NCBI RefSeq assembly: GCF_009769385.1
Contig: NZ_VKAB01000011.1
Span: 186,001-250,000, forward strand
Reading direction: 5' to 3'
DNA: 64,000 nt
Source: Saccharothrix deserti
GTDB lineage: Bacteria; Actinomycetota; Actinomycetes; Mycobacteriales; Pseudonocardiaceae
Below, piece by piece: positions 1 to 64,000 of the stretch. A program made the position numbers and the translations under genes. Every line of letters begins with the position of its first letter. The first letter of the stretch is position 1. The notes beneath the pieces are model-generated. The model ran no database searches. It had not been told where the DNA came from and saw only the letters and a program-made list of their open reading frames with translations.

Positions 1-631
1 CCTCGATGATGTCGGCTCCCGGCGTGGAGGCCAGGATCGGCGAGTGGGTCGCGCACACGACCTGCGCCCCCGATTCGCCGAGTTCGTGCATCAGAGCCAC
101 GAGCTGGAGACAAGCGGTGAACGACAGCGCCGACTCGGGTTCGTCCATCACGTAGAAGCCGGGGTCGCGGAACATCGCCCGGAACACGGCCAGGAAACCT
201 TCACCGTGGCTGAGCCGGGAAGTGTCCTCCTCCCAGTAGCCGGGCACACCGCCGAACGCCTCGGTCATCCCGAACGCGGTCTCGGCACGCAGGAAGAACC
301 CCTTCTTCCTCAACCGGGGCCCGGCCAGCATCGCCGCGCCCCGCGAGGTCGTCTCCAGCCGCAGCACCTCGCCGAGCGGCGTCTTGGTCGGATCGGCGTT
401 GCCGAACACCCGAGCCGCCCGGCCGCCCCGCGCGTCGAGCTTGAACCCCTCGGCGATGGCCTCGACCAACGTCGACTTGCCGGAGCCGTTGTCACCGACC
501 AGGAAAGTCACCGGACGGGTGAACTCCACCCCGTGCTCGACCACCTCCGCCACGGCCGGAACCGTGTACGGCCAGTGGCGGCGGTCGGCGGGACGCAGGG
601 ATTCCGGCACGTAGGCCCGGCTGACGAACAC
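1..631 (-). CDS. AAA-type ATP-binding protein (C-terminus outside window)
   Basis: Soluble P-loop ATPase of the ABC/SMC-like AAA class. Visible in order: an N-terminal strand region, a Walker A motif VGDNGSGKST about 45 residues in, an ABC-signature-like segment (SRLSHGEGF), a Walker B with the usual ABC acidic pair (FYVMDEPESAL) and a switch-type ATHSPIL histidine. This arrangement is typical of stand-alone ATPases related to the AAA_21/AAA_23 families, some of which act as nuclease or toxin partners; nothing here says which. The start chosen is the GTG at 629-631 because AGGAG lies 7 bases upstream; a GTG two codons earlier sits too close to that site. The gene runs off the left edge after about 210 codons, so the C-terminus is not seen. 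Confidence 0.85.
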   Translation of the reverse strand, partial: MFVSRAYVPESLRPADRRHWPYTVPAVAEVVEHGVEFTRPVTFLVGDNGSGKSTLVEAIAEGFKLDARGGRAARVFGNADPTKTPLGEVLRLETTSRGAAMLAGPRLRKKGFFLRAETAFGMTEAFGGVPGYWEEDTSRLSHGEGFLAVFRAMFRDPGFYVMDEPESALSFTACLQLVALMHELGESGAQVVCATHSPILASTPGADIIE

Positions 632-729
632 GAACACACTCCTAGCCGTAGCGGGACCGGCACGACGGCCGGACATCGGGCGGTCGCCCACGACGTAGCG
701 TGCCGGATCGGACGGTGGGCATTCGGCAC

Positions 730-762
730 ACGGGCCCGTGAGTCGCCGACTCACGGGCCCGT
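730..762 (-). terminator. Hairpin terminator downstream of the M15-like peptidase gene
   Basis: A perfect 15-bp inverted repeat (ACGGGCCCGTGAGTC and its complement) with a 3-base loop starts 28 bases beyond the stop codon of the peptidase gene. There is no clear T-run, as is usual for actinobacterial terminators, so function is inferred from stem strength and position. Confidence 0.7.
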
Positions 763-789
763 CACCGCGCAACCACCGTCGTGGTCAGG

Positions 790-1449
790 TCAGAACGCCT
801 GGTTCGCGAAACCCTTCCGCGCCGCCGCCGACAGGAACGACTGCCACGCCGCACTGCTGGTGTGCGGGTCGCCCGTCGTGCCCAGGCGGGACTTGGCCGT
901 GTTGAACGCGCTCTGCGTCAACGAGCCCCAGTCGCCGTCCACCGCCAGGCCCGAGTTCAGGAAGTTGTTGCACAGGGCCTGGACGAACTTCGTGTCGCTC
1001 TCCGAACTCGTCACGCAGCGGACCGGCAGGCCGCCGAAGTCCGAGTGGATGTGGTCGGCGTGGTCGGCGTTGTACCAGCCGTCCAACGCGTACCGGAACC
1101 GCCGCCGGCACACCGCGTCGACCGCCAGGTACCGGCGCCGGGTGGCGAGCGTGCCGGACGCGTGGTCGCGGTCCAGCGGCGACGAGATCTGCCCGCCGCT
1201 CCACCGGACGTGGTCGAGGTCCATCGCGGTGCCCGCGCCGTGCTGGCCGGGCTTGTTCACGTAGAAGCCCGCCGAGACCAGGTACGTGATGCTGCCGTAC
1301 GCCGACGACAACGACCGCAGGTCGCGGATCCACAGCACCAGGCTGTCGTAGAACGCCTGGGTGGCCTGCCAGTTGCGCAACGTCGTGTTGCCACGACTGG
1401 ACCGCCAGTAGTACACGGGGGTGCCGTCGATCCGGCTGAACGTGATCAT
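790..1449 (-). CDS. M15-like zinc peptidase (extensin-type) with peptidoglycan-binding-like tail
   Basis: A 219-residue protein. The first two thirds carry the metal-site pattern of the D,D-carboxypeptidase/extensin fold: HGAGTAMDLDHV (H-x6-D) followed by HADHIHSDFGG. The last 70 residues (from about SESDTKFVQALC) resemble a peptidoglycan-binding helical repeat, including LAVDGDWGSLTQSAF. A role in cell-wall peptide cleavage is inferred from the fold. The start is the ATG at 1447-1449, overlapping the stop of the upstream gene as ATGA, so the two genes are translationally coupled. No signal peptide is evident at this start; the coupled upstream protein has a Tat signal, so joint action outside the cell is possible but unproven. 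Confidence 0.75.
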   Translation of the reverse strand: MITFSRIDGTPVYYWRSSRGNTTLRNWQATQAFYDSLVLWIRDLRSLSSAYGSITYLVSAGFYVNKPGQHGAGTAMDLDHVRWSGGQISSPLDRDHASGTLATRRRYLAVDAVCRRRFRYALDGWYNADHADHIHSDFGGLPVRCVTSSESDTKFVQALCNNFLNSGLAVDGDWGSLTQSAFNTAKSRLGTTGDPHTSSAAWQSFLSAAARKGFANQAF

Positions 1450-2300
1450 CGGGCCGCCTCCACGGTGATCAGCCGGCCGCCGGTGAGCCAGCCGGACCGG
1501 GTGCCCGCGACACCCAGCGCCTTCGCGTCCTGCGGCACGGCCGGGCGGGTCCGGTCCGCGTCCAGCACGCCGGTGAGCGGGGTGGCGTCCACCATCTCGT
1601 TGCCGACCCAGTGCACCCGGCCGTCCACCAGCGTCAGACCGCGCACCGCGACACCGTCCAGGCGGGGGCGGACGGTCCACGTGACGCCGTCGCGCGACGT
1701 GTGCAGGACGGTGCCGGAGATGTCCACGGCCGCCGCGATCCAGCCGTCGCCCGTGGCGGCGACGGCGGTGGCCGACAGGCCGTCGGTCCATTCGAGGCCG
1801 CGGACGGGGACGGTGTTCCAGCCCGACCCGGTGCGGCGGGCGGCGATGCGGACCACCGGAGCGCGCTCGTGCTTCACCACGGAGCCGAGCGCCAGGCCGT
1901 CGCCGACCGCGGTGAACTCCGAGCGCACGCCGTGGAGCCGCCGGGCTTCGCGCCACGTGACGCCGTCGGTGGACTCCCAGATCGTGGCGATCGGGTCGCC
2001 GTTCAACGCGCCGACGGCGGTGAGGGTGGTGCCGTTGCCGGTGACGTCCACCAGGTCCGCGCCGGCGAGGCCTTCGGTGATGCGCACCGAACCGTCTTCG
2101 GCGATGAGCACCCACTGGCCGTCTTGGTGCGCTAGAAGAAGAGGGGTGCCGCCGGGGGCGAGGAACACACCCGCGTTCTTGCCGAAGATGTCCGATGTGT
2201 CGGCCGACGCGGGTGCCGCGCCGGCCGCGTGGGTCGGTAATGCGCTGGTGAGGGCCGCGGTGGCGGCGGCTCCCAGCACGAACGTTCTCCGATCGAGCAC
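1446..2300 (-). CDS. Tat-exported beta-propeller-like protein
   Basis: 284 residues from the GTG at 2298-2300, preceded by AAAGGA with good spacing. The N-terminus is a twin-arginine signal (LDRRTFVLGAAATAALTSA, ending near THAAGA). The mature part repeats blade-like units with Trp and Asp-Gly turns (for example ATIWESTDGVTWREA, TVLHTSRDGVTWTV), which is the pattern of sialidase/BNR-type propellers. No catalytic residues of sialidases can be assigned, so it is more likely a binding or scaffold protein. It overlaps by four bases with the M15-like peptidase, suggesting the two work on the same extracellular target. Confidence 0.7.
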   Translation of the reverse strand: MLDRRTFVLGAAATAALTSALPTHAAGAAPASADTSDIFGKNAGVFLAPGGTPLLLAHQDGQWVLIAEDGSVRITEGLAGADLVDVTGNGTTLTAVGALNGDPIATIWESTDGVTWREARRLHGVRSEFTAVGDGLALGSVVKHERAPVVRIAARRTGSGWNTVPVRGLEWTDGLSATAVAATGDGWIAAAVDISGTVLHTSRDGVTWTVRPRLDGVAVRGLTLVDGRVHWVGNEMVDATPLTGVLDADRTRPAVPQDAKALGVAGTRSGWLTGGRLITVEAAR

Positions 2301-2517
2301 GTCAGTCCTTTCGAGGCAGGGGGAAGTGCTGACGTGTAGCAGGGGCAGTTGGAAGTTTTCCAACCCGAGTATTGGGCCGGCCTACCGTCGCGGCAATGGT
2401 CCGTTCCGCCCAAACCGCTCATCGCCCGCACCGGCGCGTGGACGGAGGGCTGCGGGAGGGCTGCGGGAGGACGAAGGTCGCGAAGCCCGGCGATGAACGG
2501 GCCCCGCCGTGCGCGGG

Positions 2518-2546
2518 TTCACGGCGGGGCGGGGTGGCGGTAGGAT
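2518..2546 (+). promoter_or_regulatory. Candidate housekeeping promoter for the glyA leader
   Basis: TTCACG and TAGGAT are separated by exactly 17 bases and lie immediately before the riboswitch, which would place the transcript start at its 5' edge. Confidence 0.55.
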
Positions 2547-2550
2547 CCGA

Positions 2551-2632
2551 GGTGTTCGCGACTGGCGTGCCGAGGGTGGGAACGACCACCGGGGAGCGTT
2601 GAGCCGAATCGCACCGCGCGCCTGGGTGCTAC
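2551..2632 (+). promoter_or_regulatory. ZTP (pfl) riboswitch
   Basis: The leader holds the conserved blocks of the pfl/ZTP aptamer in the right order: CGCGACTGGCG, then a short hairpin, then CCACCGGGGAGCG, then the 3' block CCGCGCGCCTGGGTG. ZTP riboswitches sense the AICAR-derived alarmone Z(T)MP that accumulates when 10-formyl-tetrahydrofolate is short and typically control one-carbon genes such as glyA and folD. Here the aptamer ends about 20 bases before the glyA ribosome binding site, and the intervening GC-rich CCCCCGCGCGCG could pair with aptamer sequence, which suggests control at translation initiation. That expression mode is inferred. Confidence 0.85.
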
Positions 2633-2662
2633 GGCAGCGCCCCCGCGCGCGTGGAGGTCGTC

Positions 2663-3919
2663 GTGCACGAACCCGCAATCCCGTCGTTGACCGGTGCGGA
2701 CCCCGAGGTCGCCCGGCTGGTCCAGGCCGAGGCCCGTCGCCAGTTCGAGAAGGTCCGCCTGATCGCCTCGGAGAACTACGTCTCGACCGCCGTCCTCGAA
2801 GCCACCGGCTCGGTCCTGACCAACAAGTACTCCGAGGGCTACGCCGGCCGCCGCTACTACGAGGGCCAGCAGGTCATCGACCCGGTCGAGGAGCTCGCGG
2901 TCGCGCGGGCGAAGACCCTGTTCGGCGCCGACCACGCCAACGTGCAGCCCTACTCCGGCTCCCCGGCCAACCTGGCCGTCTACATGGCCTTCCTCGACCC
3001 CGGCGACACGGTCATGGGCATGGCGCTGCCCGCCGGCGGCCACCTCACCCACGGCTGGGGCGTCTCGGCCACCGGCAAGTGGTTCCGCAGCGTCCAGTAC
3101 GGCGTCCGCAAGGAGACCGGCGTGGTGGACCTCGACCAGGTCCGCGACCTGGCCCGCGCCGAACGCCCGAAGGTGATCTTCTGCGGCGGCACGGCCATCC
3201 CTCGGACCATCGACTTCCCCGCCTTCGCCGAGATCGCCAACGAGGTCGGCGCGGTCCTCGCGGCCGACATCGCGCACATCGCGGGCCTCGTCGCGGGCGG
3301 TGCCCACCCGTCACCGGTCGGCCACGCCCAGGTGATCACGACGACCACCCACAAGACCCTGCGCGGCCCGCGCGGCGCGATGATCCTCACCGACGCCGCC
3401 CACGCGAAGGCCATCGACAAGGCGGTGTTCCCCGGCCTCCAGGGCGGTCCGCACAACCACACCACCGCCGCCATCGCGGTCGCGCTGGGCGAGGCGTTGG
3501 AGCCGTCCTTCGGCCTCTACGCGCACGCCATCGTGCAGAACGCCCGCGCCCTGGCCGCCGCCCTGATCGAACGGGGCTTCGACCTGATCTCCGGCGGCAC
3601 CGACAACCACCTCATCCTCGTCGACCTGACCACCAAGGCCATCGGCGGCAAGCCCGCCGCCAAGGCACTCGACCGGGCGGGCATCGAGGCGAACTACAAC
3701 ACCGTCCCGTTCGACCCGCGCAAGCCGTTCGACCCGTCCGGCGTGCGCTTGGGCACGGCCGCGATCACCACCCGCGGCCTCACGACGGACCACATGCCGC
3801 AGATCGCGGAGTGGATCGACCGCGCCATCCGGGCGGCGGAGGACGAGCAGGAGCTGGACCGCATCGCCGCCGAGGTGGCCGACCTGATGGCGGGCTACCC
3901 GATGCCCGGCTGGGCGTAG
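2663..3919 (+). CDS. glyA: Serine hydroxymethyltransferase
   Basis: PLP enzyme interconverting serine plus tetrahydrofolate with glycine plus 5,10-methylene-tetrahydrofolate. The 418 residues match the family length. Visible signatures include RLIASENYVS, NKYSEGYAGRRYYEGQ, the aspartate region ADIAHIAGLVAGG and the PLP lysine in TTTTHKTLRGPRGA (K231). The GTG at 2663 is chosen because GGAGG lies five bases upstream; an in-frame GTG at 2651 would place that site inside the coding region. A ZTP riboswitch precedes the gene, consistent with demand-driven one-carbon supply. FCGGTAIPRTIDF and SPVGHAQ vary a little from the commonest forms, so this could be a second, specialised paralogue; the window does not show whether another glyA exists. 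The 3' end overlaps the convergent Clp_N-TIR gene by 25 bases. Confidence 0.95.
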   Translation: MHEPAIPSLTGADPEVARLVQAEARRQFEKVRLIASENYVSTAVLEATGSVLTNKYSEGYAGRRYYEGQQVIDPVEELAVARAKTLFGADHANVQPYSGSPANLAVYMAFLDPGDTVMGMALPAGGHLTHGWGVSATGKWFRSVQYGVRKETGVVDLDQVRDLARAERPKVIFCGGTAIPRTIDFPAFAEIANEVGAVLAADIAHIAGLVAGGAHPSPVGHAQVITTTTHKTLRGPRGAMILTDAAHAKAIDKAVFPGLQGGPHNHTTAAIAVALGEALEPSFGLYAHAIVQNARALAAALIERGFDLISGGTDNHLILVDLTTKAIGGKPAAKALDRAGIEANYNTVPFDPRKPFDPSGVRLGTAAITTRGLTTDHMPQIAEWIDRAIRAAEDEQELDRIAAEVADLMAGYPMPGWA

Positions 3920-4710
3920 CGGACCACGTCGGCCAACCGCGCCACGTCCACCCGGAACGTCTCGTGCCGCACGGTGACGTGATCGGTGACGCGACCGGTC
4001 CCCGGCAGCTGGTCGACGGGCAGCACGGCCCCGTCGACCAGCACCGGGATCACCGGCACCGAACGCTCGGCCGCCCGCTCCACCTCCGTGCGCATCAGGT
4101 CGGTCGGCGCCCACTCCGGCCCGACGACGGCGAGCAGCACGTCGCACTCGCCGACGTCACCCACCACGGACCGGCCGATGTCGTCGAGCCGGTCCGCGAT
4201 GCGCCCCGCGAGGTGCAGGTCCTGCGGACGCCGGTAGCTGAGGAACAGCCGCGCGGGCCGTTGCGCGGGCGGCAGCTCGATCCCGGCCAGCACCGCGAAC
4301 GCCCGGTCCCGCACGTCGGCAGCCTCCAGCCCGCACCGGGCGAGCACGTCGAGCGCCACCCCGTCGCCTTCGGCGAGCACGCCGAGCAGCAGGTGTTCGG
4401 TGCCGACGTGCCGGTGCTCCAACGCCAGCGCCTCACGCACCGCCAACGCCAACGCCCGCTTCGCGCCCGGCGTGAACGGCAGGTGTCCGGGCACCGGCAG
4501 GCTGCCGCGCCCGTCGATCTCCTGCACGTGCGCCCGGCTCCGCTGCAGCGACAGCCCGAACGACACCAGCACCGACGACGCCGCCCCGCCCTCGCCGATC
4601 AGCCCCAGTAACAGGTGCTCGGTGCCGATGGCGGTGTGGTTGAGCCTCCGGGCCTCTTGGAGGGCGAGCACGGAAACCCGGCGCGCACCCTCGGTGAATC
4701 GTTCCAACAT
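3895..4710 (-). CDS. Clp N-terminal double repeat fused to a short TIR domain
   Basis: 271 residues in two parts. Residues 1-145 contain two Clp_N repeats, each with the GTEHLLLG signature (around 29-36 and 103-110); in ClpA/ClpC this module recognises protein substrates and adaptors. Residues 153-228 form a TIR-like domain: RLFLSYRR at 154-161, the CDVLLAVVGPEW strand and RTEVERA with E209 where TIR NADases place their catalytic glutamate, then VPVIPVLVDGA. The stretch that normally follows helix A, including the BB loop, is largely missing, so the domain is unusually short. There is no AAA+ motor. A role as a TIR signalling or NAD-cleaving effector gated by a substrate-binding module is inference. 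The ATG overlaps the stop of the upstream mini-gene. Confidence 0.85.
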   Translation of the reverse strand: MLERFTEGARRVSVLALQEARRLNHTAIGTEHLLLGLIGEGGAASSVLVSFGLSLQRSRAHVQEIDGRGSLPVPGHLPFTPGAKRALALAVREALALEHRHVGTEHLLLGVLAEGDGVALDVLARCGLEAADVRDRAFAVLAGIELPPAQRPARLFLSYRRPQDLHLAGRIADRLDDIGRSVVGDVGECDVLLAVVGPEWAPTDLMRTEVERAAERSVPVIPVLVDGAVLPVDQLPGTGRVTDHVTVRHETFRVDVARLADVVRYAQPGIG

Positions 4711-4874
4711 CAGTCCTTCGCCACCGCATCGACCAGCCGCGTCAGCCTTCGTGCGTCGGTGACGGTAGCGCTCCCGGTCGGGGCGACGTGCACCTCGTCG
4801 TCGCCGAGGTGCCGGGCCTCCTCCCGCGCGTGGCTGAGCAGTGGTCTCAGGTCTGCGCTGAACCTGTCGGACAC
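4710..4874 (-). CDS. Clp_N half-repeat mini-protein
   Basis: 54 residues from the GTG at 4872-4874, with GGAGGGG six bases upstream. The segment RPLLSHAREEARHLGDDEVHVAP aligns by eye with the first helices of a Clp_N repeat but lacks the GTEHLLLG core. Its TGA overlaps the ATG of the Clp_N-TIR gene, so the pair must be co-translated. It may be a separate regulatory fragment or the remnant of a third repeat cut off by mutation; the clean ribosome binding site favours a real gene. Confidence 0.6.
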   Translation of the reverse strand: MSDRFSADLRPLLSHAREEARHLGDDEVHVAPTGSATVTDARRLTRLVDAVAKD

Positions 4875-4933
4875 CCGGCACCCCTCCGTGCGTTTCAGGC
4901 TGTAGTCACAGCATCGCACTGAGTTTCCGCGTG

Positions 4934-5857
4934 TTACCGGAATTTGTCAGTAGCCGCGACCCTAGCTTCCGCCAACGCGTCGCTGCCGCCGTGCGCGGTC
5001 TCGGGGATGAGGATCAACTCGGCGTCCGGCCAGGCGTGAGCCAGGTCGAACGGCGTGCCAAGCAGATTGCCCAGGTCGAGCACTCCTTGAACGATCACAC
5101 CCGGGATGCCCGAGAGCTTCCACGCCTCCTCCAGCACGATCCCCTCCGGCAGCCACGACCCGTGCGCCCAGTAGTGCGTGACGAGCCGCGCGAACGCCAG
5201 CCCGAACGTCGGGGATTCGAAGCGCAGGCCGCCCGACGACAGGGGCTGCAACGCGTCCTCCCACGCGCACCACTCGGCGGCCGCCCGGTTGTGCACCGCC
5301 GGGTCGGGGGAGAGGAGCAGCTCCAGGTACCCCGCCGCCGGATCGCCGGACGGCGCCAGTTCGCGGAACCGGGCGTGCGCCTCCGGGAACATCGGGCCCA
5401 GACCGGTCGTCAACAGATCGGTCTCCGCCCGCCGCCCGGTCGCTACGCCCGCGTGCACCATCTCCGACACCCGGTGCGGGAACCGCTCCGCGTACACGAG
5501 GCCGAGCACCGAGCCCCACGACGCGGCGAACACCAGCCACCGGTCGACGCCCAGGAACTCGCGCAACCGCTCCATGTCGCCGATCAGGTGATCGGTGGTG
5601 TTCGTGGACAGGTCCACCACGGGTTCGCTCGCGTGCGGCGTGCTCCGCCCGCACCCGCGCTGGTCGAACAGCACGACCCGGTACACCTCCGGGTCGAAGT
5701 ACCGGCGGGCACGGGCCGTGCACCCGGACCCCGGCCCGCCGTGCAGCACCACGGCCGGTTTGCCGTCCGGATTGCCGCACACCTCCCAGTACACGTGGTG
5801 CCCGTCGCCGACGTCGAGCATCCCGTGGTCGTACGGCTCGATCTCCGGATACAGCAC
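4934..5857 (-). CDS. pip: Proline iminopeptidase-like alpha/beta hydrolase
   Basis: Cytoplasmic S33 peptidase that removes N-terminal proline from peptides. 307 residues is normal for the family. Signatures: VLHGGPGSGC (oxyanion), FDQRGCGRSTPH, the nucleophile elbow AASWGS (S113), VLDLGN carrying the likely acid, and ETAHGG near the C-terminus with the likely histidine. The usual GGSWGS elbow reads AASWGS here, a mild deviation. Start is GTG with GAGGGG seven bases upstream. It lies 45 bases after the Rossmann reductase gene and may be co-transcribed with it. Confidence 0.85.
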   Translation of the reverse strand: MLYPEIEPYDHGMLDVGDGHHVYWEVCGNPDGKPAVVLHGGPGSGCTARARRYFDPEVYRVVLFDQRGCGRSTPHASEPVVDLSTNTTDHLIGDMERLREFLGVDRWLVFAASWGSVLGLVYAERFPHRVSEMVHAGVATGRRAETDLLTTGLGPMFPEAHARFRELAPSGDPAAGYLELLLSPDPAVHNRAAAEWCAWEDALQPLSSGGLRFESPTFGLAFARLVTHYWAHGSWLPEGIVLEEAWKLSGIPGVIVQGVLDLGNLLGTPFDLAHAWPDAELILIPETAHGGSDALAEARVAATDKFR

Positions 5858-5902
5858 GATCTACCCCCTCAGAGAGATACGACAGTGCTGTTACATTAGC
5901 GC

Positions 5903-6502
5903 TTACGTAATCGTCGGGAACATCGACCGCACGTCCGCGCCCCCGACCCACAAGCCGATGGCGAACGCCGTCGCCGCCTCCAGCAACTCGGCCCGCTCCA
6001 ACGGCCCGCCGTCCACCGACACACACCCGATCGACCGCACCAACTCCCGCACGACCTCCAGCGCCGACGCCGAATCACCGCACAACGGCACCCCGAGCGG
6101 CCGTCCCTCGAACGTCAACGACGGCCGCCGCCACACGTCCACGTGGCACAGGTTGAACGCCTTCACCACGTGCGCGCCCGACGCCGAGGCGAGCCGTGCG
6201 GCGACCCGCGGCTCGTCCAGCACGAACCGGCCCGGCACCACCGAGTTCGTGCAGTCGATCACCACCCGCCCCGGCGCCGCACCCAACACGTCGACCGCCA
6301 CCGCCGCCGGCACGGCCAGCAGCACCGCGTCCCCGAACGCCACGGCGTCCGCAGGTGATCCGGCGACCGCCCCGATCCGCGACGCCAACTCGCGGGACCG
6401 TTCCGGCGACCGCCCGCCGATCAGCACCTCGTGCCCCGCCGCGACCCACCGACCGCCCAACGCCTCGGCCATCCCGCCCGACCCCAGCACGCCGATCCGC
6501 AT
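5903..6502 (-). CDS. NAD(P)-binding reductase of the F420-reductase-like family
   Basis: 199 residues beginning with a classic dinucleotide-binding strand, MRIGVLGSGGMAEALG, followed by VLIGGRSPERSREL, AVLLAVPAAV and VVIDCTNSV, the pattern of F420H2:NADP oxidoreductase/F420_oxidored-type proteins. The final third (VVKAFNLCHVDVW, VPLCGDSASA) also fits. The substrate is unknown; many paralogues use NADPH alone. The ATG at 6500-6502 puts the Rossmann strand at the N-terminus; a GTG four codons earlier is too close to AAGGAG. Divergent from the HxlR regulator, which probably controls it. Confidence 0.8.
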   Translation of the reverse strand: MRIGVLGSGGMAEALGGRWVAAGHEVLIGGRSPERSRELASRIGAVAGSPADAVAFGDAVLLAVPAAVAVDVLGAAPGRVVIDCTNSVVPGRFVLDEPRVAARLASASGAHVVKAFNLCHVDVWRRPSLTFEGRPLGVPLCGDSASALEVVRELVRSIGCVSVDGGPLERAELLEAATAFAIGLWVGGADVRSMFPTIT

Positions 6503-6600
6503 CCCCGTTCGCACCTCTCCTTCACCCGAAGTGGTTGTCTGGGACCGACGCTAAAGAGCCCGACGGGCACCAAACGGTGTCCACGACAGGGGAACCGCCC

Positions 6601-6912
6601 ATGACCTTCCTCGCCGACTGCCGCGCACGGCAGGCGTTCGACCTGCTGGCCAACACCTGGAACCCGGTGGTCCTGCACGCGCTGCGGCACGGCCCGCGCC
6701 GGCCCGCCGACCTGCGCCGCGCCATCGGCGGCATCCGGCCCAAGGTGCTCACCGAGACCGTGCGCCGACTGGAGGCCGCCGGGCTGGTGGCCAGGAACGC
6801 CTTCCGCGACCGGGTGGAGTACGAGCTGACCGACCTGGGGCGCAGCCTGCTCGGGCCGATCGACGCACTGGGCCGCTGGGCGCACGACCGCGGCGACGAA
6901 ATCCGGCTTTGA
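6601..6912 (+). CDS. HxlR-family transcriptional regulator
   Basis: 103-residue winged-helix protein of the HxlR/YtfH type: early Cys (LADCRARQ), NTWNPVVLHALRHGPRR, then the recognition helix region GGIRPKVLTETVRRLEAAGLV and wing VEYELTDLGRSLL. HxlR proteins bind DNA as dimers, often sensing electrophiles or redox state through the N-terminal Cys. About 100 bases separate it from the divergent reductase gene, the expected target. Confidence 0.9.
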   Translation: MTFLADCRARQAFDLLANTWNPVVLHALRHGPRRPADLRRAIGGIRPKVLTETVRRLEAAGLVARNAFRDRVEYELTDLGRSLLGPIDALGRWAHDRGDEIRL

Positions 6913-6978
6913 CGACGTCCGGCTTGACGGGTGATTCGAAACGCTGGTTTATAACGGTTTTTCAAGAGGTGGTGCGCC

Positions 6979-7396
6979 ATGGAGGCAGGGTTCCGGACCC
7001 TCGACCGCGAGATCGTCGCGGACAACCTGGAGGTCCGCGGCGAACTGCCGCGATGGCTCTCCGGCACGCTCGTGCGCAACGGCCCGGCCAGGTTCGAGAC
7101 CGACGATCCGGTCACGGCGGCTCGCAGACGACACGCTGGAACTGCCCCGCACCTCCTACCGCTCGCACAACGGCCGCGACTACCGGTACGCCGACGGCGT
7201 CGGCCCGCACGACAACGGCCGACACGACTTCTTCAACCAGCTCGTCAAGGTGGACGTCCGCAGTGGAGGGACCAGTCGGTGGCGCGAGCCCGGCAGCTAC
7301 CCCGGGCGAGCCGGTGTTCGTCGCGGCTCCGGACGCACGGGCCGATGAGCCGCACGTGATCCCGTTCGGGTCCACGGCCGGTTCACCTCCCGGCCT
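6979..7396 (+). pseudogene. Decayed carotenoid oxygenase
   Basis: Starts normally, with AGAGGTG before the ATG and the family N-terminus (LEVRGELPRWLSGTLVRNGP). After RFE, several hundred residues are missing and the frame changes; the sequence resumes with ELPRTSYRSHNGRDYRYADGVG, KVDVRSGGTSRWREPGSYPG and EPVFVAAPDA, all typical of the penultimate region. The extreme C-terminus HVIPFG..HGRFTSR is recognisable only by shifting frame, consistent with loss of one T near 7370. About 135 of roughly 450-480 residues remain, and most of the iron-ligand histidines are gone, so it cannot function. Confidence 0.85.
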
Positions 7397-7435
7397 CACC
7401 AGCTCTCGTCAGCCGTCGCAGCCGTCTCGGCAGTC

Positions 7436-7717
7436 TCAGCCGTCGATCGTGATCACACAACCTTCGTGGTCGACCTGGGGGACGTCGGCGTCGTCGAACC
7501 AATGGCCGTCGGCGCCGAGGTAGCGGAACCGGTGCGTGCCCGGTGGGAGGATCACCGTCACCGTGCGCGTGCCGTCGCGGCGCGGTACCAGTTCGTGCAC
7601 GCCAGGGGTCCAGTCGTTGAACGTGCCGACCACGCTCACCGGGCCGCGCGGCTGGTCGAGCGGCAGTGAGAAGGTCACTCGGCGCTTCGGGCCGAAGAGG
7701 CGAGTGCTGCGGAGCAT
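7436..7717 (-). CDS. CBM48 (isoamylase N-terminal-like) domain protein
   Basis: 93 residues consisting of a single early-set beta-sandwich glycogen-binding domain: VTFSLPLDQPRGPVSVVGTF, NDWTPGVHELVPRRDG, then VILPPGTHRFRYLGADGHW. The NDW/GxHxFRY pattern is that of AMP-activated-kinase and glycogen-branching-enzyme CBM48 modules. No catalytic domain follows. Stand-alone CBM48 proteins of this size are common in actinomycetes; a role in binding storage polysaccharide is inferred. ATG with GGGAGA upstream. Confidence 0.85.
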   Translation of the reverse strand: MLRSTRLFGPKRRVTFSLPLDQPRGPVSVVGTFNDWTPGVHELVPRRDGTRTVTVILPPGTHRFRYLGADGHWFDDADVPQVDHEGCVITIDG

Positions 7718-7812
7718 CGTTCTCCCTCGCGGGTCGATCTTGCCTTCCAGGGACCCTACCGCTCCAGACCGCTCCGGTGTTCCAAGTGGACAGTCACGCG
7801 TCGGGGTGACGT

Positions 7813-8676
7813 ATGCTCCGGGACGTGCCGCCGACTTCCGACGAGGACGCCTTCTACCACGCGTGCGAGCAGTCGGACACCACGCTGCTGGACGAGCTCT
7901 ACCAGCCGGGTTTCGAACGCGTGGTCAACCACAAGCTGGACTTCGAGGACATCGCCGGCCTGCGCTGGTTCCTGGACCACGGCGTGGACGTGAATGCCGA
8001 GTTCTGTCTGCACCACGCCATCGGCCGCGCCCGGAGCACCGAGGTCCTCAGTGCCTTGATCGCAGCCGGCGCAGACGTGAACCTCCCGTGGGGCCGCTGG
8101 GACGTCGGCCGCCGACCGCTGGCACTGGCCGCTCGGTGCGGACACCTGGCCGCGTACTCACTCCTGCTGTCGCACGGCGCCGAAGCGTCCCTGGACCCGG
8201 TGGACGAGGCAGTGCTGGCCGTGGCCCGAGGAGAATCGGTCTCCCTACCGCGCTCCGCAGCCCCAGTCCTGGGTACACCCGCCGGCGACGACTACGGCTG
8301 GATCCTGGGCCAGTTCGCGGCTCTGGGCAGGACGGACGTAGTAGCCGCCCTCCTCGACGCCGGCATGGCCGTGGACACCCGAGGCTGGAGCAACTTCACC
8401 CCGCTGGACCAGGCCGCGATGAACGGCCGAGTAGAGGTGGTGCGCCTCCTCGTGGCACGCGGCGCGGACCTCACGGACAAGGCCTTCGACAAGGACGGCC
8501 CAACCCCGCTCGACTGCGCACTGTGGGGCGTGCGGAACAACCGGACGCCGGACGGCGACTACCCGGGAACAGTCGCGGCTCTAGTCGCGGCAGACGCGCC
8601 GACCAGGCACAATGGACCGACAGGCGACGCGGGAGTGGACGCGGCGATGGCCGAAAAGATCACTCCAACGAGCTAA
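7813..8676 (+). CDS. Ankyrin-repeat protein
   Basis: 287 residues built from ankyrin-type helical pairs: HHAIGRARSTEVLSALIAAGADVN, ALAARCGHLAAYSLLLSHGA, LGRTDVVAALLDAGMAVDTR, TPLDQAAMNGRVEVVRLLVA and TPLDCALWGVRNN. No signal peptide, membrane segment or enzymatic domain is seen, so it is probably a soluble protein-binding scaffold. The ATG at 7813 has GGGGTG close upstream; an in-frame GTG at 7825 is a weaker alternative. Nearby genes give no clue to its partner. Confidence 0.85.
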   Translation: MLRDVPPTSDEDAFYHACEQSDTTLLDELYQPGFERVVNHKLDFEDIAGLRWFLDHGVDVNAEFCLHHAIGRARSTEVLSALIAAGADVNLPWGRWDVGRRPLALAARCGHLAAYSLLLSHGAEASLDPVDEAVLAVARGESVSLPRSAAPVLGTPAGDDYGWILGQFAALGRTDVVAALLDAGMAVDTRGWSNFTPLDQAAMNGRVEVVRLLVARGADLTDKAFDKDGPTPLDCALWGVRNNRTPDGDYPGTVAALVAADAPTRHNGPTGDAGVDAAMAEKITPTS

Positions 8677-8689
8677 CGAAGCGTCAATG

Positions 8690-9330
8690 GGAAACTTTCA
8701 GCGCACCATTGACGTTGCCGGGAAAGAAGGAGGCAGCGGCGCGGCAGGCGAACCAGGCGGTCGCTTCGTCGCAGTAGGTGCGGATTTTGAGGCAGCCGTG
8801 GAGGATGCCGACGAGCCGTTGGCCGCGACCAGCGCGGCGGCGAAGCAGCCCCTGCGGCGGGGAAGCAGCCCCGCAGCGCGTCCCGCAGCCGCCGGGTGTG
8901 CCAGGTCCGTCCCCAGATCAGGGGCTTGTGGGTGCGGCCACGACCTCAACCGCCTCGGCCTCCGGGCTATCACCGGCGACCGGCCGCAGCTCGTGGGCGT
9001 GGGTGCGGATCATGTCGGCCAATACGTGCGCGTCGCCGGCCCTCGCTCTTGGCCCCCCGACACCCCCAACCCGTCGCGGAACCTGGCCGCCTGCAACGGG
9101 TCGACCGCCAACACCGTGTAGCCGGCCATCACCAGCGCCGCTGCCCGGGTCCCGATCGGTCGCGATCGGTCGCGGTCCCGACCGGCACCTCGACCTCATC
9201 GGGCTCGTCGGCGTCGTCACCGATCAGCCCGCCCGCGATCGCGTGCAGGGCAAGCGAGCCGGATGCACGGGCAGGCCGACCGAACCGCGAACCCGCAGCG
9301 GACGGAGACGGAAGCATAGACGAGCGTCTA
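8690..9330 (-). mobile_element. IS110-family transposase remnant
   Basis: Reading the minus strand and allowing frame changes gives IS110 transposase pieces in order: VPVGTATDR, AGYTVLAVDPLQAARFRD, DAHVLADMIRTHAHELRPVAGD followed by SPEAEAVEVVA, then HKPLIWGRTWHTRRLRDALR. At least two frameshifts and premature stops interrupt them. The N-terminal DEDD portion is partly present; the C-terminal serine-containing half is not recognisable. No terminal repeats were found. This explains the otherwise gene-free stretch between the ankyrin gene and the ArsR-GNAT gene. Confidence 0.75.
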
Positions 9331-9332
9331 TG
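9315..9332. promoter_or_regulatory. Palindromic operator candidate upstream of ArsR-GNAT gene
   Basis: CATAGACG-AG-CGTCTATG is a perfect 8-bp inverted repeat with a 2-base centre, 68 bases before the start codon. Size and spacing suit an ArsR/SmtB dimer site, so autoregulation is likely. Confidence 0.5.
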
Positions 9333-9400
9333 AAGTGAGTCCCATTGCATCGACCAGATTCGATTGACCACGCGGCACCGCGAGGCCAAGAATCCGCGTC

Positions 9401-10204
9401 ATGACATCCCCAGCGCTCCTCGCGGTCGACCAGGCCACCGCCTACGCCGAACGGTTCGGCTGCCTGGCCGACCCGACCAGGGTCCGGCTGCTGCACGCCG
9501 TCGCCGCCGGCGAGACCACCGTCGGCGTGCTGGCCGACGTGCTCGGTGTCACCCAGCCCACCTGCTCCCACCACCTGCGCAAACTGGCCGCCGCCGGCTT
9601 CGTCCAACTCCGCCGCGACGGCACGGCGACCCTCGCCTCGGTCGACCCGTCCGGCCGCGTCGTGCTGCCGCACGCCATCGACGCGGTGCTGGGTGCCATC
9701 CCCACCGCGCCGCTCGACCCGCCGGCGGACGTCGTCGTGCGCGCGATGGTCGACGACGACTGGGTCGACGTGCGGCGCATCTACGGTGAGGGCATCGCGA
9801 CGGGTGACGCCACGTTCGAGACCGAGACGCCGACCCGTCGCACGCTGGACGTGAAGTGGCTGCTCGACCACCGATGGGTCGCGGTGGTCGACGGGTGGGT
9901 TGCGGGGTGGGCGGCGGCTACGCCTGTGTCGCCGCGCGAGTGTTATGCGGGGGTTGCGGAGACGTCGCTGTACGTGGACGCGCGCTTTCGGGGGAGGGGT
10001 GTGGGGAAGGCGTTGCTGCACCGGCAGGTTGTGGCGGCGGATGCCGCTGGGCTGTGGACGTTGCAGGCCGTCGTGTTCCCGGAGAACCGGGCCAGCATCG
10101 CGTTGCACCGGTCGGCTGGGTTCCGGACGGTCGGGATTCGGGAGCGGATCGCGGTGCACCACGGGGTTTGGCGGGACACGATCATGTTGGAGCGTCGCGC
10201 CTGA
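9401..10204 (+). CDS. ArsR-type regulator fused to GNAT acetyltransferase
   Basis: 267 residues in two domains. Residues about 10-95 are an ArsR winged helix (RFGCLADPTRVRLLHAV, GVTQPTCSHHLRKLAAAGFV). Residues about 108-267 are a GNAT domain of the phosphinothricin/arsinothricin N-acetyltransferase kind: VRAMVDDDWVDVRRIYGEGI, GDATFETETPT, SLYVDARFRGRGVGKALLH (acetyl-CoA loop) and FPENRASIALHRSAGFRTVG. C22 lies before the helix and C54 in the recognition region, so metalloid sensing is possible, but a classical CxC pair is absent. One protein could thus sense a toxic arsenical or phosphinic amino acid, derepress itself and acetylate the toxin. GC and codon use shift between the two halves. Confidence 0.85.
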   Translation: MTSPALLAVDQATAYAERFGCLADPTRVRLLHAVAAGETTVGVLADVLGVTQPTCSHHLRKLAAAGFVQLRRDGTATLASVDPSGRVVLPHAIDAVLGAIPTAPLDPPADVVVRAMVDDDWVDVRRIYGEGIATGDATFETETPTRRTLDVKWLLDHRWVAVVDGWVAGWAAATPVSPRECYAGVAETSLYVDARFRGRGVGKALLHRQVVAADAAGLWTLQAVVFPENRASIALHRSAGFRTVGIRERIAVHHGVWRDTIMLERRA

Positions 10205-10385
10205 GGGTCGGGGCCGGTGAGGGCGAGGGTGGTTGGGGGAGGTGGCGGGGAAAGATAAAGCGGTCGCCTGGGGTGGCGGGTTCGTGCGACCGTCGGTGTT
10301 GCCTGTTCGCGGCTCGGGGCGATTGTGCGGCTGGGCTGGAGGGGCGGGGGCCGCGCGGGGGGAGTAGGGCGCGGGAGAGGGGGAT

Positions 10386-10415
10386 CACAATTGTGCAGTC
10401 CCTGCAAAGTTGCAG
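10386..10415. promoter_or_regulatory. Operator region for the TetR-MFS pair
   Basis: Two palindromes lie just before the TetR start: CACAATTGTG (10386-10395, perfect) and CTGCAA-AG-TTGCAG (10402-10415, perfect arms). Either could be the TetR dimer site; the second lies 30 bases upstream of the GTG start. Confidence 0.5.
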
Positions 10416-10445
10416 TACGTGCATGTTTGTCCTTACGCTGATCAA

Positions 10446-11108
10446 GTGACCACTCAGGCGGCCGAGGGGCTTCGCGACCGCAAGAAGCGGCAGACCCGCG
10501 CGGCTTTGAGCCACGCCGCCGTCCGCCTGGTCGCCGAGCACGGCCTCGACCACGTGACCGTCGAGGACATCAGCGCCGCCGCCGACGTCTCGCCGCGCAC
10601 CTTCTTCAACTACTTCGCCACCAAGGAAGACGCCGTCCTCGGCCCCGACCCGGACACCGGCCCCCGCGTCCGCGCCCGCGTGCTCGCCCAACCGGCGGAG
10701 CTGTCCGCCGCGGCGGCCGTGCGCGAGGCGTTGTCGGCGGAGGTCGCCGCGGTGGTGGCGGAGGACCGCGAGTTGTGGTTGCGGCGGATGTGCGTGGTGC
10801 AGCAGCACCCCGTGCTGTTGGCGAAGGTGTTCTCCGGCGGTGAAGCGGTGGAACGCGAACTGGTCGCCGGCATCGCCGAACGCGTCGGCCTGCCCGCCGA
10901 CGACACCTACCCGTTGCTGCTCGGCGCGGCGGCGGGTGCGGCGTTCCGGGTGGCCGTCGTCCGCTGGTCGAGCGTTCGGTGGTCGAGCACCGCCGCATCG
11001 CTGCAGGACCTGCTCGCCGAGGCCGTCGACATGCTCGCCGGAGGGCTGGCCGACCCGCCGTCGGCCCAGAGCCAGAGCCAGAGCCGGGCCACGAGTCCGC
11101 AGTCTTGA
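10446..11108 (+). CDS. TetR-family repressor of adjacent efflux gene
   Basis: 220 residues from a GTG. N-terminal helix-turn-helix: RDRKKRQTRAALSHAAVRLV, HGLDHVTVEDISAAADVSPR, TFFNYFATKEDAV, the standard TetR_N pattern. The C-terminal ligand-binding half is family-variable. The tail (SAQSQSQSRATSPQS) is a low-complexity Ser/Gln stretch. It lies 26 bases upstream of the DHA2-type transporter and most likely represses it in the absence of an inducing drug. Palindromes overlap its promoter. Confidence 0.9.
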   Translation: MTTQAAEGLRDRKKRQTRAALSHAAVRLVAEHGLDHVTVEDISAAADVSPRTFFNYFATKEDAVLGPDPDTGPRVRARVLAQPAELSAAAAVREALSAEVAAVVAEDRELWLRRMCVVQQHPVLLAKVFSGGEAVERELVAGIAERVGLPADDTYPLLLGAAAGAAFRVAVVRWSSVRWSSTAASLQDLLAEAVDMLAGGLADPPSAQSQSQSRATSPQS

Positions 11109-11134
11109 AACATCGTCACTACCTGGGGGATCCG

Positions 11135-12670
11135 ATGTCCACCGAAACCGGCACGACCTCGCGCCGGGACGTCATGCAAGCCATGTCCGGCCTCATGCTG
11201 GGCATGTTCATGGCCATCCTGGCCTCGACCATCGTGTCGAACGCACTGCCGCGCATCATCGCTGACCTGCACGGCTCGCAGTCCGTCTACACCTGGGTCG
11301 TCACCACCGAACTGCTGGCCATGACGGCGACCGTGCCGCTGTGGGGCAAGCTCGCCGACCTCTACAGCCGCAAACTGCTCATCCAGCTCTCCCTCGGCCT
11401 GTTCGTGGTGGGCTCGCTCATCGCGGGCTTCTCCCCGAACGTCGAGGTCCTGATCGCCAGCCGCGTCGTGCAGGGCCTCGGCGCGGGCGGCATGACCGCG
11501 TTGGCCACGATCGTGATGGCGGCGATGATCCCGCCGCGCGAGATGGGCCGTTACGCGGGCATCTTCGGCGCGGTGTTCGGCGTCGGCACGGTCGCCGGCC
11601 CGCTCATCGGTGGCGTCATGGTGGACACCTCGTGGCTGGGCTGGCGCTGGTGCTTCTTCATCGGCGTGCCGTTCACCCTCGCCTCGATCCTCCTGCTCCA
11701 GCGCACGCTGAACCTGCCGGTGGTGCGCAAGGAAGTCACGATCGACTACCTGGGCGCGGCGCTGATCGTCGGCGGCGTGTCCACGCTGCTGGTGTGGTCG
11801 ACGCTGGCCGGTCAGCAGTTCGAGTGGGCCTCGGCGTGGACCGCGCTGCTGGTGACGGTCGGCGTCGTGCTGCTGGGCCTGGCCGTGTGGGTGGAGTCGC
11901 GGGCGGCCGACCCGATCGTGCCGCTGACGATCTTCGCCAACCGCACGGTCGCGTTGACGACGCTGGCCAGCGCGCTGGTGGGTGTGGCGATGTTCGGCGG
12001 CACGGTGTTCCTGTCCCAGTACTTCCAGATCGGCCTGGGCAAGACGCCGACGCAGGCGGGCCTGATGAGCCTGCCGCTGATCTTCGGACTGCTGGTGTCG
12101 TCCACCGTGGCCGGTCAGCTGATCACCAAGTGGGGCAAGTGGAAGGTGTTCCTGGTCGCCGGCGGCGTGGTCATGGTCGGCGGGATGCTGCTGCTGGCCA
12201 CGATCGACGCGAACACGAGCGTGTTCATGGTGAGCGTGCACATGGCCGTGCTGGGTGTCGGCGTCGGTCTGCTCATGCAGAACCTGGTGCTCGCCGCGCA
12301 GAACGACGTGCCCGCCCGCGACCTCGGCGCCACCACGTCGACCCTCACGTTCTTCCGCAGCCTCGGCGGCGCGATCGGCGTGAGCGCGTTGGGCGCGGTG
12401 CTCGCGAACCGGGTGACCGCGCTGAGCGAGGAGAAGCTCGGCCCGGCGCCCGGTGGCGACTCGGGCACGGTGCCCGACCTGGCGCTGCTGCCCGAGTCGG
12501 TGCGGGTGATCGTGCGCGACATCTACGCCACGGCGACGGCCGAGCTGTTCCTGATCGGCGCGCCGATCGCGGTGCTGGCGCTGCTGGCGGTGCTGTTCAT
12601 CAAGGAGAAGCCGCTCAAGACGCTCAGCGGTGACGAGCGGCTGGCCGCGGAGATGGCGGAGAGCCACTAG
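11135..12670 (+). CDS. DHA2-family (EmrB/QacA-type) MFS drug exporter
   Basis: 511-residue, 14-span proton-coupled exporter. Motif A is visible as GKLADLYSRK after TM2, motif B/C regions as RVVQGLGAGGMTALA and GVGTVAGPLIGGVMVD, the last being the export-specific motif C. Further helices run through VFLSQYFQIGLG and the C-terminal QNLVLAAQNDVP segment typical of the DHA2 set. The start ATG follows GGGGGA. It is paired with the upstream TetR gene, a standard inducible multidrug efflux unit; the substrate cannot be read from sequence. It serves as a useful full-length reference for the shortened paralogue at 18213. Confidence 0.93.
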   Translation: MSTETGTTSRRDVMQAMSGLMLGMFMAILASTIVSNALPRIIADLHGSQSVYTWVVTTELLAMTATVPLWGKLADLYSRKLLIQLSLGLFVVGSLIAGFSPNVEVLIASRVVQGLGAGGMTALATIVMAAMIPPREMGRYAGIFGAVFGVGTVAGPLIGGVMVDTSWLGWRWCFFIGVPFTLASILLLQRTLNLPVVRKEVTIDYLGAALIVGGVSTLLVWSTLAGQQFEWASAWTALLVTVGVVLLGLAVWVESRAADPIVPLTIFANRTVALTTLASALVGVAMFGGTVFLSQYFQIGLGKTPTQAGLMSLPLIFGLLVSSTVAGQLITKWGKWKVFLVAGGVVMVGGMLLLATIDANTSVFMVSVHMAVLGVGVGLLMQNLVLAAQNDVPARDLGATTSTLTFFRSLGGAIGVSALGAVLANRVTALSEEKLGPAPGGDSGTVPDLALLPESVRVIVRDIYATATAELFLIGAPIAVLALLAVLFIKEKPLKTLSGDERLAAEMAESH

Positions 12671-13225
12671 CTCCCCGAGTCGACAGTCCGTCGCCCGACT
12701 GCGACGGAGGACGACCGCGCAGGCGTTGCGGCGCTTGCGCGGTTCGTCCGTACCGGTTTGACGGCTGACCGTGGCCGGTCGGCTGCGGCAGCCACTGCAT
12801 GCGCACCCGTCCGCGTAACGCGGTCGCGGCTCGGCACCCCCTGTGGTGACGCTGTGTTTCTACTTCGACACCCACCACACTTCAGTCAATTGACGGCTGC
12901 CGAGCAATTCAACATCAAATTGTCGCCATTGACCTGACGGTGCGGCGCAACGTGAGAACGATTCAACGGCGCGAGTGGTCGCCCATTCAACTTTCTGTCG
13001 CTAGGTCGCGTGGAATTTTCCGTCGTCTGGGTGAACCCTCGTCCGCAGTTGGCGTGGCAGACTCACAGGCGGCTCGCGAAGCCATTGCAGAAGTTGGCCA
13101 TGTTGTCCCTGGCCGACTTCCCGCTGGTACCAGGCGGGCGAATGTGCAGTCGACGCTACCCAATTTATCGAGTGGTGGCTCCTGCTTGGCCGACCGCCCA
13201 TCATCGTCAAACGAAAGGCACGATC
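12671..13225. other. Gene-free upstream region of the Q-rich protein gene
   Basis: No credible coding region on either strand. From about 12890 the DNA is distinctly less GC-rich than its surroundings and holds three exact ATTCAAC direct repeats (12907, 12961, 12985), a TTGACG at 12890-12895 and several other A+T-rich blocks. It is most likely a long regulatory region for the Q-rich/caspase genes. No promoter could be fixed with confidence. Confidence 0.5.
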
Positions 13226-14161
13226 ATGACCACCGCAACGTCCTATGCGTCGCCCGGGCAGACACAGCAGATGCGTGAGCTCGCAGACATGATGGCGCAG
13301 GGTTTCAAGGACGCGTTGCAGCAGGCCGGTGGCCCGCGCTCTCGCGACATGGGGCCGGACCAGCTCGGACAGCAGCAGCCCGGTCAGTTCGGACAGCAGC
13401 CAAGCCAGTTCGGGCAGCAGCAGCAGCAGCCCGGCCAGTTCGGGCAGCAACAGCAGCAGCCCGGCCAGTTCGGGCAGCAACAGCAGCAGCCCGGCCAGTT
13501 CGGGCAGCAGCAGCCCGGTCAGTTCGGGCAGCAACAGGGTCAGTTCGGGCAGCAGCCCGGCATGGGCTTGACCGGGCCTGACGTGCAGGAACGCTTCCTG
13601 CCGGTGCTGGCCGCGATCCTGCCGGCCGTGGTGTCCGCGGTGCCCCAGATCATCAACGGCCTCCAGACCCAGAACCGGGACATCATCACGGCGTCGCAGG
13701 ACCCGCAACAGGTCCAGCGGGACTTCCTGTCGGTGCTGAGCGCGGTGGTGCCGCAGGTCCTCCAGGCGGTTCCGTCGATCATCTCGTCGCTCCAGGGCAG
13801 CCGTGACTACCCGCAGAGCGACGAGGAGGTGTCGACCCGATTCTTCGGTCCGCTGATCGCTTCCATCGTGCCGCAACTCGTCCAGGCGGCTCCGGTCATC
13901 CTCAACGCGTTCGCACCCGGTCGGCGGGAGCTGGTCGGTGCGAGGCCGCACGACCCCCAGATCGCCCAGCGCATCCTCGGCCCGGTGCTCAGCGCGGTGG
14001 TGCCCGCGCTCACGCAGTGCGTGCCGCCGCTGATCGGGCTGTTCACCGGCCAGCGTTACGTGGAGCAGGGTCAGCAGCAGTACGGCCAGCAGCAGTACGG
14101 CCAGCAGGCCCAGCAGCAGTACGGCCAGCCGGCCCAGCAGTTCGCGCAGCAGTCAGTCTGA
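13226..14161 (+). CDS. Glutamine-rich prion-like protein with four hydrophobic repeats
   Basis: 311 residues, family not recognised. Residues 1-45 are an ordinary helical N-terminus. Residues about 46-112 are a Q/G/F low-complexity tract with repeated GQFGQQQQQP units. Residues about 118-285 contain four copies of a 45-50-residue unit centred on FLPVLAAILPAVVSAVPQI, FLSVLSAVVPQVLQAVPSI, FFGPLIASIVPQLVQAAPVI and ILGPVLSAVVPALTQCVPPL. These are amphipathic to hydrophobic helices with regularly placed prolines. A second Q/Y-rich tail (GQQQYGQQAQQQYGQ) closes the protein. There is no signal peptide. The pattern suggests an assembly-prone, membrane-active or polymer-coating protein (phasin-like behaviour is one alternative). 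It precedes a caspase gene, from which it is separated by a hairpin. Confidence 0.75.
   Translation: MTTATSYASPGQTQQMRELADMMAQGFKDALQQAGGPRSRDMGPDQLGQQQPGQFGQQPSQFGQQQQQPGQFGQQQQQPGQFGQQQQQPGQFGQQQPGQFGQQQGQFGQQPGMGLTGPDVQERFLPVLAAILPAVVSAVPQIINGLQTQNRDIITASQDPQQVQRDFLSVLSAVVPQVLQAVPSIISSLQGSRDYPQSDEEVSTRFFGPLIASIVPQLVQAAPVILNAFAPGRRELVGARPHDPQIAQRILGPVLSAVVPALTQCVPPLIGLFTGQRYVEQGQQQYGQQQYGQQAQQQYGQPAQQFAQQSV
13369..13560 (+). repeat. In-frame glutamine-codon tandem repeat
   Basis: Units of 30 bases beginning CCGGCCAGTTCGGGCAG recur at 13431, 13461 and 13491, flanked by shorter imperfect units. They encode the GQFGQQQQQP tract. Near-identity of the DNA copies, not just the protein, indicates recent slippage or recombination. 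Confidence 0.85.
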
Positions 14162-14168
14162 CCGGAAC

Positions 14169-14202
14169 GGGGTAGGGCGGCCTCGCCCGGCCGCCCTACC
14201 CC
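14169..14202 (+). terminator. Strong hairpin between Q-rich gene and caspase gene
   Basis: A perfect 14-bp stem (GGGGTAGGGCGGCC and complement) with a 6-base loop, 8 bases after the Q-rich stop and 26 bases before the caspase start, followed by a weak GACTTTGT. It could terminate most transcripts and leave limited read-through, giving much more Q-rich protein than caspase. Confidence 0.75.
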
Positions 14203-14227
14203 GACTTTGTGCCTCTAGGGAGGAAAG

Positions 14228-15538
14228 ATGGCGCAGCGCACGCTGACGCGCGGATCGCAAGGCGAGGACGTACGCCGGCTCCAGCTGGTGCTCAAGCAGG
14301 CGAACTACGATCCCGGCCAGGCCGACGGGATCTTCGGGGAACGCACCGAGAACGCGGTCACGGACTTCCAGCGCGACCACGGTCTCGAGGCGGACGGCAA
14401 GGTCGGGCCGAAGACCTGGGGCGCGTTGACCGCACTCCACCCGACCCCGGGCGCGGCACGTGGGCGCTCCCTCCACATCGGGCTGAACTTCGTGGACGAC
14501 GCGGCGTACGGGATGACGGTGCCACCGCTGCGCGGGTGCGAGAACGACGCCAGGGACATGACGGCGCTCGCCCAGGCCCAGCGCTTCGAGAGCAGGATCA
14601 TGTTGAACGGGCAGGCGACCGCGTCCAATGTCATCGAGGCGATTCGGGACGTGGCCCGGGAACTGGAATCCGGAGACTTCTTCTTCCTCACCTATTCCGG
14701 GCACGGCAGTCAGATGCGTGATGCCACCGGCGAGGAACCGGATCAGCTGGACGAAACCTGGGTGCTGTACGACCGGCAATTGCTCGACGACGAACTCTCC
14801 GCGTTGTGGGGGGAATTCAGGCCCGGTGTGCGCATCATGATGCTATCGGATTCCTGCCACAGCGGCACCGTCAGCCGGGATGTCGTATTCGCTTACAAGG
14901 CGTTCGCGGCCTCGTTCCAGGAAGCCCGCGATGTCGGGTTCTTCCTCGACACGCCGATACCGATGCTCACCACGAGAAGCGCGCCGGGGTGGGACGAGGT
15001 GGAGCAGTCGCTGCGCGAAGTGATGCCCACGGTGGTGGCCCAACTGCAGGGCGACCGAGCCGCGGAGGAGGTCCAAGCCCCCGAGGTGGACCACTACGTC
15101 GATCTGGTGCTCACCCAACTCGAGGACGACACGCGGATGATGGCCGTCAGCGAGTTCAGCGACACGGGTGCGGTCGTCCTCGACCAGTCGCCCATCACCC
15201 GCAACCTCCCGCCGGAGATCGCCCACGCCGACCAGGTCGCCCGCTGGCGCGAATACAGCGAGGTCAAGAAGGAGGTCCGGAACGCGAAACCACCGCAGGC
15301 GTCCGTGCTCCTCATCTCGGGCTGCCAGGACAACCAGCTCTCGCTCGACGGCGTGAAGAACGGGCTGTTCACCCAGCGCCTGCTGGAGACCTGGAGCAAC
15401 GGCCGGTTCAGCGGCAACTACCGGGAGCTGCACCGGCAAATAGTGGCCTCCATGCCGCCCCAGCAGACGCCGAACTACTTCTGGGACACCAACCCGCCCA
15501 GCGTCGCGTTCGAACTCCAACGTCCGTTCACGATCTAG
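14228..15538 (+). CDS. Caspase-family (C14) peptidase with N-terminal peptidoglycan-binding domain
   Basis: 436 residues. Residues about 8-68 are a PG_binding_1 domain (GSQGEDVRRLQLVLKQANYD, GIFGERTENAVTDFQ, GKVGPKTWGAL). From about 80 a caspase/metacaspase p20-like fold follows: LRGCENDARDMTALA, FFFLTYSGHGSQ with H159, and IMMLSDSCHSGT with C210, the catalytic dyad. The C-terminal half retains SVLLISGCQDNQLS, GLFTQRLLETW, typical of bacterial caspase-like proteins. No signal peptide is evident although the first domain usually binds cell wall or acts as a protein-docking module. GGGAGGA precedes the ATG. Its neighbour is the Q-rich repeat protein, a plausible substrate or partner; regulated proteolysis or cell death is inferred. 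Confidence 0.88.
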   Translation: MAQRTLTRGSQGEDVRRLQLVLKQANYDPGQADGIFGERTENAVTDFQRDHGLEADGKVGPKTWGALTALHPTPGAARGRSLHIGLNFVDDAAYGMTVPPLRGCENDARDMTALAQAQRFESRIMLNGQATASNVIEAIRDVARELESGDFFFLTYSGHGSQMRDATGEEPDQLDETWVLYDRQLLDDELSALWGEFRPGVRIMMLSDSCHSGTVSRDVVFAYKAFAASFQEARDVGFFLDTPIPMLTTRSAPGWDEVEQSLREVMPTVVAQLQGDRAAEEVQAPEVDHYVDLVLTQLEDDTRMMAVSEFSDTGAVVLDQSPITRNLPPEIAHADQVARWREYSEVKKEVRNAKPPQASVLLISGCQDNQLSLDGVKNGLFTQRLLETWSNGRFSGNYRELHRQIVASMPPQQTPNYFWDTNPPSVAFELQRPFTI

Positions 15539-15647
15539 CGCTGTGTCTCGGAACGGCGAGTCCGTGGAGCGGGGCCGGAAGCTTCAGCGGATCGGCAGGA
15601 CCGCGAAGGGGCCGTTGCGTGACGCAGCACCGGCTCCGGAGACACGG

Positions 15648-15688
15648 GTGTCGCACTTGTCCTGCATATCGCCGGACAAGTGCGACAC
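15648..15688. promoter_or_regulatory. 15-bp dyad operator ahead of TetR gene
   Basis: Perfect arms GTGTCGCACTTGTCC and its complement, separated by 11 bases (TGCATATCGCC), end 8 bases before the TetR start codon. The length suits two TetR dimers or one large site overlapping the promoter, implying tight autoregulation. A terminator for the caspase gene is a less likely reading because it lies 110 bases past that stop. Confidence 0.65.
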
Positions 15689-15696
15689 TTTCGCGC

Positions 15697-16302
15697 GTGT
15701 CGGGACTGCGTGAACGCAAGAAGCTGGCCACCCGGACGGCGTTGGCCGATGCCGCGTTGCGACTGTGCGTAGAGCACGGCCTCGATGGAGTGACCGTCGA
15801 ACAGGTGGCCAACGACGCCGGCGTGTCCCTCCGCACGTTCTTCAACTACTTCTCCTCCAAAGAGGAAGCCGTGGTCGCGGGTGACGTCGCCACGGCCGCC
15901 GCGTTCGTCCAGGCCTTCGCCGGACGGCCCGAGTCGGAGCCGGTGCTGCAGGCCCTGCACCGCGCCCTGGTCGAGACCGTGCCCGACCGGATCGACCTCG
16001 AACGGGTGGCGCAGCTGCGCGTCCTGCGCCGGACCCCGGCGCTGCTGCCGCACCAGATCGCCGCCTTCGCCGCGCAGGAACGCGAACTGGCCGCCGCGGT
16101 GGCCGCGCGGGTCGGCGTCGACCCGGCCGCCGACCTCTACCCGATGATGTTCGCGGCCACCGTGATGGCGACCTTGCGGGTGGTCGTCGGCTGGTGGCTG
16201 GACGCCACCGAGCGACCCGAGCTGTCCGACCTGATCGGGGTCATGATCGACCGGCTGGACACGGGTTTCGCCGCCGTCCGGCCGAGCCGGGCCCGGTCTT
16301 AG
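15697..16302 (+). CDS. TetR-family regulator
   Basis: 201 residues from a GTG. The DNA-binding domain reads LRERKKLATRTALADAALRL, HGLDGVTVEQVANDAGVSLR, TFFNYFSSKEEAVV; it is close in design to the TetR at 10446. There is no ribosome binding site between the dyad and the start codon, so the message may be nearly leaderless. Targets are unknown; besides itself, it might control the convergent P450 gene or the caspase locus. Confidence 0.88.
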   Translation: MSGLRERKKLATRTALADAALRLCVEHGLDGVTVEQVANDAGVSLRTFFNYFSSKEEAVVAGDVATAAAFVQAFAGRPESEPVLQALHRALVETVPDRIDLERVAQLRVLRRTPALLPHQIAAFAAQERELAAAVAARVGVDPAADLYPMMFAATVMATLRVVVGWWLDATERPELSDLIGVMIDRLDTGFAAVRPSRARS

Positions 16303-16318
16303 GAGTCTCGCTCAGGCC

Positions 16319-17578
16319 TCAGGCTTCGTCCCAGGTGACCGGGAGCGCGTGCACGCCGTAGATCAGCATGTCGCCGCGCATCGGCACGTCGGCCGCGGGC
16401 ACGTCCAGGCGCAGACCGGGCAGCCGGCGCAGCAGCTCGGTGAAGCCGACGGTCATCTCCACCCGCGCCAGCTGTTGGCCGAGGCACTGGTGCACGCCGT
16501 GTCCGAACGCCAGGTGCGCGCCGCGCGGCCGGGTCACGTCGAGCGCGTCCGGCTTGTCGTACTGGCGCGGGTCGCGGTTGGCGGCGGGCACGGAGAGCAG
16601 CACGGTCGAGTCGGCCGGGACCACCTCGCCCGCGATCTCCACCTCCTCCCGCGTGGTGCGGACGACCCCCAGGTGGACGATCGACAGGTAGCGCAGCAGC
16701 TCCTCGACCGCACCGCCGATCAGCGTCGGGTCGTTCCTCAGCGCGGCGAGCTGGTCGGGGTGCTCCAGCAGCGCGAACGTGCCCAGCGCCAGCATGTTGG
16801 CGGTCGTCTCGTGGCCCGCGACGAGCAGCAGGTTCGCGATGCCGATCAGTTCGTCGTCGGTGAGCGTCGGGTCGGCCTCGATCAGGCCGGACAGCATGTC
16901 GTCCGTGGGCTCGGCGCGCTTGCTCAGCACCAGACCGCGCATGAACGCCCGCAGTTCGTCGGCCAGCCGCATGACCTCCTCCACGGGGACGTCGAGCCGC
17001 AGCAGCATCGCGGTGCGTTCCTGGAACTCGCCGCGGTCGCCGTACTCGACGCCCAGCAGCTCGCAGATCACCAGTGACGGCACCGGCAGCGCGAACGCCC
17101 GCACCAGGTCGGCGCCCGGCCCGGCGGCGATCATCGCGTCCAGGTGTTCGGTGACGATCCGCTCGATGCGCGGCGTGAGCTGCTTCATCCGACGGACGGT
17201 GAACTGGCCGGTGAGGAGCCTGCGGTAACGGGTGTGCCGGGGCGGGTCCATGGTGATGAAGCTGCCCGCGCGGGCCCGCGCGTCGGTCATCCGGGCGCGG
17301 ACCTGCTCGGGCAGCTTGTCCAGCACGCGCTTGCTGCCGAACCGGTCGGAGCCCAGCCGCGGGTCGGCGAAGAGGGTGCGGGCCAGTTCGTGGTCGGTGA
17401 CCAGCCACATCGGGTCGCCGTCGAGCATGGTGACCCGGTGGACCGGGCCCTGGCTGCCGAGCCGGCCGAGGACGCTCGGCGGGTCGAAGGGGCCGGTGTC
17501 GCGTTCGGTGAACTCGGGTGGCAGGGGGACGGTCATCCGGCCGGTGCTGGGGCGTTTGTGCTGGGAAGCGGTGGTCAT
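16319..17578 (-). CDS. Cytochrome P450 (bacterial class I type)
   Basis: 419-residue soluble haem monooxygenase. Signatures in order: DPPRHTRYRRLLTGQFTVRR (C-helix), LLLVAGHETTAN (I-helix oxygen-activation motif), EELLRYLS (ExxR), and FGHGVHQCLGQQLAR with the haem ligand C365. This is the CYP105/CYP107-like layout of actinomycete P450s, which hydroxylate secondary metabolites or xenobiotics. No ferredoxin gene is adjacent, so electrons must come from elsewhere. It is divergent from the MarR-MFS pair, sharing a palindrome-rich promoter region, which suggests joint control of a detoxification response. Confidence 0.93.
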   Translation of the reverse strand: MTTASQHKRPSTGRMTVPLPPEFTERDTGPFDPPSVLGRLGSQGPVHRVTMLDGDPMWLVTDHELARTLFADPRLGSDRFGSKRVLDKLPEQVRARMTDARARAGSFITMDPPRHTRYRRLLTGQFTVRRMKQLTPRIERIVTEHLDAMIAAGPGADLVRAFALPVPSLVICELLGVEYGDRGEFQERTAMLLRLDVPVEEVMRLADELRAFMRGLVLSKRAEPTDDMLSGLIEADPTLTDDELIGIANLLLVAGHETTANMLALGTFALLEHPDQLAALRNDPTLIGGAVEELLRYLSIVHLGVVRTTREEVEIAGEVVPADSTVLLSVPAANRDPRQYDKPDALDVTRPRGAHLAFGHGVHQCLGQQLARVEMTVGFTELLRRLPGLRLDVPAADVPMRGDMLIYGVHALPVTWDEA

Positions 17579-17686
17579 CGACGATCCGTTCCCGACCCGG
17601 CGCGCAACCGGGCCGCTGCTCAGCGTAGTGGTAACTCACCGTACCAAAACGTGCACAGCGTGCAGCTTTATTTAGATGCACGCGGA

Positions 17687-17696
17687 GCAAATTTGC
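17687..17696. promoter_or_regulatory. MarR operator candidate in the P450/MarR divergent region
   Basis: GCAAATTTGC is a perfect 10-bp palindrome 29 bases before the MarR start. Nearby, GTGCA...TGCAC arms (17660-17682) offer a second site. The region is less GC-rich than its flanks, as expected for promoters. Confidence 0.45.
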
Positions 17697-17724
17697 ACAA
17701 CGCGCAAGATAGAGGGGGAGTTGT

Positions 17725-18216
17725 ATGCGGCAAGCAATGCGGGGGAAGGGGCACGGCATGGACGCCGTCGCGCGGCAACTGGAGGACCGGGTGCGTGACC
17801 TGCTGAAGGTCGTGCGGATGGTCAAACAGCACCGACAGCCCCTGTCCGACGGACTGGTCGGCATCCTCTCGCTCATCGACCGCGCCGGCGCGGACGCGAC
17901 CGGCTGCCACGCCAAGGAACTGGCCGCCCGCGCCGGGCTCGACCCGTCCACGGTCAGCCGGGCGGTGGCCGCGCTGGTCGCCAACGGCCTGGTCGAACGG
18001 CGTGCCGGTCCCGAAGACGGCCGCGCCGGCATCCTCGTGGTGACCGAACGCGGGCGCGCCGAGCTGGCCGACGCCCGCGACTGGTCCGACCGGCTCCTGC
18101 GCCGTGCCCTTGCCGACTGGAGCCCCGCCGAGGTCGAGGCGCCGACCTCGGCGCTGGGGCGCCTGACCACCGACGTCGAAGGAGCCCTCGGTTCCACCTT
18201 GGAGGCCGCGCGATGA
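17725..18216 (+). CDS. MarR-family transcriptional regulator
   Basis: 163 residues. Winged helix: CHAKELAARAGLDPSTVSRA, VAALVANGLVERRAGPEDGRAGIL, VVTERGRAELADAR, the normal MarR layout with the wing at ERRAGPEDGRA. The ATG at 17725 follows GGGGGAG; an internal ATG at 17758 also has AAGGGG and may be the true start. Its stop overlaps the start of the shortened MFS gene (ATGA), so the two are coupled. MarR proteins usually repress an adjacent transporter and release on ligand binding. Confidence 0.9.
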   Translation: MRQAMRGKGHGMDAVARQLEDRVRDLLKVVRMVKQHRQPLSDGLVGILSLIDRAGADATGCHAKELAARAGLDPSTVSRAVAALVANGLVERRAGPEDGRAGILVVTERGRAELADARDWSDRLLRRALADWSPAEVEAPTSALGRLTTDVEGALGSTLEAAR

Positions 18217-19244
18217 GCGCACCCGCCACCACCACCGCCACGGTGAGCCACCGGCAGGTCCTGGAGGCCCTGAGCGGCCTGCTGCTGGCGCTGTTCGTAG
18301 CGATGCTCAGCAGCACCGTCGTCTCCACGGCCCTGCCGCCGATCATCGGCGCGCTCAACGGCTCGCAGACCCAGTACACCTGGGTGGTCACCGCGACCCT
18401 GCTCACCGCGACCGCCACCACGCCCGTCTGGGGCAAGCTCGCGGACCTGTTCGACAAGAAGACCCTGGTCCAGATCGCCATCGTGATCTTCGTGGTCGGC
18501 TCGGTGGTCAGCGGTTTCGCGCAGAGCGCGGGCCAGCTCATCGCCGCACGCGCGTTCCAGGGCATCGGCGTCGGCGGCGCGGTGTTCCTGGGCCAGTACT
18601 TCCAGATCGGCCGCGGCTACAGCCCGACCGAAGCCGGTCTGCTGACCATCCCGTTGATGGCCGGCGTGCTGGGCGCGTCCATCGTGTCCGGACGGCTGAT
18701 CACGAAGACCGGCCGGATCAAGCCGTACATCGTGGCGGGCGCGGCCACGCTGGTCCTCGGGTTCCTCGCGCTGGGGCGGATCGACCACGAGACGTCGCTG
18801 GTGCTGGTCGGCGGGTCGATGCTGCTCGTCGGCGTGGGTGTCGGCATGAGCATGCAGAACCTGGTGCTCGCGGTGCAGAACACGGTGCCGTTGAAGGACA
18901 TCGGCGCGGCCAGCTCCACCATCGCGTTCTTCCGGTCGCTCGGCGGCACGATCGGCGTGTCGGTGCTCGGCGCGGTGCTGGCCCGCCGGGTCGAGGACGC
19001 GATCACCCGCGATCTGGCGGCGGCGGGCATCCCGGCCGGCGGCGCGGGCGGCGGCAACCTCAACCTGAACGTGCTGCCGGACGCCGTGCAGCACATCGTC
19101 CGGGCCGCGTACGGCGACGCCACCGGCCACATCTTCGTGATCTCGGCGGCCATCGCGGTGGTCGGCGTGGTCGCGGCCCTGCTGCTCAAGCCGATCACGT
19201 TGCGCACCAGCCTGGACCTCGTCGAGACCCCGACCGCAGTCTGA
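18213..19244 (+). CDS. DHA2-type MFS transporter with large internal deletion
   Basis: 343 residues where relatives have about 510. The start is normal (LEALSGLLLALFVAMLSSTV, motif A GKLADLFDKK). At residues about 115-125 the sequence jumps from AFQGIGVGG straight to AVFLGQYFQIGRGYSPTEAG; in the full-length paralogue at 11135 the equivalent points (RVVQGLGAGG and GGTVFLSQYFQIG) are about 175 residues apart. TM5 to about TM10, including export motif C, are therefore missing. The reading frame is preserved and the rest, to QNLVLAVQNTVP and the last helices, is intact. It may be inactive, or a small membrane protein with a new role; frame conservation and coupling to MarR suggest it is still translated. 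Confidence 0.85.
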   Translation: MSAPATTTATVSHRQVLEALSGLLLALFVAMLSSTVVSTALPPIIGALNGSQTQYTWVVTATLLTATATTPVWGKLADLFDKKTLVQIAIVIFVVGSVVSGFAQSAGQLIAARAFQGIGVGGAVFLGQYFQIGRGYSPTEAGLLTIPLMAGVLGASIVSGRLITKTGRIKPYIVAGAATLVLGFLALGRIDHETSLVLVGGSMLLVGVGVGMSMQNLVLAVQNTVPLKDIGAASSTIAFFRSLGGTIGVSVLGAVLARRVEDAITRDLAAAGIPAGGAGGGNLNLNVLPDAVQHIVRAAYGDATGHIFVISAAIAVVGVVAALLLKPITLRTSLDLVETPTAV

Positions 19245-19364
19245 CGCGGGGGTGTTGGCGAGAACCCGTTGGAGTGTGGCAGTCAGGCCACTGCCGCGGC
19301 GGCCGTCGCGCTCCTACCGTCACACGTGACTTGATCACCTGCGACGACAAGGACCGCCTCCATC

Positions 19365-19811
19365 ATGATCGTGGTCACGGCACTGCTCATCGGCGTGCTG
19401 TACGTGTGCCTGAACTCCTTCATCCGCGAACCGCACCGGCGCCGGTTCAACGCGATCATGGTCGCCGGCGCCGGCGCGGCCTACCTCAGCGGTGGCGGGT
19501 TGGGCGTCTGGGAGTTCGTGATCACCGCCGTGATCACGTATTGCGCCTACCGCGGCCTGGAGTCGTGGACGTTCATCGGCATCGCGTGGCTCGTGCACAC
19601 GGCCTCGGACGTGGTGCACCACCTGCAGGGCACCCCGATCATCCCGTTCGCCGAGCACTCGTCGCTCGGCTGCGCGATCTGCGACCCGGTGATCGCGCTG
19701 TGGGCGTTCGCGGGCGGTCTCGACGTCCGGTCAATGACCCCCGCAGCACTCGTGCGGGCTCTCCGCCTCCGTCGGGCGCAGCACGCCGCCGACGGCGGGC
19801 TCCACGAGTAG
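19365..19811 (+). CDS. DUF6010-family membrane protein
   Basis: 148 residues with about four hydrophobic segments (VVTALLIGVLYVCLNSF, IMVAGAGAAYLSGGGLG, VWEFVITAVITYCAYRGL, IGIAWLVHTASDVVHHL). The combination FIREPHRRRFNA, WEF, HTASDVVHHLQGTPIIPF and CAICDPVIALW is that of DUF6010 proteins, which have no assigned function. The last 25 residues are charged and encoded by DNA that also encodes the C-terminus of the convergent gene. Confidence 0.75.
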   Translation: MIVVTALLIGVLYVCLNSFIREPHRRRFNAIMVAGAGAAYLSGGGLGVWEFVITAVITYCAYRGLESWTFIGIAWLVHTASDVVHHLQGTPIIPFAEHSSLGCAICDPVIALWAFAGGLDVRSMTPAALVRALRLRRAQHAADGGLHE

Positions 19812-20285
19812 CACCAGCTCGCCGTCCTGGCAGAGCGGGCGGAGGAACCCGAGCGTTTCCACCCGATCGGTCGGTGAGACCGGGACACCGATGCCGACCA
19901 CCCGGTCGATCGCGGACCCGGCCACCACCTCGGCCGCCGGATGGGTGCCGGTGAGCGTGGACTGGCCGGGGAAGCGGATGCACCGGCCGTCGGTGCGGTC
20001 GCGGCCCGCGCGCGCGGCCCGTGCGGCAGGGGAGTCGGGGATGCCGGGGGAGTCGGGGGAGTCGAGCACGACCACCGGGCCACCCAGGGCCTCCGACAGC
20101 CGGTCGACGTCCACCTCGCCCGTCACGTGGGCGGACAGCGCGGTGACCGCGACCGGGCCGAGGCGGTCGATGTGCGTGCACACGAAATCCGCCTCGACAC
20201 CGTCGAACGCGGTCAGCAGCAGTGCGTCCACGTGCGCCGCGCCGTGCCCGCCGGGCAGGGCGGGCACGGCGCCGAGCCAGGTCAT
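19731..20285 (-). CDS. Unrecognised protein with Cys/His C-terminal tail
   Basis: 184 residues, family not recognised. It begins MTWLGAVPALPGGHGAAHVD and has an alternating strand-helix pattern (DALLLTAFDG, LGPVAVTALSAHVTGEVDVD, GPVVVLDS), then a Pro/Ser/Asp spacer, a VVGIGVPVSPTDRVETLGFL stretch and the terminal HECCGGH, which looks like a metal ligand cluster. Its ATG overlaps the stop of the PHP-domain gene (ATGA), so it is co-translated with a His-rich, presumably metal-dependent exported protein. It overlaps the DUF6010 gene tail-to-tail by 81 bases, so one of the two C-termini may be mis-called. Confidence 0.6.
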   Translation of the reverse strand: MTWLGAVPALPGGHGAAHVDALLLTAFDGVEADFVCTHIDRLGPVAVTALSAHVTGEVDVDRLSEALGGPVVVLDSPDSPGIPDSPAARAARAGRDRTDGRCIRFPGQSTLTGTHPAAEVVAGSAIDRVVGIGVPVSPTDRVETLGFLRPLCQDGELVLLVEPAVGGVLRPTEAESPHECCGGH

Positions 20286-21979
20286 CAGATGACGTCCACG
20301 AACACCGGGTTCGCGTAGAACCACAGGTCCGACCACGGGTCGGCGTCGCCGATCACGTCCATCACCGGGTGGCCGTCCGACGTCAGCTTGTTGCCGTCCG
20401 AACCGCGCAGCCGCAGGTAGAACGCCCCCTCCACACCGCGGAACGCGTGCGTGAACTTCACCGTGCCGCGCGCGGTGCGGGCCACCTCGAACGACTTCAC
20501 CACCTTCGTCGCCGGCGCGGAGAACGCGTCGCGGTCGACCACCGGGCCGGTGATCGGGCCGGCGATCAGGTCCACCTTCGCCAACCTCGGCACCATCCCG
20601 GCGAAGTTCGCGCCACGCGCCAGGTCCACCTCGATCACCACCTCGACGTCGTCACCGCGCCGCACGAACGTCCGACCGCCGATCGTGACGCCCCGGTTGT
20701 CGCCCTCGCCCAGCGACCGCACCCGCAGGTTCAGCCCGTCGATGATCCGCCCGTGCACCGCGACGACCTTGCCGCTCTGCATGCCGCGCATGACGTCCAC
20801 GTAGGACTTCGAGTTCGCGCCGACCAGCGTTGAGCTGTAGAAACCCGGCCAGTAGTCGCTTTGGACCTGCGGGGTGCCGGTGTCGATCGGCGCGCCGCGG
20901 CTGCCGGTCTTGCCGTGGTCGCCGGTGCCCGGCGTGAACGTGTCCTGGTGCACCCGGTGCGCGTCGGAGGTGGCCGTGACCCACCACGGCCTGCCCTCGG
21001 CCAGCAGCGAGTCCCACAGGCCGCCGACCTTGGCGGTCATCCAGTCGAACCCGCCGTAGGTGCGGTACGGGTTCTCCGTGGCCGTCGGGGCGTAGCCGGG
21101 GAAGCTGTCCTGGTTCGGCGAGGCGTCGTAGCCCCCTCGCCCGGTGCCGTTGCCGCCGTCGGCCTTCCGGATGCCCGCCGCCTGGTGACCGGGGGCGCCC
21201 TCCATGCCCACCGCCACGTCCGGCGCGGCGTCACGCCAGCCGCGGAACTCGTGCGGGCTGTCCACGCCGCGCCGGGCCGGGTGGTTGGCGAACATCAGCG
21301 CGATCTCGGTGCGGCCGGACAGCACCTGGGCCTCCAGGTACCGCAGCGCGGCCAGCGCGTACGGCTCACCGTCGGCCGAGGTCGAGCGGGTGATCAGGCC
21401 CTTGCCGCCGTTCGCGACCGGCGTGGACAGCAGGGCGCCGTCGTAGGCCGCCTCGAACGCCTGGAGGATGTCCACGGTGGACCGGCCGGGCGGCAGGAAC
21501 ACCGTGGCGTGCTCGGCGCCGGGGATGTTCCACTCCAGCCCCTGGTAGACCAGCACATCGCGGTGCGACCGGCGGGCCTGCTCGATGTCGGGCGTGATCT
21601 GGCCGATGGAGAACTTCTCGTGCGCGACACTGCCGTGGTCGGTGATGACCAGCCAGTCCATCCCGTACTCGCGGGCCTTGGCGACCTGCTGGGCGACCTC
21701 GTACTGGCCGTCCTGGGAGTACTTGGTGTGGATGTGGTGGTCGCCCGCGTACCAACGCCCGCGCCCGCTCCACGGGTTCACCGGCGTGGCCGGGCGGTCG
21801 TCGTGCGCGTGGGCCGGGGTCGCGCCCAGCGTCGTGGCGACACCCGCCGCGCCCAGACCGGCCAGGAACCGGCGTCGCGCCACCGACAGCGGCCGGTCGT
21901 CCTGGCCGTCGCGCCAGCTCCCCTCCACCTCCTCGTGGTGGTGCTCGTGGGTGTGGTCGTGGGGATGGTGGTGCGACAT
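20285..21979 (-). CDS. Tat-exported PHP-domain metallohydrolase with His-rich leader
   Basis: 564 residues of the CehA/McbA-type PHP phosphoesterase group. The first 20 residues are a histidine cluster (SHHHPHDHTHEHHHEE), followed by a Tat signal (ARRRFLAGLGAAGVATTLGA, cut near AHAHD). PHP motifs: WYAGDHHIHTKYSQDGQY, MDWLVITDHGSVAH, DVLVYQGLEW, IALMFANHPAR and WWVTATSDAHR, giving the set of His/Asp metal ligands. The C-terminal 150 residues are beta-rich. Substrates of this group include phosphoesters and carbamate esters; none can be assigned. GGAG precedes the ATG by 8 bases. A His-rich stretch ahead of the twin arginines is unusual and may load or sense metal before export. Confidence 0.85.
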   Translation of the reverse strand: MSHHHPHDHTHEHHHEEVEGSWRDGQDDRPLSVARRRFLAGLGAAGVATTLGATPAHAHDDRPATPVNPWSGRGRWYAGDHHIHTKYSQDGQYEVAQQVAKAREYGMDWLVITDHGSVAHEKFSIGQITPDIEQARRSHRDVLVYQGLEWNIPGAEHATVFLPPGRSTVDILQAFEAAYDGALLSTPVANGGKGLITRSTSADGEPYALAALRYLEAQVLSGRTEIALMFANHPARRGVDSPHEFRGWRDAAPDVAVGMEGAPGHQAAGIRKADGGNGTGRGGYDASPNQDSFPGYAPTATENPYRTYGGFDWMTAKVGGLWDSLLAEGRPWWVTATSDAHRVHQDTFTPGTGDHGKTGSRGAPIDTGTPQVQSDYWPGFYSSTLVGANSKSYVDVMRGMQSGKVVAVHGRIIDGLNLRVRSLGEGDNRGVTIGGRTFVRRGDDVEVVIEVDLARGANFAGMVPRLAKVDLIAGPITGPVVDRDAFSAPATKVVKSFEVARTARGTVKFTHAFRGVEGAFYLRLRGSDGNKLTSDGHPVMDVIGDADPWSDLWFYANPVFVDVI

Positions 21980-22147
21980 TCTTCAAGCTCCGATCTGACC
22001 CGGACGGGCGGCGGTCGGAGCGAAGTATCGTGAGTCGGCCATGTGTCGCGGCGGTGGTCGTGCGCGAACACCGGGTGAACAATTCGGCACGGCGTCGACG
22101 TGACGGCCCTCAACCGCGTTGGAACGGGTGCGAGCACACTGAGTCCC

Positions 22148-24709
22148 GTGGACGGCAAACGCAAGCGCGGAGAGCTGAGGATCTACCTCGGCGCGGCGCC
22201 CGGCGTCGGCAAGACGTTCGCCATGCTCGGCGAGGCGCACCGGCGTCGTGAGCGGGGCGCCGACGTCGTAATCGGCCTGGTCGAGACGTACGGCCGGGCG
22301 AAGACCGCGGAGTTGCTCGGCGGCCTGGAGGTCCTCCCGTGCAGGCGGATCGTGCACCGGGATGTCGAGTTCACCGAGATGGATGTCGACGCCCTGCTGG
22401 CGCGCAGGCCCGAGGTGGCCGTTGTCGACGAGCTGGCGCACACCAACGTGCCCGGTTCGCGCAACGCCAAGCGGTGGCAGGACGTCGAGGAGCTGCTGGA
22501 CGCGGGTATCGACGTGCTGTCCACGGTCAACGTCCAGCACCTCGAATCGCTCAACGACGTGGTCGAGCGGATCACCGGCGTGGCGCAGCGCGAGACCGTG
22601 CCGGACGAGGTGGTGCGGCGCGCCGAGCAGGTCGAACTGGTCGACATCACCCCGGAGGCGCTGCGCCGCAGGCTCGCGCACGGCAACGTGTACGCCGCGC
22701 ACAAGATCGACGCGGCACTGGGCAACTACTTCCGGGTCGGTAACCTCACCGCGTTGCGCGAACTCGCCCTGCTCTGGGTGGCCGACCAGGTCGACGTCGC
22801 GTTGCAGCGGTACCGCTCCGAACGGGCCATCACCGACACGTGGGAGACCCGTGAACGGGTGGTCGCGGCGATCACCGGTGGGCCGGAGAGCGAGACGTTG
22901 ATCCGCCGCGCACGGCGTATCGCGCTGCGTGCGGGCGCGGACCTGATGGTCGTGCACATCATGCGCGGCGACGGGCTGGCGGGCGCGTCACCGCAGCTGG
23001 TGGCCGGGCTCCGGCGGGTCACCGAGGACGTCGGCGCGACGTTCCACACCGTGGTCGGCGACGACGTGCCGACCGCGTTGCTGGACTTCGCCCGCGGTGT
23101 CAACGCCACCCAGCTGGTGCTGGGCACGTCCCGGCGCTCGCGGCTGGCCCGGGTGTTCGACGAGGGCATCGGCGCGGCGGTCATCCAGGCGTCCGGGGCG
23201 ATCGACGTGCACATGGTCACGCACGACGAGGCACGTCGCGCCCCTCGGTGGGGGTGGGGCGGCGGCACGCGTTCCAGGTCCCGGAAGCTGCTCGGGTGGG
23301 TGCTGGCGGTGGCGCTGCCGGCCGGCGTGACCGGGGTGGGGCTGCTGCTGGGCGACAGCCTGGCCTTCTCCACCGACCTGGTCGGGTTCTTCCTGGCCAC
23401 GGTCGTGACCGCGCTGGTGGGCGGGCACGGTCCGGCGCTCGCCGCGGCGTTCCTCGGCGCCGGGCTGCTGAACTTCTTCTTCACCCCGCCCTTCCACAGC
23501 CTGGCCGTGGCGACCCCGGAGAACCTGGTCACGCTGATCGCCATGCTGCTGGTCGCGGTGTTGGTCGCGTTGGTGGTGGACCGGGCGGCGCGGCTGGCCG
23601 AGCAAGGCGCGCGGGCCCGCACCGAGGCCGCGTTGCTCGCCTCCTACGCGCGGACCGTGCTGACCAGCCCGTTCCCGCTGGCGCGGCTGTTGGAGAAGGT
23701 GCGGGAGAACTTCGGGCTGGAGTCGGTGGCGTTGCTGGAGCGGCGCGACGGGGAGTGGGAGCGGGTGGCGTGCGCCGGACCGCGGCCGTGCGCGGAACCG
23801 GACGAGGCCGATGTCGACGTGCCGGTGACCGCGGACGTGCACCTGGCGTTGCGCGGCCGGACCCTGCCGGCGGGCGACCAGCGGGCGTTGGAGGCGGCGG
23901 CCGGTCAGGCGTTGATGGCGTTGCGGCAGCAGCGGATGGCCGCCGAGACCGCCGAGGCGCAACGGCGCGCGGAGACGACCGAGCTGCGCACCGCGTTGCT
24001 GTCCGCCGTGGGGCACGACCTGCGCACGCCGTTGACCTCCATCAAGGCCGCGATCGGCAGCCTGCGCGACACCGACCTGCGACTGTCCGATGAGGACACA
24101 TCGGAGCTGCTGGAGACCGTCGAGGTGTCCGCCGACCGGTTGACGGGCCTGATCGACAACCTGCTCGACTCGTCCCGGCTGGCCACCGGCGCCGTCGTGC
24201 CGCAGCTGCGTGCGGTGACGTACGACGAGGTGGTGGCGCGCGCCCTGGCCGGCATCGACGAACACCGCTCGGTGTCCGTGGACGTGGCCGAACAGCTGCC
24301 GCCCGTGCTCGCCGACATCGGGCTGCTGGAACGCGTGGTGGCGAACGTGATCGACAACGCCCTGCGGTACGGCAGGCTCGCCCCGCGCCGGGCGGTCGAC
24401 GTGGACGCCGACGGCCGGATCGCGGTGGACGAGCCGGAGATCGCGGTGCGTGCCAGCGCCTACGGCGACCGGGTGGAACTGCGCGTGGTCGACCACGGGC
24501 AGGGGCTGCCGAAGAACACGGCCGACGCGGTGTTCGCGCCGTTCCAACGCCTGGGTGACCGTGATGCCACACCGGGCATCGGCCTCGGGCTGAGCGTGGC
24601 GAAGGGGTTCGTGGACGCCATGGGCGGCACCATCACGGCGGAGGACACACCGGGCGGTGGCCTGACGATCGTCATCTCGTTGCCGATCGCCGAGGTGACG
24701 TCCGCATGA
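22148..24709 (+). CDS. kdpD: Osmosensitive K+ channel histidine kinase KdpD
   Basis: 853-residue membrane sensor kinase. N-terminal KdpD domain with Walker A GAAPGVGKT and VVDELAHTNVPGSRN, a Usp-like domain (residues about 250-360), four membrane helices (LLGWVLAVALPAGVTGVGLL to LIAMLLVAVLVALVV), a GAF-like region and the kinase core SAVGHDLRTPLTSIK with H623, N-box NVIDNALRYG and GIGLGLSVAKG. It normally controls the Kdp potassium pump with KdpE. The GTG at 22148 is chosen because it puts the conserved RKRGELRIYLG at the N-terminus; a GTG at 22100 is also open. No kdpFABC genes are in the window. Confidence 0.93.
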   Translation: MDGKRKRGELRIYLGAAPGVGKTFAMLGEAHRRRERGADVVIGLVETYGRAKTAELLGGLEVLPCRRIVHRDVEFTEMDVDALLARRPEVAVVDELAHTNVPGSRNAKRWQDVEELLDAGIDVLSTVNVQHLESLNDVVERITGVAQRETVPDEVVRRAEQVELVDITPEALRRRLAHGNVYAAHKIDAALGNYFRVGNLTALRELALLWVADQVDVALQRYRSERAITDTWETRERVVAAITGGPESETLIRRARRIALRAGADLMVVHIMRGDGLAGASPQLVAGLRRVTEDVGATFHTVVGDDVPTALLDFARGVNATQLVLGTSRRSRLARVFDEGIGAAVIQASGAIDVHMVTHDEARRAPRWGWGGGTRSRSRKLLGWVLAVALPAGVTGVGLLLGDSLAFSTDLVGFFLATVVTALVGGHGPALAAAFLGAGLLNFFFTPPFHSLAVATPENLVTLIAMLLVAVLVALVVDRAARLAEQGARARTEAALLASYARTVLTSPFPLARLLEKVRENFGLESVALLERRDGEWERVACAGPRPCAEPDEADVDVPVTADVHLALRGRTLPAGDQRALEAAAGQALMALRQQRMAAETAEAQRRAETTELRTALLSAVGHDLRTPLTSIKAAIGSLRDTDLRLSDEDTSELLETVEVSADRLTGLIDNLLDSSRLATGAVVPQLRAVTYDEVVARALAGIDEHRSVSVDVAEQLPPVLADIGLLERVVANVIDNALRYGRLAPRRAVDVDADGRIAVDEPEIAVRASAYGDRVELRVVDHGQGLPKNTADAVFAPFQRLGDRDATPGIGLGLSVAKGFVDAMGGTITAEDTPGGGLTIVISLPIAEVTSA

Positions 24710-25398
24710 CCACCGTCTTAGTCGTGGACGACGACCCGCAGATCGTGCACGCGCTCCGCATCAGCCTGACCGCGCATGGCTACGACGTGCTGACCGCGTC
24801 GGACGGCACGTCGGCGTTACGCGTGGCCGAGCAGCTGTCCGCTGCCCAGGACAGGCCGGACGTGGTGGTGCTGGACCTCGGCCTGCCCGACCTGGACGGC
24901 ATCGACGTGATCACCGGCCTGCGCCGGTCCACCACCGCGCCGATCGTCGTGCTGTCCGCCCGGCTCGACTCGGCGGACAAGGTGCGCGCGTTGGACGCCG
25001 GCGCGGACGACTACGTCACCAAGCCGTTCGGCATGGACGAGTTCCTGGCCAGGCTGCGGGCCGCCGTGCGCCGGTCGACCAGGCGGCAGGTCGACGAGCC
25101 GCCCGTGCGCACGGCGTCGTTCACCATCGACCTGACCGCGAAGAAGATCCACCGCGACGGCGGCGAAGTGCACCTCACGCCGACCGAGTGGGGCTTGTTG
25201 GAGACCCTGGTCCGGGCACGCGGCGAGGTGATCAGCGCGCAGCGGCTGCTGACCGAGGTGTGGGGGCCGAACTACACGTCGGCCACCCACTACCTGCGCG
25301 TGTACCTGGTCCAGTTGCGCCGCAAGCTCGAACCCGACCCCGCCCACCCCCGGCACCTGCTGACCGAACCCGGCCAGGGCTACCGCTTCCGGACGTGA
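24706..25398 (+). CDS. kdpE: KdpE-type OmpR-family response regulator
   Basis: 230 residues: receiver domain with DDD (8-10), phospho-acceptor D57 in VVVLDLGLPD and K in YVTKPFG, then an OmpR winged helix (HLTPTEWGLLETLVRARGEV, YLRVYLVQLRRKLE, EPGQGYRF). Its ATG overlaps the kdpD stop, so kinase and regulator are made together. The usual target is the kdpFABC promoter, not present here. Confidence 0.93.
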   Translation: MTTVLVVDDDPQIVHALRISLTAHGYDVLTASDGTSALRVAEQLSAAQDRPDVVVLDLGLPDLDGIDVITGLRRSTTAPIVVLSARLDSADKVRALDAGADDYVTKPFGMDEFLARLRAAVRRSTRRQVDEPPVRTASFTIDLTAKKIHRDGGEVHLTPTEWGLLETLVRARGEVISAQRLLTEVWGPNYTSATHYLRVYLVQLRRKLEPDPAHPRHLLTEPGQGYRFRT

Positions 25399-25402
25399 CG
25401 GG

Positions 25403-26539
25403 TCAGCGGACCGGGGTGGTGCTCAGCAGGGTCCACTTCACGGCCTTGAGCGTGCCGTCGGCGGTGGTGCTCTCGCCGACGATCGTGCCCTTCTCGTTCA
25501 ACGCCACCGGCAGGCTGTGCGCGCCGCCGAGCGAGCCGAGGTAGCTGACCTTCCCGTCCCGCCACAGGAACGCGCGGGGCGCGTCGGGGTTGCCCGCCGA
25601 CGTCCAGCCGATCACGTCACCGCGGTCGTTGACCGCGACCGCCTCGGCCGGGCCGGGCACGTCCAGGATCACCGGCTTGCCGCCGCCCGGCCACAGCGTG
25701 GCCCGCCGGGTGCCGCTGAACTCCGTGGTCCAGCCGACGACGTCACCGCGCTCGTTGATCGCCTGCGGCCCGTTCGCCACCCCGCCGGACGTGGACAGCA
25801 CCGTCACGCGGTCGCCTTCCCAGCGCAGCACCTGCGTCCCCCGGTCGCCGACGACCACCCCGGCCTCGTTGATCGCCTTCACCGAGTAGGTGCCCGAGCC
25901 GGGCACGGTGGACAGCGGCTTGCACGTCGTGGTGTCGGCGCAGCGGAACGCGTGGACGTCGGTGCCGAACATGGGCGCCTTCGACCCCGCGATCACCCCG
26001 GCGTCGTTGATCGCGTTGAGCCACAGGTGCGGTCCGGACACCGGCAACGCCGTGTGCTTGCCGTCGCGCCACACCGCCGCGCGTTCCTGGTGGTACCCGG
26101 ACGGCGAGGTGGAGTATGTCATCGGCACCGCGCCCTTGTTGTTGATCGCGGAGGCGATGACCCAGCCGGAGCCGGAGGGCGTGAGGTCGACGACCTTGCC
26201 CTCGTGCCAGATCCGGGGTCTTTGCACGTAGGGTCCGGCGCCGTTGACGCCCTCCTGGATGAGCACCTGACCGATCTGGTTGAGACCGCTGGGGATGCCG
26301 GGACCGAGATCGGTGGCCGCGTTGCCGCGCGCCCACTGGACGGTGCGCGGTGCGCCGTTGCCGGAGGCGACGCCGACGACCTGGCCGAGGTCGTTGACCG
26401 CGATGGTGCGGTGGGTGGGGTAGCCGGGCAGGCCGGGTAACTCGGTGACGATGGCGCTTGCCTGGGCGGAGGGCGCGGTCACCAGCGACAGGGCCACGGC
26501 CAGGGCGAGGACGCCGATGGGCGTGCGTGACTTGGGCAT
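25403..26539 (-). CDS. Secreted HAF-repeat protein
   Basis: 378 residues with a Sec signal (GVLALAVALSLVTAPSAQA, cleavage near SAQASA). The mature part is made of repeated units in which an AINxxGxVVG motif alternates with a W-rich strand: AVNDLGQVVGVASG, AINDAGVIAGSKA, AINEAGVVVGDRG, AINERGDVVGWT, AVNDRGDVIGWTS, ALNEKGTIVGEST. This is the extracellular HAF repeat, thought to form a propeller; function unknown. GGAG precedes the ATG. It is convergent with kdpE, four bases apart. Confidence 0.85.
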   Translation of the reverse strand: MPKSRTPIGVLALAVALSLVTAPSAQASAIVTELPGLPGYPTHRTIAVNDLGQVVGVASGNGAPRTVQWARGNAATDLGPGIPSGLNQIGQVLIQEGVNGAGPYVQRPRIWHEGKVVDLTPSGSGWVIASAINNKGAVPMTYSTSPSGYHQERAAVWRDGKHTALPVSGPHLWLNAINDAGVIAGSKAPMFGTDVHAFRCADTTTCKPLSTVPGSGTYSVKAINEAGVVVGDRGTQVLRWEGDRVTVLSTSGGVANGPQAINERGDVVGWTTEFSGTRRATLWPGGGKPVILDVPGPAEAVAVNDRGDVIGWTSAGNPDAPRAFLWRDGKVSYLGSLGGAHSLPVALNEKGTIVGESTTADGTLKAVKWTLLSTTPVR

Positions 26540-26972
26540 GATCGCTCCATTGCGAGATGTCCGCTGAATCGATCCGAACGGTAGTCCCGCCCGGACGGCG
26601 CCGGCGTCGGCCGGACAGCGGAATCGAGGGGGAACCGTTGGCTGCCCAAGAGCTTCCGGCGCACGAGGTCCTGGCCGGGCTGGGCGCCGGGGCCGAGGTG
26701 GTCCGGCTGACCGGCGGCGTGGTTCTGCGGCACGGACTCGCCCGCCCGGTTCTTCGACGCCTACCACGAGGTCCGGCCGCGGATTGACCTGCTTGTCGGG
26801 GGCGTGGGACATCCCGGTTTCCTGCGTTGAGTCGTTCGAGGAGGAGCCGGAAGGCGTCGACTCGGCCCGGTTTCTGGTGCCCGTAGCAACGTGGCGGCTC
26901 TCCGAGGTGTCTTAGTCACCGAGGGGAGTGGCGGTCGGTGAGGTACCGCCACGGTGACTGGGGAGTCCGCAC
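26540..26972. other. Intergenic region between HAF and subtilase genes, with coding-like debris
   Basis: No intact gene. On the plus strand an unopened stretch (about 26720-26830) reads SPARFFDAYHEVRPRIDLLV and ends in TGA; the FFDAYHEVRP element is reminiscent of fructosamine-kinase-family proteins, but no start or upstream domain can be joined to it. The divergent promoters of the two secreted-protein genes must also lie here; none is obvious. Confidence 0.35.
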
Positions 26973-29900
26973 ATGTCTCGCAGAACCACGGCACTGTTCG
27001 CCGTAGGGCTGGTGACGGCGGCCGCGATGACCGCCGTGACCGGCTCGGGCACTGCGGCGCCGCCCACCGGTCAGGGCGCGGAAGGTCCGGACGGCACGGT
27101 CACCCTGCTGACCGGTGATCGGGTCACGCTCCGCGCCGGGCGGGCGGAGGTGCGGCCGGGGAGCGGGCGCGGGTCGGTGCGGTTCTTCCAGCACCGCGAC
27201 GAGCAGGGCGACCTGCACGTGGTGCCCGCCGACGCCGCGCCCGCGGTCCGGTCAGGGCAGTTGGACGAGCGGTTGTTCGACGTCACCGGCCTGATCCGGG
27301 CCGGCTACGACGACCGGTCCAGCGCGGTCACGCCGCTGATCGTCACGTCGACCGGCCCGGCGATCGCCGGCGGTCAGGCGTTGCCGAGCATCGGCGGGTT
27401 CGCCGTGGAAGCGGCCAAGGACACCGCGTTCTGGTCCGGCGCGCGGGCGGCGGGTTCAGACCGGGTGTGGCTGGACGGTCCGGTCAGCGCCACGCTCGAC
27501 CGCAGCGTTCCGCAGGTCGGGGCGCCGGAGGCGTGGCAGGCCGGCCACACGGGTTCAGGCACCAAGGTCGCCGTGCTGGACACCGGCATCGACGACACGC
27601 ACCCGGACCTCGCGGGGTCTGTGGTGGAGGCGCGGAACTTCAGCGACAGCGACACCACCGACGACCGGCTGGGCCACGGCACGCACGTCGCCGCGACCAT
27701 CACCGGCTCCGGCAGGTACCAGGGTGTCGCGCCGGACAGCGCGCTGCTGGTCGGCAAAGTGCTCGGCGACCACGGCGGCGGCCGTGAGTCGGACATCATC
27801 GCCGGCATGGAGTGGGCCGTGTACGCCGGTGCCGACGTGGTCAACCTGAGTCTGGGCAGCCCGCGGACCAGCGACGGCTCCGACCCGATGTCGCAGGCGG
27901 TCAACCGGCTCACCGAGCAGAGCGGCGCGCTGTTCGTCGTCGCGGCGGGCAACAGCGGGCCGGACGACCAGACCATCGGCAGCCCGGCCGCGGCGGACGC
28001 GGCGCTGACCGTCGGCGCGGTCGACCGCTCCGACAACCTCGCCGGGTTCTCCTCGCGCGGCCCCCGTCGGCAGGACAACGCCATCAAGCCCGACATCACC
28101 GCGCCGGGCGTCGACATCGTCGCGGCCCGCGCCAAGAACGGCACGATGGGCACCCCTGCCGGTGACGGCCACGTCGCCCTGTCCGGCACGTCCATGGCCA
28201 CCCCGCACGTCGCGGGCGCGGCGGCGATCCTCGCCGGGCAGCACCCGGACTGGACCGCCGCGCAGCTCAAGAGCGCGTTGATGGGCAGCGCCAAGCCGAA
28301 CCCGGCGTTGTCGGTGTACGAGCAGGGCGCGGGTCGCGTGGACGTGGCGCGCGCGGCCGGGCAGTCGGTGTCGGCGTCGCCCGCGTCGCTGAACCTGGGT
28401 ATCGCGTTGTGGCCGCACCACGACGACGCGCCGATCGTGAAGGAGGTGACCTACCGGAACTCCGGCACGACGCCGTTGACCCTGGAGATCACCGACGACC
28501 TGCGCGACCCGGCCGGCAACCCGGCGCCTTCGGACATGGTCGCCGTCTCGCCGTCGTCGGTGACTATCGCGCCGGGCGGTTCGACGTCGGTCACCGTCAC
28601 CACGAAGACCTCGGTGGAAGCGCCCGACGGCCCCTACGGCGGCGCGCTCGTCGCCACCGGCGGCACCACGGCGATGCGCACGCCGATCGGCGTGACCAAG
28701 GAGGTCGAGAGCTACGACGTGAAGCTGACCTTCCTCGACCACGACGGCAAGCCAACCCCGAATTACTCCTACCGGTTGGACGAGATCGTGCAGCCGAAGT
28801 CGCACGCCCGGTACGACTCGTCCGGCACGGTGGTCACCCGGCTGCCCAAGGGCGTGTTCTACCTGGGCGCGTTGGTCGAAACCCGCGGTCAGGGGTCGGT
28901 GACCCATTTCCTGGAGCCGAGCCTCACCGTCACCGGCGCTGCCGAGCTGGTGTTCGACGCCCGCCAGGGCAGGCCGCTGACCGTGCGCGTGGACCAACCG
29001 GACGCCAAGGCGGGTTACGCGGACCTGTTCTTCACCCGCAAGACCACGTGGGGCGACACCGGCAACGGCATCATCTCGACCAGCCTCGACGGTCTCCTGT
29101 TCGTGCCGTCGAAGACGTCCGCGCCCGGCGCGGCGAGCTTCACGGCGGCCGCACGGCTCGCCAAGCCGGACACCGACGGCACGTTCGTCGGCAGCCCCTA
29201 TCAGTACAACGTCTCGTGGACGCACGACGGCGCGGTGCCGGAACAGCTGGACCGGTCGTTCGCCGACCGCGACCTGGTGAAGGTGAACTCGGTGTCCGCC
29301 GCGGCGGCGCCCGGCAAGACCGGGTTCCGCGACAACATGGCGGGCGGCCCGCTGCCGCTGCGCATCACCGAGTTCTACACGCCGGACACCGAGTGGTACG
29401 GCGGGTTCACGCAGATGACGGCTCCTTACGCGTACCCGCAGGAGACCTTCCAGTACTCGGTCAAGCCGCGCCGGTTCCAGCCGGGACGGCCGGCCACCGA
29501 GAAGTGGAACGCCGCCGTGTTCGGCCCGGCGTTCCCGCTGACCGAGCGGCCCTACGAGTGGGCGGCACGGCGCGGTGACACCGTCGGGGTCTCTGTGCCG
29601 ATGTTCACCGACCAGGACTCGAACCACTACGGCTACTCGGCGACGGTGAAGGCGCAGACCACGCTGCACCGCGACGGGAAGATGCTGGCCGGGACCTGGG
29701 AGGAGGCGGGCTACCTGGATTCCCCCGTGCCCGCCGACAAGGGCACGTACACGCTGAACGCGAAGGCCACCCGGACCGGCGTGGCCGACCTGTCCAGCTT
29801 CGTGATGGCGGAGTGGACGTTCACCTCGGAGCACGTGGCGGGGGACGAGCCCGCGCCGCTGCCGCTGCTGGCCGTGCGGTTCGCGCCGTCGTTGGACGAC

Positions 29901-30179
29901 GAGAACCGGGCGGAAGCGGGGCGGCCGTTCGCGTTCCCGGTGTACGTGCAGCGCAACGGCGTGGCGGGTGCCCAGGGCGTTGCCACGCCCGCCGTGCAGG
30001 TCTCCTACGACGAGGGCGCGACGTGGAAGCCGGTGCCGCTGGTCAAGGTCGGTGAGCGGTGGATCGCGGCGGTCGCGCACCCGGCCGACGCGAAGTTCGT
30101 CTCGCTCAAGGCCCAGGCGCGTGACGCCGAGGGCAACTCGGTGGACCAGACGATCCTGAAGGCCTACGCGTTGAAGTGA
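26973..30179 (+). CDS. Secreted subtilisin-family (S8) serine peptidase
   Basis: 1068-residue exported protease. Signal peptide at residues 1-28 (ALFAVGLVTAAAMTAVTGSG). A propeptide-like region follows to about 180. The catalytic domain shows VAVLDTGIDDTHPD (D203), GHGTHVAATITG (H235), VVAAGNSGPD (oxyanion Asn) and LSGTSMATPHVAGAA (S407). About 550 further residues are beta-rich, with a Fn3-like segment (VKEVTYRNSGTTPLTLEITD) and later modules typical of long actinomycete subtilases; these probably bind substrate or the cell surface. It is monocistronic and ends at a strong bidirectional hairpin. Confidence 0.95.
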   Translation: MSRRTTALFAVGLVTAAAMTAVTGSGTAAPPTGQGAEGPDGTVTLLTGDRVTLRAGRAEVRPGSGRGSVRFFQHRDEQGDLHVVPADAAPAVRSGQLDERLFDVTGLIRAGYDDRSSAVTPLIVTSTGPAIAGGQALPSIGGFAVEAAKDTAFWSGARAAGSDRVWLDGPVSATLDRSVPQVGAPEAWQAGHTGSGTKVAVLDTGIDDTHPDLAGSVVEARNFSDSDTTDDRLGHGTHVAATITGSGRYQGVAPDSALLVGKVLGDHGGGRESDIIAGMEWAVYAGADVVNLSLGSPRTSDGSDPMSQAVNRLTEQSGALFVVAAGNSGPDDQTIGSPAAADAALTVGAVDRSDNLAGFSSRGPRRQDNAIKPDITAPGVDIVAARAKNGTMGTPAGDGHVALSGTSMATPHVAGAAAILAGQHPDWTAAQLKSALMGSAKPNPALSVYEQGAGRVDVARAAGQSVSASPASLNLGIALWPHHDDAPIVKEVTYRNSGTTPLTLEITDDLRDPAGNPAPSDMVAVSPSSVTIAPGGSTSVTVTTKTSVEAPDGPYGGALVATGGTTAMRTPIGVTKEVESYDVKLTFLDHDGKPTPNYSYRLDEIVQPKSHARYDSSGTVVTRLPKGVFYLGALVETRGQGSVTHFLEPSLTVTGAAELVFDARQGRPLTVRVDQPDAKAGYADLFFTRKTTWGDTGNGIISTSLDGLLFVPSKTSAPGAASFTAAARLAKPDTDGTFVGSPYQYNVSWTHDGAVPEQLDRSFADRDLVKVNSVSAAAAPGKTGFRDNMAGGPLPLRITEFYTPDTEWYGGFTQMTAPYAYPQETFQYSVKPRRFQPGRPATEKWNAAVFGPAFPLTERPYEWAARRGDTVGVSVPMFTDQDSNHYGYSATVKAQTTLHRDGKMLAGTWEEAGYLDSPVPADKGTYTLNAKATRTGVADLSSFVMAEWTFTSEHVAGDEPAPLPLLAVRFAPSLDDENRAEAGRPFAFPVYVQRNGVAGAQGVATPAVQVSYDEGATWKPVPLVKVGERWIAAVAHPADAKFVSLKAQARDAEGNSVDQTILKAYALK

Positions 30180-30188
30180 TCCGTCCCC

Positions 30189-30219
30189 GGACCCGCCCGG
30201 TCACCGGCCGGGCGGGTCC
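30189..30219. terminator. Bidirectional hairpin between subtilase and convergent small gene
   Basis: A perfect 12-bp stem (GGACCCGCCCGG and complement, 7-base loop) begins 10 bases after the subtilase stop. Its right arm is inside the last codons of the convergent gene at 30201. Confidence 0.65.
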
Positions 30220-30488
30220 AACGGGTTGTTCGACACCCGCTGCGCCCAGCCGTCGCGCATCAGCTCGGCGGCGGCGCAGTGCGGTTTGCGCTCGACCTGG
30301 TCCGCGGCCTTGACCAGGAACGCCTCGGCGAACCCGAGTCGCGGGAACCGTTCCACGATGTCCGCTCCCACCTGGTCGGAGAACCGCTCCAGCCCGCGTC
30401 CCGACACGTCGGCGCCGACCGCGACCTGGAGCAGGTGGCTTTCCGGGTCGTCCTCGGCGGCCACCTTGAACTCCAGTGCCGCGTTCAC
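30201..30488 (-). CDS. Small unrecognised protein downstream of FadH-like gene
   Basis: 95 residues from a GTG with AGGAGG at 7 bases, so translation is well supported. Family not recognised. The middle (VGADVSGRGLERFSDQVGADIVERFPRLGFAEAFLVKAADQVE) is alternating helix and turn; no signal peptide or metal motif. It lies 18 bases after the flavoenzyme gene in the same direction and is probably co-transcribed with it and padR. Confidence 0.6.
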   Translation of the reverse strand: MNAALEFKVAAEDDPESHLLQVAVGADVSGRGLERFSDQVGADIVERFPRLGFAEAFLVKAADQVERKPHCAAAELMRDGWAQRVSNNPLDPPGR

Positions 30489-30506
30489 CCTGATGCCTCC
30501 TGGTCG

Positions 30507-33110
<2,604 letters not shown>

Positions 33111-33202
33111 TAGGTTCCCGGCCGTCGACTCGCCCCACTGACGGGCGACGCGGTTTGACCTGCGTGGCGGCTCGTGCGCGATCTGGTGTGTGACGTCGCG
33201 GG

Positions 33203-33913
33203 TCAGCGCGCCCGGTTCGGCCTCCGTCCCTTGATCAGCACTTCGAGCCCGTCCAGGATCCGGTTCAGGCCGAACTCCCACCCGTTGTCCCGAGGTGCGC
33301 CGTTGGTCGACTGCGCCGCCTCGTGCAGCGCCGGGAAGCGCTCGCGGTGTTCCTGCAGGATCTCCCGCAGGTGCTTCTCCGCCGTCCACGGCTGCGTGCC
33401 CGCCGTCTCCGCCGACTGCGTGTTCCGGATGTGCCCGCTGAGCAGGAACACCGCGTCCATCCGCTCACCGCCGTCGAGCCCGGTGTCGGTGAGCGCCGCC
33501 ACCGCCGACTCCGTCCAGCCGACCTCGCGCGGTCCGGTCATGCGCTCGCCCGTGGTCGCGGCGGGCAGCCACGGGTGGCGCTGCCAGGTCTCCCGCATCA
33601 GGTCCGCCCACGTGACCAGCCTCGGCCGCCACCCGCCCGGCACCGTGCGCAGGTTCGGCGGCTCGCCGACGGCCGACTCGATCATCACCGCGACCAGTTC
33701 GGCCTTGCTCGCCACGTGCCGGTAGAGCGCCATCTTCGTGACGTCCAACCTGGCCGCGACCTGCTGCATCGACACCGACGCCATGCCCTCCGCGTCGGCC
33801 ACCTCGATCGCGGCGCCGGCGATGCGGTCGACCGTGAGCGCGAGCCTGGGTGGCCGTGCGGGCTTGTTTCGCGACCCCCACAGCAAATCCGCGCGCTGGT
33901 CCTCGTTCGCCAT
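33203..33913 (-). CDS. TetR-family regulator with TetR_C-type ligand domain
   Basis: 236 residues: a 25-residue basic leader, then LALTVDRIAGAAIEVADAEG, MASVSMQQVAARLDVTKMAL, YRHVASKAELVAVMIESAV, the TetR helix-turn-helix of the TetR/TetR_C_1 branch (VTKMALYRHV). The C-terminal half (WLPAATTGERMTGPREVGWT, FLLSGHIRNTQ) resembles antibiotic-type ligand pockets. Divergent from the VOC protein gene, with two GTGTCC-arm inverted repeats between them. Confidence 0.9.
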   Translation of the reverse strand: MANEDQRADLLWGSRNKPARPPRLALTVDRIAGAAIEVADAEGMASVSMQQVAARLDVTKMALYRHVASKAELVAVMIESAVGEPPNLRTVPGGWRPRLVTWADLMRETWQRHPWLPAATTGERMTGPREVGWTESAVAALTDTGLDGGERMDAVFLLSGHIRNTQSAETAGTQPWTAEKHLREILQEHRERFPALHEAAQSTNGAPRDNGWEFGLNRILDGLEVLIKGRRPNRAR

Positions 33914-33976
33914 CCGCTCACCACTTCCGAAATCGGGACTTGTCGCCGTTGTCGATCTGTGTCTATCGTACACCTT

Positions 33977-34020
33977 GTGTCCGCCGGACACTCAGGTATC
34001 CCGAGGACACGACGGTGTCC
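33977..34020. promoter_or_regulatory. Twin TetR operators in the TetR/VOC divergent region
   Basis: GTGTCC-GCC-GGACAC (33977-33991) and GGACAC-GACG-GTGTCC (34005-34020) use the same six-base arms in opposite order. A further GTGT...ACAC pair lies at 33960-33974. Two dimers could cover both promoters. Confidence 0.6.
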
Positions 34021-34045
34021 GACCGCAGCTATGGGGGCTTCGACC

Positions 34046-34450
34046 ATGTCCGTGAAGATCTTCGTCAACCTGCCGGTGGCCGATCTGCAGAAGTCGATCG
34101 AGTTCTTCGCCGCGCTGGGCTTCGCGCACAACCCGCAGTTCACCAACGAGAACGCGGTCAGCATCGTGTTCGGCGACAGCGTCTACGCGATGCTCCTCAC
34201 CGAGCCGTACTTCAAGACGCACACCACCAAGGAGATCGCCGACTCCGGCAAGACCGCCGAGGTGATCCTGGCGCTGGGCGTGGAGAGCCGTGAGCGCGTG
34301 GACGAACTGGCCGACAAGGCCTTGGCCGCGGGCGGCGAGTTCGTGAAGGAGCCGCAGGACCACGGCTTCATGTACGGCCGCAGCTTCGCCGACCTCGACG
34401 GCCACCTGTGGGAGCTGTTCTGGATGGACGAGGCGGCTGCGCAGGGATGA
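34046..34450 (+). CDS. VOC-superfamily (glyoxalase-like) protein
   Basis: 134 residues in two beta-alpha-beta-beta-beta halves: SVKIFVNLPVADLQKSIEFF, VSIVFGDSVYAMLLTE and FMYGRSFADLDGHLWELFWM. The C-terminal DGHLWEL is the glyoxalase/bleomycin-resistance metal-ligand strand. Proteins of this subgroup (lactoylglutathione-lyase-like, often called glyoxalase/extradiol family) have varied or unknown substrates. GGGGG upstream of the ATG at 34046. Its stop overlaps the esterase start. Confidence 0.85.
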   Translation: MSVKIFVNLPVADLQKSIEFFAALGFAHNPQFTNENAVSIVFGDSVYAMLLTEPYFKTHTTKEIADSGKTAEVILALGVESRERVDELADKALAAGGEFVKEPQDHGFMYGRSFADLDGHLWELFWMDEAAAQG

Positions 34451-35994
34451 GTCGCCTCCGGGGGGTTGGACGCGGCGGCGGATTGATCGTGCTCGCCGCC
34501 GCCTGTCTGGGCGTCGCCACGGCCACGGTCCCCGTGGTCGCGGCGCCCTCGTCCGCCGAGGTGGTCTTCACCGACAGCGGGCCGGTGCGCGGGGTCGTAG
34601 GGGTCGACCACCGCGTGTTCCAAGGCGTTCCGTACGCGGCGCCGCCCACGCGCTGGGCCGCACCTCGGCCCGCCGCGCCGTGGCGCGAGCCGCGTGACGC
34701 GACGAGACCGGGTAACGCCTGCGCCCAGTCGGCGGCGTTCGGTCCGGGCAGCGAGCACGAGGACTGCCTGTACCTGAACGTCACCACACCGCGCTCGGGC
34801 CGCAAGCTGCCCGTGGTGGTGTGGCTGCACGGCGGCGCGTTCCAGTTCGGCTCGGGGGCCGAGTACGGCGCGGAACGCATGGCCGCCCTGGGTGACGTGG
34901 TCGTGGTGACGGTCGACTACCGGCTGGGCGTGTTCGGTTTCCTGGCGCACCCGCAGCTGGCCGGGTCCGGCAACTACGGCCTGGCCGACCAGCAGGCGGC
35001 GCTGCGGTGGGTGCGCCGGAACGCGGCGGCGTTCGGCGGCGATCCGGGCAACGTCACGATCGCGGGCGAGTCCTCGGGCTCCCGCAGCGTGTGCGGCCAC
35101 CTGGTCTCGCCCGCGTCACGAGGCTTGTTCCACCGGGCGATCCTGCAAAGCGAACCGTGCACGATGACCGACTGGCCGGCGGCCGACGGCACAGCGGAGG
35201 AGGAGCCACCGGGCTTCCCCCGGTCACGGCAGGTCGCGGAACGGCAGGGCGAGGCCGTCGCGCGGGCGCTCGGGTGCGCCGACGTGGCGTGCCTGCGCAC
35301 CAAGACGCCGGCGGAACTGCTCGCCACCACCGAGTGGTTCGCCCCGACCTACGGCACCGCGCTGCTGCCGGTCGACCCCGCCGTGGCGGGCGAGGTGGCC
35401 AGGGTGCCGGTGCTGCACGGCATCACGCGTGACGAGTACCGGATCGCCGACGGCCTCAACGAAGCCTTCGGCCTCCCACCGCTCACGGCGGAGGAGTACG
35501 CGGTGAGGGTCGCGAACTTCGTCGGCCCGGATCGGGCCGCCGAGGTGCTGGCCGCATACCCGGTCACCGCGAGCCCGAGCGAGGCGTGGTCGGCGGTCGT
35601 CACGGACGCGGTCTTCGCCGAGCCGATGGTCGACTTCCACCGCCGGCTCAACGATCGCGTGAGCACGTACGCGTACGAGTTCGCCGATCCGGCGGCACCG
35701 TGGATGAGCAACGTCGGCAAGCCCGGTTTCCCGACGGGCGCGTACCACACGTCGGAGTTGCAGTACCTGTTCCGGACGGCGAACTTCGACGAGCCGTTGA
35801 CGGCGGGGCAGCGGGCCTTGGGCGACGAGATGATCGGCTACTGGACGAGGTTCGCGAGAACCGGCGACCCGAACGGCCACGGCGCACCGCATTGGCCGAA
35901 GGGCGTGTTGGCCCACCAGTTGGCGCCCGGTGACGTGGAGCCGATCGACTTCGCCGAACGCCACCGGTACGACATGTGGAAGTCGCTGCCGTGA
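34447..35994 (+). CDS. Secreted type-B carboxylesterase
   Basis: 515 residues. Signal peptide 1-33 (GLIVLAAACLGVATATVPVVAA). Type-B signatures: GVPYAAPPTRWAAP, SEHEDCLYLNV, VWLHGGAFQFGSG (oxyanion), and the nucleophile motif ITIAGESSGS as VTIAGESSGSRSV. The catalytic acid is likely within ITRDEYRIADG and the histidine in GAYHTSELQYLF. Paired Cys residues fit an exported enzyme. It is translationally coupled to the VOC protein, an unusual pairing of a cytoplasmic and an exported protein; both are probably under the divergent TetR. Confidence 0.9.
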   Translation: MSRLRGVGRGGGLIVLAAACLGVATATVPVVAAPSSAEVVFTDSGPVRGVVGVDHRVFQGVPYAAPPTRWAAPRPAAPWREPRDATRPGNACAQSAAFGPGSEHEDCLYLNVTTPRSGRKLPVVVWLHGGAFQFGSGAEYGAERMAALGDVVVVTVDYRLGVFGFLAHPQLAGSGNYGLADQQAALRWVRRNAAAFGGDPGNVTIAGESSGSRSVCGHLVSPASRGLFHRAILQSEPCTMTDWPAADGTAEEEPPGFPRSRQVAERQGEAVARALGCADVACLRTKTPAELLATTEWFAPTYGTALLPVDPAVAGEVARVPVLHGITRDEYRIADGLNEAFGLPPLTAEEYAVRVANFVGPDRAAEVLAAYPVTASPSEAWSAVVTDAVFAEPMVDFHRRLNDRVSTYAYEFADPAAPWMSNVGKPGFPTGAYHTSELQYLFRTANFDEPLTAGQRALGDEMIGYWTRFARTGDPNGHGAPHWPKGVLAHQLAPGDVEPIDFAERHRYDMWKSLP

Positions 35995-36058
35995 CCTCGC
36001 GGCATTCGGTGGGGGGCAGCGGAGTCGCAGGGTGCCCCGCCGCCGCCCACCGAGGACC

Positions 36059-36131
36059 GGAACCGGGCCGGTCGGAACCGGGCCGGTCGGAACCGGGCCG
36101 GTCGGAACCGGGCCGGCCAGAACTGCGCCGG

Positions 36132-36133
<2 letters not shown>
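36059..36133. repeat. 15-bp tandem repeat between convergent genes
   Basis: Four near-perfect copies of GGAACCGGGCCGGTC (the fourth with one change) and a degenerate fifth fill the gap between the esterase and the M28 pseudogene. The repeat is non-coding in both directions apart from its last bases. Confidence 0.85.
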
Positions 36134-37344
<1,211 letters not shown>

Positions 37345-37542
37345 GGCTGCCTCCGCAGGGTGCAGGGAAAGCCATGTCGGGCGTGGGCGGTGGACCACCA
37401 CGGCGGTAGCGGCTTTCGTCGTGGCACATTCGGAGGCAAACCCGACAACTCGGCTCACTCAATAACTTCAGTGTTGACCAAAAAAACACTCGACCAGCCG
37501 GGCGCGCACCAAGGCGCACGCAAAGAACCGCCAGGAGTTGAG

Positions 37543-38487
37543 CTACTGCTGGGCGCGCTGAGCACGAGCCCGGCGCTTGCCCTCGTGCATCGCCTGCACG
37601 CGCGCGACGGGGATCGTGTGCCCCTCGGCCACCAGGTCGTCCGGCAGCTTCTGCGGCGCGGGCATCCGCGAGTTCCACGGGTCGTCGTCACCGAGCAACG
37701 CCACGGCGGTCCGCACGGTGAAGTCGGCCGGCGTCACGGAATCCAAGTCGTCCCAGTCCACCGGGAACGACACGGTCGCACCCGGCCGGATCCGAGGGCT
37801 GTACGCGGCGGCCACGGTCGACCCGTACGCACGCGTCGAATCGAGGAACACCCGCCCACCCCGGTCGTCCTTGATGAAGGCCGTAGTCGCCAACGCCGGG
37901 TCCAACCGCTCGGCCCGCGCCGCCAACGCCCGCGTCGCGGCGGCCACATCGTGATCGACGCCGTCCACTGGCACGAACACGTGCACTCCCTTGGACCCGC
38001 TGGTCTTCACCACACCCGACAGCCCGTCGTCGGCCAACGCCCGTCGCACGAGTTTCGCCGCCGCCACGACCACGTCGAACCCGGCGCCCTCCGGCGGATC
38101 GAGGTCGAGCACCAGGTACGTGGGCCGGTCGAACGCCCCCGCGAGCCCCAACGTGACGTGGTACTCCACCGCCCGCTGGTTGGCGAACCACAGCAACGTG
38201 CGCCGGTCCTCGCACACCGCGTACCGGATCTCGCGCTTGGACGTCTCGGCCCACAGCGTCACGGTCGGCACCCACGCCGGCGTGTACTTCGGCAGGTTCT
38301 TCTGGGTGAACGGCTCCTGTCCCGGCCGCACCCGCACCACCGACAGCGGCCGTCCGGCCAGCCCCGGGATGATCCGGTCCCGCACCGCGTCGAGGTAGTC
38401 GACCAGGTCGCCCTTGGTCGCGTCCGCCCCGTCGAACAGCGGCTGGTCGAGGTTGGTCAACGCCACGCCGTCCCGCTCTTCACCCAT
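37543..38487 (-). CDS. LigD-type polymerase/primase domain protein
   Basis: 314 residues corresponding to the stand-alone PolDom of bacterial NHEJ ligase D: NLDQPLFDGADATKGDLVDYL, RVRPGQEPFTQKNLP, LVLDLDPPEGAGF (metal-binding DxD), SGSKGVHVFVPV and DDLDSVTPADFTVRT. Such enzymes extend or fill broken DNA ends with NTPs, with Ku and a ligase. Neither Ku nor a ligase domain is nearby, so it is an orphan paralogue. ATG preceded by AAGGGTG. Confidence 0.9.
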   Translation of the reverse strand: MGEERDGVALTNLDQPLFDGADATKGDLVDYLDAVRDRIIPGLAGRPLSVVRVRPGQEPFTQKNLPKYTPAWVPTVTLWAETSKREIRYAVCEDRRTLLWFANQRAVEYHVTLGLAGAFDRPTYLVLDLDPPEGAGFDVVVAAAKLVRRALADDGLSGVVKTSGSKGVHVFVPVDGVDHDVAAATRALAARAERLDPALATTAFIKDDRGGRVFLDSTRAYGSTVAAAYSPRIRPGATVSFPVDWDDLDSVTPADFTVRTAVALLGDDDPWNSRMPAPQKLPDDLVAEGHTIPVARVQAMHEGKRRARAQRAQQ

Positions 38488-38548
38488 CGCACCACCCTTC
38501 CCGGTCGCCTTGCCGTCGGCAAGCCGGACACGGCCCCACCAACCCCGG

Positions 38549-38772
38549 TGTGTCCTACGTTCAGAACAGGTGTGTCCTACGTTCGCGATACCCGAGTTGA
38601 ACGCTCAGGTGCCCCGTGCGACGACGCGAATGTAGAACTCAGGGGTCCTGAACGTAGGACACACGCGTTCTGGAGGTAGGACACACGCGTTCTGAACGTA
38701 GGACACACGCGTTCTGGAGGTAGGACACACGCGTTCTGAACGTAGGACACACGTGGGCTGGAGGTAGGACAC
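38549..38772. repeat. Dyad-symmetric 22-bp repeat element, copy 1
   Basis: The octamer GTAGGACA occurs six times at exact 22-bp spacing (38654, 38676, 38698, 38720, 38742, 38764) and twice in reverse complement at the same spacing on the left (38551, 38573). The spacers alternate between CACGCGTTCTGAAC and CACGCGTTCTGGAG types. A central block (about 38594-38645) contains TTGAACGCTCAGG and GAACTCAGGGG, which is shared with the second copy at 63653. No gene, transposase or cas gene is attached. Confidence 0.9.
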
Positions 38773-38827
38773 TCGCGGTGCCTGGGGTTAGGGGTGGCGT
38801 GGGCTACCGGTCGGTAGGTCGATCGGT

Positions 38828-38833
38828 TAGGTT
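38828..38833 (+). promoter_or_regulatory. -10 element of a leaderless promoter
   Basis: TAGGTT ends 6 bases before the GTG at 38840, so transcription would start at the start codon. Confidence 0.4.
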
Positions 38834-38839
38834 GCCGGC

Positions 38840-39111
38840 GTGGCTGAACCGAACGCGCGGGCGCACGTCGAGGTCGCCGCTTCCACCGAACTCGTGTACG
38901 CGTTGGTGTGCGACCGGAGCGCGGTGAACCAGCGGACCTGCGTGAGCTGTTCCCGGACGGTTGGCGGGCGTCTCGGAAGCGTTGGCCGACGCGTTCGACG
39001 ACGCCGTGCGGACCATCGCGGGGTGGTTCGGGATCCGGCCTGATCCCGGCCATTGGCGCGCGAGGGCAGGGCTTCCGTCTTCATCGGTGCAGTGACATCC
39101 GTGAAATATGA
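38840..39111 (+). pseudogene. Degenerate gene with SRPBCC-like start
   Basis: A GTG opens AEPNARAHVEVAASTELVYAL, which looks like the first strand and helix of an SRPBCC/START-fold protein, but the frame then becomes unlike any protein and stops at 67 codons. In another frame the DNA reads DLRELFPDGW and, after a further shift, AGVSEALADAFDDAVRTIAG followed by WFGIRPDPGHWRAR, which looks like real protein. The most economical view is a gene broken by a deletion and one or two frameshifts. Confidence 0.4.
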
Positions 39112-39151
39112 AGGAATTCCGCGTTAGCGAAATTCACGTTACGTTGACCCC

Positions 39152-40333
39152 ATGGTCGCCCCGACGATGATGGCGCCGCTCCCGGCCGAGCTGATCGAGA
39201 TCGTCCGCGGCCAGCTGCGGAGGTTGCCCGAACTCGCGGATGAACTCGCCCGACTGCTCGGTGAGAAGGAGGAGTTCTACCGGCGGCTGGAGATCAGCGC
39301 GCCCACCGAGGTGCGGAAGGTGTGCGAGGTCAACCTCGGGCACGCCTTCAACGCGTTCATCGAGGCGCGCGAGGTCGATCTGGACGCCGCGCGCAAGACC
39401 GGCCGGGCGCAGGCACGGCTGGGCATCCCGCTGTCGGCGGTGCTGCGGGCGTTCCGGATCGCGGGCACGTTCGCCTACGAGGGGATGCTCGAGCAGGCCG
39501 CGTCGTCGCGCACGCTCACGCCCGAGCAACTGTTGCCCGCCAACGCCACCGTCTGGCACATCATCGACTCGTTCTCCGATGTCATCGCGGACGCCTACAC
39601 CGAGGTGGCCACGGACTCGGCCCGCTACGACGAGAAGGCCAGGCTCGCCGTCATCGACGGTCTGCTCGACGGCCGCTACACCAAGCCGGACGAGTTCGAC
39701 GACGCCGCCCGCGTGCTGCGGCTGCCGCCGTCCGGGCCGTTCGTGGTCGTCTACGGCGAACCGACCGACGACCGCGGCCTGTCCGGGCTGGTCGAGCACA
39801 GCCGGATGCGCGCGGTGTGGCGGCGGATGCCGGACGGCGAGGTCGGTGTGGTGGCCGTCGAACGCACGGCCGACCTGCGCGCGTTGCGGCAGGCGCTGGA
39901 CGCGGCGACGTTCCCGGTCGGGGTGAGCCCAGCGGTGTCCGGCCTGCCGCTGCTGCCCGCCGCGCTGCGCCGGGCCCGGATCGCCCGTGCCTGCCTGGCG
40001 CCGGGGGAGACCGGTCTGATCGGGTTCGGCGACCGGCCGGTGACCACGCTGGTGGCCGGCGCGCCGAAGCTGGCCAAGGAGTTGGCCAAGGACGTGCTGG
40101 CCGACCTGCTCACGCTGCCGGCCGCCGAACGGGACGTGCTGCTGCGCACCCTGCACGCGTGGTTCGCCGAACACGGCTCCGCGCGTGATGCGGCCGAACG
40201 GCTGTTCGTGCACCCCAACACGGTCCGCTACCGGATGCGCCGGGTGCAGGAGCTGACCGGTCGGAACCTGACCGACCCGCGTGGCATATCCGAGCTCTAC
40301 CTGGCCGTGGAGAGCGTCCGGCTGGAAGGCTGA
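39152..40333 (+). CDS. PucR-type helix-turn-helix regulator
   Basis: 393 residues. The N-terminal 170 are a helical sensor region (LPELADELARLLGEKEEFYR, AQARLGIPLSAVLRAFRIAG, WHIIDSFSDVIADAY) of the RsbT/DUF-type found in actinomycete PucR proteins. The middle is a GGDEF-like degenerate domain. The C-terminal PucR helix-turn-helix is clear: LLRTLHAWFAEHGSARDAAE, RLFVHPNTVRYRMRRVQELT. Target unknown. CGTGAA...TTCACG arms at about 39098-39139 flank its likely promoter and may be the autoregulatory site. Confidence 0.88.
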   Translation: MVAPTMMAPLPAELIEIVRGQLRRLPELADELARLLGEKEEFYRRLEISAPTEVRKVCEVNLGHAFNAFIEAREVDLDAARKTGRAQARLGIPLSAVLRAFRIAGTFAYEGMLEQAASSRTLTPEQLLPANATVWHIIDSFSDVIADAYTEVATDSARYDEKARLAVIDGLLDGRYTKPDEFDDAARVLRLPPSGPFVVVYGEPTDDRGLSGLVEHSRMRAVWRRMPDGEVGVVAVERTADLRALRQALDAATFPVGVSPAVSGLPLLPAALRRARIARACLAPGETGLIGFGDRPVTTLVAGAPKLAKELAKDVLADLLTLPAAERDVLLRTLHAWFAEHGSARDAAERLFVHPNTVRYRMRRVQELTGRNLTDPRGISELYLAVESVRLEG

Positions 40334-40340
40334 AGCCGGG

Positions 40341-40358
40341 TTTTGTGCGCGGGGACAA
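40341..40358. promoter_or_regulatory. Shared 18-bp motif, copy 1
   Basis: TTTTGTGCGCGGGGACAA matches the copy at 52727 in 17 of 18 positions. It lies about 190 bases upstream of the first glycosyltransferase gene of the envelope block. The ends TTTTGT and ACAA are partly complementary, as for a dimeric regulator site. Confidence 0.5.
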
Positions 40359-40544
40359 TGTTCGTTGTCTCGTTACGTCCTCCGCGCGTACGACAGCAGG
40401 GCCGGAAGGGCGTTCCGGTTGGGCCGGACGGTCGTACGACAGGCCCTGTGGCTCCGGTCACACCTTGAGTCTTGATCCGCCGGATCTACCGTTGAGTAAC
40501 TTTCGGCCGATGTGACCTGCGTCTCAATGTTGAGGAGCCTGTCG

Positions 40545-41294
40545 ATGCGCTTCGCGGGTGTCGAGCTGTCCGTCGTGGTGCCTGTCTACAACGAAGAACG
40601 GCGGCTGCCCGCGAGCCTGGTGGGACTCCACATGGCGTTGCGCGGCATCGCCGCCGAGATCGTCGTGGTCGACAACGCCAGCACCGACGGCACCGTCGAC
40701 GTGGTCCGCGCGCACGACGGCCCGGTGCGGCTGCTGCACTGCGCGGAACGGGGCAAGGGCGCGGCGGTGCGGGCCGGTGTCCTCGCCGCACGCGGCCGGT
40801 TCATCGGCTTCTGCGACGCGGACCTGGCCGCCAGCGTGGACGCGGTGCCGTCCGTCCTGACCCGGCTGCGCCGCGGGGTGGACGTGGTGGTCGGCTCACG
40901 GGCGCACCCCCGGTCGGACGTGCGGGCCCGCAGCAGCCCCCTGCGGCACGTCGGCGCGTGGGCGTTCCGCCGGGCCGTCCAGCCGATCGTGCCCGGTATC
41001 GGTGACACCCAGTGCGGCTTCAAGTTCTTCGCCGCCGACATCGCGCGGGCCGCGTTCGGGCCGTTGCGCACCACCGGGTTCACCTTCGACGTCGAGGTGC
41101 TGGCACGGGCGCAGCGGCTCGGCGCGGTGATCGAGGAGGTGCCGGTGCGGTGGATCGACGTGGCCGGGTCGACGTTCGACACCGTGCGCGACGGCTACCG
41201 CAGCTTCGCCGCCCTGCACCGCATCCGCGCCCTGCTCGCCGCCGAGGAGCCGCGCCCCGTCGCACGGCCGGTGCTCGTCCCGGAGGCCGCGTAG
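40545..41294 (+). CDS. Family 2 glycosyltransferase (dolichyl/polyprenyl-phosphate sugar synthase-like)
   Basis: 249 residues with the GT-A core: LSVVVPVYNEERRLPASL, EIVVVDNASTDGTVDVV, FIGFCDADLAA (metal-binding DxD) and GIGDTQCGFKFF, which is typical of polyprenyl-phosphate mannose/glucose synthases. It probably loads a nucleotide sugar onto decaprenyl or dolichyl phosphate to feed membrane GT-C enzymes. The ATG at 40545 has GAGGAG at 7 bases and is preferred over a GTG at 40512. Its stop abuts the start of the GT4 gene. Confidence 0.88.
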   Translation: MRFAGVELSVVVPVYNEERRLPASLVGLHMALRGIAAEIVVVDNASTDGTVDVVRAHDGPVRLLHCAERGKGAAVRAGVLAARGRFIGFCDADLAASVDAVPSVLTRLRRGVDVVVGSRAHPRSDVRARSSPLRHVGAWAFRRAVQPIVPGIGDTQCGFKFFAADIARAAFGPLRTTGFTFDVEVLARAQRLGAVIEEVPVRWIDVAGSTFDTVRDGYRSFAALHRIRALLAAEEPRPVARPVLVPEAA

Positions 41295-42689
41295 ATGCGG
41301 ATCGTCGTGGTGAACTGGCGCGATCTCGGGCACCGGTTCGCGGGTGGCGCCGAGCAGTACGCCACCCGGATCGCCCTGTCACTCGCGGGCACCGGCGCGG
41401 AGGTCACCTTCCTGACCGCGCGGGACGCCGGGCAGGCCGCTGCCGATCGCGTCGGGCCGGTCGAGATCGTGCGCCGGGGCGGCCGGTGGACCGTGTACCT
41501 GTGGGCGCTGCTGTGGCTGGCCCGGAAGCGGCGCGCGATCGACGTGGTGGTGGACTGCCAGAACGGCATCCCGTTCTTCAGCCCGCTCGCGGTGGGACGT
41601 GCGCGGGTCGTCCAGGTCGTGCACCACGTCCACCACGACCAGTTCCGGGTGCACTTCCCGCCGTGGCTCGCCGCCATCGGCCGGTGGCTGGAGGGACCGG
41701 CCGCGCGCCGGGTCTACCGGAACGCGGTCACCGTCGCCGTGTCGCCGTCCACGGTGGACGCGATGCGGTGGAGGCTCGGCTGGCGCGGCCCCGTGCACGT
41801 GGTGCCCAACGGCGCGGACCCGGCGCCTGCCGACCTGCCGCCGCGCGCGTCGGAGCCGACGTTGGTGTGCCTGGGACGGTTGGTGCCGCAGAAGCGGGTG
41901 GACCGGCTCATCGACGCGGTGGACGAGCTGCGGCACCGGATGCCGGGGCTCACGCTGCACGTCGTGGGTGGTGGGCCCGAAGAGGCCGCGCTACGGGAAC
42001 GGGCGGCGCGCTGCGGTGGTGCGGTGGTCGTGCACGGGCACGTGCCGGAGGTGGTGAAGTCCGACCTGCTGGCCCGGTCCTGGCTCAACGTCACGTTGTC
42101 CGACGGCGAGGGCTGGGGCTTGGCCGTGGTCGAGGCGGCGGCGCACGGCGTGCCCACGGTGTGCCGGGACGTGGACGGGCTGCGCGACTCCGTGCGCCAC
42201 GGCGAAACCGGCTGGCTCATGGCGCACGGTGCGGAAGTCGCCGATGTCCTGGACCGGGCGCTCACCGGACTGGCGGACCCGGCCGTCGCGTCCGGGGTGG
42301 CCGCGCACTGCCGTGACTGGGCGGGCAGGTTCGACTGGGACGACTCCGGGGCGCGGTTCGCCTCCCTGATCGCGAGCGGCGCGGGCGGGGGTGGCGGGGG
42401 TGGCGGGGGATGGCTGCCCGGTATGCCGGAGGCGACCGTCGCCGAGTTCACGCCGCGCGAGGTGCCGCGCCGGCCGGGGACGCGTGCGGGACCGGGCTGG
42501 GTGCTGGTGGAGCAGTGCCGCCCCGGCGACCTGCTCGTGGCCCTGCGCGCGGCCGGCGCCGACGACGTGGTGGTGCGCGCGGCGAGCGCCACCGAACGGC
42601 TGCTCGGCCGGGTCGGCGCGGGCGAAGAGAACCGGGTCGGCGCGGTGCCGCCGCCGGGCGAAGACCACCGATCGCGACCGCGATCGTGA
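41295..42689 (+). CDS. Family 4 glycosyltransferase
   Basis: 464 residues, GT-B fold: NWRDLGHRFAGGAEQYATR at the N-terminus, PTLVCLGRLVPQKRVDRLID, and the donor-site region SDGEGWGLAVVEAAAHGVPT with the E-x7-E spacing (EGWGLAVVE). After a polyglycine run at about 372-380 an 80-residue tail (PGWVLVEQCRPGDLLVALRA, ATERLLGRVGAGEEN) follows that is not part of the GT fold. It forms a tight operon with the GT2 gene and overlaps or nearly overlaps DUF3068. Confidence 0.9.
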   Translation: MRIVVVNWRDLGHRFAGGAEQYATRIALSLAGTGAEVTFLTARDAGQAAADRVGPVEIVRRGGRWTVYLWALLWLARKRRAIDVVVDCQNGIPFFSPLAVGRARVVQVVHHVHHDQFRVHFPPWLAAIGRWLEGPAARRVYRNAVTVAVSPSTVDAMRWRLGWRGPVHVVPNGADPAPADLPPRASEPTLVCLGRLVPQKRVDRLIDAVDELRHRMPGLTLHVVGGGPEEAALRERAARCGGAVVVHGHVPEVVKSDLLARSWLNVTLSDGEGWGLAVVEAAAHGVPTVCRDVDGLRDSVRHGETGWLMAHGAEVADVLDRALTGLADPAVASGVAAHCRDWAGRFDWDDSGARFASLIASGAGGGGGGGGGWLPGMPEATVAEFTPREVPRRPGTRAGPGWVLVEQCRPGDLLVALRAAGADDVVVRAASATERLLGRVGAGEENRVGAVPPPGEDHRSRPRS

Positions 42690-42706
42690 CCGTTGGAGGA
42701 GGACCC

Positions 42707-43732
42707 TTGCGTCGCTACGTCACCTTCGTCCTGCTGGGCCTGGGGGTGTTCGCGGTGGCCGCCGGCCTGTTGTTGCGCCTGTACGCCTACCCGAGACTCG
42801 CCAAGGTCCCGCACGACATCGACACCGAGTCGGTGGCCCAGGGCACCGGCATCACCGCCCTGGTCTACGTGCCGGAAGGGGATCGGGCCAGGCCGGAGAT
42901 CCGCGAGAACCTGAGCCTGACCTCCACCAGGACGGTCACCGGGAACCTCCGCGCCGAGGAGGTCACCAAGGACGGCGACGTCACGGTGTGGGTCGAAACC
43001 TCCATGGTCACCTCCGACGCCGACGACCTGGTCGTCACCGCCGGTGTCCGCTCGCTGTGCCTGGACCGCTACACCGGCGAGGGCGTCACACCGTGCGAGA
43101 ACCAGTACTACGAGGACGTCTCCGGCCAACGCGTCGTCGCCGACCGCGGTGAGGCGCAGCAGCCCGGCCTGAGCTTCAAGTTCCCCTTCGACACCCAACG
43201 CCGCGACTACCGCTGGTACGACGACAACGTCAAGGAGGCCCCCGAGATCCGGTACGTCGGCGAGGAGACCGTGCAGGACCTGGCGACGTACCAGTTCGTG
43301 CAGCAGATCCCGCCGACCCGCATCGCCGAGCGCGACGTGCCGGGCGCGCTGGTGGGCGAGCCGGGAGTACCGACCGTGCGCGCCGATTTGTACTACCAGG
43401 TGACGCGCACCCTGTTCGTGGAACCCGTGACCGGCAAGGTGATCGCCGGCGGTGAGGACGTGCGGCAGGAGCTGCGCACCGCCGGTCAGGGTGTCGGTCA
43501 GGGCACTGTGGTGTTCGACGGCGAGCTGAAGCTCAACGACAAGACCGTGGCCGCGAACGTCGCGGAGAGCAAGGAGAACGTCTCCAGCCTGTCGCTCATC
43601 GCCAACCTGCAGCCGATCCTGTGGACCACGGGCGGTGTGCTGATCGCGGTGTCACTGCTGCTGATGTTCACCGGGCGACGGGGGCGGCACAGCCGACCGG
43701 GAACGCCGACCCGGGTGGCCGCACCGGTGTAG
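42707..43732 (+). CDS. DUF3068/PorA-family membrane-anchored protein
   Basis: 341 residues with one membrane helix at each end (YVTFVLLGLGVFAVAAGLLL and ILWTTGGVLIAVSLLLM) and a large extracytoplasmic domain between (YVPEGDRARPEIRENLSLTS, WVETSMVTSDADD, YYQVTRTLFVEPVTGKVIAG). This is the DUF3068 layout found across arabinogalactan-making actinobacteria; the role is unknown. The TTG at 42707 is preceded by GGAGGAGG; a GTG at 42686, overlapping the GT4 stop, is the alternative. Confidence 0.82.
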   Translation: MRRYVTFVLLGLGVFAVAAGLLLRLYAYPRLAKVPHDIDTESVAQGTGITALVYVPEGDRARPEIRENLSLTSTRTVTGNLRAEEVTKDGDVTVWVETSMVTSDADDLVVTAGVRSLCLDRYTGEGVTPCENQYYEDVSGQRVVADRGEAQQPGLSFKFPFDTQRRDYRWYDDNVKEAPEIRYVGEETVQDLATYQFVQQIPPTRIAERDVPGALVGEPGVPTVRADLYYQVTRTLFVEPVTGKVIAGGEDVRQELRTAGQGVGQGTVVFDGELKLNDKTVAANVAESKENVSSLSLIANLQPILWTTGGVLIAVSLLLMFTGRRGRHSRPGTPTRVAAPV

Positions 43733-43742
43733 GCCCTGCGGA

Positions 43743-43770
43743 ACGGGGACGCCAGGTCAGGCGTCCCCGT
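43743..43770. terminator. Hairpin between DUF3068 and convergent methyltransferase
   Basis: ACGGGGACGCC and its complement form a perfect 11-bp stem with a 6-base loop, 11 bases after the DUF3068 stop; it overlaps the last codons of the methyltransferase. Confidence 0.65.
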
Positions 43771-44497
43771 CCTTGCGCAGCACGAGCACCGCGTTCCAAC
43801 TCGCCACCTCACGCAGACCCGGCACGTGCACGACCCACGTCGCCCACGACGGGTGGTAACGGGGCAGCGCGCGCACCAGCGCGGCGTCCTCGCACTGCCG
43901 GGCCCAGCGCAGCGCCGCGCCGACGGAGAACGCGAACAGGCTGGTGCCGAAGCGGTTCTTCGGTTCGCGGCCGTGCTTCCCGGTGAACCGGCGCGCGGCG
44001 TAGTGCCCGCCGAGGTAGTGCCACGGCGACGTCTCGTGCCCGCCCCACGGCGACAACCACGGCGTGAACGACACGAACACCGTGCCGCCCGGCCTGGTCA
44101 CCCGCACCATCTCGGCCAGCATCGCGTGCGGCGTCGACACGTGCTCCAGCACGTTCGACGAGTAGCAGACGTCCACCGAACCCGTGCGCACCGGCAGGTT
44201 CGTCCCGCTCGCGCGCACCATGTCCCGCTCCGGCGCGCCACGCGCGGACAGCTCGCCCACGTCCGGGTCGAGGCCGACGTACCGGGCGCCCTTGGCGCGG
44301 AACGCCTCGGCGAAGTAGCCGGGACCACCGCCGACGTCCAGCAGCACCCGCCCGTCCAGCGGCGCGAACGCCTCCACCTGGTCCGCCGAGTCACGCGCCA
44401 GCACGCGGTAGAAGGTGTCCCGGTCCGTCTGCTCGTTGCGGAAAGCGCGGAACAGCCTCACCGACCGGGACAACGTCGGCGTGTGTGCGGTGGACAC
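43757..44497 (-). CDS. Class I SAM-dependent methyltransferase
   Basis: 246 residues: motif I VLLDVGGGPGYFAEAF, acidic YVGLDPD, and the Methyltransf_11 segment VDVCYSSNVLEHVSTPHAML with VTRPGGTVFVSFT. The conserved tail (GTSLFAFSVGAALRWARQCE) is shared with methyltransferases encoded next to AftD in related actinomycetes. It starts at the GTG immediately after the DUF2613 stop, so it depends on upstream translation. Confidence 0.88.
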   Translation of the reverse strand: MSTAHTPTLSRSVRLFRAFRNEQTDRDTFYRVLARDSADQVEAFAPLDGRVLLDVGGGPGYFAEAFRAKGARYVGLDPDVGELSARGAPERDMVRASGTNLPVRTGSVDVCYSSNVLEHVSTPHAMLAEMVRVTRPGGTVFVSFTPWLSPWGGHETSPWHYLGGHYAARRFTGKHGREPKNRFGTSLFAFSVGAALRWARQCEDAALVRALPRYHPSWATWVVHVPGLREVASWNAVLVLRKDGDA

Positions 44498-44671
44498 TCA
44501 GTTGCCGGACGTGCCGTAGTCGACCACGCCGGCCGACCCGTTCGCGGCGGGCGCGTTCTCGAAGTCGACCGAACGGTCCGGACCCGCCACGGTCACGAGG
44601 GTGACGGTGCCACCGGCGGCCAGCGCCAGACCCGCCAGGATCGCGACCACTGCTGCGACGATCTTGCCCAC
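44498..44671 (-). CDS. DUF2613 small membrane/secreted protein
   Basis: 57 residues from a GTG with GAGGAG at 6 bases: MGKIVAAVVAILAGLALAAG, then a short hydrophobic and Ser/Gly/Asp tail ending VVDYGTSGN. The sequence and its place next to AftD match the DUF2613 small secreted protein (Rv0236A in Mycobacterium tuberculosis). It may be a lipid-free membrane anchor or accessory of the arabinosyltransferase. It fits exactly between its two neighbours with 3-base and zero gaps. Confidence 0.85.
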   Translation of the reverse strand: MGKIVAAVVAILAGLALAAGGTVTLVTVAGPDRSVDFENAPAANGSAGVVDYGTSGN

Positions 44672-44674
44672 GTG

Positions 44675-46318
44675 TCACTCCTCGTGCCGTCGGTGTCCGA
44701 TCAATCTACCGGCCGGTAACGCTTGCCACAACAGGCATCCGGCCACGAACAGCAGTGCCGCCACGTCCGCCGCGACCACCGGAGCCCGAGGCGGGCCGAG
44801 GTGGTTCGCGGAGACGGGACCGGGCACGCGATAAAGGCTCAACCAAGTGCCGCGGTGGACCTCGGTGAGCGAATCCGTTGTCCCGGCGTCGATCCGACCG
44901 GGCGTGCCGTGCTCGACGAGCACCCAACCGATGCCCAATGCGCCCAGGTCGCCGTTGCGGCGCAGGGCTTCGCGGATCGCCGGGAGACGGGTGTCCTCAC
45001 CAGGGACGGCGTTCCCGTCGACGTACACGGTGTCGTCGATGACGGTCGTGCGAGGCAGGAAACGTGGCGCCGGATCGAGTTGCGTGCGGTCGTCGTTCCA
45101 GCCGAACCGCCGGAACGCGCCCAACGGCAGGGCGAGAACATCGCCCGGACGGTCGTCGTTGGCGAGGATTTCGCGCACCGTCGACCAGTCCGCCGGGTAC
45201 TGGACGGCCGCCAACCTGCCCCAGCCGCCCCAGGCCAGATCGGGCATCGCCAACACCGGCAACAAGACCGCGACGGCAAGGGCAGGCCGTGCGCGTTCCA
45301 CCGCCAGCGCGAAACCCAGGGCGAGGGGTAGTGCCCACCACGCCACCCACTTCTGGGCGTCACGCAGGAGAGCCGTGCCGGGGACCGTGCTGACCAGCCA
45401 CTGCAACGCCGTCGCGCCGAACGGCAGGTGCGCGGCCAACGCGAACACCAGCCCCACGCCGCCGAGTGCGAGCAGGCCCTGTGCCCGGGGAATCCGGCGG
45501 ACCAACGTCGGCCAGCCGACCGCCGCCACCGCGACGACGGCGAGCGTGAGCACGGGTGTCAGAGGGAGTCCACGGCTGGCGGGCGTGACGTCGGCGTTCC
45601 AGAAACCGCCCGTGCCCAGCACGGACACCACGACACCGCCCCAGTTCTCGGCCCGAGCGTCGAACCACCCGACCGCGTCCGGAGTGGACAACGCGGGACG
45701 CAACACCGAGGGCACCCACCACGGCGCGTTGAGCAGCACCAAGGCGGGCAGCACGCGCAGTCGTCCGGATGTCGCCAGCGCGGTGCCGGCGGCGAGCAGC
45801 CCGCCGGTCGGGGTGAGCACGGCGGGCACCGACCAGAGCACCAGCCGTGCCAGGGATTTCGGCTCACCGCGACGGTGGGCGAACCCGGCCGCCGCCACCC
45901 ACGGCAGGCACGCGTACGCCAGCAGGTACGGCCAGTGGCCCATGAACAGCCGTTCCGCGACGAACGGCGTCCACCCGTACGCGGTGGCCGCGACCAGCCG
46001 GGTGCCCGTCGACGTCGTCGGCACCAGCCGTCCCGCACCCAGCGGTCCGAGCACCAACGCCGCCGCCAGCAGGAGTTTCTGGACCAGGTCACCGGGCGCG
46101 AGCAGGGTCGCGGCGGCGATGACGGCGTCGGCAGGCACCGAACGGGCCGGGGTGGTGCCCAGGCCCAGACCGTCGGGGAGCAGGCTGTGCCGTGGCGCGA
46201 AAACCATGTCGTAGGCCAGCACGAAACCAGGCCCCAGCACCGGCGCCAGCACCACCAGAGCCATCACCGCGCAGACCGCCGGAAGGGCGGCCCGATCGAG
46301 GAATTGCCTGGTGGTCAA
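44675..46318 (-). CDS. Multi-span membrane protein, GT-C-like
   Basis: 547 residues with about 11-12 hydrophobic segments (ALPAVCAVMALVVLAPVLGP, LLLAAALVLGPLG, VLTLAVVAVAAVGW, and others), followed by a soluble region of about 150 residues (ADWSTVREILANDDRPGDVL, TTVIDDTVYVDGNAVPGEDT). The first extracytoplasmic loop (FVLAYDMVFAPRHSL) carries an Asp typical of GT-C glycosyltransferases, and the overall plan is a shortened AftD. The likely activity is transfer of arabinose or another sugar from a polyprenyl phosphate outside the membrane. The TTG start is the only one available with GGTGGAA upstream and is uncertain. Confidence 0.75.
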   Translation of the reverse strand: MTTRQFLDRAALPAVCAVMALVVLAPVLGPGFVLAYDMVFAPRHSLLPDGLGLGTTPARSVPADAVIAAATLLAPGDLVQKLLLAAALVLGPLGAGRLVPTTSTGTRLVAATAYGWTPFVAERLFMGHWPYLLAYACLPWVAAAGFAHRRGEPKSLARLVLWSVPAVLTPTGGLLAAGTALATSGRLRVLPALVLLNAPWWVPSVLRPALSTPDAVGWFDARAENWGGVVVSVLGTGGFWNADVTPASRGLPLTPVLTLAVVAVAAVGWPTLVRRIPRAQGLLALGGVGLVFALAAHLPFGATALQWLVSTVPGTALLRDAQKWVAWWALPLALGFALAVERARPALAVAVLLPVLAMPDLAWGGWGRLAAVQYPADWSTVREILANDDRPGDVLALPLGAFRRFGWNDDRTQLDPAPRFLPRTTVIDDTVYVDGNAVPGEDTRLPAIREALRRNGDLGALGIGWVLVEHGTPGRIDAGTTDSLTEVHRGTWLSLYRVPGPVSANHLGPPRAPVVAADVAALLFVAGCLLWQALPAGRLIGHRRHEE

Positions 46319-46386
46319 GGGTTTCCACCGCCTGGTGGCCCGGTTACAGTGCAGACCTTACCGTCCGGTAACCGAAGAGGAGCGCC

Positions 46387-47622
46387 GTGGCCGTCAGCAC
46401 GCGTCACGCCAGGGGGCAGGCGCTCGCGGTCACCGCCGGGGTGATGGCGTCCAACGCCTCCGGCTACCTGCTCACCGTCGTGGCGGCCCGCGCGCTGGCG
46501 CCCGCCGCGTTCGGGGAGTTGGGCGCGTTGTTGGCTGTCTTGCTGGTCGGCGCGGTGCCCGCCATGGGTGTGCAGACGGTGGTGGCGTTGCGGGTCGCGG
46601 GTAATCCCGGTGAATCCCGTGCGCCGCTGATCGGTCTCGGGTTGGCTGTCGCTGCGGTGGTCACGGCGCTCGCCGGTGGCGTGGTGCCGGTGATCGCCGG
46701 TGTGCTGCGCGTGGACGACGTGTTCGCGGTGGTGTGGCTGGCCTTGGCTGTAGGACCGCTCACCGTCAACGGTCTGTGGCACGGGCTCCTGCAAGGGCGT
46801 CAGCGGTTCGCGCTGTTCGGTGCGTTCGTCGCGGGAGAGGCGGCGTTGCGGGTCGGCGGCGCGTTGGCGGGTCTCGTGATCGCCCGCTCCACCGCCGGGA
46901 CGCTGGCCGGTGTCGCCGCGGGGACGGCGGTGTCGGCGCTCTTGGGCTGGGTCGTGTGTGGACGGCCGCTGCCCGCCGGGTTCCCGCTCGCCCGCGTGCG
47001 GGAGACCGTGCACGCCGTCCAGGCGTTGCTGGCCATGGTGGTGCTGGTGAACCTCGACCTGGTGCTGGCCCGGCACGTGCTGCCGGTCGCGTCGGGCGAG
47101 TACGCGGTCGGCGCGGTGCTGACCAAGATTGCATACTGGCTGCCACATGCAGTCGCCGTCATGGTCCTGCCGCGCTTGGCCGGTGCGGGCCGCGGTCGTG
47201 CGGTCACAGGTGCGTTGGCGGTGTGCGCGGCGTTGGACGGTGTGGTGGTCGCCGGTGCCGTCCTGTTCGGACCGCAGGCATTGAGGCTGATCGGTGGATT
47301 GTCTTATGTAGACAGTGTGCTGGCGTTGTGGCCGTTCGCTGTCGCCGGGTCGTTGTTGTCGCTGGCCCAGATCCTGCTGTTCGCGAGGATCGCCGGGCAC
47401 GACCGGTGGTCGACCCTGCTGACCTGGGGCGCGGTGGCGGTCGAGACCGCGTTGGTGCTGCTGTGGCTGAACGACTCGCCGCTCCAGGTGGTGAGCGCGG
47501 CGGTGGTGGCGACCGGGCTGCTGGTGGTGGCCGGCGCGGCGGTCGAGCTCCGAGCCGGCCACGATCGAAGGGCCGGGCACGATCAAAGGGCCGTCGACGG
47601 TCGAAGGGCTGGGCACGGCTGA
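46387..47622 (+). CDS. Polysaccharide/lipid-linked sugar flippase-like membrane protein
   Basis: 411 residues with about 12 hydrophobic helices and the MATE/MOP-type N-terminus (GVMASNASGYLLTVVAARAL, APAAFGELGALLAVLLVG), as in O-antigen/teichoic-acid flippases. It would move lipid-linked sugars across the membrane for the neighbouring transferases. GTG start with AGAGGAG upstream. The C-terminus is a basic low-complexity tail (AGHDRRAGHDQRAVDGRRAG) from imperfect 18-bp repeats. It stands opposite the AftD gene, 4 bases apart. Confidence 0.8.
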   Translation: MAVSTRHARGQALAVTAGVMASNASGYLLTVVAARALAPAAFGELGALLAVLLVGAVPAMGVQTVVALRVAGNPGESRAPLIGLGLAVAAVVTALAGGVVPVIAGVLRVDDVFAVVWLALAVGPLTVNGLWHGLLQGRQRFALFGAFVAGEAALRVGGALAGLVIARSTAGTLAGVAAGTAVSALLGWVVCGRPLPAGFPLARVRETVHAVQALLAMVVLVNLDLVLARHVLPVASGEYAVGAVLTKIAYWLPHAVAVMVLPRLAGAGRGRAVTGALAVCAALDGVVVAGAVLFGPQALRLIGGLSYVDSVLALWPFAVAGSLLSLAQILLFARIAGHDRWSTLLTWGAVAVETALVLLWLNDSPLQVVSAAVVATGLLVVAGAAVELRAGHDRRAGHDQRAVDGRRAGHG

Positions 47623-47626
47623 AGGG

Positions 47627-50600
47627 TTAGGCACGGTCGAACCACCTGATCCGGGCGGACACGACGGCGGCCAACGCCACCAGCACCGCCGCCTGCGCCG
47701 CCGTGCCGTAGGCCCAGTCCTGACCGTGACCCAGCACGCGGCCCGTCACGCTCACCCCCGTCGCCACCGCCATACCGCCGAACGCGAGCACCATCGACAC
47801 CGCCCGCCTCCGCCGCGGCACCAGGCTGCGCAGGAACAGGCACGCCAGCAACGCCACCAATCCCGCCATGCCGCCCAGCACGACGAGCAGCGCGGCCAAC
47901 ACCCACGGCACCCACCGACCGTCAGCCGGTCTGGTGCTGAGCACGGGCCGTCGCACCGCCCCGGCCGAGTGCCGCCGTGAGGGCAGCAGAGCCGCACCCA
48001 ACAGCAGCACCACGGCCAGCGCGCCGATCAACAGCCTGGTCCGGTACGACTGGTCCGGGTGGAACTCCAACACCACCGTCACCGGCCCGGACGGCAGCCG
48101 CCACGCCTGCTGCCACCCGTCGACCCGCGTCCGCGGCAACGGCTGACCAGACACGGTCGCCACCCAGCCGTCGTTGGCGTTCTCCGGCACCGCGAGCACC
48201 GCGGCCGGCCCGTCCGCCACCCGCACCTCCCGGTGCGCCGCCGTCCACGACACCACGTCGACCACCCGCGACCGGGGCTGGACCTCGGGCGCGCCGACCT
48301 GCCGCAACCACACGTCCTGCACCAGGAAGTCCGCCGTCCGACCGGTCCGCAACTCGTGCTCGCCCGCCGGCAACTCCAGACCCTCGGCCAAGTCGGGGCA
48401 CGTCGTCAGCCGCAACGGCCGGTGCTCGACCACGTCACCGACCGTGCCGGACACCGACGTCTCGTAGGAGATCCCGTCCACCCGCACCGCCGGACCCCGG
48501 CCGCACGGCACGACCACCGCCGTGTTCCGGTCGACGGCGGGGAACGGCACGCCGTCCAGCACCAGGTCGCTGATCCCCGGTGGCCCGTCCGAGCCGGGCA
48601 CGACCTTCGTCACCGTGATCTCCAGCCGGTCGGTCGTCCCGGCGAACGGCACCACTCCGTCCGGCCCCACCGCCCGCCGCACCGTGCCCGCCGCCGTCGT
48701 GATGTCCACTTCGGACGGTGTGCTCGCACCCGAACCGGCCGCGGTGGCGAGCCGGAGCCCGCCGATGTCGCGCGGCCGGTCCCACGCCAACCGCAGCACC
48801 GGCCGCTGATCGGTGTGATCGGCGATCCACGTGGTGGCAGGGTCGCCATCGATCGCACCCAACGCCGCCGCGCCCGGATCGCCCGCCAACTGCGTGGACG
48901 CCGACACGGTGAGCCCCGGCAACACCAGCGGGGGAGACGCGCCACCGGCCGGCAGCACCGTGCCCGTCATGCCGTACGTCGCGGGTGTGGTCGTGCGGAA
49001 CAGCCGGTGCAGGCCCTGCGGCTCCTCACCGAACCGGGCCAGTGAGGCGTCGCACCGCACCGCCTCGCCCACTCGCAGGCACGCGTACCGGGGCTGCGGT
49101 CCCCTGGTGAACGCGAATGCCGTCCGCTGCCCCGGCGCGGGCTCCACGTCGAGAGGCACGCGGAGCGCGCGCTCCGGCTCGACACCGGGCACGGACAGCT
49201 CCGCGATGCCCACGTTGCCCGTCACCCGACCGGCCGCCACCGCCAGCACCGTCACCCTGACCCGCCCGGTCAACCCCGCGACCACCGGGAACCGCTGCTC
49301 ACCCGCCCCGCGGGCCACCTCGTGCTCGACCTCGCCCGCGTCGGTGGTGATCCGCACCCGGCTCACCGGCCACCCCACCCGCCGGTCGTCCACCACCCGC
49401 AACCCGACCTCGGTCACCACGCGTGGGGTGTCCAGCGCGAGTTCCAGCCACTGCCCGACCGGCCCCTCGACGGTGGACGACTGCCACGCCGTGTACGGGT
49501 CGCCGTCCAGCGCGGCGAACGGCATCGACGCCAGGTCCGAACCGCGCACCGAGTCGGCGAACGCGGCCGACGACGACGCCGTGATCCCGCGGATACCCCG
49601 GTGCACCGCGACCGTCCGGTGCTCGACACCGTCGAACGGCAGCACGTCCAGCGCGGGCCGCACCTGCCGGGGCGGTTCGTCGGCGGTCAACGTCTGCCCG
49701 AGGTTGTCCCGCATCCGGCCCACGTTGCGCTCCCGGTTGCGCAGACCGTCGGTGACCAGCCAGTCCGCGCCCTCCGGCGCGCCGCCGTCACCCGCGAGCA
49801 CGGTCGGGCGGCGTGGGTCGAGCAGACCGGAGTCCAACAGCGGCAGCAACGACTCCGGCCCGCCGCTCACCGTGGCGACGTCCTCCAACGCCACCGCCGT
49901 GGCCTGCGGCACCTCCCGGTCCACGCGGTAGACCTCGATCGCGGGGACGTCGCTCAACCCGGCGTCCACCTGCGCCGACGACGACACACCCGGCCCGAAC
50001 TCCGCGACCCTGGTCAAGCCGGGGGAGCGGGCCAACGCCTCCCGCAGCACCGCCACCGGCGGCACGTCCGAGCGCTCGACGTCGTTGCGCAGCAGCAGGA
50101 ACCGGTGCCCCGAACGGGCCAGGAAATCGGCCAGACCGGGCGCGCCCCGACCGTCGGCCAAGGCGTCCTCCACGGCGTCCATCAGCCGCGTGTTGCCCTC
50201 CGAACCGAGCGGGATCTGGCTGCGCAACGCCCACGGCGACCGGGCCAACGACTGCACCGGCTCGTCGATCGGCCGACCCCACGTGTACTCGGCGAACCCG
50301 GTGCCCGGCACGAGCAGCGTCCGACCGTGCGCGTCGGCGTCGGCGTCGGTGCTCGCGTCGGCATCGGCAAGCCACGCGGTGGCCTCCCGCCAGTGCTCCG
50401 GGATCTCGTCCCACCCCGGTCCGGGCCGCAACGTCAGCAGCCACGCGGGCGCGGCGGCCACCAGCACCAACAACGCCCCGACCGCCCACCGCAGCCGCGT
50501 CGCGCGCACCGGCGAGCTTGTTGGATTGCCGCTCCTACGCAGCCTGCCGGTGATGGCGTGGCTGAGCGCCAAAGCCAACGGCAGCCGCAAGCCCGGTTCG

Positions 50601-51706
50601 AACTTGTGCACGTTGCGCAGTGGCGCCAGCGGGCCGTCGAGCAGACCGCGCACCACCTCCGACAGCGGGCTGTCCAACACGCCGACGTACCCGATGGTCA
50701 ACAGCACCGCGCCGGTGACCACGCCCAACGTCAGGAACAGCCGTTCAGGCAGACCCGCGCGGGCCAGGCCCGCCAACGCGACCGCCGCCAGCAGACCGGT
50801 GGCGGCCATCAGCACCGGGTTGTCCACCAGCAGGAACCCGGCGGGCCACCACGGCGTGCCCTGCACGACGTAGGCGACCCACTGGTTCGTGCCGCGCAGC
50901 ACCTGGAACAGCGAGGTCGGCGAGGTGGTGTTGGTGGCCGACTCGACGTAGTCCACGAACGGCAGGCTGTACTGGCCGAGCAGCACCAGCGGCAGCACCC
51001 ACCACAGCACCGCGGCCGTCACCGCCGCGCACCACCACGCCACCAGCCGCGCGTGCGCCCACGTCCACCGCCGGGTCAGCAGCCACAGCCCCGGCAGCAC
51101 CAGGGCCATCACCACCACGGCCCCGTTCACCCCGCCCATGCCCAGCACCGCGACCGCGGACAGGCAGGCCGCCTTGCGCGGTCCGAGCTTCTGCGCCCTG
51201 ATCAGCGGCAGCAGCACCCACGGCAGCATCACCGCGGCCAGGGTCTCGGCGGTCAACGGGCCGATCTCGGTCAGCATCCGGGGCGCGAGGGCGTAGGCCA
51301 GCGCGCCGACGTGCCGGGTCGGGTCCGTGCCGACGCGCAGCGCCCGTGCCACCATCAGCGCACCGCCGTAGGCCAGGCACAACAGCAGCGCGCACCACAG
51401 CCGTTGCGTCACCCACGGCGGCAGGCCGGCCAGGTCGCCGAGGACGAAGAACGGGCCCATCGGGAACAGGTAGCCGTACGCCTGGTTCTGCAGCTCACCG
51501 CCGCTGGCCGCCGGGTTCCACAGGTGCAGCGCGCGGCCCAGGAACGCCAGCGGGTCGACGACCAGGTCCAGCTTCGTGTCGAACGTGGTGCGGCCGGGCA
51601 GTTGCAGGAACGACAGGACGACCAGCGCGGCGACGACCCACGGGGTCACGCGGACTTGTCCACAGGGGCGGCCCGAAGGCCTGTCGCCGTCGGTGCGTCG
51701 TGGCAT
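47627..51706 (-). CDS. aftD: Alpha-(1->3)-arabinofuranosyltransferase, AftD type
   Basis: About 1359 residues. The N-terminal 420 form a GT-C membrane domain with the conserved TTFDTKLDLVVDPLAFLGRA and LQNQAYGYLFPMGPFFVLGD; a central soluble part follows, with galactose-binding/discoidin-like modules (ALDTPRVVTEVGLRVV, LRLAWDRPRDIGGLRLATA), and C-terminal helices (LLIGALAVVLLLGAALLP, VLVALAAVVSARIRW). AftD adds alpha-(1->3) arabinofuranose branches to cell-wall arabinan from decaprenyl-phosphoryl-arabinose. The ATG at 51706 has no clear ribosome binding site; a TTG at 51778 overlapping the upstream stop would add 24 residues and may be the real, coupled start. Confidence 0.9.
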   Translation of the reverse strand: MPRRTDGDRPSGRPCGQVRVTPWVVAALVVLSFLQLPGRTTFDTKLDLVVDPLAFLGRALHLWNPAASGGELQNQAYGYLFPMGPFFVLGDLAGLPPWVTQRLWCALLLCLAYGGALMVARALRVGTDPTRHVGALAYALAPRMLTEIGPLTAETLAAVMLPWVLLPLIRAQKLGPRKAACLSAVAVLGMGGVNGAVVVMALVLPGLWLLTRRWTWAHARLVAWWCAAVTAAVLWWVLPLVLLGQYSLPFVDYVESATNTTSPTSLFQVLRGTNQWVAYVVQGTPWWPAGFLLVDNPVLMAATGLLAAVALAGLARAGLPERLFLTLGVVTGAVLLTIGYVGVLDSPLSEVVRGLLDGPLAPLRNVHKFEPGLRLPLALALSHAITGRLRRSGNPTSSPVRATRLRWAVGALLVLVAAAPAWLLTLRPGPGWDEIPEHWREATAWLADADASTDADADAHGRTLLVPGTGFAEYTWGRPIDEPVQSLARSPWALRSQIPLGSEGNTRLMDAVEDALADGRGAPGLADFLARSGHRFLLLRNDVERSDVPPVAVLREALARSPGLTRVAEFGPGVSSSAQVDAGLSDVPAIEVYRVDREVPQATAVALEDVATVSGGPESLLPLLDSGLLDPRRPTVLAGDGGAPEGADWLVTDGLRNRERNVGRMRDNLGQTLTADEPPRQVRPALDVLPFDGVEHRTVAVHRGIRGITASSSAAFADSVRGSDLASMPFAALDGDPYTAWQSSTVEGPVGQWLELALDTPRVVTEVGLRVVDDRRVGWPVSRVRITTDAGEVEHEVARGAGEQRFPVVAGLTGRVRVTVLAVAAGRVTGNVGIAELSVPGVEPERALRVPLDVEPAPGQRTAFAFTRGPQPRYACLRVGEAVRCDASLARFGEEPQGLHRLFRTTTPATYGMTGTVLPAGGASPPLVLPGLTVSASTQLAGDPGAAALGAIDGDPATTWIADHTDQRPVLRLAWDRPRDIGGLRLATAAGSGASTPSEVDITTAAGTVRRAVGPDGVVPFAGTTDRLEITVTKVVPGSDGPPGISDLVLDGVPFPAVDRNTAVVVPCGRGPAVRVDGISYETSVSGTVGDVVEHRPLRLTTCPDLAEGLELPAGEHELRTGRTADFLVQDVWLRQVGAPEVQPRSRVVDVVSWTAAHREVRVADGPAAVLAVPENANDGWVATVSGQPLPRTRVDGWQQAWRLPSGPVTVVLEFHPDQSYRTRLLIGALAVVLLLGAALLPSRRHSAGAVRRPVLSTRPADGRWVPWVLAALLVVLGGMAGLVALLACLFLRSLVPRRRRAVSMVLAFGGMAVATGVSVTGRVLGHGQDWAYGTAAQAAVLVALAAVVSARIRWFDRA

Positions 51707-51774
51707 GATCAAAAACAGGGATCCCCTGGGCGGGGACCCCTGCGGAGCCGTGGACGACTTGCCGGTCCCGATGG

Positions 51775-52656
51775 TCAACGCTCCCCGGCGAGCTTGCGGA
51801 TCACGTACCGCGAGTACACCCAGTGCGTCGCCGGCTCACGCGTGGTCGAGGTGTCCACCACCTCACCGCCGTGCGCCCGCACCACTTCGCGCAACCGCGC
51901 CGCCGGTACCGCGGTCATCAGCATCGGTGCGGGGTAGCCGAGCAGCACGCGCTGCGCCAACCGCACGACCGGACGCGGCGCGACCCGCCACACCACGCCC
52001 TTCACCGTCCACATCGGACGAGTCGTGCACTGCACCAGGGCGACCGCGCCGGGCCGCAGCACGCGGACGAACTCCGCCAGGTAGCCGGCGGTCACCCGCC
52101 ACGGCAGGTGTTGCAGCACCAGTTCGGAGTACACCAGGTCGAAGCTGCCGCTGGGGAACACGTGCAGGTCGGGCGCCTCGTTCAGGACGAACCGGCACGT
52201 CCCACCGCCGTTGTCCGACCGCCGAGCCCCGCCACCGTTGTCTGACCGCCAGGCCCCGCCGCCGTTGTCCGACCGCCAGGCCCCGCCACCGTTGTCCGAC
52301 CGCCAGGCCCCGCCACCGTTGTCCGATTGTCGGCTCCGCCGACGGTGGTCCAGCGCACGCGCGGTCTCCAGCATCGGCACCGACACGTCCACACCGACGA
52401 CCTCGTCGGAGAACTCCGCCAACGCCTGCGACAACCGGCCCGCGCCGCACCCGAAGTCCAGCACCCGCTCCCACTCGGTCGGCAGACCCAGCGCGGCCAG
52501 CCACTCCCGGGCCCGCGCCACGTCCCGCCGCCCCTGCGCCAGGAACTCGTCGACGTCCCACCGCCCGCCGCGCTTGTCGGGCGCCACGCTCACCGCCCAC
52601 AGCGGGTCCCGCGCGCCGAGCGTGGTCCAGTCCCGGCGAACCTGGTCGAAGTCCAC
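51775..52656 (-). CDS. SAM-dependent methyltransferase with in-frame repeat insert
   Basis: 293 residues from a GTG with GAGAGG upstream. Motif I VLDFGCGAGRLSQALA, VVGVDVSVPMLETARAL, and FDLVYSELVLQHLPW make it a Methyltransf_11/25-type enzyme. Between the strand that binds SAM and the next conserved strand (CRFVLNEAPDLHVF) is a 45-residue insert of SDNGGGAWR-type repeats. In the normal fold this is a loop, so the enzyme may tolerate it. Coupled to AftD downstream; probably modifies a cell-envelope sugar or lipid. Confidence 0.85.
   Translation of the reverse strand: MDFDQVRRDWTTLGARDPLWAVSVAPDKRGGRWDVDEFLAQGRRDVARAREWLAALGLPTEWERVLDFGCGAGRLSQALAEFSDEVVGVDVSVPMLETARALDHRRRSRQSDNGGGAWRSDNGGGAWRSDNGGGAWRSDNGGGARRSDNGGGTCRFVLNEAPDLHVFPSGSFDLVYSELVLQHLPWRVTAGYLAEFVRVLRPGAVALVQCTTRPMWTVKGVVWRVAPRPVVRLAQRVLLGYPAPMLMTAVPAARLREVVRAHGGEVVDTSTTREPATHWVYSRYVIRKLAGER
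52210..52330. repeat. 27-bp in-frame tandem repeat inside methyltransferase gene
   Basis: GTTGTC blocks recur at 52210, 52237, 52264, 52291 and 52318, an exact 27-bp period, with near-identical sequence between them. Each unit encodes nine residues (SDNGGGAWR, with R/C variants), so copy-number change keeps the frame. Confidence 0.9.
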
Positions 52657-52726
52657 TCGCGCCTCTCCCGTGACAGCCTTGGTCGGCAAACCTAATCGCG
52701 TCGGCGTTGGCACTGGTCACAGAAGG

Positions 52727-52744
52727 TTTTGTGCGCGCGGACAA
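52727..52744. promoter_or_regulatory. Shared 18-bp motif, copy 2
   Basis: TTTTGTGCGCGCGGACAA, followed by AA, gives arms TTTTGT and ACAAAA around an 8-base centre. It sits between the methyltransferase-AftD operon and the divergent VWA gene. It matches the copy at 40341 in 17 of 18 bases. Confidence 0.55.
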
Positions 52745-52796
52745 AAGGCGTGCGGCTACCGTGCCCCTCGGCCCTTCACGCACTCGGGAGGCACGC

Positions 52797-54359
52797 TTGC
52801 GCCGACGCAGGCCGGCGATCGTGTTCGGTGTGCTGCTGGTGCTCGCCGTCGCGGTGTGGGTCGGCTACCCGCACCTGCGGTTCTCCTCCGCCGACTGCAC
52901 CCGCACGCTCGACGTCACCGCCGCACCCGAGATCGCGCCGGTCGTCGACGAGGCGGCCCGACGGCTGGCCGACCCGTGCCTGCGCGTCGTGGTGACCAGC
53001 GCGGAGTCCGCCCGGACCGGCGACGCCTTGGCGGACCCGGGCGCCGATCATCCGGACGTGTGGATTCCCGAGTCCACCGTGTGGTTGCAGCGCACCCAGG
53101 CCAGGCGGGCGTGGGAACTGCCGGTGGGCGGCACGTCCATCGCCTCGTCACCGGTCGTGCTGGGTGTGACCGAGCAGGCCGCCCGCACGCTCGGCTGGCC
53201 CGGTGAACCCCTGACCTGGGCGAAGGTGCTCGACCTGCGAGTCGGACTGCCCGACCCGGCACGTGATCCGGTGGGGCTGTCCGCCGTGCTCGGCGTGCGT
53301 CGACTGCCCACCGCGACCGCCGCCCTGCGCCGGTTGTCCGCCGACACCGAGGAACGGGTGGCCGACCTGATGGCCAGGGTCGACGGCCCCGAACCGCTGG
53401 CCGCGTTCCCCGTGTCCGAGCAGGCCCTGTTGCGGCACAACGGGTTGGTGGCCGCCTACGCCGACCCTCCCGTGCCGCCGCTCGACTACCCGTTCACCGT
53501 GATGCCCCGATCGGGGGAGCGCGACGCCGCCCAACGGCTGCTCGCCGAACTCCTCGACCCCCGCACCGCGCCCGCGTTGACCGAACACGGCCTCCGTCGG
53601 CCGGACGGCAGCGCCGGTCCCGACTCGGAGCGGACCACCTCGGAGCGGACCACCGCCGCCACCGTGCCGCCGGTCGCCGTGCCCGACACCGACGTGGCCG
53701 ACGAGATGCTGAACCAGTGGGCGACGATCAACCTCAGCGGCCGCCTCCAGATCCTGCTCGACGTGTCAGGATCGATGGGCCAACCGGTGCCCGGCACCGG
53801 CCTCAACCGGATGGCGGTCACGCTCAAGGCCACCGAAGCGGGCTTCGACCTGGTCAAACCCACCACCAAAGTGGGCATCTCGCTGTTCTCCACGAAGTTG
53901 GACGGCGACCGCGACCACCGCGAGCTGCTGCCCGCCCGGACCGTGGCCGAGCACCTGTCGGGTGATTCGCTGACCAAGCTGCGCGCGGTGCGGGCCATCG
54001 AGGGCGGCGCGACCGGCCTGTACGACAGCGTGCTGGCCACCTACCGGGCGGCCAGGCAGAACTGGGAGCCGGGCCGGTTGAACGTGGTCGTGGTGATGAC
54101 CGACGGCCGCAACGAGGACGCCGACAGCATCACGTCGGACGCCCTGCTGGCCGAACTGCGCACCCTCCAGGACCCGCGCCGCCCCCTGCCGCTCGTGGGT
54201 CTGGGCATCGGGCCCGACGCCGACCTGGACGAGTTGACCGCGATCGCCACCGCCACCGGCGGCCGCGCGTTCACCACGCCCGACCCGGCCGCGATCGACG
54301 GCATCTTCTACACCGCGTTGAGCGGGATGCTCTGCCAACCACCGCTGTGCAAACCGTGA
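52797..54359 (+). CDS. Membrane-anchored solute-binding-like and VWA-domain protein
   Basis: 520 residues. After an N-terminal membrane anchor (RRRRPAIVFGVLLVLAVAVWVG) comes a periplasmic-binding-like domain (LDVTAAPEIAPVVDEAARRL, HPDVWIPESTVWLQR, SSPVVLGVT), then a Ser/Thr-rich linker and a von Willebrand A domain with an intact MIDAS start DVSGSM (D322) and VVVVMTDGRNEDADS. This fusion is found in actinomycetes and probably acts at the cell surface in metal-dependent binding; the partner is unknown. The TTG at 52797 has GGGAGG upstream; a GTG at 52731 overlapping the shared 18-bp motif is less likely. Confidence 0.85.
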   Translation: MRRRRPAIVFGVLLVLAVAVWVGYPHLRFSSADCTRTLDVTAAPEIAPVVDEAARRLADPCLRVVVTSAESARTGDALADPGADHPDVWIPESTVWLQRTQARRAWELPVGGTSIASSPVVLGVTEQAARTLGWPGEPLTWAKVLDLRVGLPDPARDPVGLSAVLGVRRLPTATAALRRLSADTEERVADLMARVDGPEPLAAFPVSEQALLRHNGLVAAYADPPVPPLDYPFTVMPRSGERDAAQRLLAELLDPRTAPALTEHGLRRPDGSAGPDSERTTSERTTAATVPPVAVPDTDVADEMLNQWATINLSGRLQILLDVSGSMGQPVPGTGLNRMAVTLKATEAGFDLVKPTTKVGISLFSTKLDGDRDHRELLPARTVAEHLSGDSLTKLRAVRAIEGGATGLYDSVLATYRAARQNWEPGRLNVVVVMTDGRNEDADSITSDALLAELRTLQDPRRPLPLVGLGIGPDADLDELTAIATATGGRAFTTPDPAAIDGIFYTALSGMLCQPPLCKP

Positions 54360-54402
54360 ATCGCATTTCCGTCCGCGCTGATGCGAATACCTTTCCGCGC
54401 CT

Positions 54403-54421
54403 TTAGGTTAGGCTCGCCTCA
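54403..54421 (+). promoter_or_regulatory. IdeR/DtxR-type iron box
   Basis: TTAGGTTAGGCTCGCCTCA matches the consensus TTAGGTTAGGCTAACCTAA at 16 of 19 positions and lies 75 bases before the DUF1540 start, so the gene is probably repressed when iron is plentiful. Confidence 0.75.
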
Positions 54422-54496
54422 ATGGTTTCGTGTTGCGGCCCACGGTGGTCGGTGGCAACGTCCCAGGCACCGAAGCTGATGCCGGAGGAGAAGGTC

Positions 54497-54796
54497 ATGA
54501 CCACCGTGGAAATGCCGCACGTCGCCTCGTGCACCGTCACGGGTTGTTCGTACAACCACGACGGTTGTCACGCTTTCGCGATCACCGTGAGCGGGCACGA
54601 CGGCGCCGCCGACTGCGGAACGTTCATCCCCCTGGCCCGCAAGGGTGGTCTGGAGAAGGTCATCGCACAGGTCGGCGCGTGCTCGCGCACGGACTGCATC
54701 TACAACTCCGACCTGGAGTGCACCGCCGCGGACGTGCGCGTCGGCCCCGGCGAGGGCGGCCACGCCGCCAACTGCCTCACCTACACCAGGGCCTAG
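54497..54796 (+). CDS. DUF1540 cysteine-rich protein
   Basis: 99 residues with two DUF1540 repeats: HVASCTVTGCSYNHDGCHAF with ADCGTF, then GACSRTDCIYNSDLECTAAD with ANCLTY. Each repeat has four Cys in the C-x4-C-x5-C-x(n)-C arrangement that suggests a small metal site. GGAGGAG precedes the ATG. An iron box upstream points to a role in iron limitation. Function of the family is unknown. Confidence 0.85.
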   Translation: MTTVEMPHVASCTVTGCSYNHDGCHAFAITVSGHDGAADCGTFIPLARKGGLEKVIAQVGACSRTDCIYNSDLECTAADVRVGPGEGGHAANCLTYTRA

Positions 54797-54823
54797 GCGG
54801 GAACACCGCGCGGTCGAACTGAA

Positions 54824-54829
54824 TAGGCT
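54824..54829 (+). promoter_or_regulatory. -10 element of a leaderless promoter
   Basis: TAGGCT ends 6 bases before the aldo/keto reductase GTG, and no ribosome binding site lies between. Confidence 0.5.
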
Positions 54830-54835
54830 GGCCGG

Positions 54836-55804
54836 GTGGAGTACGTCAAGCTCGGATCGAGCGGCCTGGAAGTCTCGCGCTTGTGCCTCGGCTGCATGAG
54901 CTACGGAGTTCCCGACCGCGGCCCCCACCCGTGGACCCTGGACGAGGACGCCGCCCGGCCGATGCTCCGGCAGGCCGTGGAAGCGGGCGTCACCTTCTTC
55001 GACACCGCCAACGTCTACTCCGACGGCACCAGCGAGGAGATCGTCGGACGCGCACTGGCCGATTTCGCCCGGCGCGACGAGATCGTGCTGGCCACCAAGG
55101 TCAGCGGCCGGATGCGGTCGGGCCCCAACGGCGCGGGCCTGTCCCGCCGGGCGATCATGACCGAGATCGACAACAGCCTGCGCCGCCTCGGCGTCGACCA
55201 CGTGGACCTCTACCAGATCCACCGCTGGGACGCGTCGACCCCGATCGAGGAGACGATGGAGGCGCTGCACGACGTGGTGAAGGCGGGCAAGGCGCGCTAC
55301 CTCGGCGCCTCGTCCATGTACGCGTGGCAGTTCGCCAAGGCCCAGCACGCCGCCGAGCGCAACGGCTGGACGCGGTTCACCAGCATGCAGAACCACTACA
55401 ACCTCCTCTACCGCGAGGAGGAGCGGGAAATGCTGCCGCTGTGCGCCGACCAGGGCGTCGGCGTCATCCCGTGGAGCCCCCTCGCCCGCGGCAAGCTGAC
55501 CCGCGACTGGGACGAGAGCACCGCCCGCCAGGAGACCGACTCGTTCGGCCGCACCCTCTACCAGCCGGACGACAAGCGGATCGTGGACGCGGTGGCGACC
55601 GTCGCCGGGGAACGCGGCGTGCCACGGGCGCAGGTGGCGCTGGCCTGGGTGGCGTCCCGGCCCGGCGTCACCGCCCCGATCGTCGGCACCACCAAGCCCC
55701 ACCACCTGGACGACGCCGTGGCCGCCCTGGAACTGGAGCTGACCGCGGACGAGGTCCGGCGGCTGGAGGAGCCCTACACCGCGCGCCCGATCAGCGGCCA
55801 CTGA
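54836..55804 (+). CDS. Aldo/keto reductase
   Basis: 322-residue NADPH-dependent carbonyl reductase of the AKR (YajO/Tas-like) group: VKLGSSGLEVSRLCLGCMSY, FFDTANVYSDGTSEEIVG (catalytic D and Y), VLATKVSG (K), YQIHRWDASTPIEETMEAL (H) and PIVGTTKPHHLDDAVAALEL. The full catalytic tetrad is present. Substrate unknown. The message is likely leaderless. It ends at a strong hairpin. Confidence 0.93.
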   Translation: MEYVKLGSSGLEVSRLCLGCMSYGVPDRGPHPWTLDEDAARPMLRQAVEAGVTFFDTANVYSDGTSEEIVGRALADFARRDEIVLATKVSGRMRSGPNGAGLSRRAIMTEIDNSLRRLGVDHVDLYQIHRWDASTPIEETMEALHDVVKAGKARYLGASSMYAWQFAKAQHAAERNGWTRFTSMQNHYNLLYREEEREMLPLCADQGVGVIPWSPLARGKLTRDWDESTARQETDSFGRTLYQPDDKRIVDAVATVAGERGVPRAQVALAWVASRPGVTAPIVGTTKPHHLDDAVAALELELTADEVRRLEEPYTARPISGH

Positions 55805-55828
55805 GGCCCTGAACCGCTGAACGCCGAC

Positions 55829-55862
55829 GGGGGCCGTCCGGGAACGAGCCCGGACGGCCCCC
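55829..55862. terminator. Bidirectional hairpin after the aldo/keto reductase
   Basis: GGGGGCCGTCCGGG and its complement form a perfect 14-bp stem with a 6-base loop, 25 bases after the stop. It separates this gene from the convergent operon that ends at 55979. Confidence 0.8.
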
Positions 55863-55978
55863 GCTGTTCTACAAGCCGGTCAGACGCCCGGCCCGGTGTC
55901 GTGGCGGCCTCGGAACGGCTGCCGCCGGCCGGTCAGCACCCCTCACCCTGACCGACCGGCGGCGCGCCGGACGGCGTC

Positions 55979-56470
55979 TCAGCGCCGCCGGGGGTGGTGC
56001 CGTGCCACCACGAGCGCGGCGGCGACCAGCACCAGGTTCTTCAGCACGAACTCACCGGTGACGCTGAGCAGCAGCGGGTTGCCGTCCTGGAACGCCACCC
56101 CCGGCTGCACCACCAGCACGAGGAAAGTGCCGAGCAGGTGCGCCACCGTCACCGCCGCCACCAGCCTCACCCGGATCGCCACGATCAGCGCCATGCCCGC
56201 CAGCACCTCGAACACGCCGATCACCGGCACGAACCAGGACGCGGGCAGGAACGGCACGGTGTCCGCGACGAGTTCGCGCACCGGCGACGTGCCGGCGACC
56301 TTCAACACGCCGAACCACACGAACACCACGCCCAGGGCGATCCGCAGCAGCGGCACGCTCCGGTCGAGCACGCCGTCCACCGCGCGTGACAGCCGTACCC
56401 GAAACGACCCGGCACGCGGTAACGACGCCGCGCGGTCCACGTCCGGTGGTCTGGTCAGCTCCTGGCTCAT
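55979..56470 (-). CDS. DoxX-family membrane protein
   Basis: 163 residues with four membrane spans: PLLRIALGVVFVWFGVLKVA, VPVIGVFEVLAGMALIVAI, VAAVTVAHLLGTFLVLV and VLKNLVLVAAALVVA. RIALGVVFVWFGVLK and the late FVLKNLVL are DoxX hallmarks. DoxX-like proteins are linked to quinone-coupled redox steps. It is the last gene of the DAHP-synthase/chorismatase operon, 12 bases after its neighbour. Confidence 0.82.
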   Translation of the reverse strand: MSQELTRPPDVDRAASLPRAGSFRVRLSRAVDGVLDRSVPLLRIALGVVFVWFGVLKVAGTSPVRELVADTVPFLPASWFVPVIGVFEVLAGMALIVAIRVRLVAAVTVAHLLGTFLVLVVQPGVAFQDGNPLLLSVTGEFVLKNLVLVAAALVVARHHPRRR

Positions 56471-56482
56471 CCCTCATCCCCC

Positions 56483-58102
56483 TCATCGGTCACCGGACCG
56501 GCGGGCGGCCGTGAGCGTGTCGCCCAACGTCCGCAACTGCTCGTCGGTCCGCAGCACCTGCTCGGCGACCACGTCGAGCGCCCGGTCGAGGTGCGGGCGC
56601 ACCGCCGTGGTCCAGTCGAGGTCCCCGGCCCGCTCGCGGGCCTCCTCGGTCGGCTCCGGGAACGCCGTGGCGACCGCGTACACCGCCGCGCCGAGCACCG
56701 CGTCCAGCACCAGCTCCGGCAGCAGGGACATCACCAGGTTCGGCAGGTGCCCCGCCTGCTCGTCACCGGACCGCGGCTGCCACGGGTCGAGGTGCGGTCG
56801 CACCGTCTCCCACAGGCCCGGGTCGACCGCGCCCACGCCGTACCGCCCGGCCCACTGCAGCGTGTCCGCCCTGGTCACGGTGGCCGCCAGCACCTCACGG
56901 GCCTCCGCGCCGATCCGCAGCAGCTCCGCCAGGTCCAGGTCCTCCGGGCCACCCATCAGCGCCGGCCGCAGGTCCATCGACACCCGGTGGTGCCAGCGCG
57001 TCGCCCACACCGCACGCCACCACATGGCCTCCTGCGCGGTCGGCCGGGACAGCCACACCGCGATGTTGCGGTAGTAGGCCTTGATCTCCTCGTACGCGGC
57101 CCGGCCCGCCTCCGACGCGGCGAACCCCACGCTCTTCACCGGGTCCTGCGGCACCGTGGGGTCGCCCACCAGGTTGACGTTGAAGAAGTGGTGCCACGTG
57201 GCGTCGACCGACACCCGGCCCACGCCCACCTGGTGCCCGTCGTACGCGCCGATCGCGCCGAACGTCGCCGCGCTCAGCCGGCCCTTTCGCGGGTCGCGGT
57301 CCGCGGGCCGGGCGTTGATCGTGGACCACGCCACGACCTCCGGCGCGAGACCCGCCGGGTACTCGGTGATCTCGTAGCCGTCGAAGGGGAACGACGCGGT
57401 CAGGTCGTCCGGGACGTAGCACTCGCCCTCGTGCGGGTGGTCGGGCAGCACGCGGATCGTGCCGCGCGGCCCGCACAGCAGCGGGTGCGGGTAGGCCTGG
57501 TGCGCCCACCTCGGCGAGTCCGACGTGGCGTACATCCGGGGCGTGACGACCTGCGGGATGTCGTCGGACTGGTCGTTGAGCTGGAACAGCGGGTCGTGGC
57601 CTTCGGACAGCGTGTCGTTGCGGTCCGGCCCGTCGATGGACGGCGCGACCGGCTCGCCGTTCGGGCCGGGGTCGGGCCAGTGCCACTTGCGCATGTTCCG
57701 CACCCGCGGCACCGCACCGGCCATCGACACGCCCAGGTCCTCGTGGTCGCCGGTGGCGAACACGCCGCCACCGCCGTCCATGAACTCCGCGATCGCTCGG
57801 AGCTCGGTCTCCTCCAACGGCGGCCGGGAGCTGCGGGCCACCGCGAACAGCCAGATCTGGTCGTACTGCGCCAGGTCGTGCCGGTCGAAGCGGAACGCCG
57901 GGATCTCGGCCGACAACGCGGGCAGGTTGCTCTCGCGGTGCGCCTTGGTCACCTCGAACCGGACCCACGGGCCGGGCGGTGTCTCCAGCACGTCCACGAG
58001 CGTGGCCAGGCCGAAATCCGCCCGGTCGAAGCTCGCCTCGCCGTCGGTGACCATCAGGATGCGGACCAGTCGCGGCTCGGGCAGGACCGATGTGTTCGGC
58101 AC
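56483..58102 (-). CDS. Large conserved-looking protein with GATase/ThuA-like N-terminus
   Basis: 539 residues, not assigned to a named family. The N-terminal 180 look like a Rossmann-type flavodoxin/ThuA fold: RLVRILMVTDGEASFDRADF, YDQIWLFAVARSSRPPLEET, ELRAIAEFMDGGGGVFATGD, HEDLGVSMAG. The middle contains EGHDPLFQLNDQSDDIPQVV and GVGRVSVDATWHHFFNVNLVG. The last 200 are helical (AAYEEIKAYYRNIAVWLSRP). GTG with GAGGGAG upstream. Its place between chorismatase and DoxX suggests a role with the chorismate-derived product, but no reaction can be named. Confidence 0.7.
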   Translation of the reverse strand: MPNTSVLPEPRLVRILMVTDGEASFDRADFGLATLVDVLETPPGPWVRFEVTKAHRESNLPALSAEIPAFRFDRHDLAQYDQIWLFAVARSSRPPLEETELRAIAEFMDGGGGVFATGDHEDLGVSMAGAVPRVRNMRKWHWPDPGPNGEPVAPSIDGPDRNDTLSEGHDPLFQLNDQSDDIPQVVTPRMYATSDSPRWAHQAYPHPLLCGPRGTIRVLPDHPHEGECYVPDDLTASFPFDGYEITEYPAGLAPEVVAWSTINARPADRDPRKGRLSAATFGAIGAYDGHQVGVGRVSVDATWHHFFNVNLVGDPTVPQDPVKSVGFAASEAGRAAYEEIKAYYRNIAVWLSRPTAQEAMWWRAVWATRWHHRVSMDLRPALMGGPEDLDLAELLRIGAEAREVLAATVTRADTLQWAGRYGVGAVDPGLWETVRPHLDPWQPRSGDEQAGHLPNLVMSLLPELVLDAVLGAAVYAVATAFPEPTEEARERAGDLDWTTAVRPHLDRALDVVAEQVLRTDEQLRTLGDTLTAARRSGDR

Positions 58103-58155
58103 GGGTGCTCCCTCTCGGTTCACGGTTCGGTTCTCGGTTTCGTTCACGGCTTCGC

Positions 58156-59160
58156 TCACGGGACGATCCCTTCGATCTCGACCAGCAGGTCCGGACGGCA
58201 GACGTCGACGGTGAACACGGCGACGTCCACACGCCGGGAGAACTCGTCGCGGCACAGCCGCGTCACGGTCGGCACGTCCTCGGGGCGCTTGACGTAGACC
58301 TTGATCGCGCGGAGGTCGTCCAGCGCGTAGCCGCCGTCGATGCCGTGCCGGGCAAGGTTGTCCGCGCCGATGAGGGCGGCGATGTTGGCCAGCGTCACCT
58401 GGCACTGGCGGACCACGTCGCCGGGGCTGACGGTGGCGTGGTCGAGGATGCTCGCGGTGCCCGACACGTAGAGCGTGCCGCGGTCCCGGCCCGGTTCCGG
58501 CGCCAGGTACGTGCCCCGCGCGAAGCTCGGCGGCCTCGGCCCGTACTGCCGCGGGTACTCGTGCGCGGGCACCTGCAACGGGTTCTCCAGGTGCACGGCC
58601 GCACGCGACCGGTGCGCCAGGAAGTAGAACGAGACGCCACCGCCCAGCGCGCCGATGCCGGTGGACGCGGGCATGTCGTGGCCGCGCTCGTCGAACGCCC
58701 GCCCGCGGCCGACGCAGAAGTCCGCGTACACCTCGGTGCCGTACGCGCTGCGGTCGGTGATGCCGTCGATCATGTTCCACATCCGGAACACGTTCCGGTA
58801 CCCCAGGCGCTCGACCAGGTCGAACGCCGCCAGGTACGCCTCGCGTGTGGCGTCACCGCAGTCGGCCGACGGGCTTATATGGCCCGCGCAGAACAACACC
58901 TCGCCGTCGTGCGCGTAGTGCAGCCCCCGGTATTCGCCGGTCTCCACCGGCCGGTCCTCCGTGGACCAGACCTCCACCATCTCCGGCTCACCCGGCCGCA
59001 CCATGTGCAGCGGGAGGACCGGGCGGCCGTGCTCCCACCGCGGCGGACCGGCCCTGGTCGTGTAGCGGACGGCGCCCAGCACGGTGTGCCCGGTCAGCTC
59101 CGCGAAGTCCTCCGCCGTCCGGAACGAACACGGCGGTTTCGCGATCACTTTGGTGCGCAT
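58156..59160 (-). CDS. Chorismatase of the FkbO/Hyg5 family
   Basis: 334 residues, the family length, with a RidA-like C-terminal domain. Recognisable parts: VLPLHMVRPGEPEMVEVWST, GLHYAHDGEVLFCAGHISPS, RMWNMIDGIT, FDERGHDMPASTGIGALGGG, GTLYVSGTASILDHATVSPG and the terminal DLLVEIEGIV with the conserved Glu. Chorismatases split chorismate to pyruvate plus either 3,4-dihydroxycyclohexadiene carboxylate (FkbO type, starter of rapamycin/FK506-like polyketides) or 3-hydroxybenzoate (Hyg5 type). The subtype cannot be settled by eye. It lies 13 bases after the DAHP synthase gene. GGGGGAG precedes the ATG. Confidence 0.9.
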   Translation of the reverse strand: MRTKVIAKPPCSFRTAEDFAELTGHTVLGAVRYTTRAGPPRWEHGRPVLPLHMVRPGEPEMVEVWSTEDRPVETGEYRGLHYAHDGEVLFCAGHISPSADCGDATREAYLAAFDLVERLGYRNVFRMWNMIDGITDRSAYGTEVYADFCVGRGRAFDERGHDMPASTGIGALGGGVSFYFLAHRSRAAVHLENPLQVPAHEYPRQYGPRPPSFARGTYLAPEPGRDRGTLYVSGTASILDHATVSPGDVVRQCQVTLANIAALIGADNLARHGIDGGYALDDLRAIKVYVKRPEDVPTVTRLCRDEFSRRVDVAVFTVDVCRPDLLVEIEGIVP

Positions 59161-59173
59161 GGTTTTCTCCCCC

Positions 59174-60352
59174 TCAGGATTGGACGGAACGCCACGCCGC
59201 GACCACGGCGAGCGCCTGTCCGGGATTGAGCCGCGGGTCGCAGAGGCTCGTGTAGGAGCCGGTCGGGAAGTCGTCCCAGCCGCACTCGCCGACCTCGTCC
59301 GGCGTGGTCTCCAGGTGCAGGCCGCCCGCCACGCCACCGGCCGCGGGCACGGTGGCCAGGAAGTCCGCCACCTCGCGGACGACCGTGTCGACCAGCCGGG
59401 TCTTGCGGCCGTCGGCGGCGGTGACCGTGTTGCCGTGCAGCGGATCGCACAGCCACACCACCGGGTGGCCGGCCTTGCGGACCGCGTCGACCAGCGTCGG
59501 CAGCAGTTCGGACACCCGGTCCGCGCCGAGCCGGGCGATCAGCGTCAGCCGACCCGGTTCGCGTTCCGGGTCGAGCCGGTCGCACAACGCCGGCAGCTCG
59601 TCGGGCCCGATACCGGGGCCGACCTTGCACGCCACCGGGTTCGCCACCGACGCGAGCAACCGGACGTGCGCGCCGTCGACGTCCCGGGTGCGGTCACCGA
59701 TCCACGGCCAGTGCGTCGAGGTGAGCAGCGGGACACCCCGGCAGTCGAGGCGCACCAGCGGCAGCTCGTAGTCCAGGACCAGCGCCTCATGGCTCGTCCA
59801 CACGCCGGGCCGGTGGTGGCGCAGGAACTCCGTCGCCGCCTGCGCCGCGTGGTAACCCGCGATCAACCGCGCCGGATCGGCCTCGCGCGCCCGGAAGTCC
59901 GGCTGAGGCGCGTTGACCAGGTCGCCCCGGTACACCGGCAGCTCCACCCCGTCGACCACCTCGGTCGGCCGCGACCGCGGCTTGGCGAACTGCCCGGCCA
60001 GCCGGCCGACCCGCACCACCGGCAGGTCGCGGTTCAGCGCCGCGGCGAGCCGGTCGAGCAGGGCCGCCTTGCGGGACAGGTGGCGCGGCCCGCACTCGGC
60101 GAACGGCTCGGCGCAGTCACCGGCCTGCACGACCAGCCGCCGACCGGCCGCCACCTCGGCCAGCACCGACCGCAACGCCGCCACCTCGGCCGGCGTCACC
60201 AGGCCGTCCAGCCGCGCCAGCCGGGCCCGGAACGCCCGCGCCCGGCGGTCCGGCCACGGCGGCTGTTGAGCGGCGGGCAACGATTTCCAGGACGCCGTCT
60301 CCCATTCGGACAACGCCCGTGCGTGGCTTCGCGGAACGGGTTCCGTGGACAC
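59174..60352 (-). CDS. Class II 3-deoxy-7-phosphoheptulonate (DAHP) synthase
   Basis: 392 residues. First enzyme of the shikimate pathway, joining phosphoenolpyruvate and erythrose 4-phosphate. Class II signatures: LVVQAGDCAEPFAEC, VVRVGRLAGQFAKPRSRPTE, TSHEALVLDYELPLVR, HWPWIGDRTR, NPVACKVGPGI, VVWLCDPLHGNT and GGLHLETTPDEVGEC. It is shorter than the roughly 460-residue mycobacterial enzyme that carries N-terminal regulatory additions; short forms like this are common in secondary-metabolite clusters such as phenazine, suggesting relief from feedback control. GTG with GGAGG at 7 bases. First gene of the operon. Confidence 0.93.
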   Translation of the reverse strand: MSTEPVPRSHARALSEWETASWKSLPAAQQPPWPDRRARAFRARLARLDGLVTPAEVAALRSVLAEVAAGRRLVVQAGDCAEPFAECGPRHLSRKAALLDRLAAALNRDLPVVRVGRLAGQFAKPRSRPTEVVDGVELPVYRGDLVNAPQPDFRAREADPARLIAGYHAAQAATEFLRHHRPGVWTSHEALVLDYELPLVRLDCRGVPLLTSTHWPWIGDRTRDVDGAHVRLLASVANPVACKVGPGIGPDELPALCDRLDPEREPGRLTLIARLGADRVSELLPTLVDAVRKAGHPVVWLCDPLHGNTVTAADGRKTRLVDTVVREVADFLATVPAAGGVAGGLHLETTPDEVGECGWDDFPTGSYTSLCDPRLNPGQALAVVAAWRSVQS

Positions 60353-60614
60353 TTGGGCCTCCGTCGATCCGGTTTCGCCTTGCTGCTTTCGACGACAATG
60401 TTTCCGAATCGCACGGTGTCTTTCGTCGGTCCCCGGGTGGATTGGCCGGGTCCGCTTCCCCGTGCTGCGTCGCCCGATCGAGGTAAAACGCGAGGGGGAC
60501 CGTCAAGCTCCGACGCGGGGTGGACGATAAGTCCGGAAGGGGGTGGTCCCATTGTTCCGGCGTGCGGGGAAAAGCGCGCCGAACGCGTGGATCGCGCGAC
60601 AACGGGGAGGAAAA

Positions 60615-61175
60615 GTGTCCAGTTCCGACGAGCGTCTAGTGGTGTCCGTCCAGCAATACGGTTTCGAGGACAAACCCTGGGAAGGCCACCTGGCCACCGG
60701 GTTGCTGGTGGAGCCAGGCAGCGTGCTCGTGCCGGACGCGTCCAACGGCATCGCCGAGGCGACCGAGGGGATCGACCTCCTCGTGCTGCCGCTGCCGCTC
60801 GGGGAGAGCGGTCGCGTCGAACGGCTCGTCGCCGAGCAGGTGGTGTTCTCGTCCACGCTGCCCGACGGGCAGGGCACCCGGTTCGCACTGATCCGGATGG
60901 CGAACGACTCGCGGCACACGCCCACCGTCGAGGAGTTCACCGAGTGCCGGTTGACCGAGGCGCTCGAGCAGCACGGCGGCGACCTGTGGGCCGCGCTGGA
61001 GGCCCTGGGCGCCATTCCGGCCGGCACGCGTGACGCCATCACCCCGGAACTCCTGCGCCAGGTCCCGGCGGTCGAGGCCGAGCAGCGCAGGCCGGAGTTC
61101 GAGCAGCCCGGCGACGACCCGGGCGACGGTGGCCCGTGCGACATCCTCCCGCCGTGCAAGAAAGAGCCGGCCTGA
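60615..61175 (+). CDS. Unrecognised protein, possibly a degenerate serine-protease fold, with Cys-rich tail
   Basis: 186 residues from a GTG with GGGAGG at 5 bases. The first half resembles a trypsin-type N-barrel with its catalytic residues lost: LVVSVQQYGFEDKPWEGHLA, TGLLVEPGSVLVPD followed by ASN where AAHC is expected, and DLLVLPLPLG in place of DIALL. The rest is helical (EEFTECRLTEALEQHGGDLW). The tail GDDPGDGGPCDILPPCKKEP has two Cys among Gly/Pro. Its TGA shares a base with the sensor kinase ATG, so it belongs to the two-component operon and may provide the signal or a checkpoint. The protease relationship is only a guess. Confidence 0.55.
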   Translation: MSSSDERLVVSVQQYGFEDKPWEGHLATGLLVEPGSVLVPDASNGIAEATEGIDLLVLPLPLGESGRVERLVAEQVVFSSTLPDGQGTRFALIRMANDSRHTPTVEEFTECRLTEALEQHGGDLWAALEALGAIPAGTRDAITPELLRQVPAVEAEQRRPEFEQPGDDPGDGGPCDILPPCKKEPA

Positions 61176-62392
61176 TGCTCAAGAGGGGACGGCCCCGGTG
61201 GTTGTCCCGCGCCACGGCGGTCGACGTCGCCCTGGCGGCGTCGGCCTCCGTGGTGGACGTGTTCCTGTTCTCCGCGGTGAGCAGCCGCCAGCCCACCGGC
61301 GCGGGGCTGTGGTTGTTCGCGGCCCTCGTCGCGGTCGGGTTCGCGGCCCTGCTCGTGCGGCGGGCGCATCCGGCGGCGGTGTTCGGGGTCGTCTGGGTGT
61401 GGGCGGTGCTCGTCACGCCGACGAGCGAGCTCGGGTTCCAGCCGACCGCCATCCCGTGCGTCGCGCTGTTCACCGTCGCGCTGCACAGCCGGGCGAAAGT
61501 GTCGGCCGGCGCGTTGCTCGCCTGCATCGTGCTCTCGGTGCTGGCCGGGTTGCGGGAGGCGGCGTCCCGGCCGCCCGAGGCGCGGGTGGTGGCCACTTAC
61601 GTGGCCCTGGCGTTCTACCTGCTGCTGTACGGGTGCGTGTGGGCCGGCGGGCGGTGGGCCCGGTTGAGCCGGCAGCACGCCGAGGACCTGGAGTTCCGCC
61701 GCCGGGTCGAGGCGCAGGAGGCGGTGTTGTGCGAACGCGCGCGCATCGCGCGGGAACTGCACGACATCGTGGCGCACTCGGTGACGGTGATGGTGCTGCA
61801 GGCGGCGGGGGCGCGTCGGATGCTCGACAGCGACGCGGCGCGGGTGCGGCAGGCGTTGGGGCACATCGAGGGGGCCGGTGAACAGGCGATGGGTGAGCTG
61901 CGCAGGATGCTGACCGCGTTGCGGCTGAGCTACCCCGAGGACGCCGCGCCGGACGGTGCCACCGGTCGTCCGCAGCCCGGTCTGGGCGACGTCGACCACC
62001 TGGTCGGCACGATCGCGGCGGCGGGCGTGCGGGTGCACACGCGGGTCGAGGGCGAGCCGCGTCGGCTGGCGGCCAGTGTCGACCTCGCCGCGTACCGGGT
62101 GGTGCAGGAGGCGTTGACGAACGTGACCAAGCACGTCGGGCCGGGCGCGGAGGTGGACGTCCGGCTGGCGTGGGCGGATTTCGAGTTGACCGTCCAGGTC
62201 ACCGACGACGGGCGCGGGCGGCGGGCGGAACGCGCGCTGTCCACCAACCACGGTCTGCTGGGGCTGCGTGAACGGCTGGCGATCGTGGGCGGGCGGTTGG
62301 AGGCGGATCCGTTGCCGGCCGGTGGTTTCCGGGTGACGGCCGTGCTGCCGGTCGCCGCTCCGGTGGGCGAGGTTGTCGGGGAGCGTCTGTGA
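61175..62392 (+). CDS. NarL-type sensor histidine kinase
   Basis: 405 residues. Five or so membrane helices in the first 160 (ALAASASVVDVFLFSAVSSR, LWLFAALVAVGFAALLV, VFGVVWVWAVLV, GALLACIVLSVLA, YVALAFYLLLYGCVWAGGRW), then HisKA_3 ERARIARELHDIVAHSVTVM with H196 and an ATPase domain with VVQEALTNVTKHV and GHGL-like NHGLLGLRERL. This is the usual short actinomycete kinase partner of LuxR-type regulators. It is coupled to its neighbours on both sides. Confidence 0.92.
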   Translation: MLKRGRPRWLSRATAVDVALAASASVVDVFLFSAVSSRQPTGAGLWLFAALVAVGFAALLVRRAHPAAVFGVVWVWAVLVTPTSELGFQPTAIPCVALFTVALHSRAKVSAGALLACIVLSVLAGLREAASRPPEARVVATYVALAFYLLLYGCVWAGGRWARLSRQHAEDLEFRRRVEAQEAVLCERARIARELHDIVAHSVTVMVLQAAGARRMLDSDAARVRQALGHIEGAGEQAMGELRRMLTALRLSYPEDAAPDGATGRPQPGLGDVDHLVGTIAAAGVRVHTRVEGEPRRLAASVDLAAYRVVQEALTNVTKHVGPGAEVDVRLAWADFELTVQVTDDGRGRRAERALSTNHGLLGLRERLAIVGGRLEADPLPAGGFRVTAVLPVAAPVGEVVGERL

Positions 62393-63090
62393 TCCGGGTG
62401 ATGCTGGTGGACGACCAGCCGTTGGTGCGGGCGGGTCTCGCCATGCTGCTGGACGCCGAGCCGGACATCGAGGTGGTGGCGGAGGCGGACGAGGGCGCCG
62501 GTGCGGTGGCGCGTGCCGGCGAGCTGCACCCCGACGTGGTGCTGATGGACGTGCGGATGCCGGGCGTGGACGGGGTGGAGGCCACCCGGCGGATCATCGA
62601 CGCCGACCCGGCGGGCGAGGACCACGCCACCAAGATCATCATCCTGACGACGTACAACGTGGACGAGGCCGTGTACGCGGCGCTGCGGGCCGGTGCGTCG
62701 GGATTCCTGCTGAAGGACGCGGTGCCGCGTGAGCTGGTCGACGCGGTGCGCACGGTCGCGTCCGGCGAGGCGTGGCTGGATCCGACCGTCGCGAAAGGAC
62801 TGATCCGGGAGTTCGCCGCCCGGCCGCGCAACCAGATGCCGACGTCGGCGGAGCTGCGTGAGCTGACCGCGCGGGAACGTGAGGTGCTGGTGCTCGTGGC
62901 GCACGGGTTGTCGAACTCGGAGATCGCCGCGCACCTCGTGGTCGGCGAGGCGACGGTGAAGACGCACCTGGGGCGGATCCTGATGAAGCTCGGGCTGCGC
63001 GACCGTTCCCAGGCCATCGCCGCCGCGTACCACAGCGGTCTGGTCGCGCCGGGCAGTTGCCCGCCGCCGCCGGCCGGGCGAACCTCGTGA
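62389..63090 (+). CDS. NarL/LuxR-family response regulator
   Basis: 233 residues: receiver domain with DD at 8-9, phospho-acceptor D54 in VVLMDVRMPG and K in GFLLKDAVP, then a GerE helix-turn-helix (LTAREREVLVLVAHGLSNSE, IAAHLVVGEATVKTHLGRIL). GTG start overlaps the kinase stop as GTGA. The target may be the adjacent operon and the divergent DAHP synthase gene. Confidence 0.94.
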   Translation: MIRVMLVDDQPLVRAGLAMLLDAEPDIEVVAEADEGAGAVARAGELHPDVVLMDVRMPGVDGVEATRRIIDADPAGEDHATKIIILTTYNVDEAVYAALRAGASGFLLKDAVPRELVDAVRTVASGEAWLDPTVAKGLIREFAARPRNQMPTSAELRELTAREREVLVLVAHGLSNSEIAAHLVVGEATVKTHLGRILMKLGLRDRSQAIAAAYHSGLVAPGSCPPPPAGRTS

Positions 63091-63131
63091 ATCGCTCTCG
63101 TGAACGGCGGGTCGACGCGCTACCGTGAGTC

Positions 63132-63638
63132 GTGCGCATTCGTCCGCGCATTCGTCCGCGCATTCGTCCGCGCAGTGGACAGCGCCGTGCCGCAGCGACG
63201 AGCGTGAGGCTCGACCCGGCCACGGCGGAACTCATGCGGCTGGGTGCGTTGCTGGAGGTCGTGGTCCAGGCCGTGGCGTTGCAGGAGCGGGCCGAGGCGA
63301 TCATCGTCGGCTGCGCGCAACCGGGCGACACGTCGTGGGAGATCGCCCGTAGCGGCCGTGTCGTCGCGGGCCAGTACAGCACGCTGTGCGGCTGGGCGGC
63401 GGACCTCGTGTGGCCGACCGACCGTCCCCCGCCGCCACAGCGGATCGTCGAACTCCTCCGCTACCACCTCGGCATGCTCGACACGGCCCTGAAACTGGCG
63501 TTCCCCCAATACCGCTCGGACCGCCTGGAACGCCGCCGCCTCTCAATGACCGGCCTGGGCGCCCCGGCCAATGAACTCCGCGAACTCGAAACCACCCTCC
63601 GCACCCGCATAACCGCCCTAGGCGGCACCCCCACCTAA
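63132..63638 (+). CDS. Small helical protein of unknown function
   Basis: 168 residues from a GTG; a GTG at 63204 (LDPATAELMRLGALLEVVVQ) would remove a basic repeat leader (RIRPRIRPRIRPR) produced by a 12-bp tandem repeat and is a reasonable alternative start. The body is alternating helices (AVALQERAEAIIVGC, QRIVELLRYHLGMLDTALKL). No domain recognised; no signal or membrane segment. It lies 41 bases after the response regulator and might be part of that operon. Confidence 0.6.
   Translation: MRIRPRIRPRIRPRSGQRRAAATSVRLDPATAELMRLGALLEVVVQAVALQERAEAIIVGCAQPGDTSWEIARSGRVVAGQYSTLCGWAADLVWPTDRPPPPQRIVELLRYHLGMLDTALKLAFPQYRSDRLERRRLSMTGLGAPANELRELETTLRTRITALGGTPT
63134..63169 (+). repeat. 12-bp tandem repeat at a gene start
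   Basis: GCGCATTCGTCC is repeated three times exactly, followed by a diverged GCGCAGTGGACA. It encodes the RIRP units of the possible leader. Confidence 0.8.
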
Positions 63639-63652
63639 CCACCAGCCCCGTG

Positions 63653-63850
63653 TGTCCTACATCCAGAACGCGTGTGTCCTACGTTGGGAACGCGTGTGTC
63701 CTACGTTCGGAACGCGAGAGTCCTACGTTCGCGACCCCTGAATTCAACGCTCAGGTCCCGGCGCCCGGACGCGAACGTTGAACTCAGGGGTTCTGAACGT
63801 AGGACACACCTGTTCTGGAGGTAGGACACACGGGGTCTGGAGGTAGGACA
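63653..63850. repeat. Dyad-symmetric 22-bp repeat element, copy 2
   Basis: Four TGTCCTAC-type octamers at exact 22-bp spacing (63653, 63675, 63697, and AGTCCTAC at 63719) face three GTAGGACA octamers (63799, 63821, 63843). Between them is an imperfect stem with 14 of 15 paired bases: CCCCTGAATTCAACG (63735-63749) and CGTTGAACTCAGGGG (63776-63790). It is the same architecture as copy 1 with different repeat numbers in each arm. Confidence 0.9.
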
Positions 63851-63873
63851 CTCGCGGGAGGTGGGGGGATGGG

Positions 63874-63879
63874 TAGGAT
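63874..63879 (+). promoter_or_regulatory. -10 element of a leaderless promoter
   Basis: TAGGAT ends 6 bases before the GTG at 63886. Confidence 0.5.
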
Positions 63880-63885
63880 CTGGTG

Positions 63886-64000
63886 GTGACGATCATCATT
63901 CCCGGCTTTGGCGAGCTGACGCCGGTGGACCACACGCCCGAGGGCGTGGCCTGCTGGAACACGACCGCCGCCGGGACGTCGGTCAGCGTGCTGGTGGAGG
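63886..64000 (+). CDS. Start of an unidentified gene (truncated by window edge)
   Basis: The open frame from the GTG reads MTIIIPGFGELTPVDHTPEG and VACWNTTAAGTSVSVL and leaves the window after 38 codons. The promoter spacing and beta-strand-like start support a real gene; the product cannot be named. Confidence 0.5.
   Translation, partial: MTIIIPGFGELTPVDHTPEGVACWNTTAAGTSVSVLVE

Follow-up and report, generated by a model that had tools for sequence, protein, structure and literature searches.

Saccharothrix deserti carries, at positions 13226-15538 of the 64,000-nucleotide stretch of DNA analyzed here (the window), two plus-strand genes, the first encoding a protein with four hydrophobic repeats (P0001) and the second a caspase with a peptidoglycan-binding domain (P0002), both located where a preliminary description had put them (Table 1). 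The partnership of repeat protein and protease is well supported. We tentatively read the cassette as a precursor of several peptides, which would act on a membrane, encoded with its own dedicated Arg-type convertase. To our knowledge, few bacterial caspase homologues have known natural substrates; in this cassette, the gene beside the enzyme encodes a candidate substrate, and the predicted cut sites recur in homologues of only ~30-45% identity.

Table 1. Features of the cassette, in positions of the window; residue numbers are those of the encoded protein.
Feature	Position	Strand	Basis or remark
Conserved upstream stretch, presumed promoter and leader	12945..13225	+	Travels with the gene pair; identity between window and L043 starts at 12945
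P0001, four-repeat protein, 311 aa	13226..14161	+	Homologues found
N-terminal helix, P0001 residues 10-35	13253..13330	+	Predicted structure
Q/G/P/F-rich N-terminal tract, P0001 residues 47-112	13364..13561	+	Length variable; Saccharothrix only
Hydrophobic segment 1, P0001 residues 124-151	13595..13678	+	Between R123 and R151
Hydrophobic segment 2, P0001 residues 166-193	13721..13804	+	Between R165 and R193
Hydrophobic segment 3, P0001 residues 206-233	13841..13924	+	Between R205 and R233
Hydrophobic segment 4, P0001 residues 250-277	13973..14056	+	Between R249 and R277
Q-rich C-terminal tract, P0001 residues 280-311	14063..14158	+	Saccharothrix only
Intergenic RNA hairpin, strong, 15 bp	14168..14203	+	
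P0002, PG_binding_1-caspase (C14), 436 aa	14228..15538	+	
PG_binding_1 domain, P0002 residues 11-67	14258..14428	+	Pfam
Catalytic H159 (YSGHG)	14702-14704	+	
Catalytic C210 (DSCHSG)	14855-14857	+	
Long p20-p10 insertion, P0002 residues about 220-330	14885..15217	+	Edges by eye; repeat-linked caspases only, in this set

Since the DNA match between the window and L043, a second copy in a congener, is confined to 12945-15554, the two genes form one cassette. Its spread is patchy and its edges are sharp: a search of 25 genomes of the genus and another of 220 of the family each found it in two, the window's own included, with absences weakly supported because the searches scored part of the first-look candidates (e.g., 9 of 65 in one genome). 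Aligned across the three Saccharothrix copies, the upstream region has a mean column identity of 88%; a consensus scan of 12650-15750 showed no sigma-70 consensus. Between the same copies, dN/dS was 0.35-0.63 for the repeats and 0.27-0.44 for the caspase, indicating purifying selection on both frames and, therefore, that P0001 and P0002 are not chance frames. Eight repeat proteins were found in six genomes, and a PG_binding protease is encoded directly 3' of seven of them, a caspase in six cases and a clostripain in one; the remaining one, L153b, has the repeats and no adjacent protease. When the six proteins found with the repeat query are taken separately (two in G127, L153a, L153b, L154, and L155), the neighbor is C14 for four, C11 for one, and neither for one. 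The preliminary description had held that the genes belong together and that homologues mostly without caspase neighbors would count against this; the counts above bear out its claim. Identities of the repeat proteins and the caspases covary (r 0.996 over 15 pairs of six, a value inflated by three near-identical copies), and both proteins split alike, into Saccharothrix and L154 versus L051 and L153a.

P0001 had no Pfam or NCBIfam match above cut-off (its two sub-cut-off Pfam matches scored 16.2 bits against 26.6 and 12 against 27) and no PADLOC match. The four repeats are real and recur, again as four, in homologues that share 29-45% identity with one another, but they are 39-44 residues each as delimited here, shorter than the 45-50 first reported. 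An Arg-Asp motif at residue 40 precedes the repeats in six of eight proteins and is absent from L050 and L155. Structure prediction with AlphaFold gave four helices and no strands, at middling confidence (mean pLDDT 60, pTM 0.56, 4 sequences); in the repeat region, ten-residue blocks had pLDDT values of 50-85, mostly >70. The model is consistent with the earlier suggestion of proline-spaced helices that might enter membranes.

Q-rich tracts lie on both sides of the repeats, as first noticed, and bring the Q content of P0001 to 25% overall. On this ground the protein had been called prion-like and taken to be either the substrate of the caspase or its assembly scaffold. Polymerization of the tracts as the trigger of caspase activation would accord with the 23-25% Q of the three Saccharothrix proteins, but is very improbable, as the other five contain 5-9% Q and lack such tracts while four of them retain a protease partner, and the tracts are encoded by tandem DNA repeats whose copy number varies, including a 30-bp unit present five times at 13394-13537 within the N-terminal tract. 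The Q-rich domain is not conserved with the system (3/8 proteins, all Saccharothrix), and "prion-like" therefore does not describe its core. The role of substrate is favored over that of scaffold, since the arginines are conserved and the caspase is swapped for another Arg-type protease in one locus.

The partner enzyme P0002 matched Peptidase_C14 (7e-25; 88.5 bits against a cut-off of 21.4) and PG_binding_1 (2.5e-20) in Pfam. Its His/Cys dyad is intact, in agreement with the preliminary description, and is kept in all six repeat-linked caspases. P0002 resembles the bacterial metacaspases/orthocaspases (C14B), the nearest solved relative being GSU0716 (PDB 3BIJ), which we take to be a Geobacter protein; it shares with them the p20 dyad, an SGCQDNQ-type motif in p10, and, by motif, the metacaspase S1 residues. 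However, it differs in its N-terminal PG_binding_1 domain, its long p20-p10 insertion, and its dedicated four-repeat partner gene. The residues proposed to form the S1 pocket of a trypanosome metacaspase are Cys92, Asp95, Ser156, and Asp211, to which C104, D107, S157, and D208 of P0002 correspond by motif only; they are kept in the six repeat-linked caspases with the sole exception of S157, which is Ala in L154. The predicted pocket is thus suited to Arg or Lys, in line with the P1 specificity of metacaspases for Arg/Lys and of clostripain for Arg (PMC4357240, Table 2). Candidates for a Ca2+ site are D172/D175, D187, and D188, with the placement of the fourth Asp uncertain; position 188 is Arg in L153a and position 218 is variable.

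Basic residues recur at the edges of the hydrophobic segments. Among the 31 segments of the eight repeat proteins, as delimited here, all have a leading Arg, a count that is partly by construction because the segments were delimited from a list of arginines, and none has an internal Arg (22 residues each). When the proteins were aligned irrespective of their arginines, all eight had Arg at the positions of P0001 R165 and R249. A trailing basic residue follows 26 of 28 non-terminal segments (25 Arg, 1 Lys), the broken sites being segment 1 of L050, which has no basic residue, and segment 3 of L049, where the Arg comes 7 residues late. Three of the 31, of which L154 has two and L153a the other, contain an internal Lys and would be cut there if the enzyme also takes Lys. 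Shuffling gave P-values of 0 to 0.0065 for seven proteins and 0.42 for L155; these overstate significance, since the repeats of one protein are not independent. From these sequences, we infer that the linker arginines may be cut sites, at which cleavage would yield hydrophobic peptides mostly of 28-29 residues. The repeat proteins carry recurring peptides with basic residues at their borders. When 4764 six-frame segments were scanned for at least three hydrophobic peptides that resemble each other and have K/R at their edges, 18 were listed, namely eight of this family or of fused caspases and ten others, some of them probably membrane proteins or frames of doubtful reality; L153a and L155 escaped the scan.

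In the AlphaFold model, trailing Args 151, 193, 233, and 277 lie in loops outside the helices, while leading Args 123, 165, 205, and 249 fall within the first turns of predicted helices. The leading Args may therefore be structural, and a folded helix bundle could withstand cutting at them. Such placement would be expected if the repeat protein were not cut at all and served as a stable regulator or docking partner, seated on the p20-p10 loop and keeping the caspase inactive or membrane-held. We consider this reading doubtful, though it is in keeping with the four helices predicted with fair confidence and with the tracking of the repeat protein by the long loop, which has 140-156 residues in the repeat-linked caspases (156 in the window) versus 62-117 in 62 others, i.e., 6/6 against 0/62, and which may be a single ancestral insertion in one clade. 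It leaves unexplained, however, the basic residues at the linker ends once the partner is a clostripain, and the repeats of two Pseudonocardia genomes, in which four hydrophobic segments, each with Lys on both edges, are fused to a caspase. The long loop and these fused caspases also count in favor of a precursor with its convertase. With hhalign, no homology was seen between the repeats of Saccharothrix and those of Pseudonocardia (probability 0.1%).

Under the precursor-convertase reading, P0001, with four amphipathic, proline-kinked helices, and P0002 would both stay in the cytosol until needed; the precursor would outnumber the protease, whose expression the strong hairpin between the genes would damp. 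The stretch 14159-14230 folds at -42 kcal/mol (z -4.6), all five gene pairs whose gap is tens of bases have a hairpin of at least 11 bp, and a consensus scan did not pick up the window's hairpin as a T-tailed terminator. A rise in Ca2+, upon membrane damage, wall breach, or lysis, would render the protease active at the wall, where it would cut after the linker Args to release four helices, each about 28-44 residues long, and these would act on a membrane. We infer the damping by the hairpin and the Ca2+ control; membrane damage as the outcome is a guess.

Plant PROPEP1 contains one peptide per precursor. In the metacaspase-PROPEP1 system of plants, the metacaspase serves as convertase for the peptide precursor once wounding has occurred (PMC12629630), a role like that proposed here for P0002, although the product is a plant signal peptide of unrelated sequence. 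The Candida candidalysin precursor Ece1p has tandem peptides with basic sites between them, and one of these peptides is amphipathic and acts on membranes (PMC12153327); since it is fungal, secreted, and processed by the kexin Kex2 at dibasic sites, "works like" is the most that can be said. Somewhat more tentatively than the reading itself, we suggest a bacterial counterpart of both, in which an Arg-specific, peptidoglycan-tied clan-CD convertase (metacaspase or clostripain) would free four membrane-active helices on damage, in trans in, among others, Saccharothrix and Actinoplanes, and possibly in cis in Pseudonocardia, where the segments are Lys-edged. If true, metacaspase-processed peptide precursors would not be a plant invention.

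Saccharothrix and Actinoplanes are filamentous, and the wall protease might instead free surface-active peptides that coat hyphae or spores and do not kill. The PG_binding domain and the hydrophobic, repetitive precursor would suit such a role, for which a Ustilago polyprotein of amphipathic peptides acting as hydrophobins offers a parallel (PMC12153327). However, a signal peptide is not evident by inspection on either protein and the cassette is too patchy, at the genus and family counts given above, for a coat component, which makes this improbable.

Slightly less improbable is a conflict or defense cassette, in which the caspase would act as death effector in response to phage or damage, with the repeat protein serving as membrane adaptor. 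The patchy, sharp-edged spread would agree with this, as would the match of P0002 to a caspase model in PADLOC (40 bits, E 6.9e-11) and the precedent of EACC1-caspase pairs, which combine a 5' membrane-type gene with a 3' caspase gene in multicellular bacteria (PMC7159879). However, P0002 scores 27.3 bits, against a cut-off of 140, with the EACC1-type caspase model NF047832, and Pfam reveals neither an NTPase nor a sensor domain in either gene. The EACC1 domain has a single TM helix (PMC7159879). The model of P0001 has four long repeat helices, and P0001 had no match among the NCBIfam models, which may or may not include one of the EACC1 domain.

The gene order also recalls, by analogy, bacterial gasdermin-protease pairs, in which a protease gene lies beside the gene of a membrane-acting substrate, as P0002 lies beside a candidate for one. 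The gasdermin fold is beta-rich, whereas the P0001 model is helical and without strands, at middling confidence, and no gasdermin-named family was among the Pfam and PADLOC matches of the gene pair.

A new observation is that a clostripain can take the place of the caspase as partner protease. At the Nonomuraea locus L155, a protein of PG_binding_1 and Peptidase_C11 occupies the same operon position by a homologous repeat protein and has, like P0002, an expected specificity for Arg, although it belongs to another clan-CD family. If true, two Arg-type protease families serving one partner would show what that partner needs from its protease. The L155 repeat protein has three repeats by our count and one run of six Q, and it has in common with that of L153b an extra C-terminal domain (29% identity).

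Both genes of the pair were found at their reported place in the window, which is part of contig C7 of a 10.8-Mb genome, and re-reading confirmed the PG_binding_1 and C14 domains and the caspase motifs of the second gene (see table). The first encodes a repeat protein without a family above cut-off in Pfam, NCBIfam or PADLOC. The preliminary description was also right that repeats exist, but the unit length it gave, 45-50 residues, became 39-44 residues as delimited here.

Coordinates of the features discussed (window positions unless a locus is named)
Feature	Position	Remarks
Gene 1, four-repeat protein	13226-14161	311 residues
Gene 2, PG_binding_1 then C14 caspase	14228-15538	436 residues; motifs YSGHG, DSCHSG
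Stretch matched by L043	12945-15554	89% over 2659 aligned positions
TetR gene 3' of the cassette	15697-16302	in L044, absent from L043
TetR and MFS pair	10410-12670	between GNAT gene and cassette
MFS transporter	18213-19244	343 aa
Repeat proteins with common C-terminal domain	L153 7489-8499; L155 7758-8756	29% identity, E 7e-10
Trypsin_2 protein	L153 16974-19343	weak alpha/beta-hydrolase signal
Two-cluster neighborhood	L055, L059, L082, L118 and other loci; L163 3083-8845	upstream of caspase
Split caspase relative (G298)	L045 1002-1848	two frames, ambiguous bases

A caspase-alignment scan of the whole genome collection yielded 80 loci, some cut by contig ends, and a repeat gene lay beside the caspase in three: two copies in the congener Saccharothrix sp. 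ALI-22-I (L049 and L050) and one in Actinoplanes sp. NBRC 103695 (L051), whose repeat domain lacks Q tracts and shares 43% identity with that of the window across 134 positions (E 1e-32 in this comparison). A repeat profile matched three of 250 Actinoplanes-family genomes, i.e., the query's own and two new ones, of which G885 carries one pair (L154) and G860 carries a pair (L153a) and, 6.4 kb upstream of it, an additional repeat protein (L153b). Another repeat protein was found in plasmid records, in Nonomuraea gerenzanensis (L155); a phylum-wide search matched only the window's own genome among 396, and a search of 60 relatives of G860 matched two, both already known.

Six of these eight repeat proteins (window, L049, L050, L051, L154, and L153a) are followed by a PG_binding-C14 gene, and the L155 gene overlaps one encoding PG_binding_1 and Peptidase_C11 (142.6 bits against a cut-off of 25.8). 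L153b has no adjacent protease; response-regulator and kinase genes, named by eye, lie on the opposite strand, and L153b could represent a clostripain-type orphan. When only finds made with a repeat query are counted (two in ALI-22-I, L153a, L153b, L154, and L155), four adjoin C14, one C11, and one neither. The converse fails, however, as the caspases mostly lack a repeat neighbor. Identities of repeat domain and caspase ran parallel over 15 pairwise comparisons (r 0.996, a value inflated because the three Saccharothrix copies are near-identical), and both proteins grouped Saccharothrix with L154 and L051 with L153a. Two further features were seen at these loci: an extra C-terminal domain common to the repeat proteins L153b and L155, and a Trypsin_2 protein directly behind the G860 pair, possibly a third component there.

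The congener carries the pair twice, once in synteny with the window (L044) and once elsewhere (L043). When a 19-kb stretch of L043 was compared with window positions 6001-20000, a single match was left among those longer than 60 bases once Q-tract cross-matches were set aside. Since this match is so confined, the pair forms a cassette reaching from 281 bases 5' of gene 1 to 16 bases past gene 2. Counting the window's own genome, the cassette occurs in 2 of 25 congeneric genomes and in 2 of 150 and 2 of 220 genomes of overlapping family sets. The two-gene unit proposed earlier is upheld, with seven of eight repeat proteins adjoining a PG_binding protease and the L043 copy standing elsewhere as a pair, and the two proteins are very probably partners. 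The surroundings also differ between window and L044: an MFS transporter has 530 aa in L044 and lacks ~500 bases within the gene in the window, and the window's TetR and MFS pair has no counterpart at that place in L044, where the MFS and TetR genes located nearby show only distant similarity to it (52% and 41%).

Conservation across the homologs lies in the hydrophobic segments and in the basic residues bounding them, not in the Q tracts. Q content is 23-25% in the three Saccharothrix proteins and 5-9% in the remaining five (with a single run of six Q in L155), and the prion theme was accordingly set aside as a decoration of Saccharothrix. The eight proteins contain 31 segments, four each in seven and three in L155, and three of these end the protein. 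All 31 have a leading Arg, partly by construction since segments were delimited from the Arg list; in an alignment built independently of Arg positions, window R165 and R249 each fall in a column where all eight proteins have Arg. A trailing basic residue (Arg in 25, Lys in 1) follows 26 of the 28 non-terminal segments, at a distance of 23-32 residues from the leading Arg; the exceptions are L050 segment 1 and L049 segment 3, in which the Arg comes 7 residues too late. No segment contains an internal Arg, but two segments of L154 and one of L153a include Lys, where an Arg/Lys enzyme might cut inside. An Arg-Asp motif precedes the repeats in six proteins (R40 in the window and L049, L051 R34, L154 R50, L153a R36, L153b R37). 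Virtual digestion at Arg released 30 hydrophobic peptides with lengths of 24-35 residues. Of these, 23 have 28-29 residues, and one, in L155, comes from outside the repeats. Shuffling of polar residues found the pattern unusual in seven proteins (P 0 to 0.0065), values too favorable because repeats of one protein are not independent, and not in L155 (P 0.42). When 4764 segments from 83 loci and the window were screened for similar hydrophobic peptides with K/R edges, 18 segments were listed, eight from the repeat family or fused caspases and ten others.

The nearest solved relative of the gene 2 caspase is GSU0716 (3BIJ, E 2.8e-66), followed by other metacaspases. The P1 residue is listed as Arg/Lys in metacaspases and as Arg in clostripain, and Cys92, Asp95, Ser156, and Asp211 are the proposed S1 residues of a trypanosome metacaspase (PMC4357240). 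Their counterparts by motif (C104, D107, S157, and D208) are kept in all six repeat-linked caspases, except for Ala at S157 in L154, and the catalytic pair is intact in all six. A Ca2+ site may well be present; one of its candidate residues, at position 188, is replaced by Arg in L153a. Between DSCHSG and the p10 motif, as measured in 68 of 83 loci, lie 140-156 residues in the six and 62-117 in the other 62. These six may form one clade with one ancestral insertion. Since the insertion tracks the repeat protein, it suggests contact with that protein or autoprocessing.

More generally, the object is a chain of hydrophobic helices edged by Arg, beside an Arg-type clan-CD protease with a peptidoglycan-binding domain. 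The earlier suspicion of a substrate appears sound: the protease probably cuts the repeat protein, and, more tentatively, cuts at linker Args could release membrane-active pieces, with Ca2+ or damage as a plausible trigger. An AlphaFold2 model of the gene 1 protein from four sequences (mean pLDDT 60, pTM 0.56) has a helix at 10-35, a Q tract with pLDDT <50, repeat helices at 119-149, 160-189, 199-220 with 222-229, and 244-263 with 266-274, and a helix at 287-309 in a low-confidence tail; its structural neighbors stayed at background level. Trailing Args 151, 193, 233, and 277 lie outside the predicted helices and leading Args in first turns; if trailing sites alone were cut, pieces of ~40-44 residues would result. 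A strong intergenic hairpin occurs in all five pairs whose genes lie tens of bases apart (z -4.6 in the window, -3.8 in L049, -4.9 in L050, -2.3 in L051, and -1.6 in L154, the last unremarkable as 10 of 200 shuffles fold equally well); the gap is 4 bases in L153a and the L155 genes overlap. Such a hairpin might act as a damper holding protease below precursor level.

The same logic exists, with no kinship claimed, in the plant metacaspase-PROPEP1 (PMC12629630) and fungal Kex2-Ece1p (PMC12153327) pairs. Varied fusions and operons of prokaryotic metacaspases (PMC3501461) and an EACC1-caspase pair (PMC7159879) have been described; no paper on the present pair was found in the open PubMed Central library, where subscription papers are largely absent. 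Two Pseudonocardia caspases, those of P. kunmingensis (L091) and Pseudonocardia sp. MH-G8 (L096), themselves terminate in four hydrophobic segments of 21-22 residues with Lys at both edges of each. Since no homology to the Saccharothrix repeats was found (hhalign probability 0.1%), this fused form is a parallel, not proof. The gene after the L096 caspase encodes a subtilase (Peptidase_S8).

A different conserved neighborhood lies upstream of GSU0716-like caspases, with two large protein clusters in 17 and 13 of the 80 loci; four scanned members had no Pfam match. Examples come from Tessaracoccus, Polaromonas, and a Bacteroidetes MAG, and a Deinococcus plasmid appears, by putative homology, to carry one as well. 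Several of its caspases have C-terminal PG_binding-like stretches (by eye), and together it looks like a widespread three-gene system. The split caspase relative of L045 adjoins a large protein that is TPR-rich by eye.
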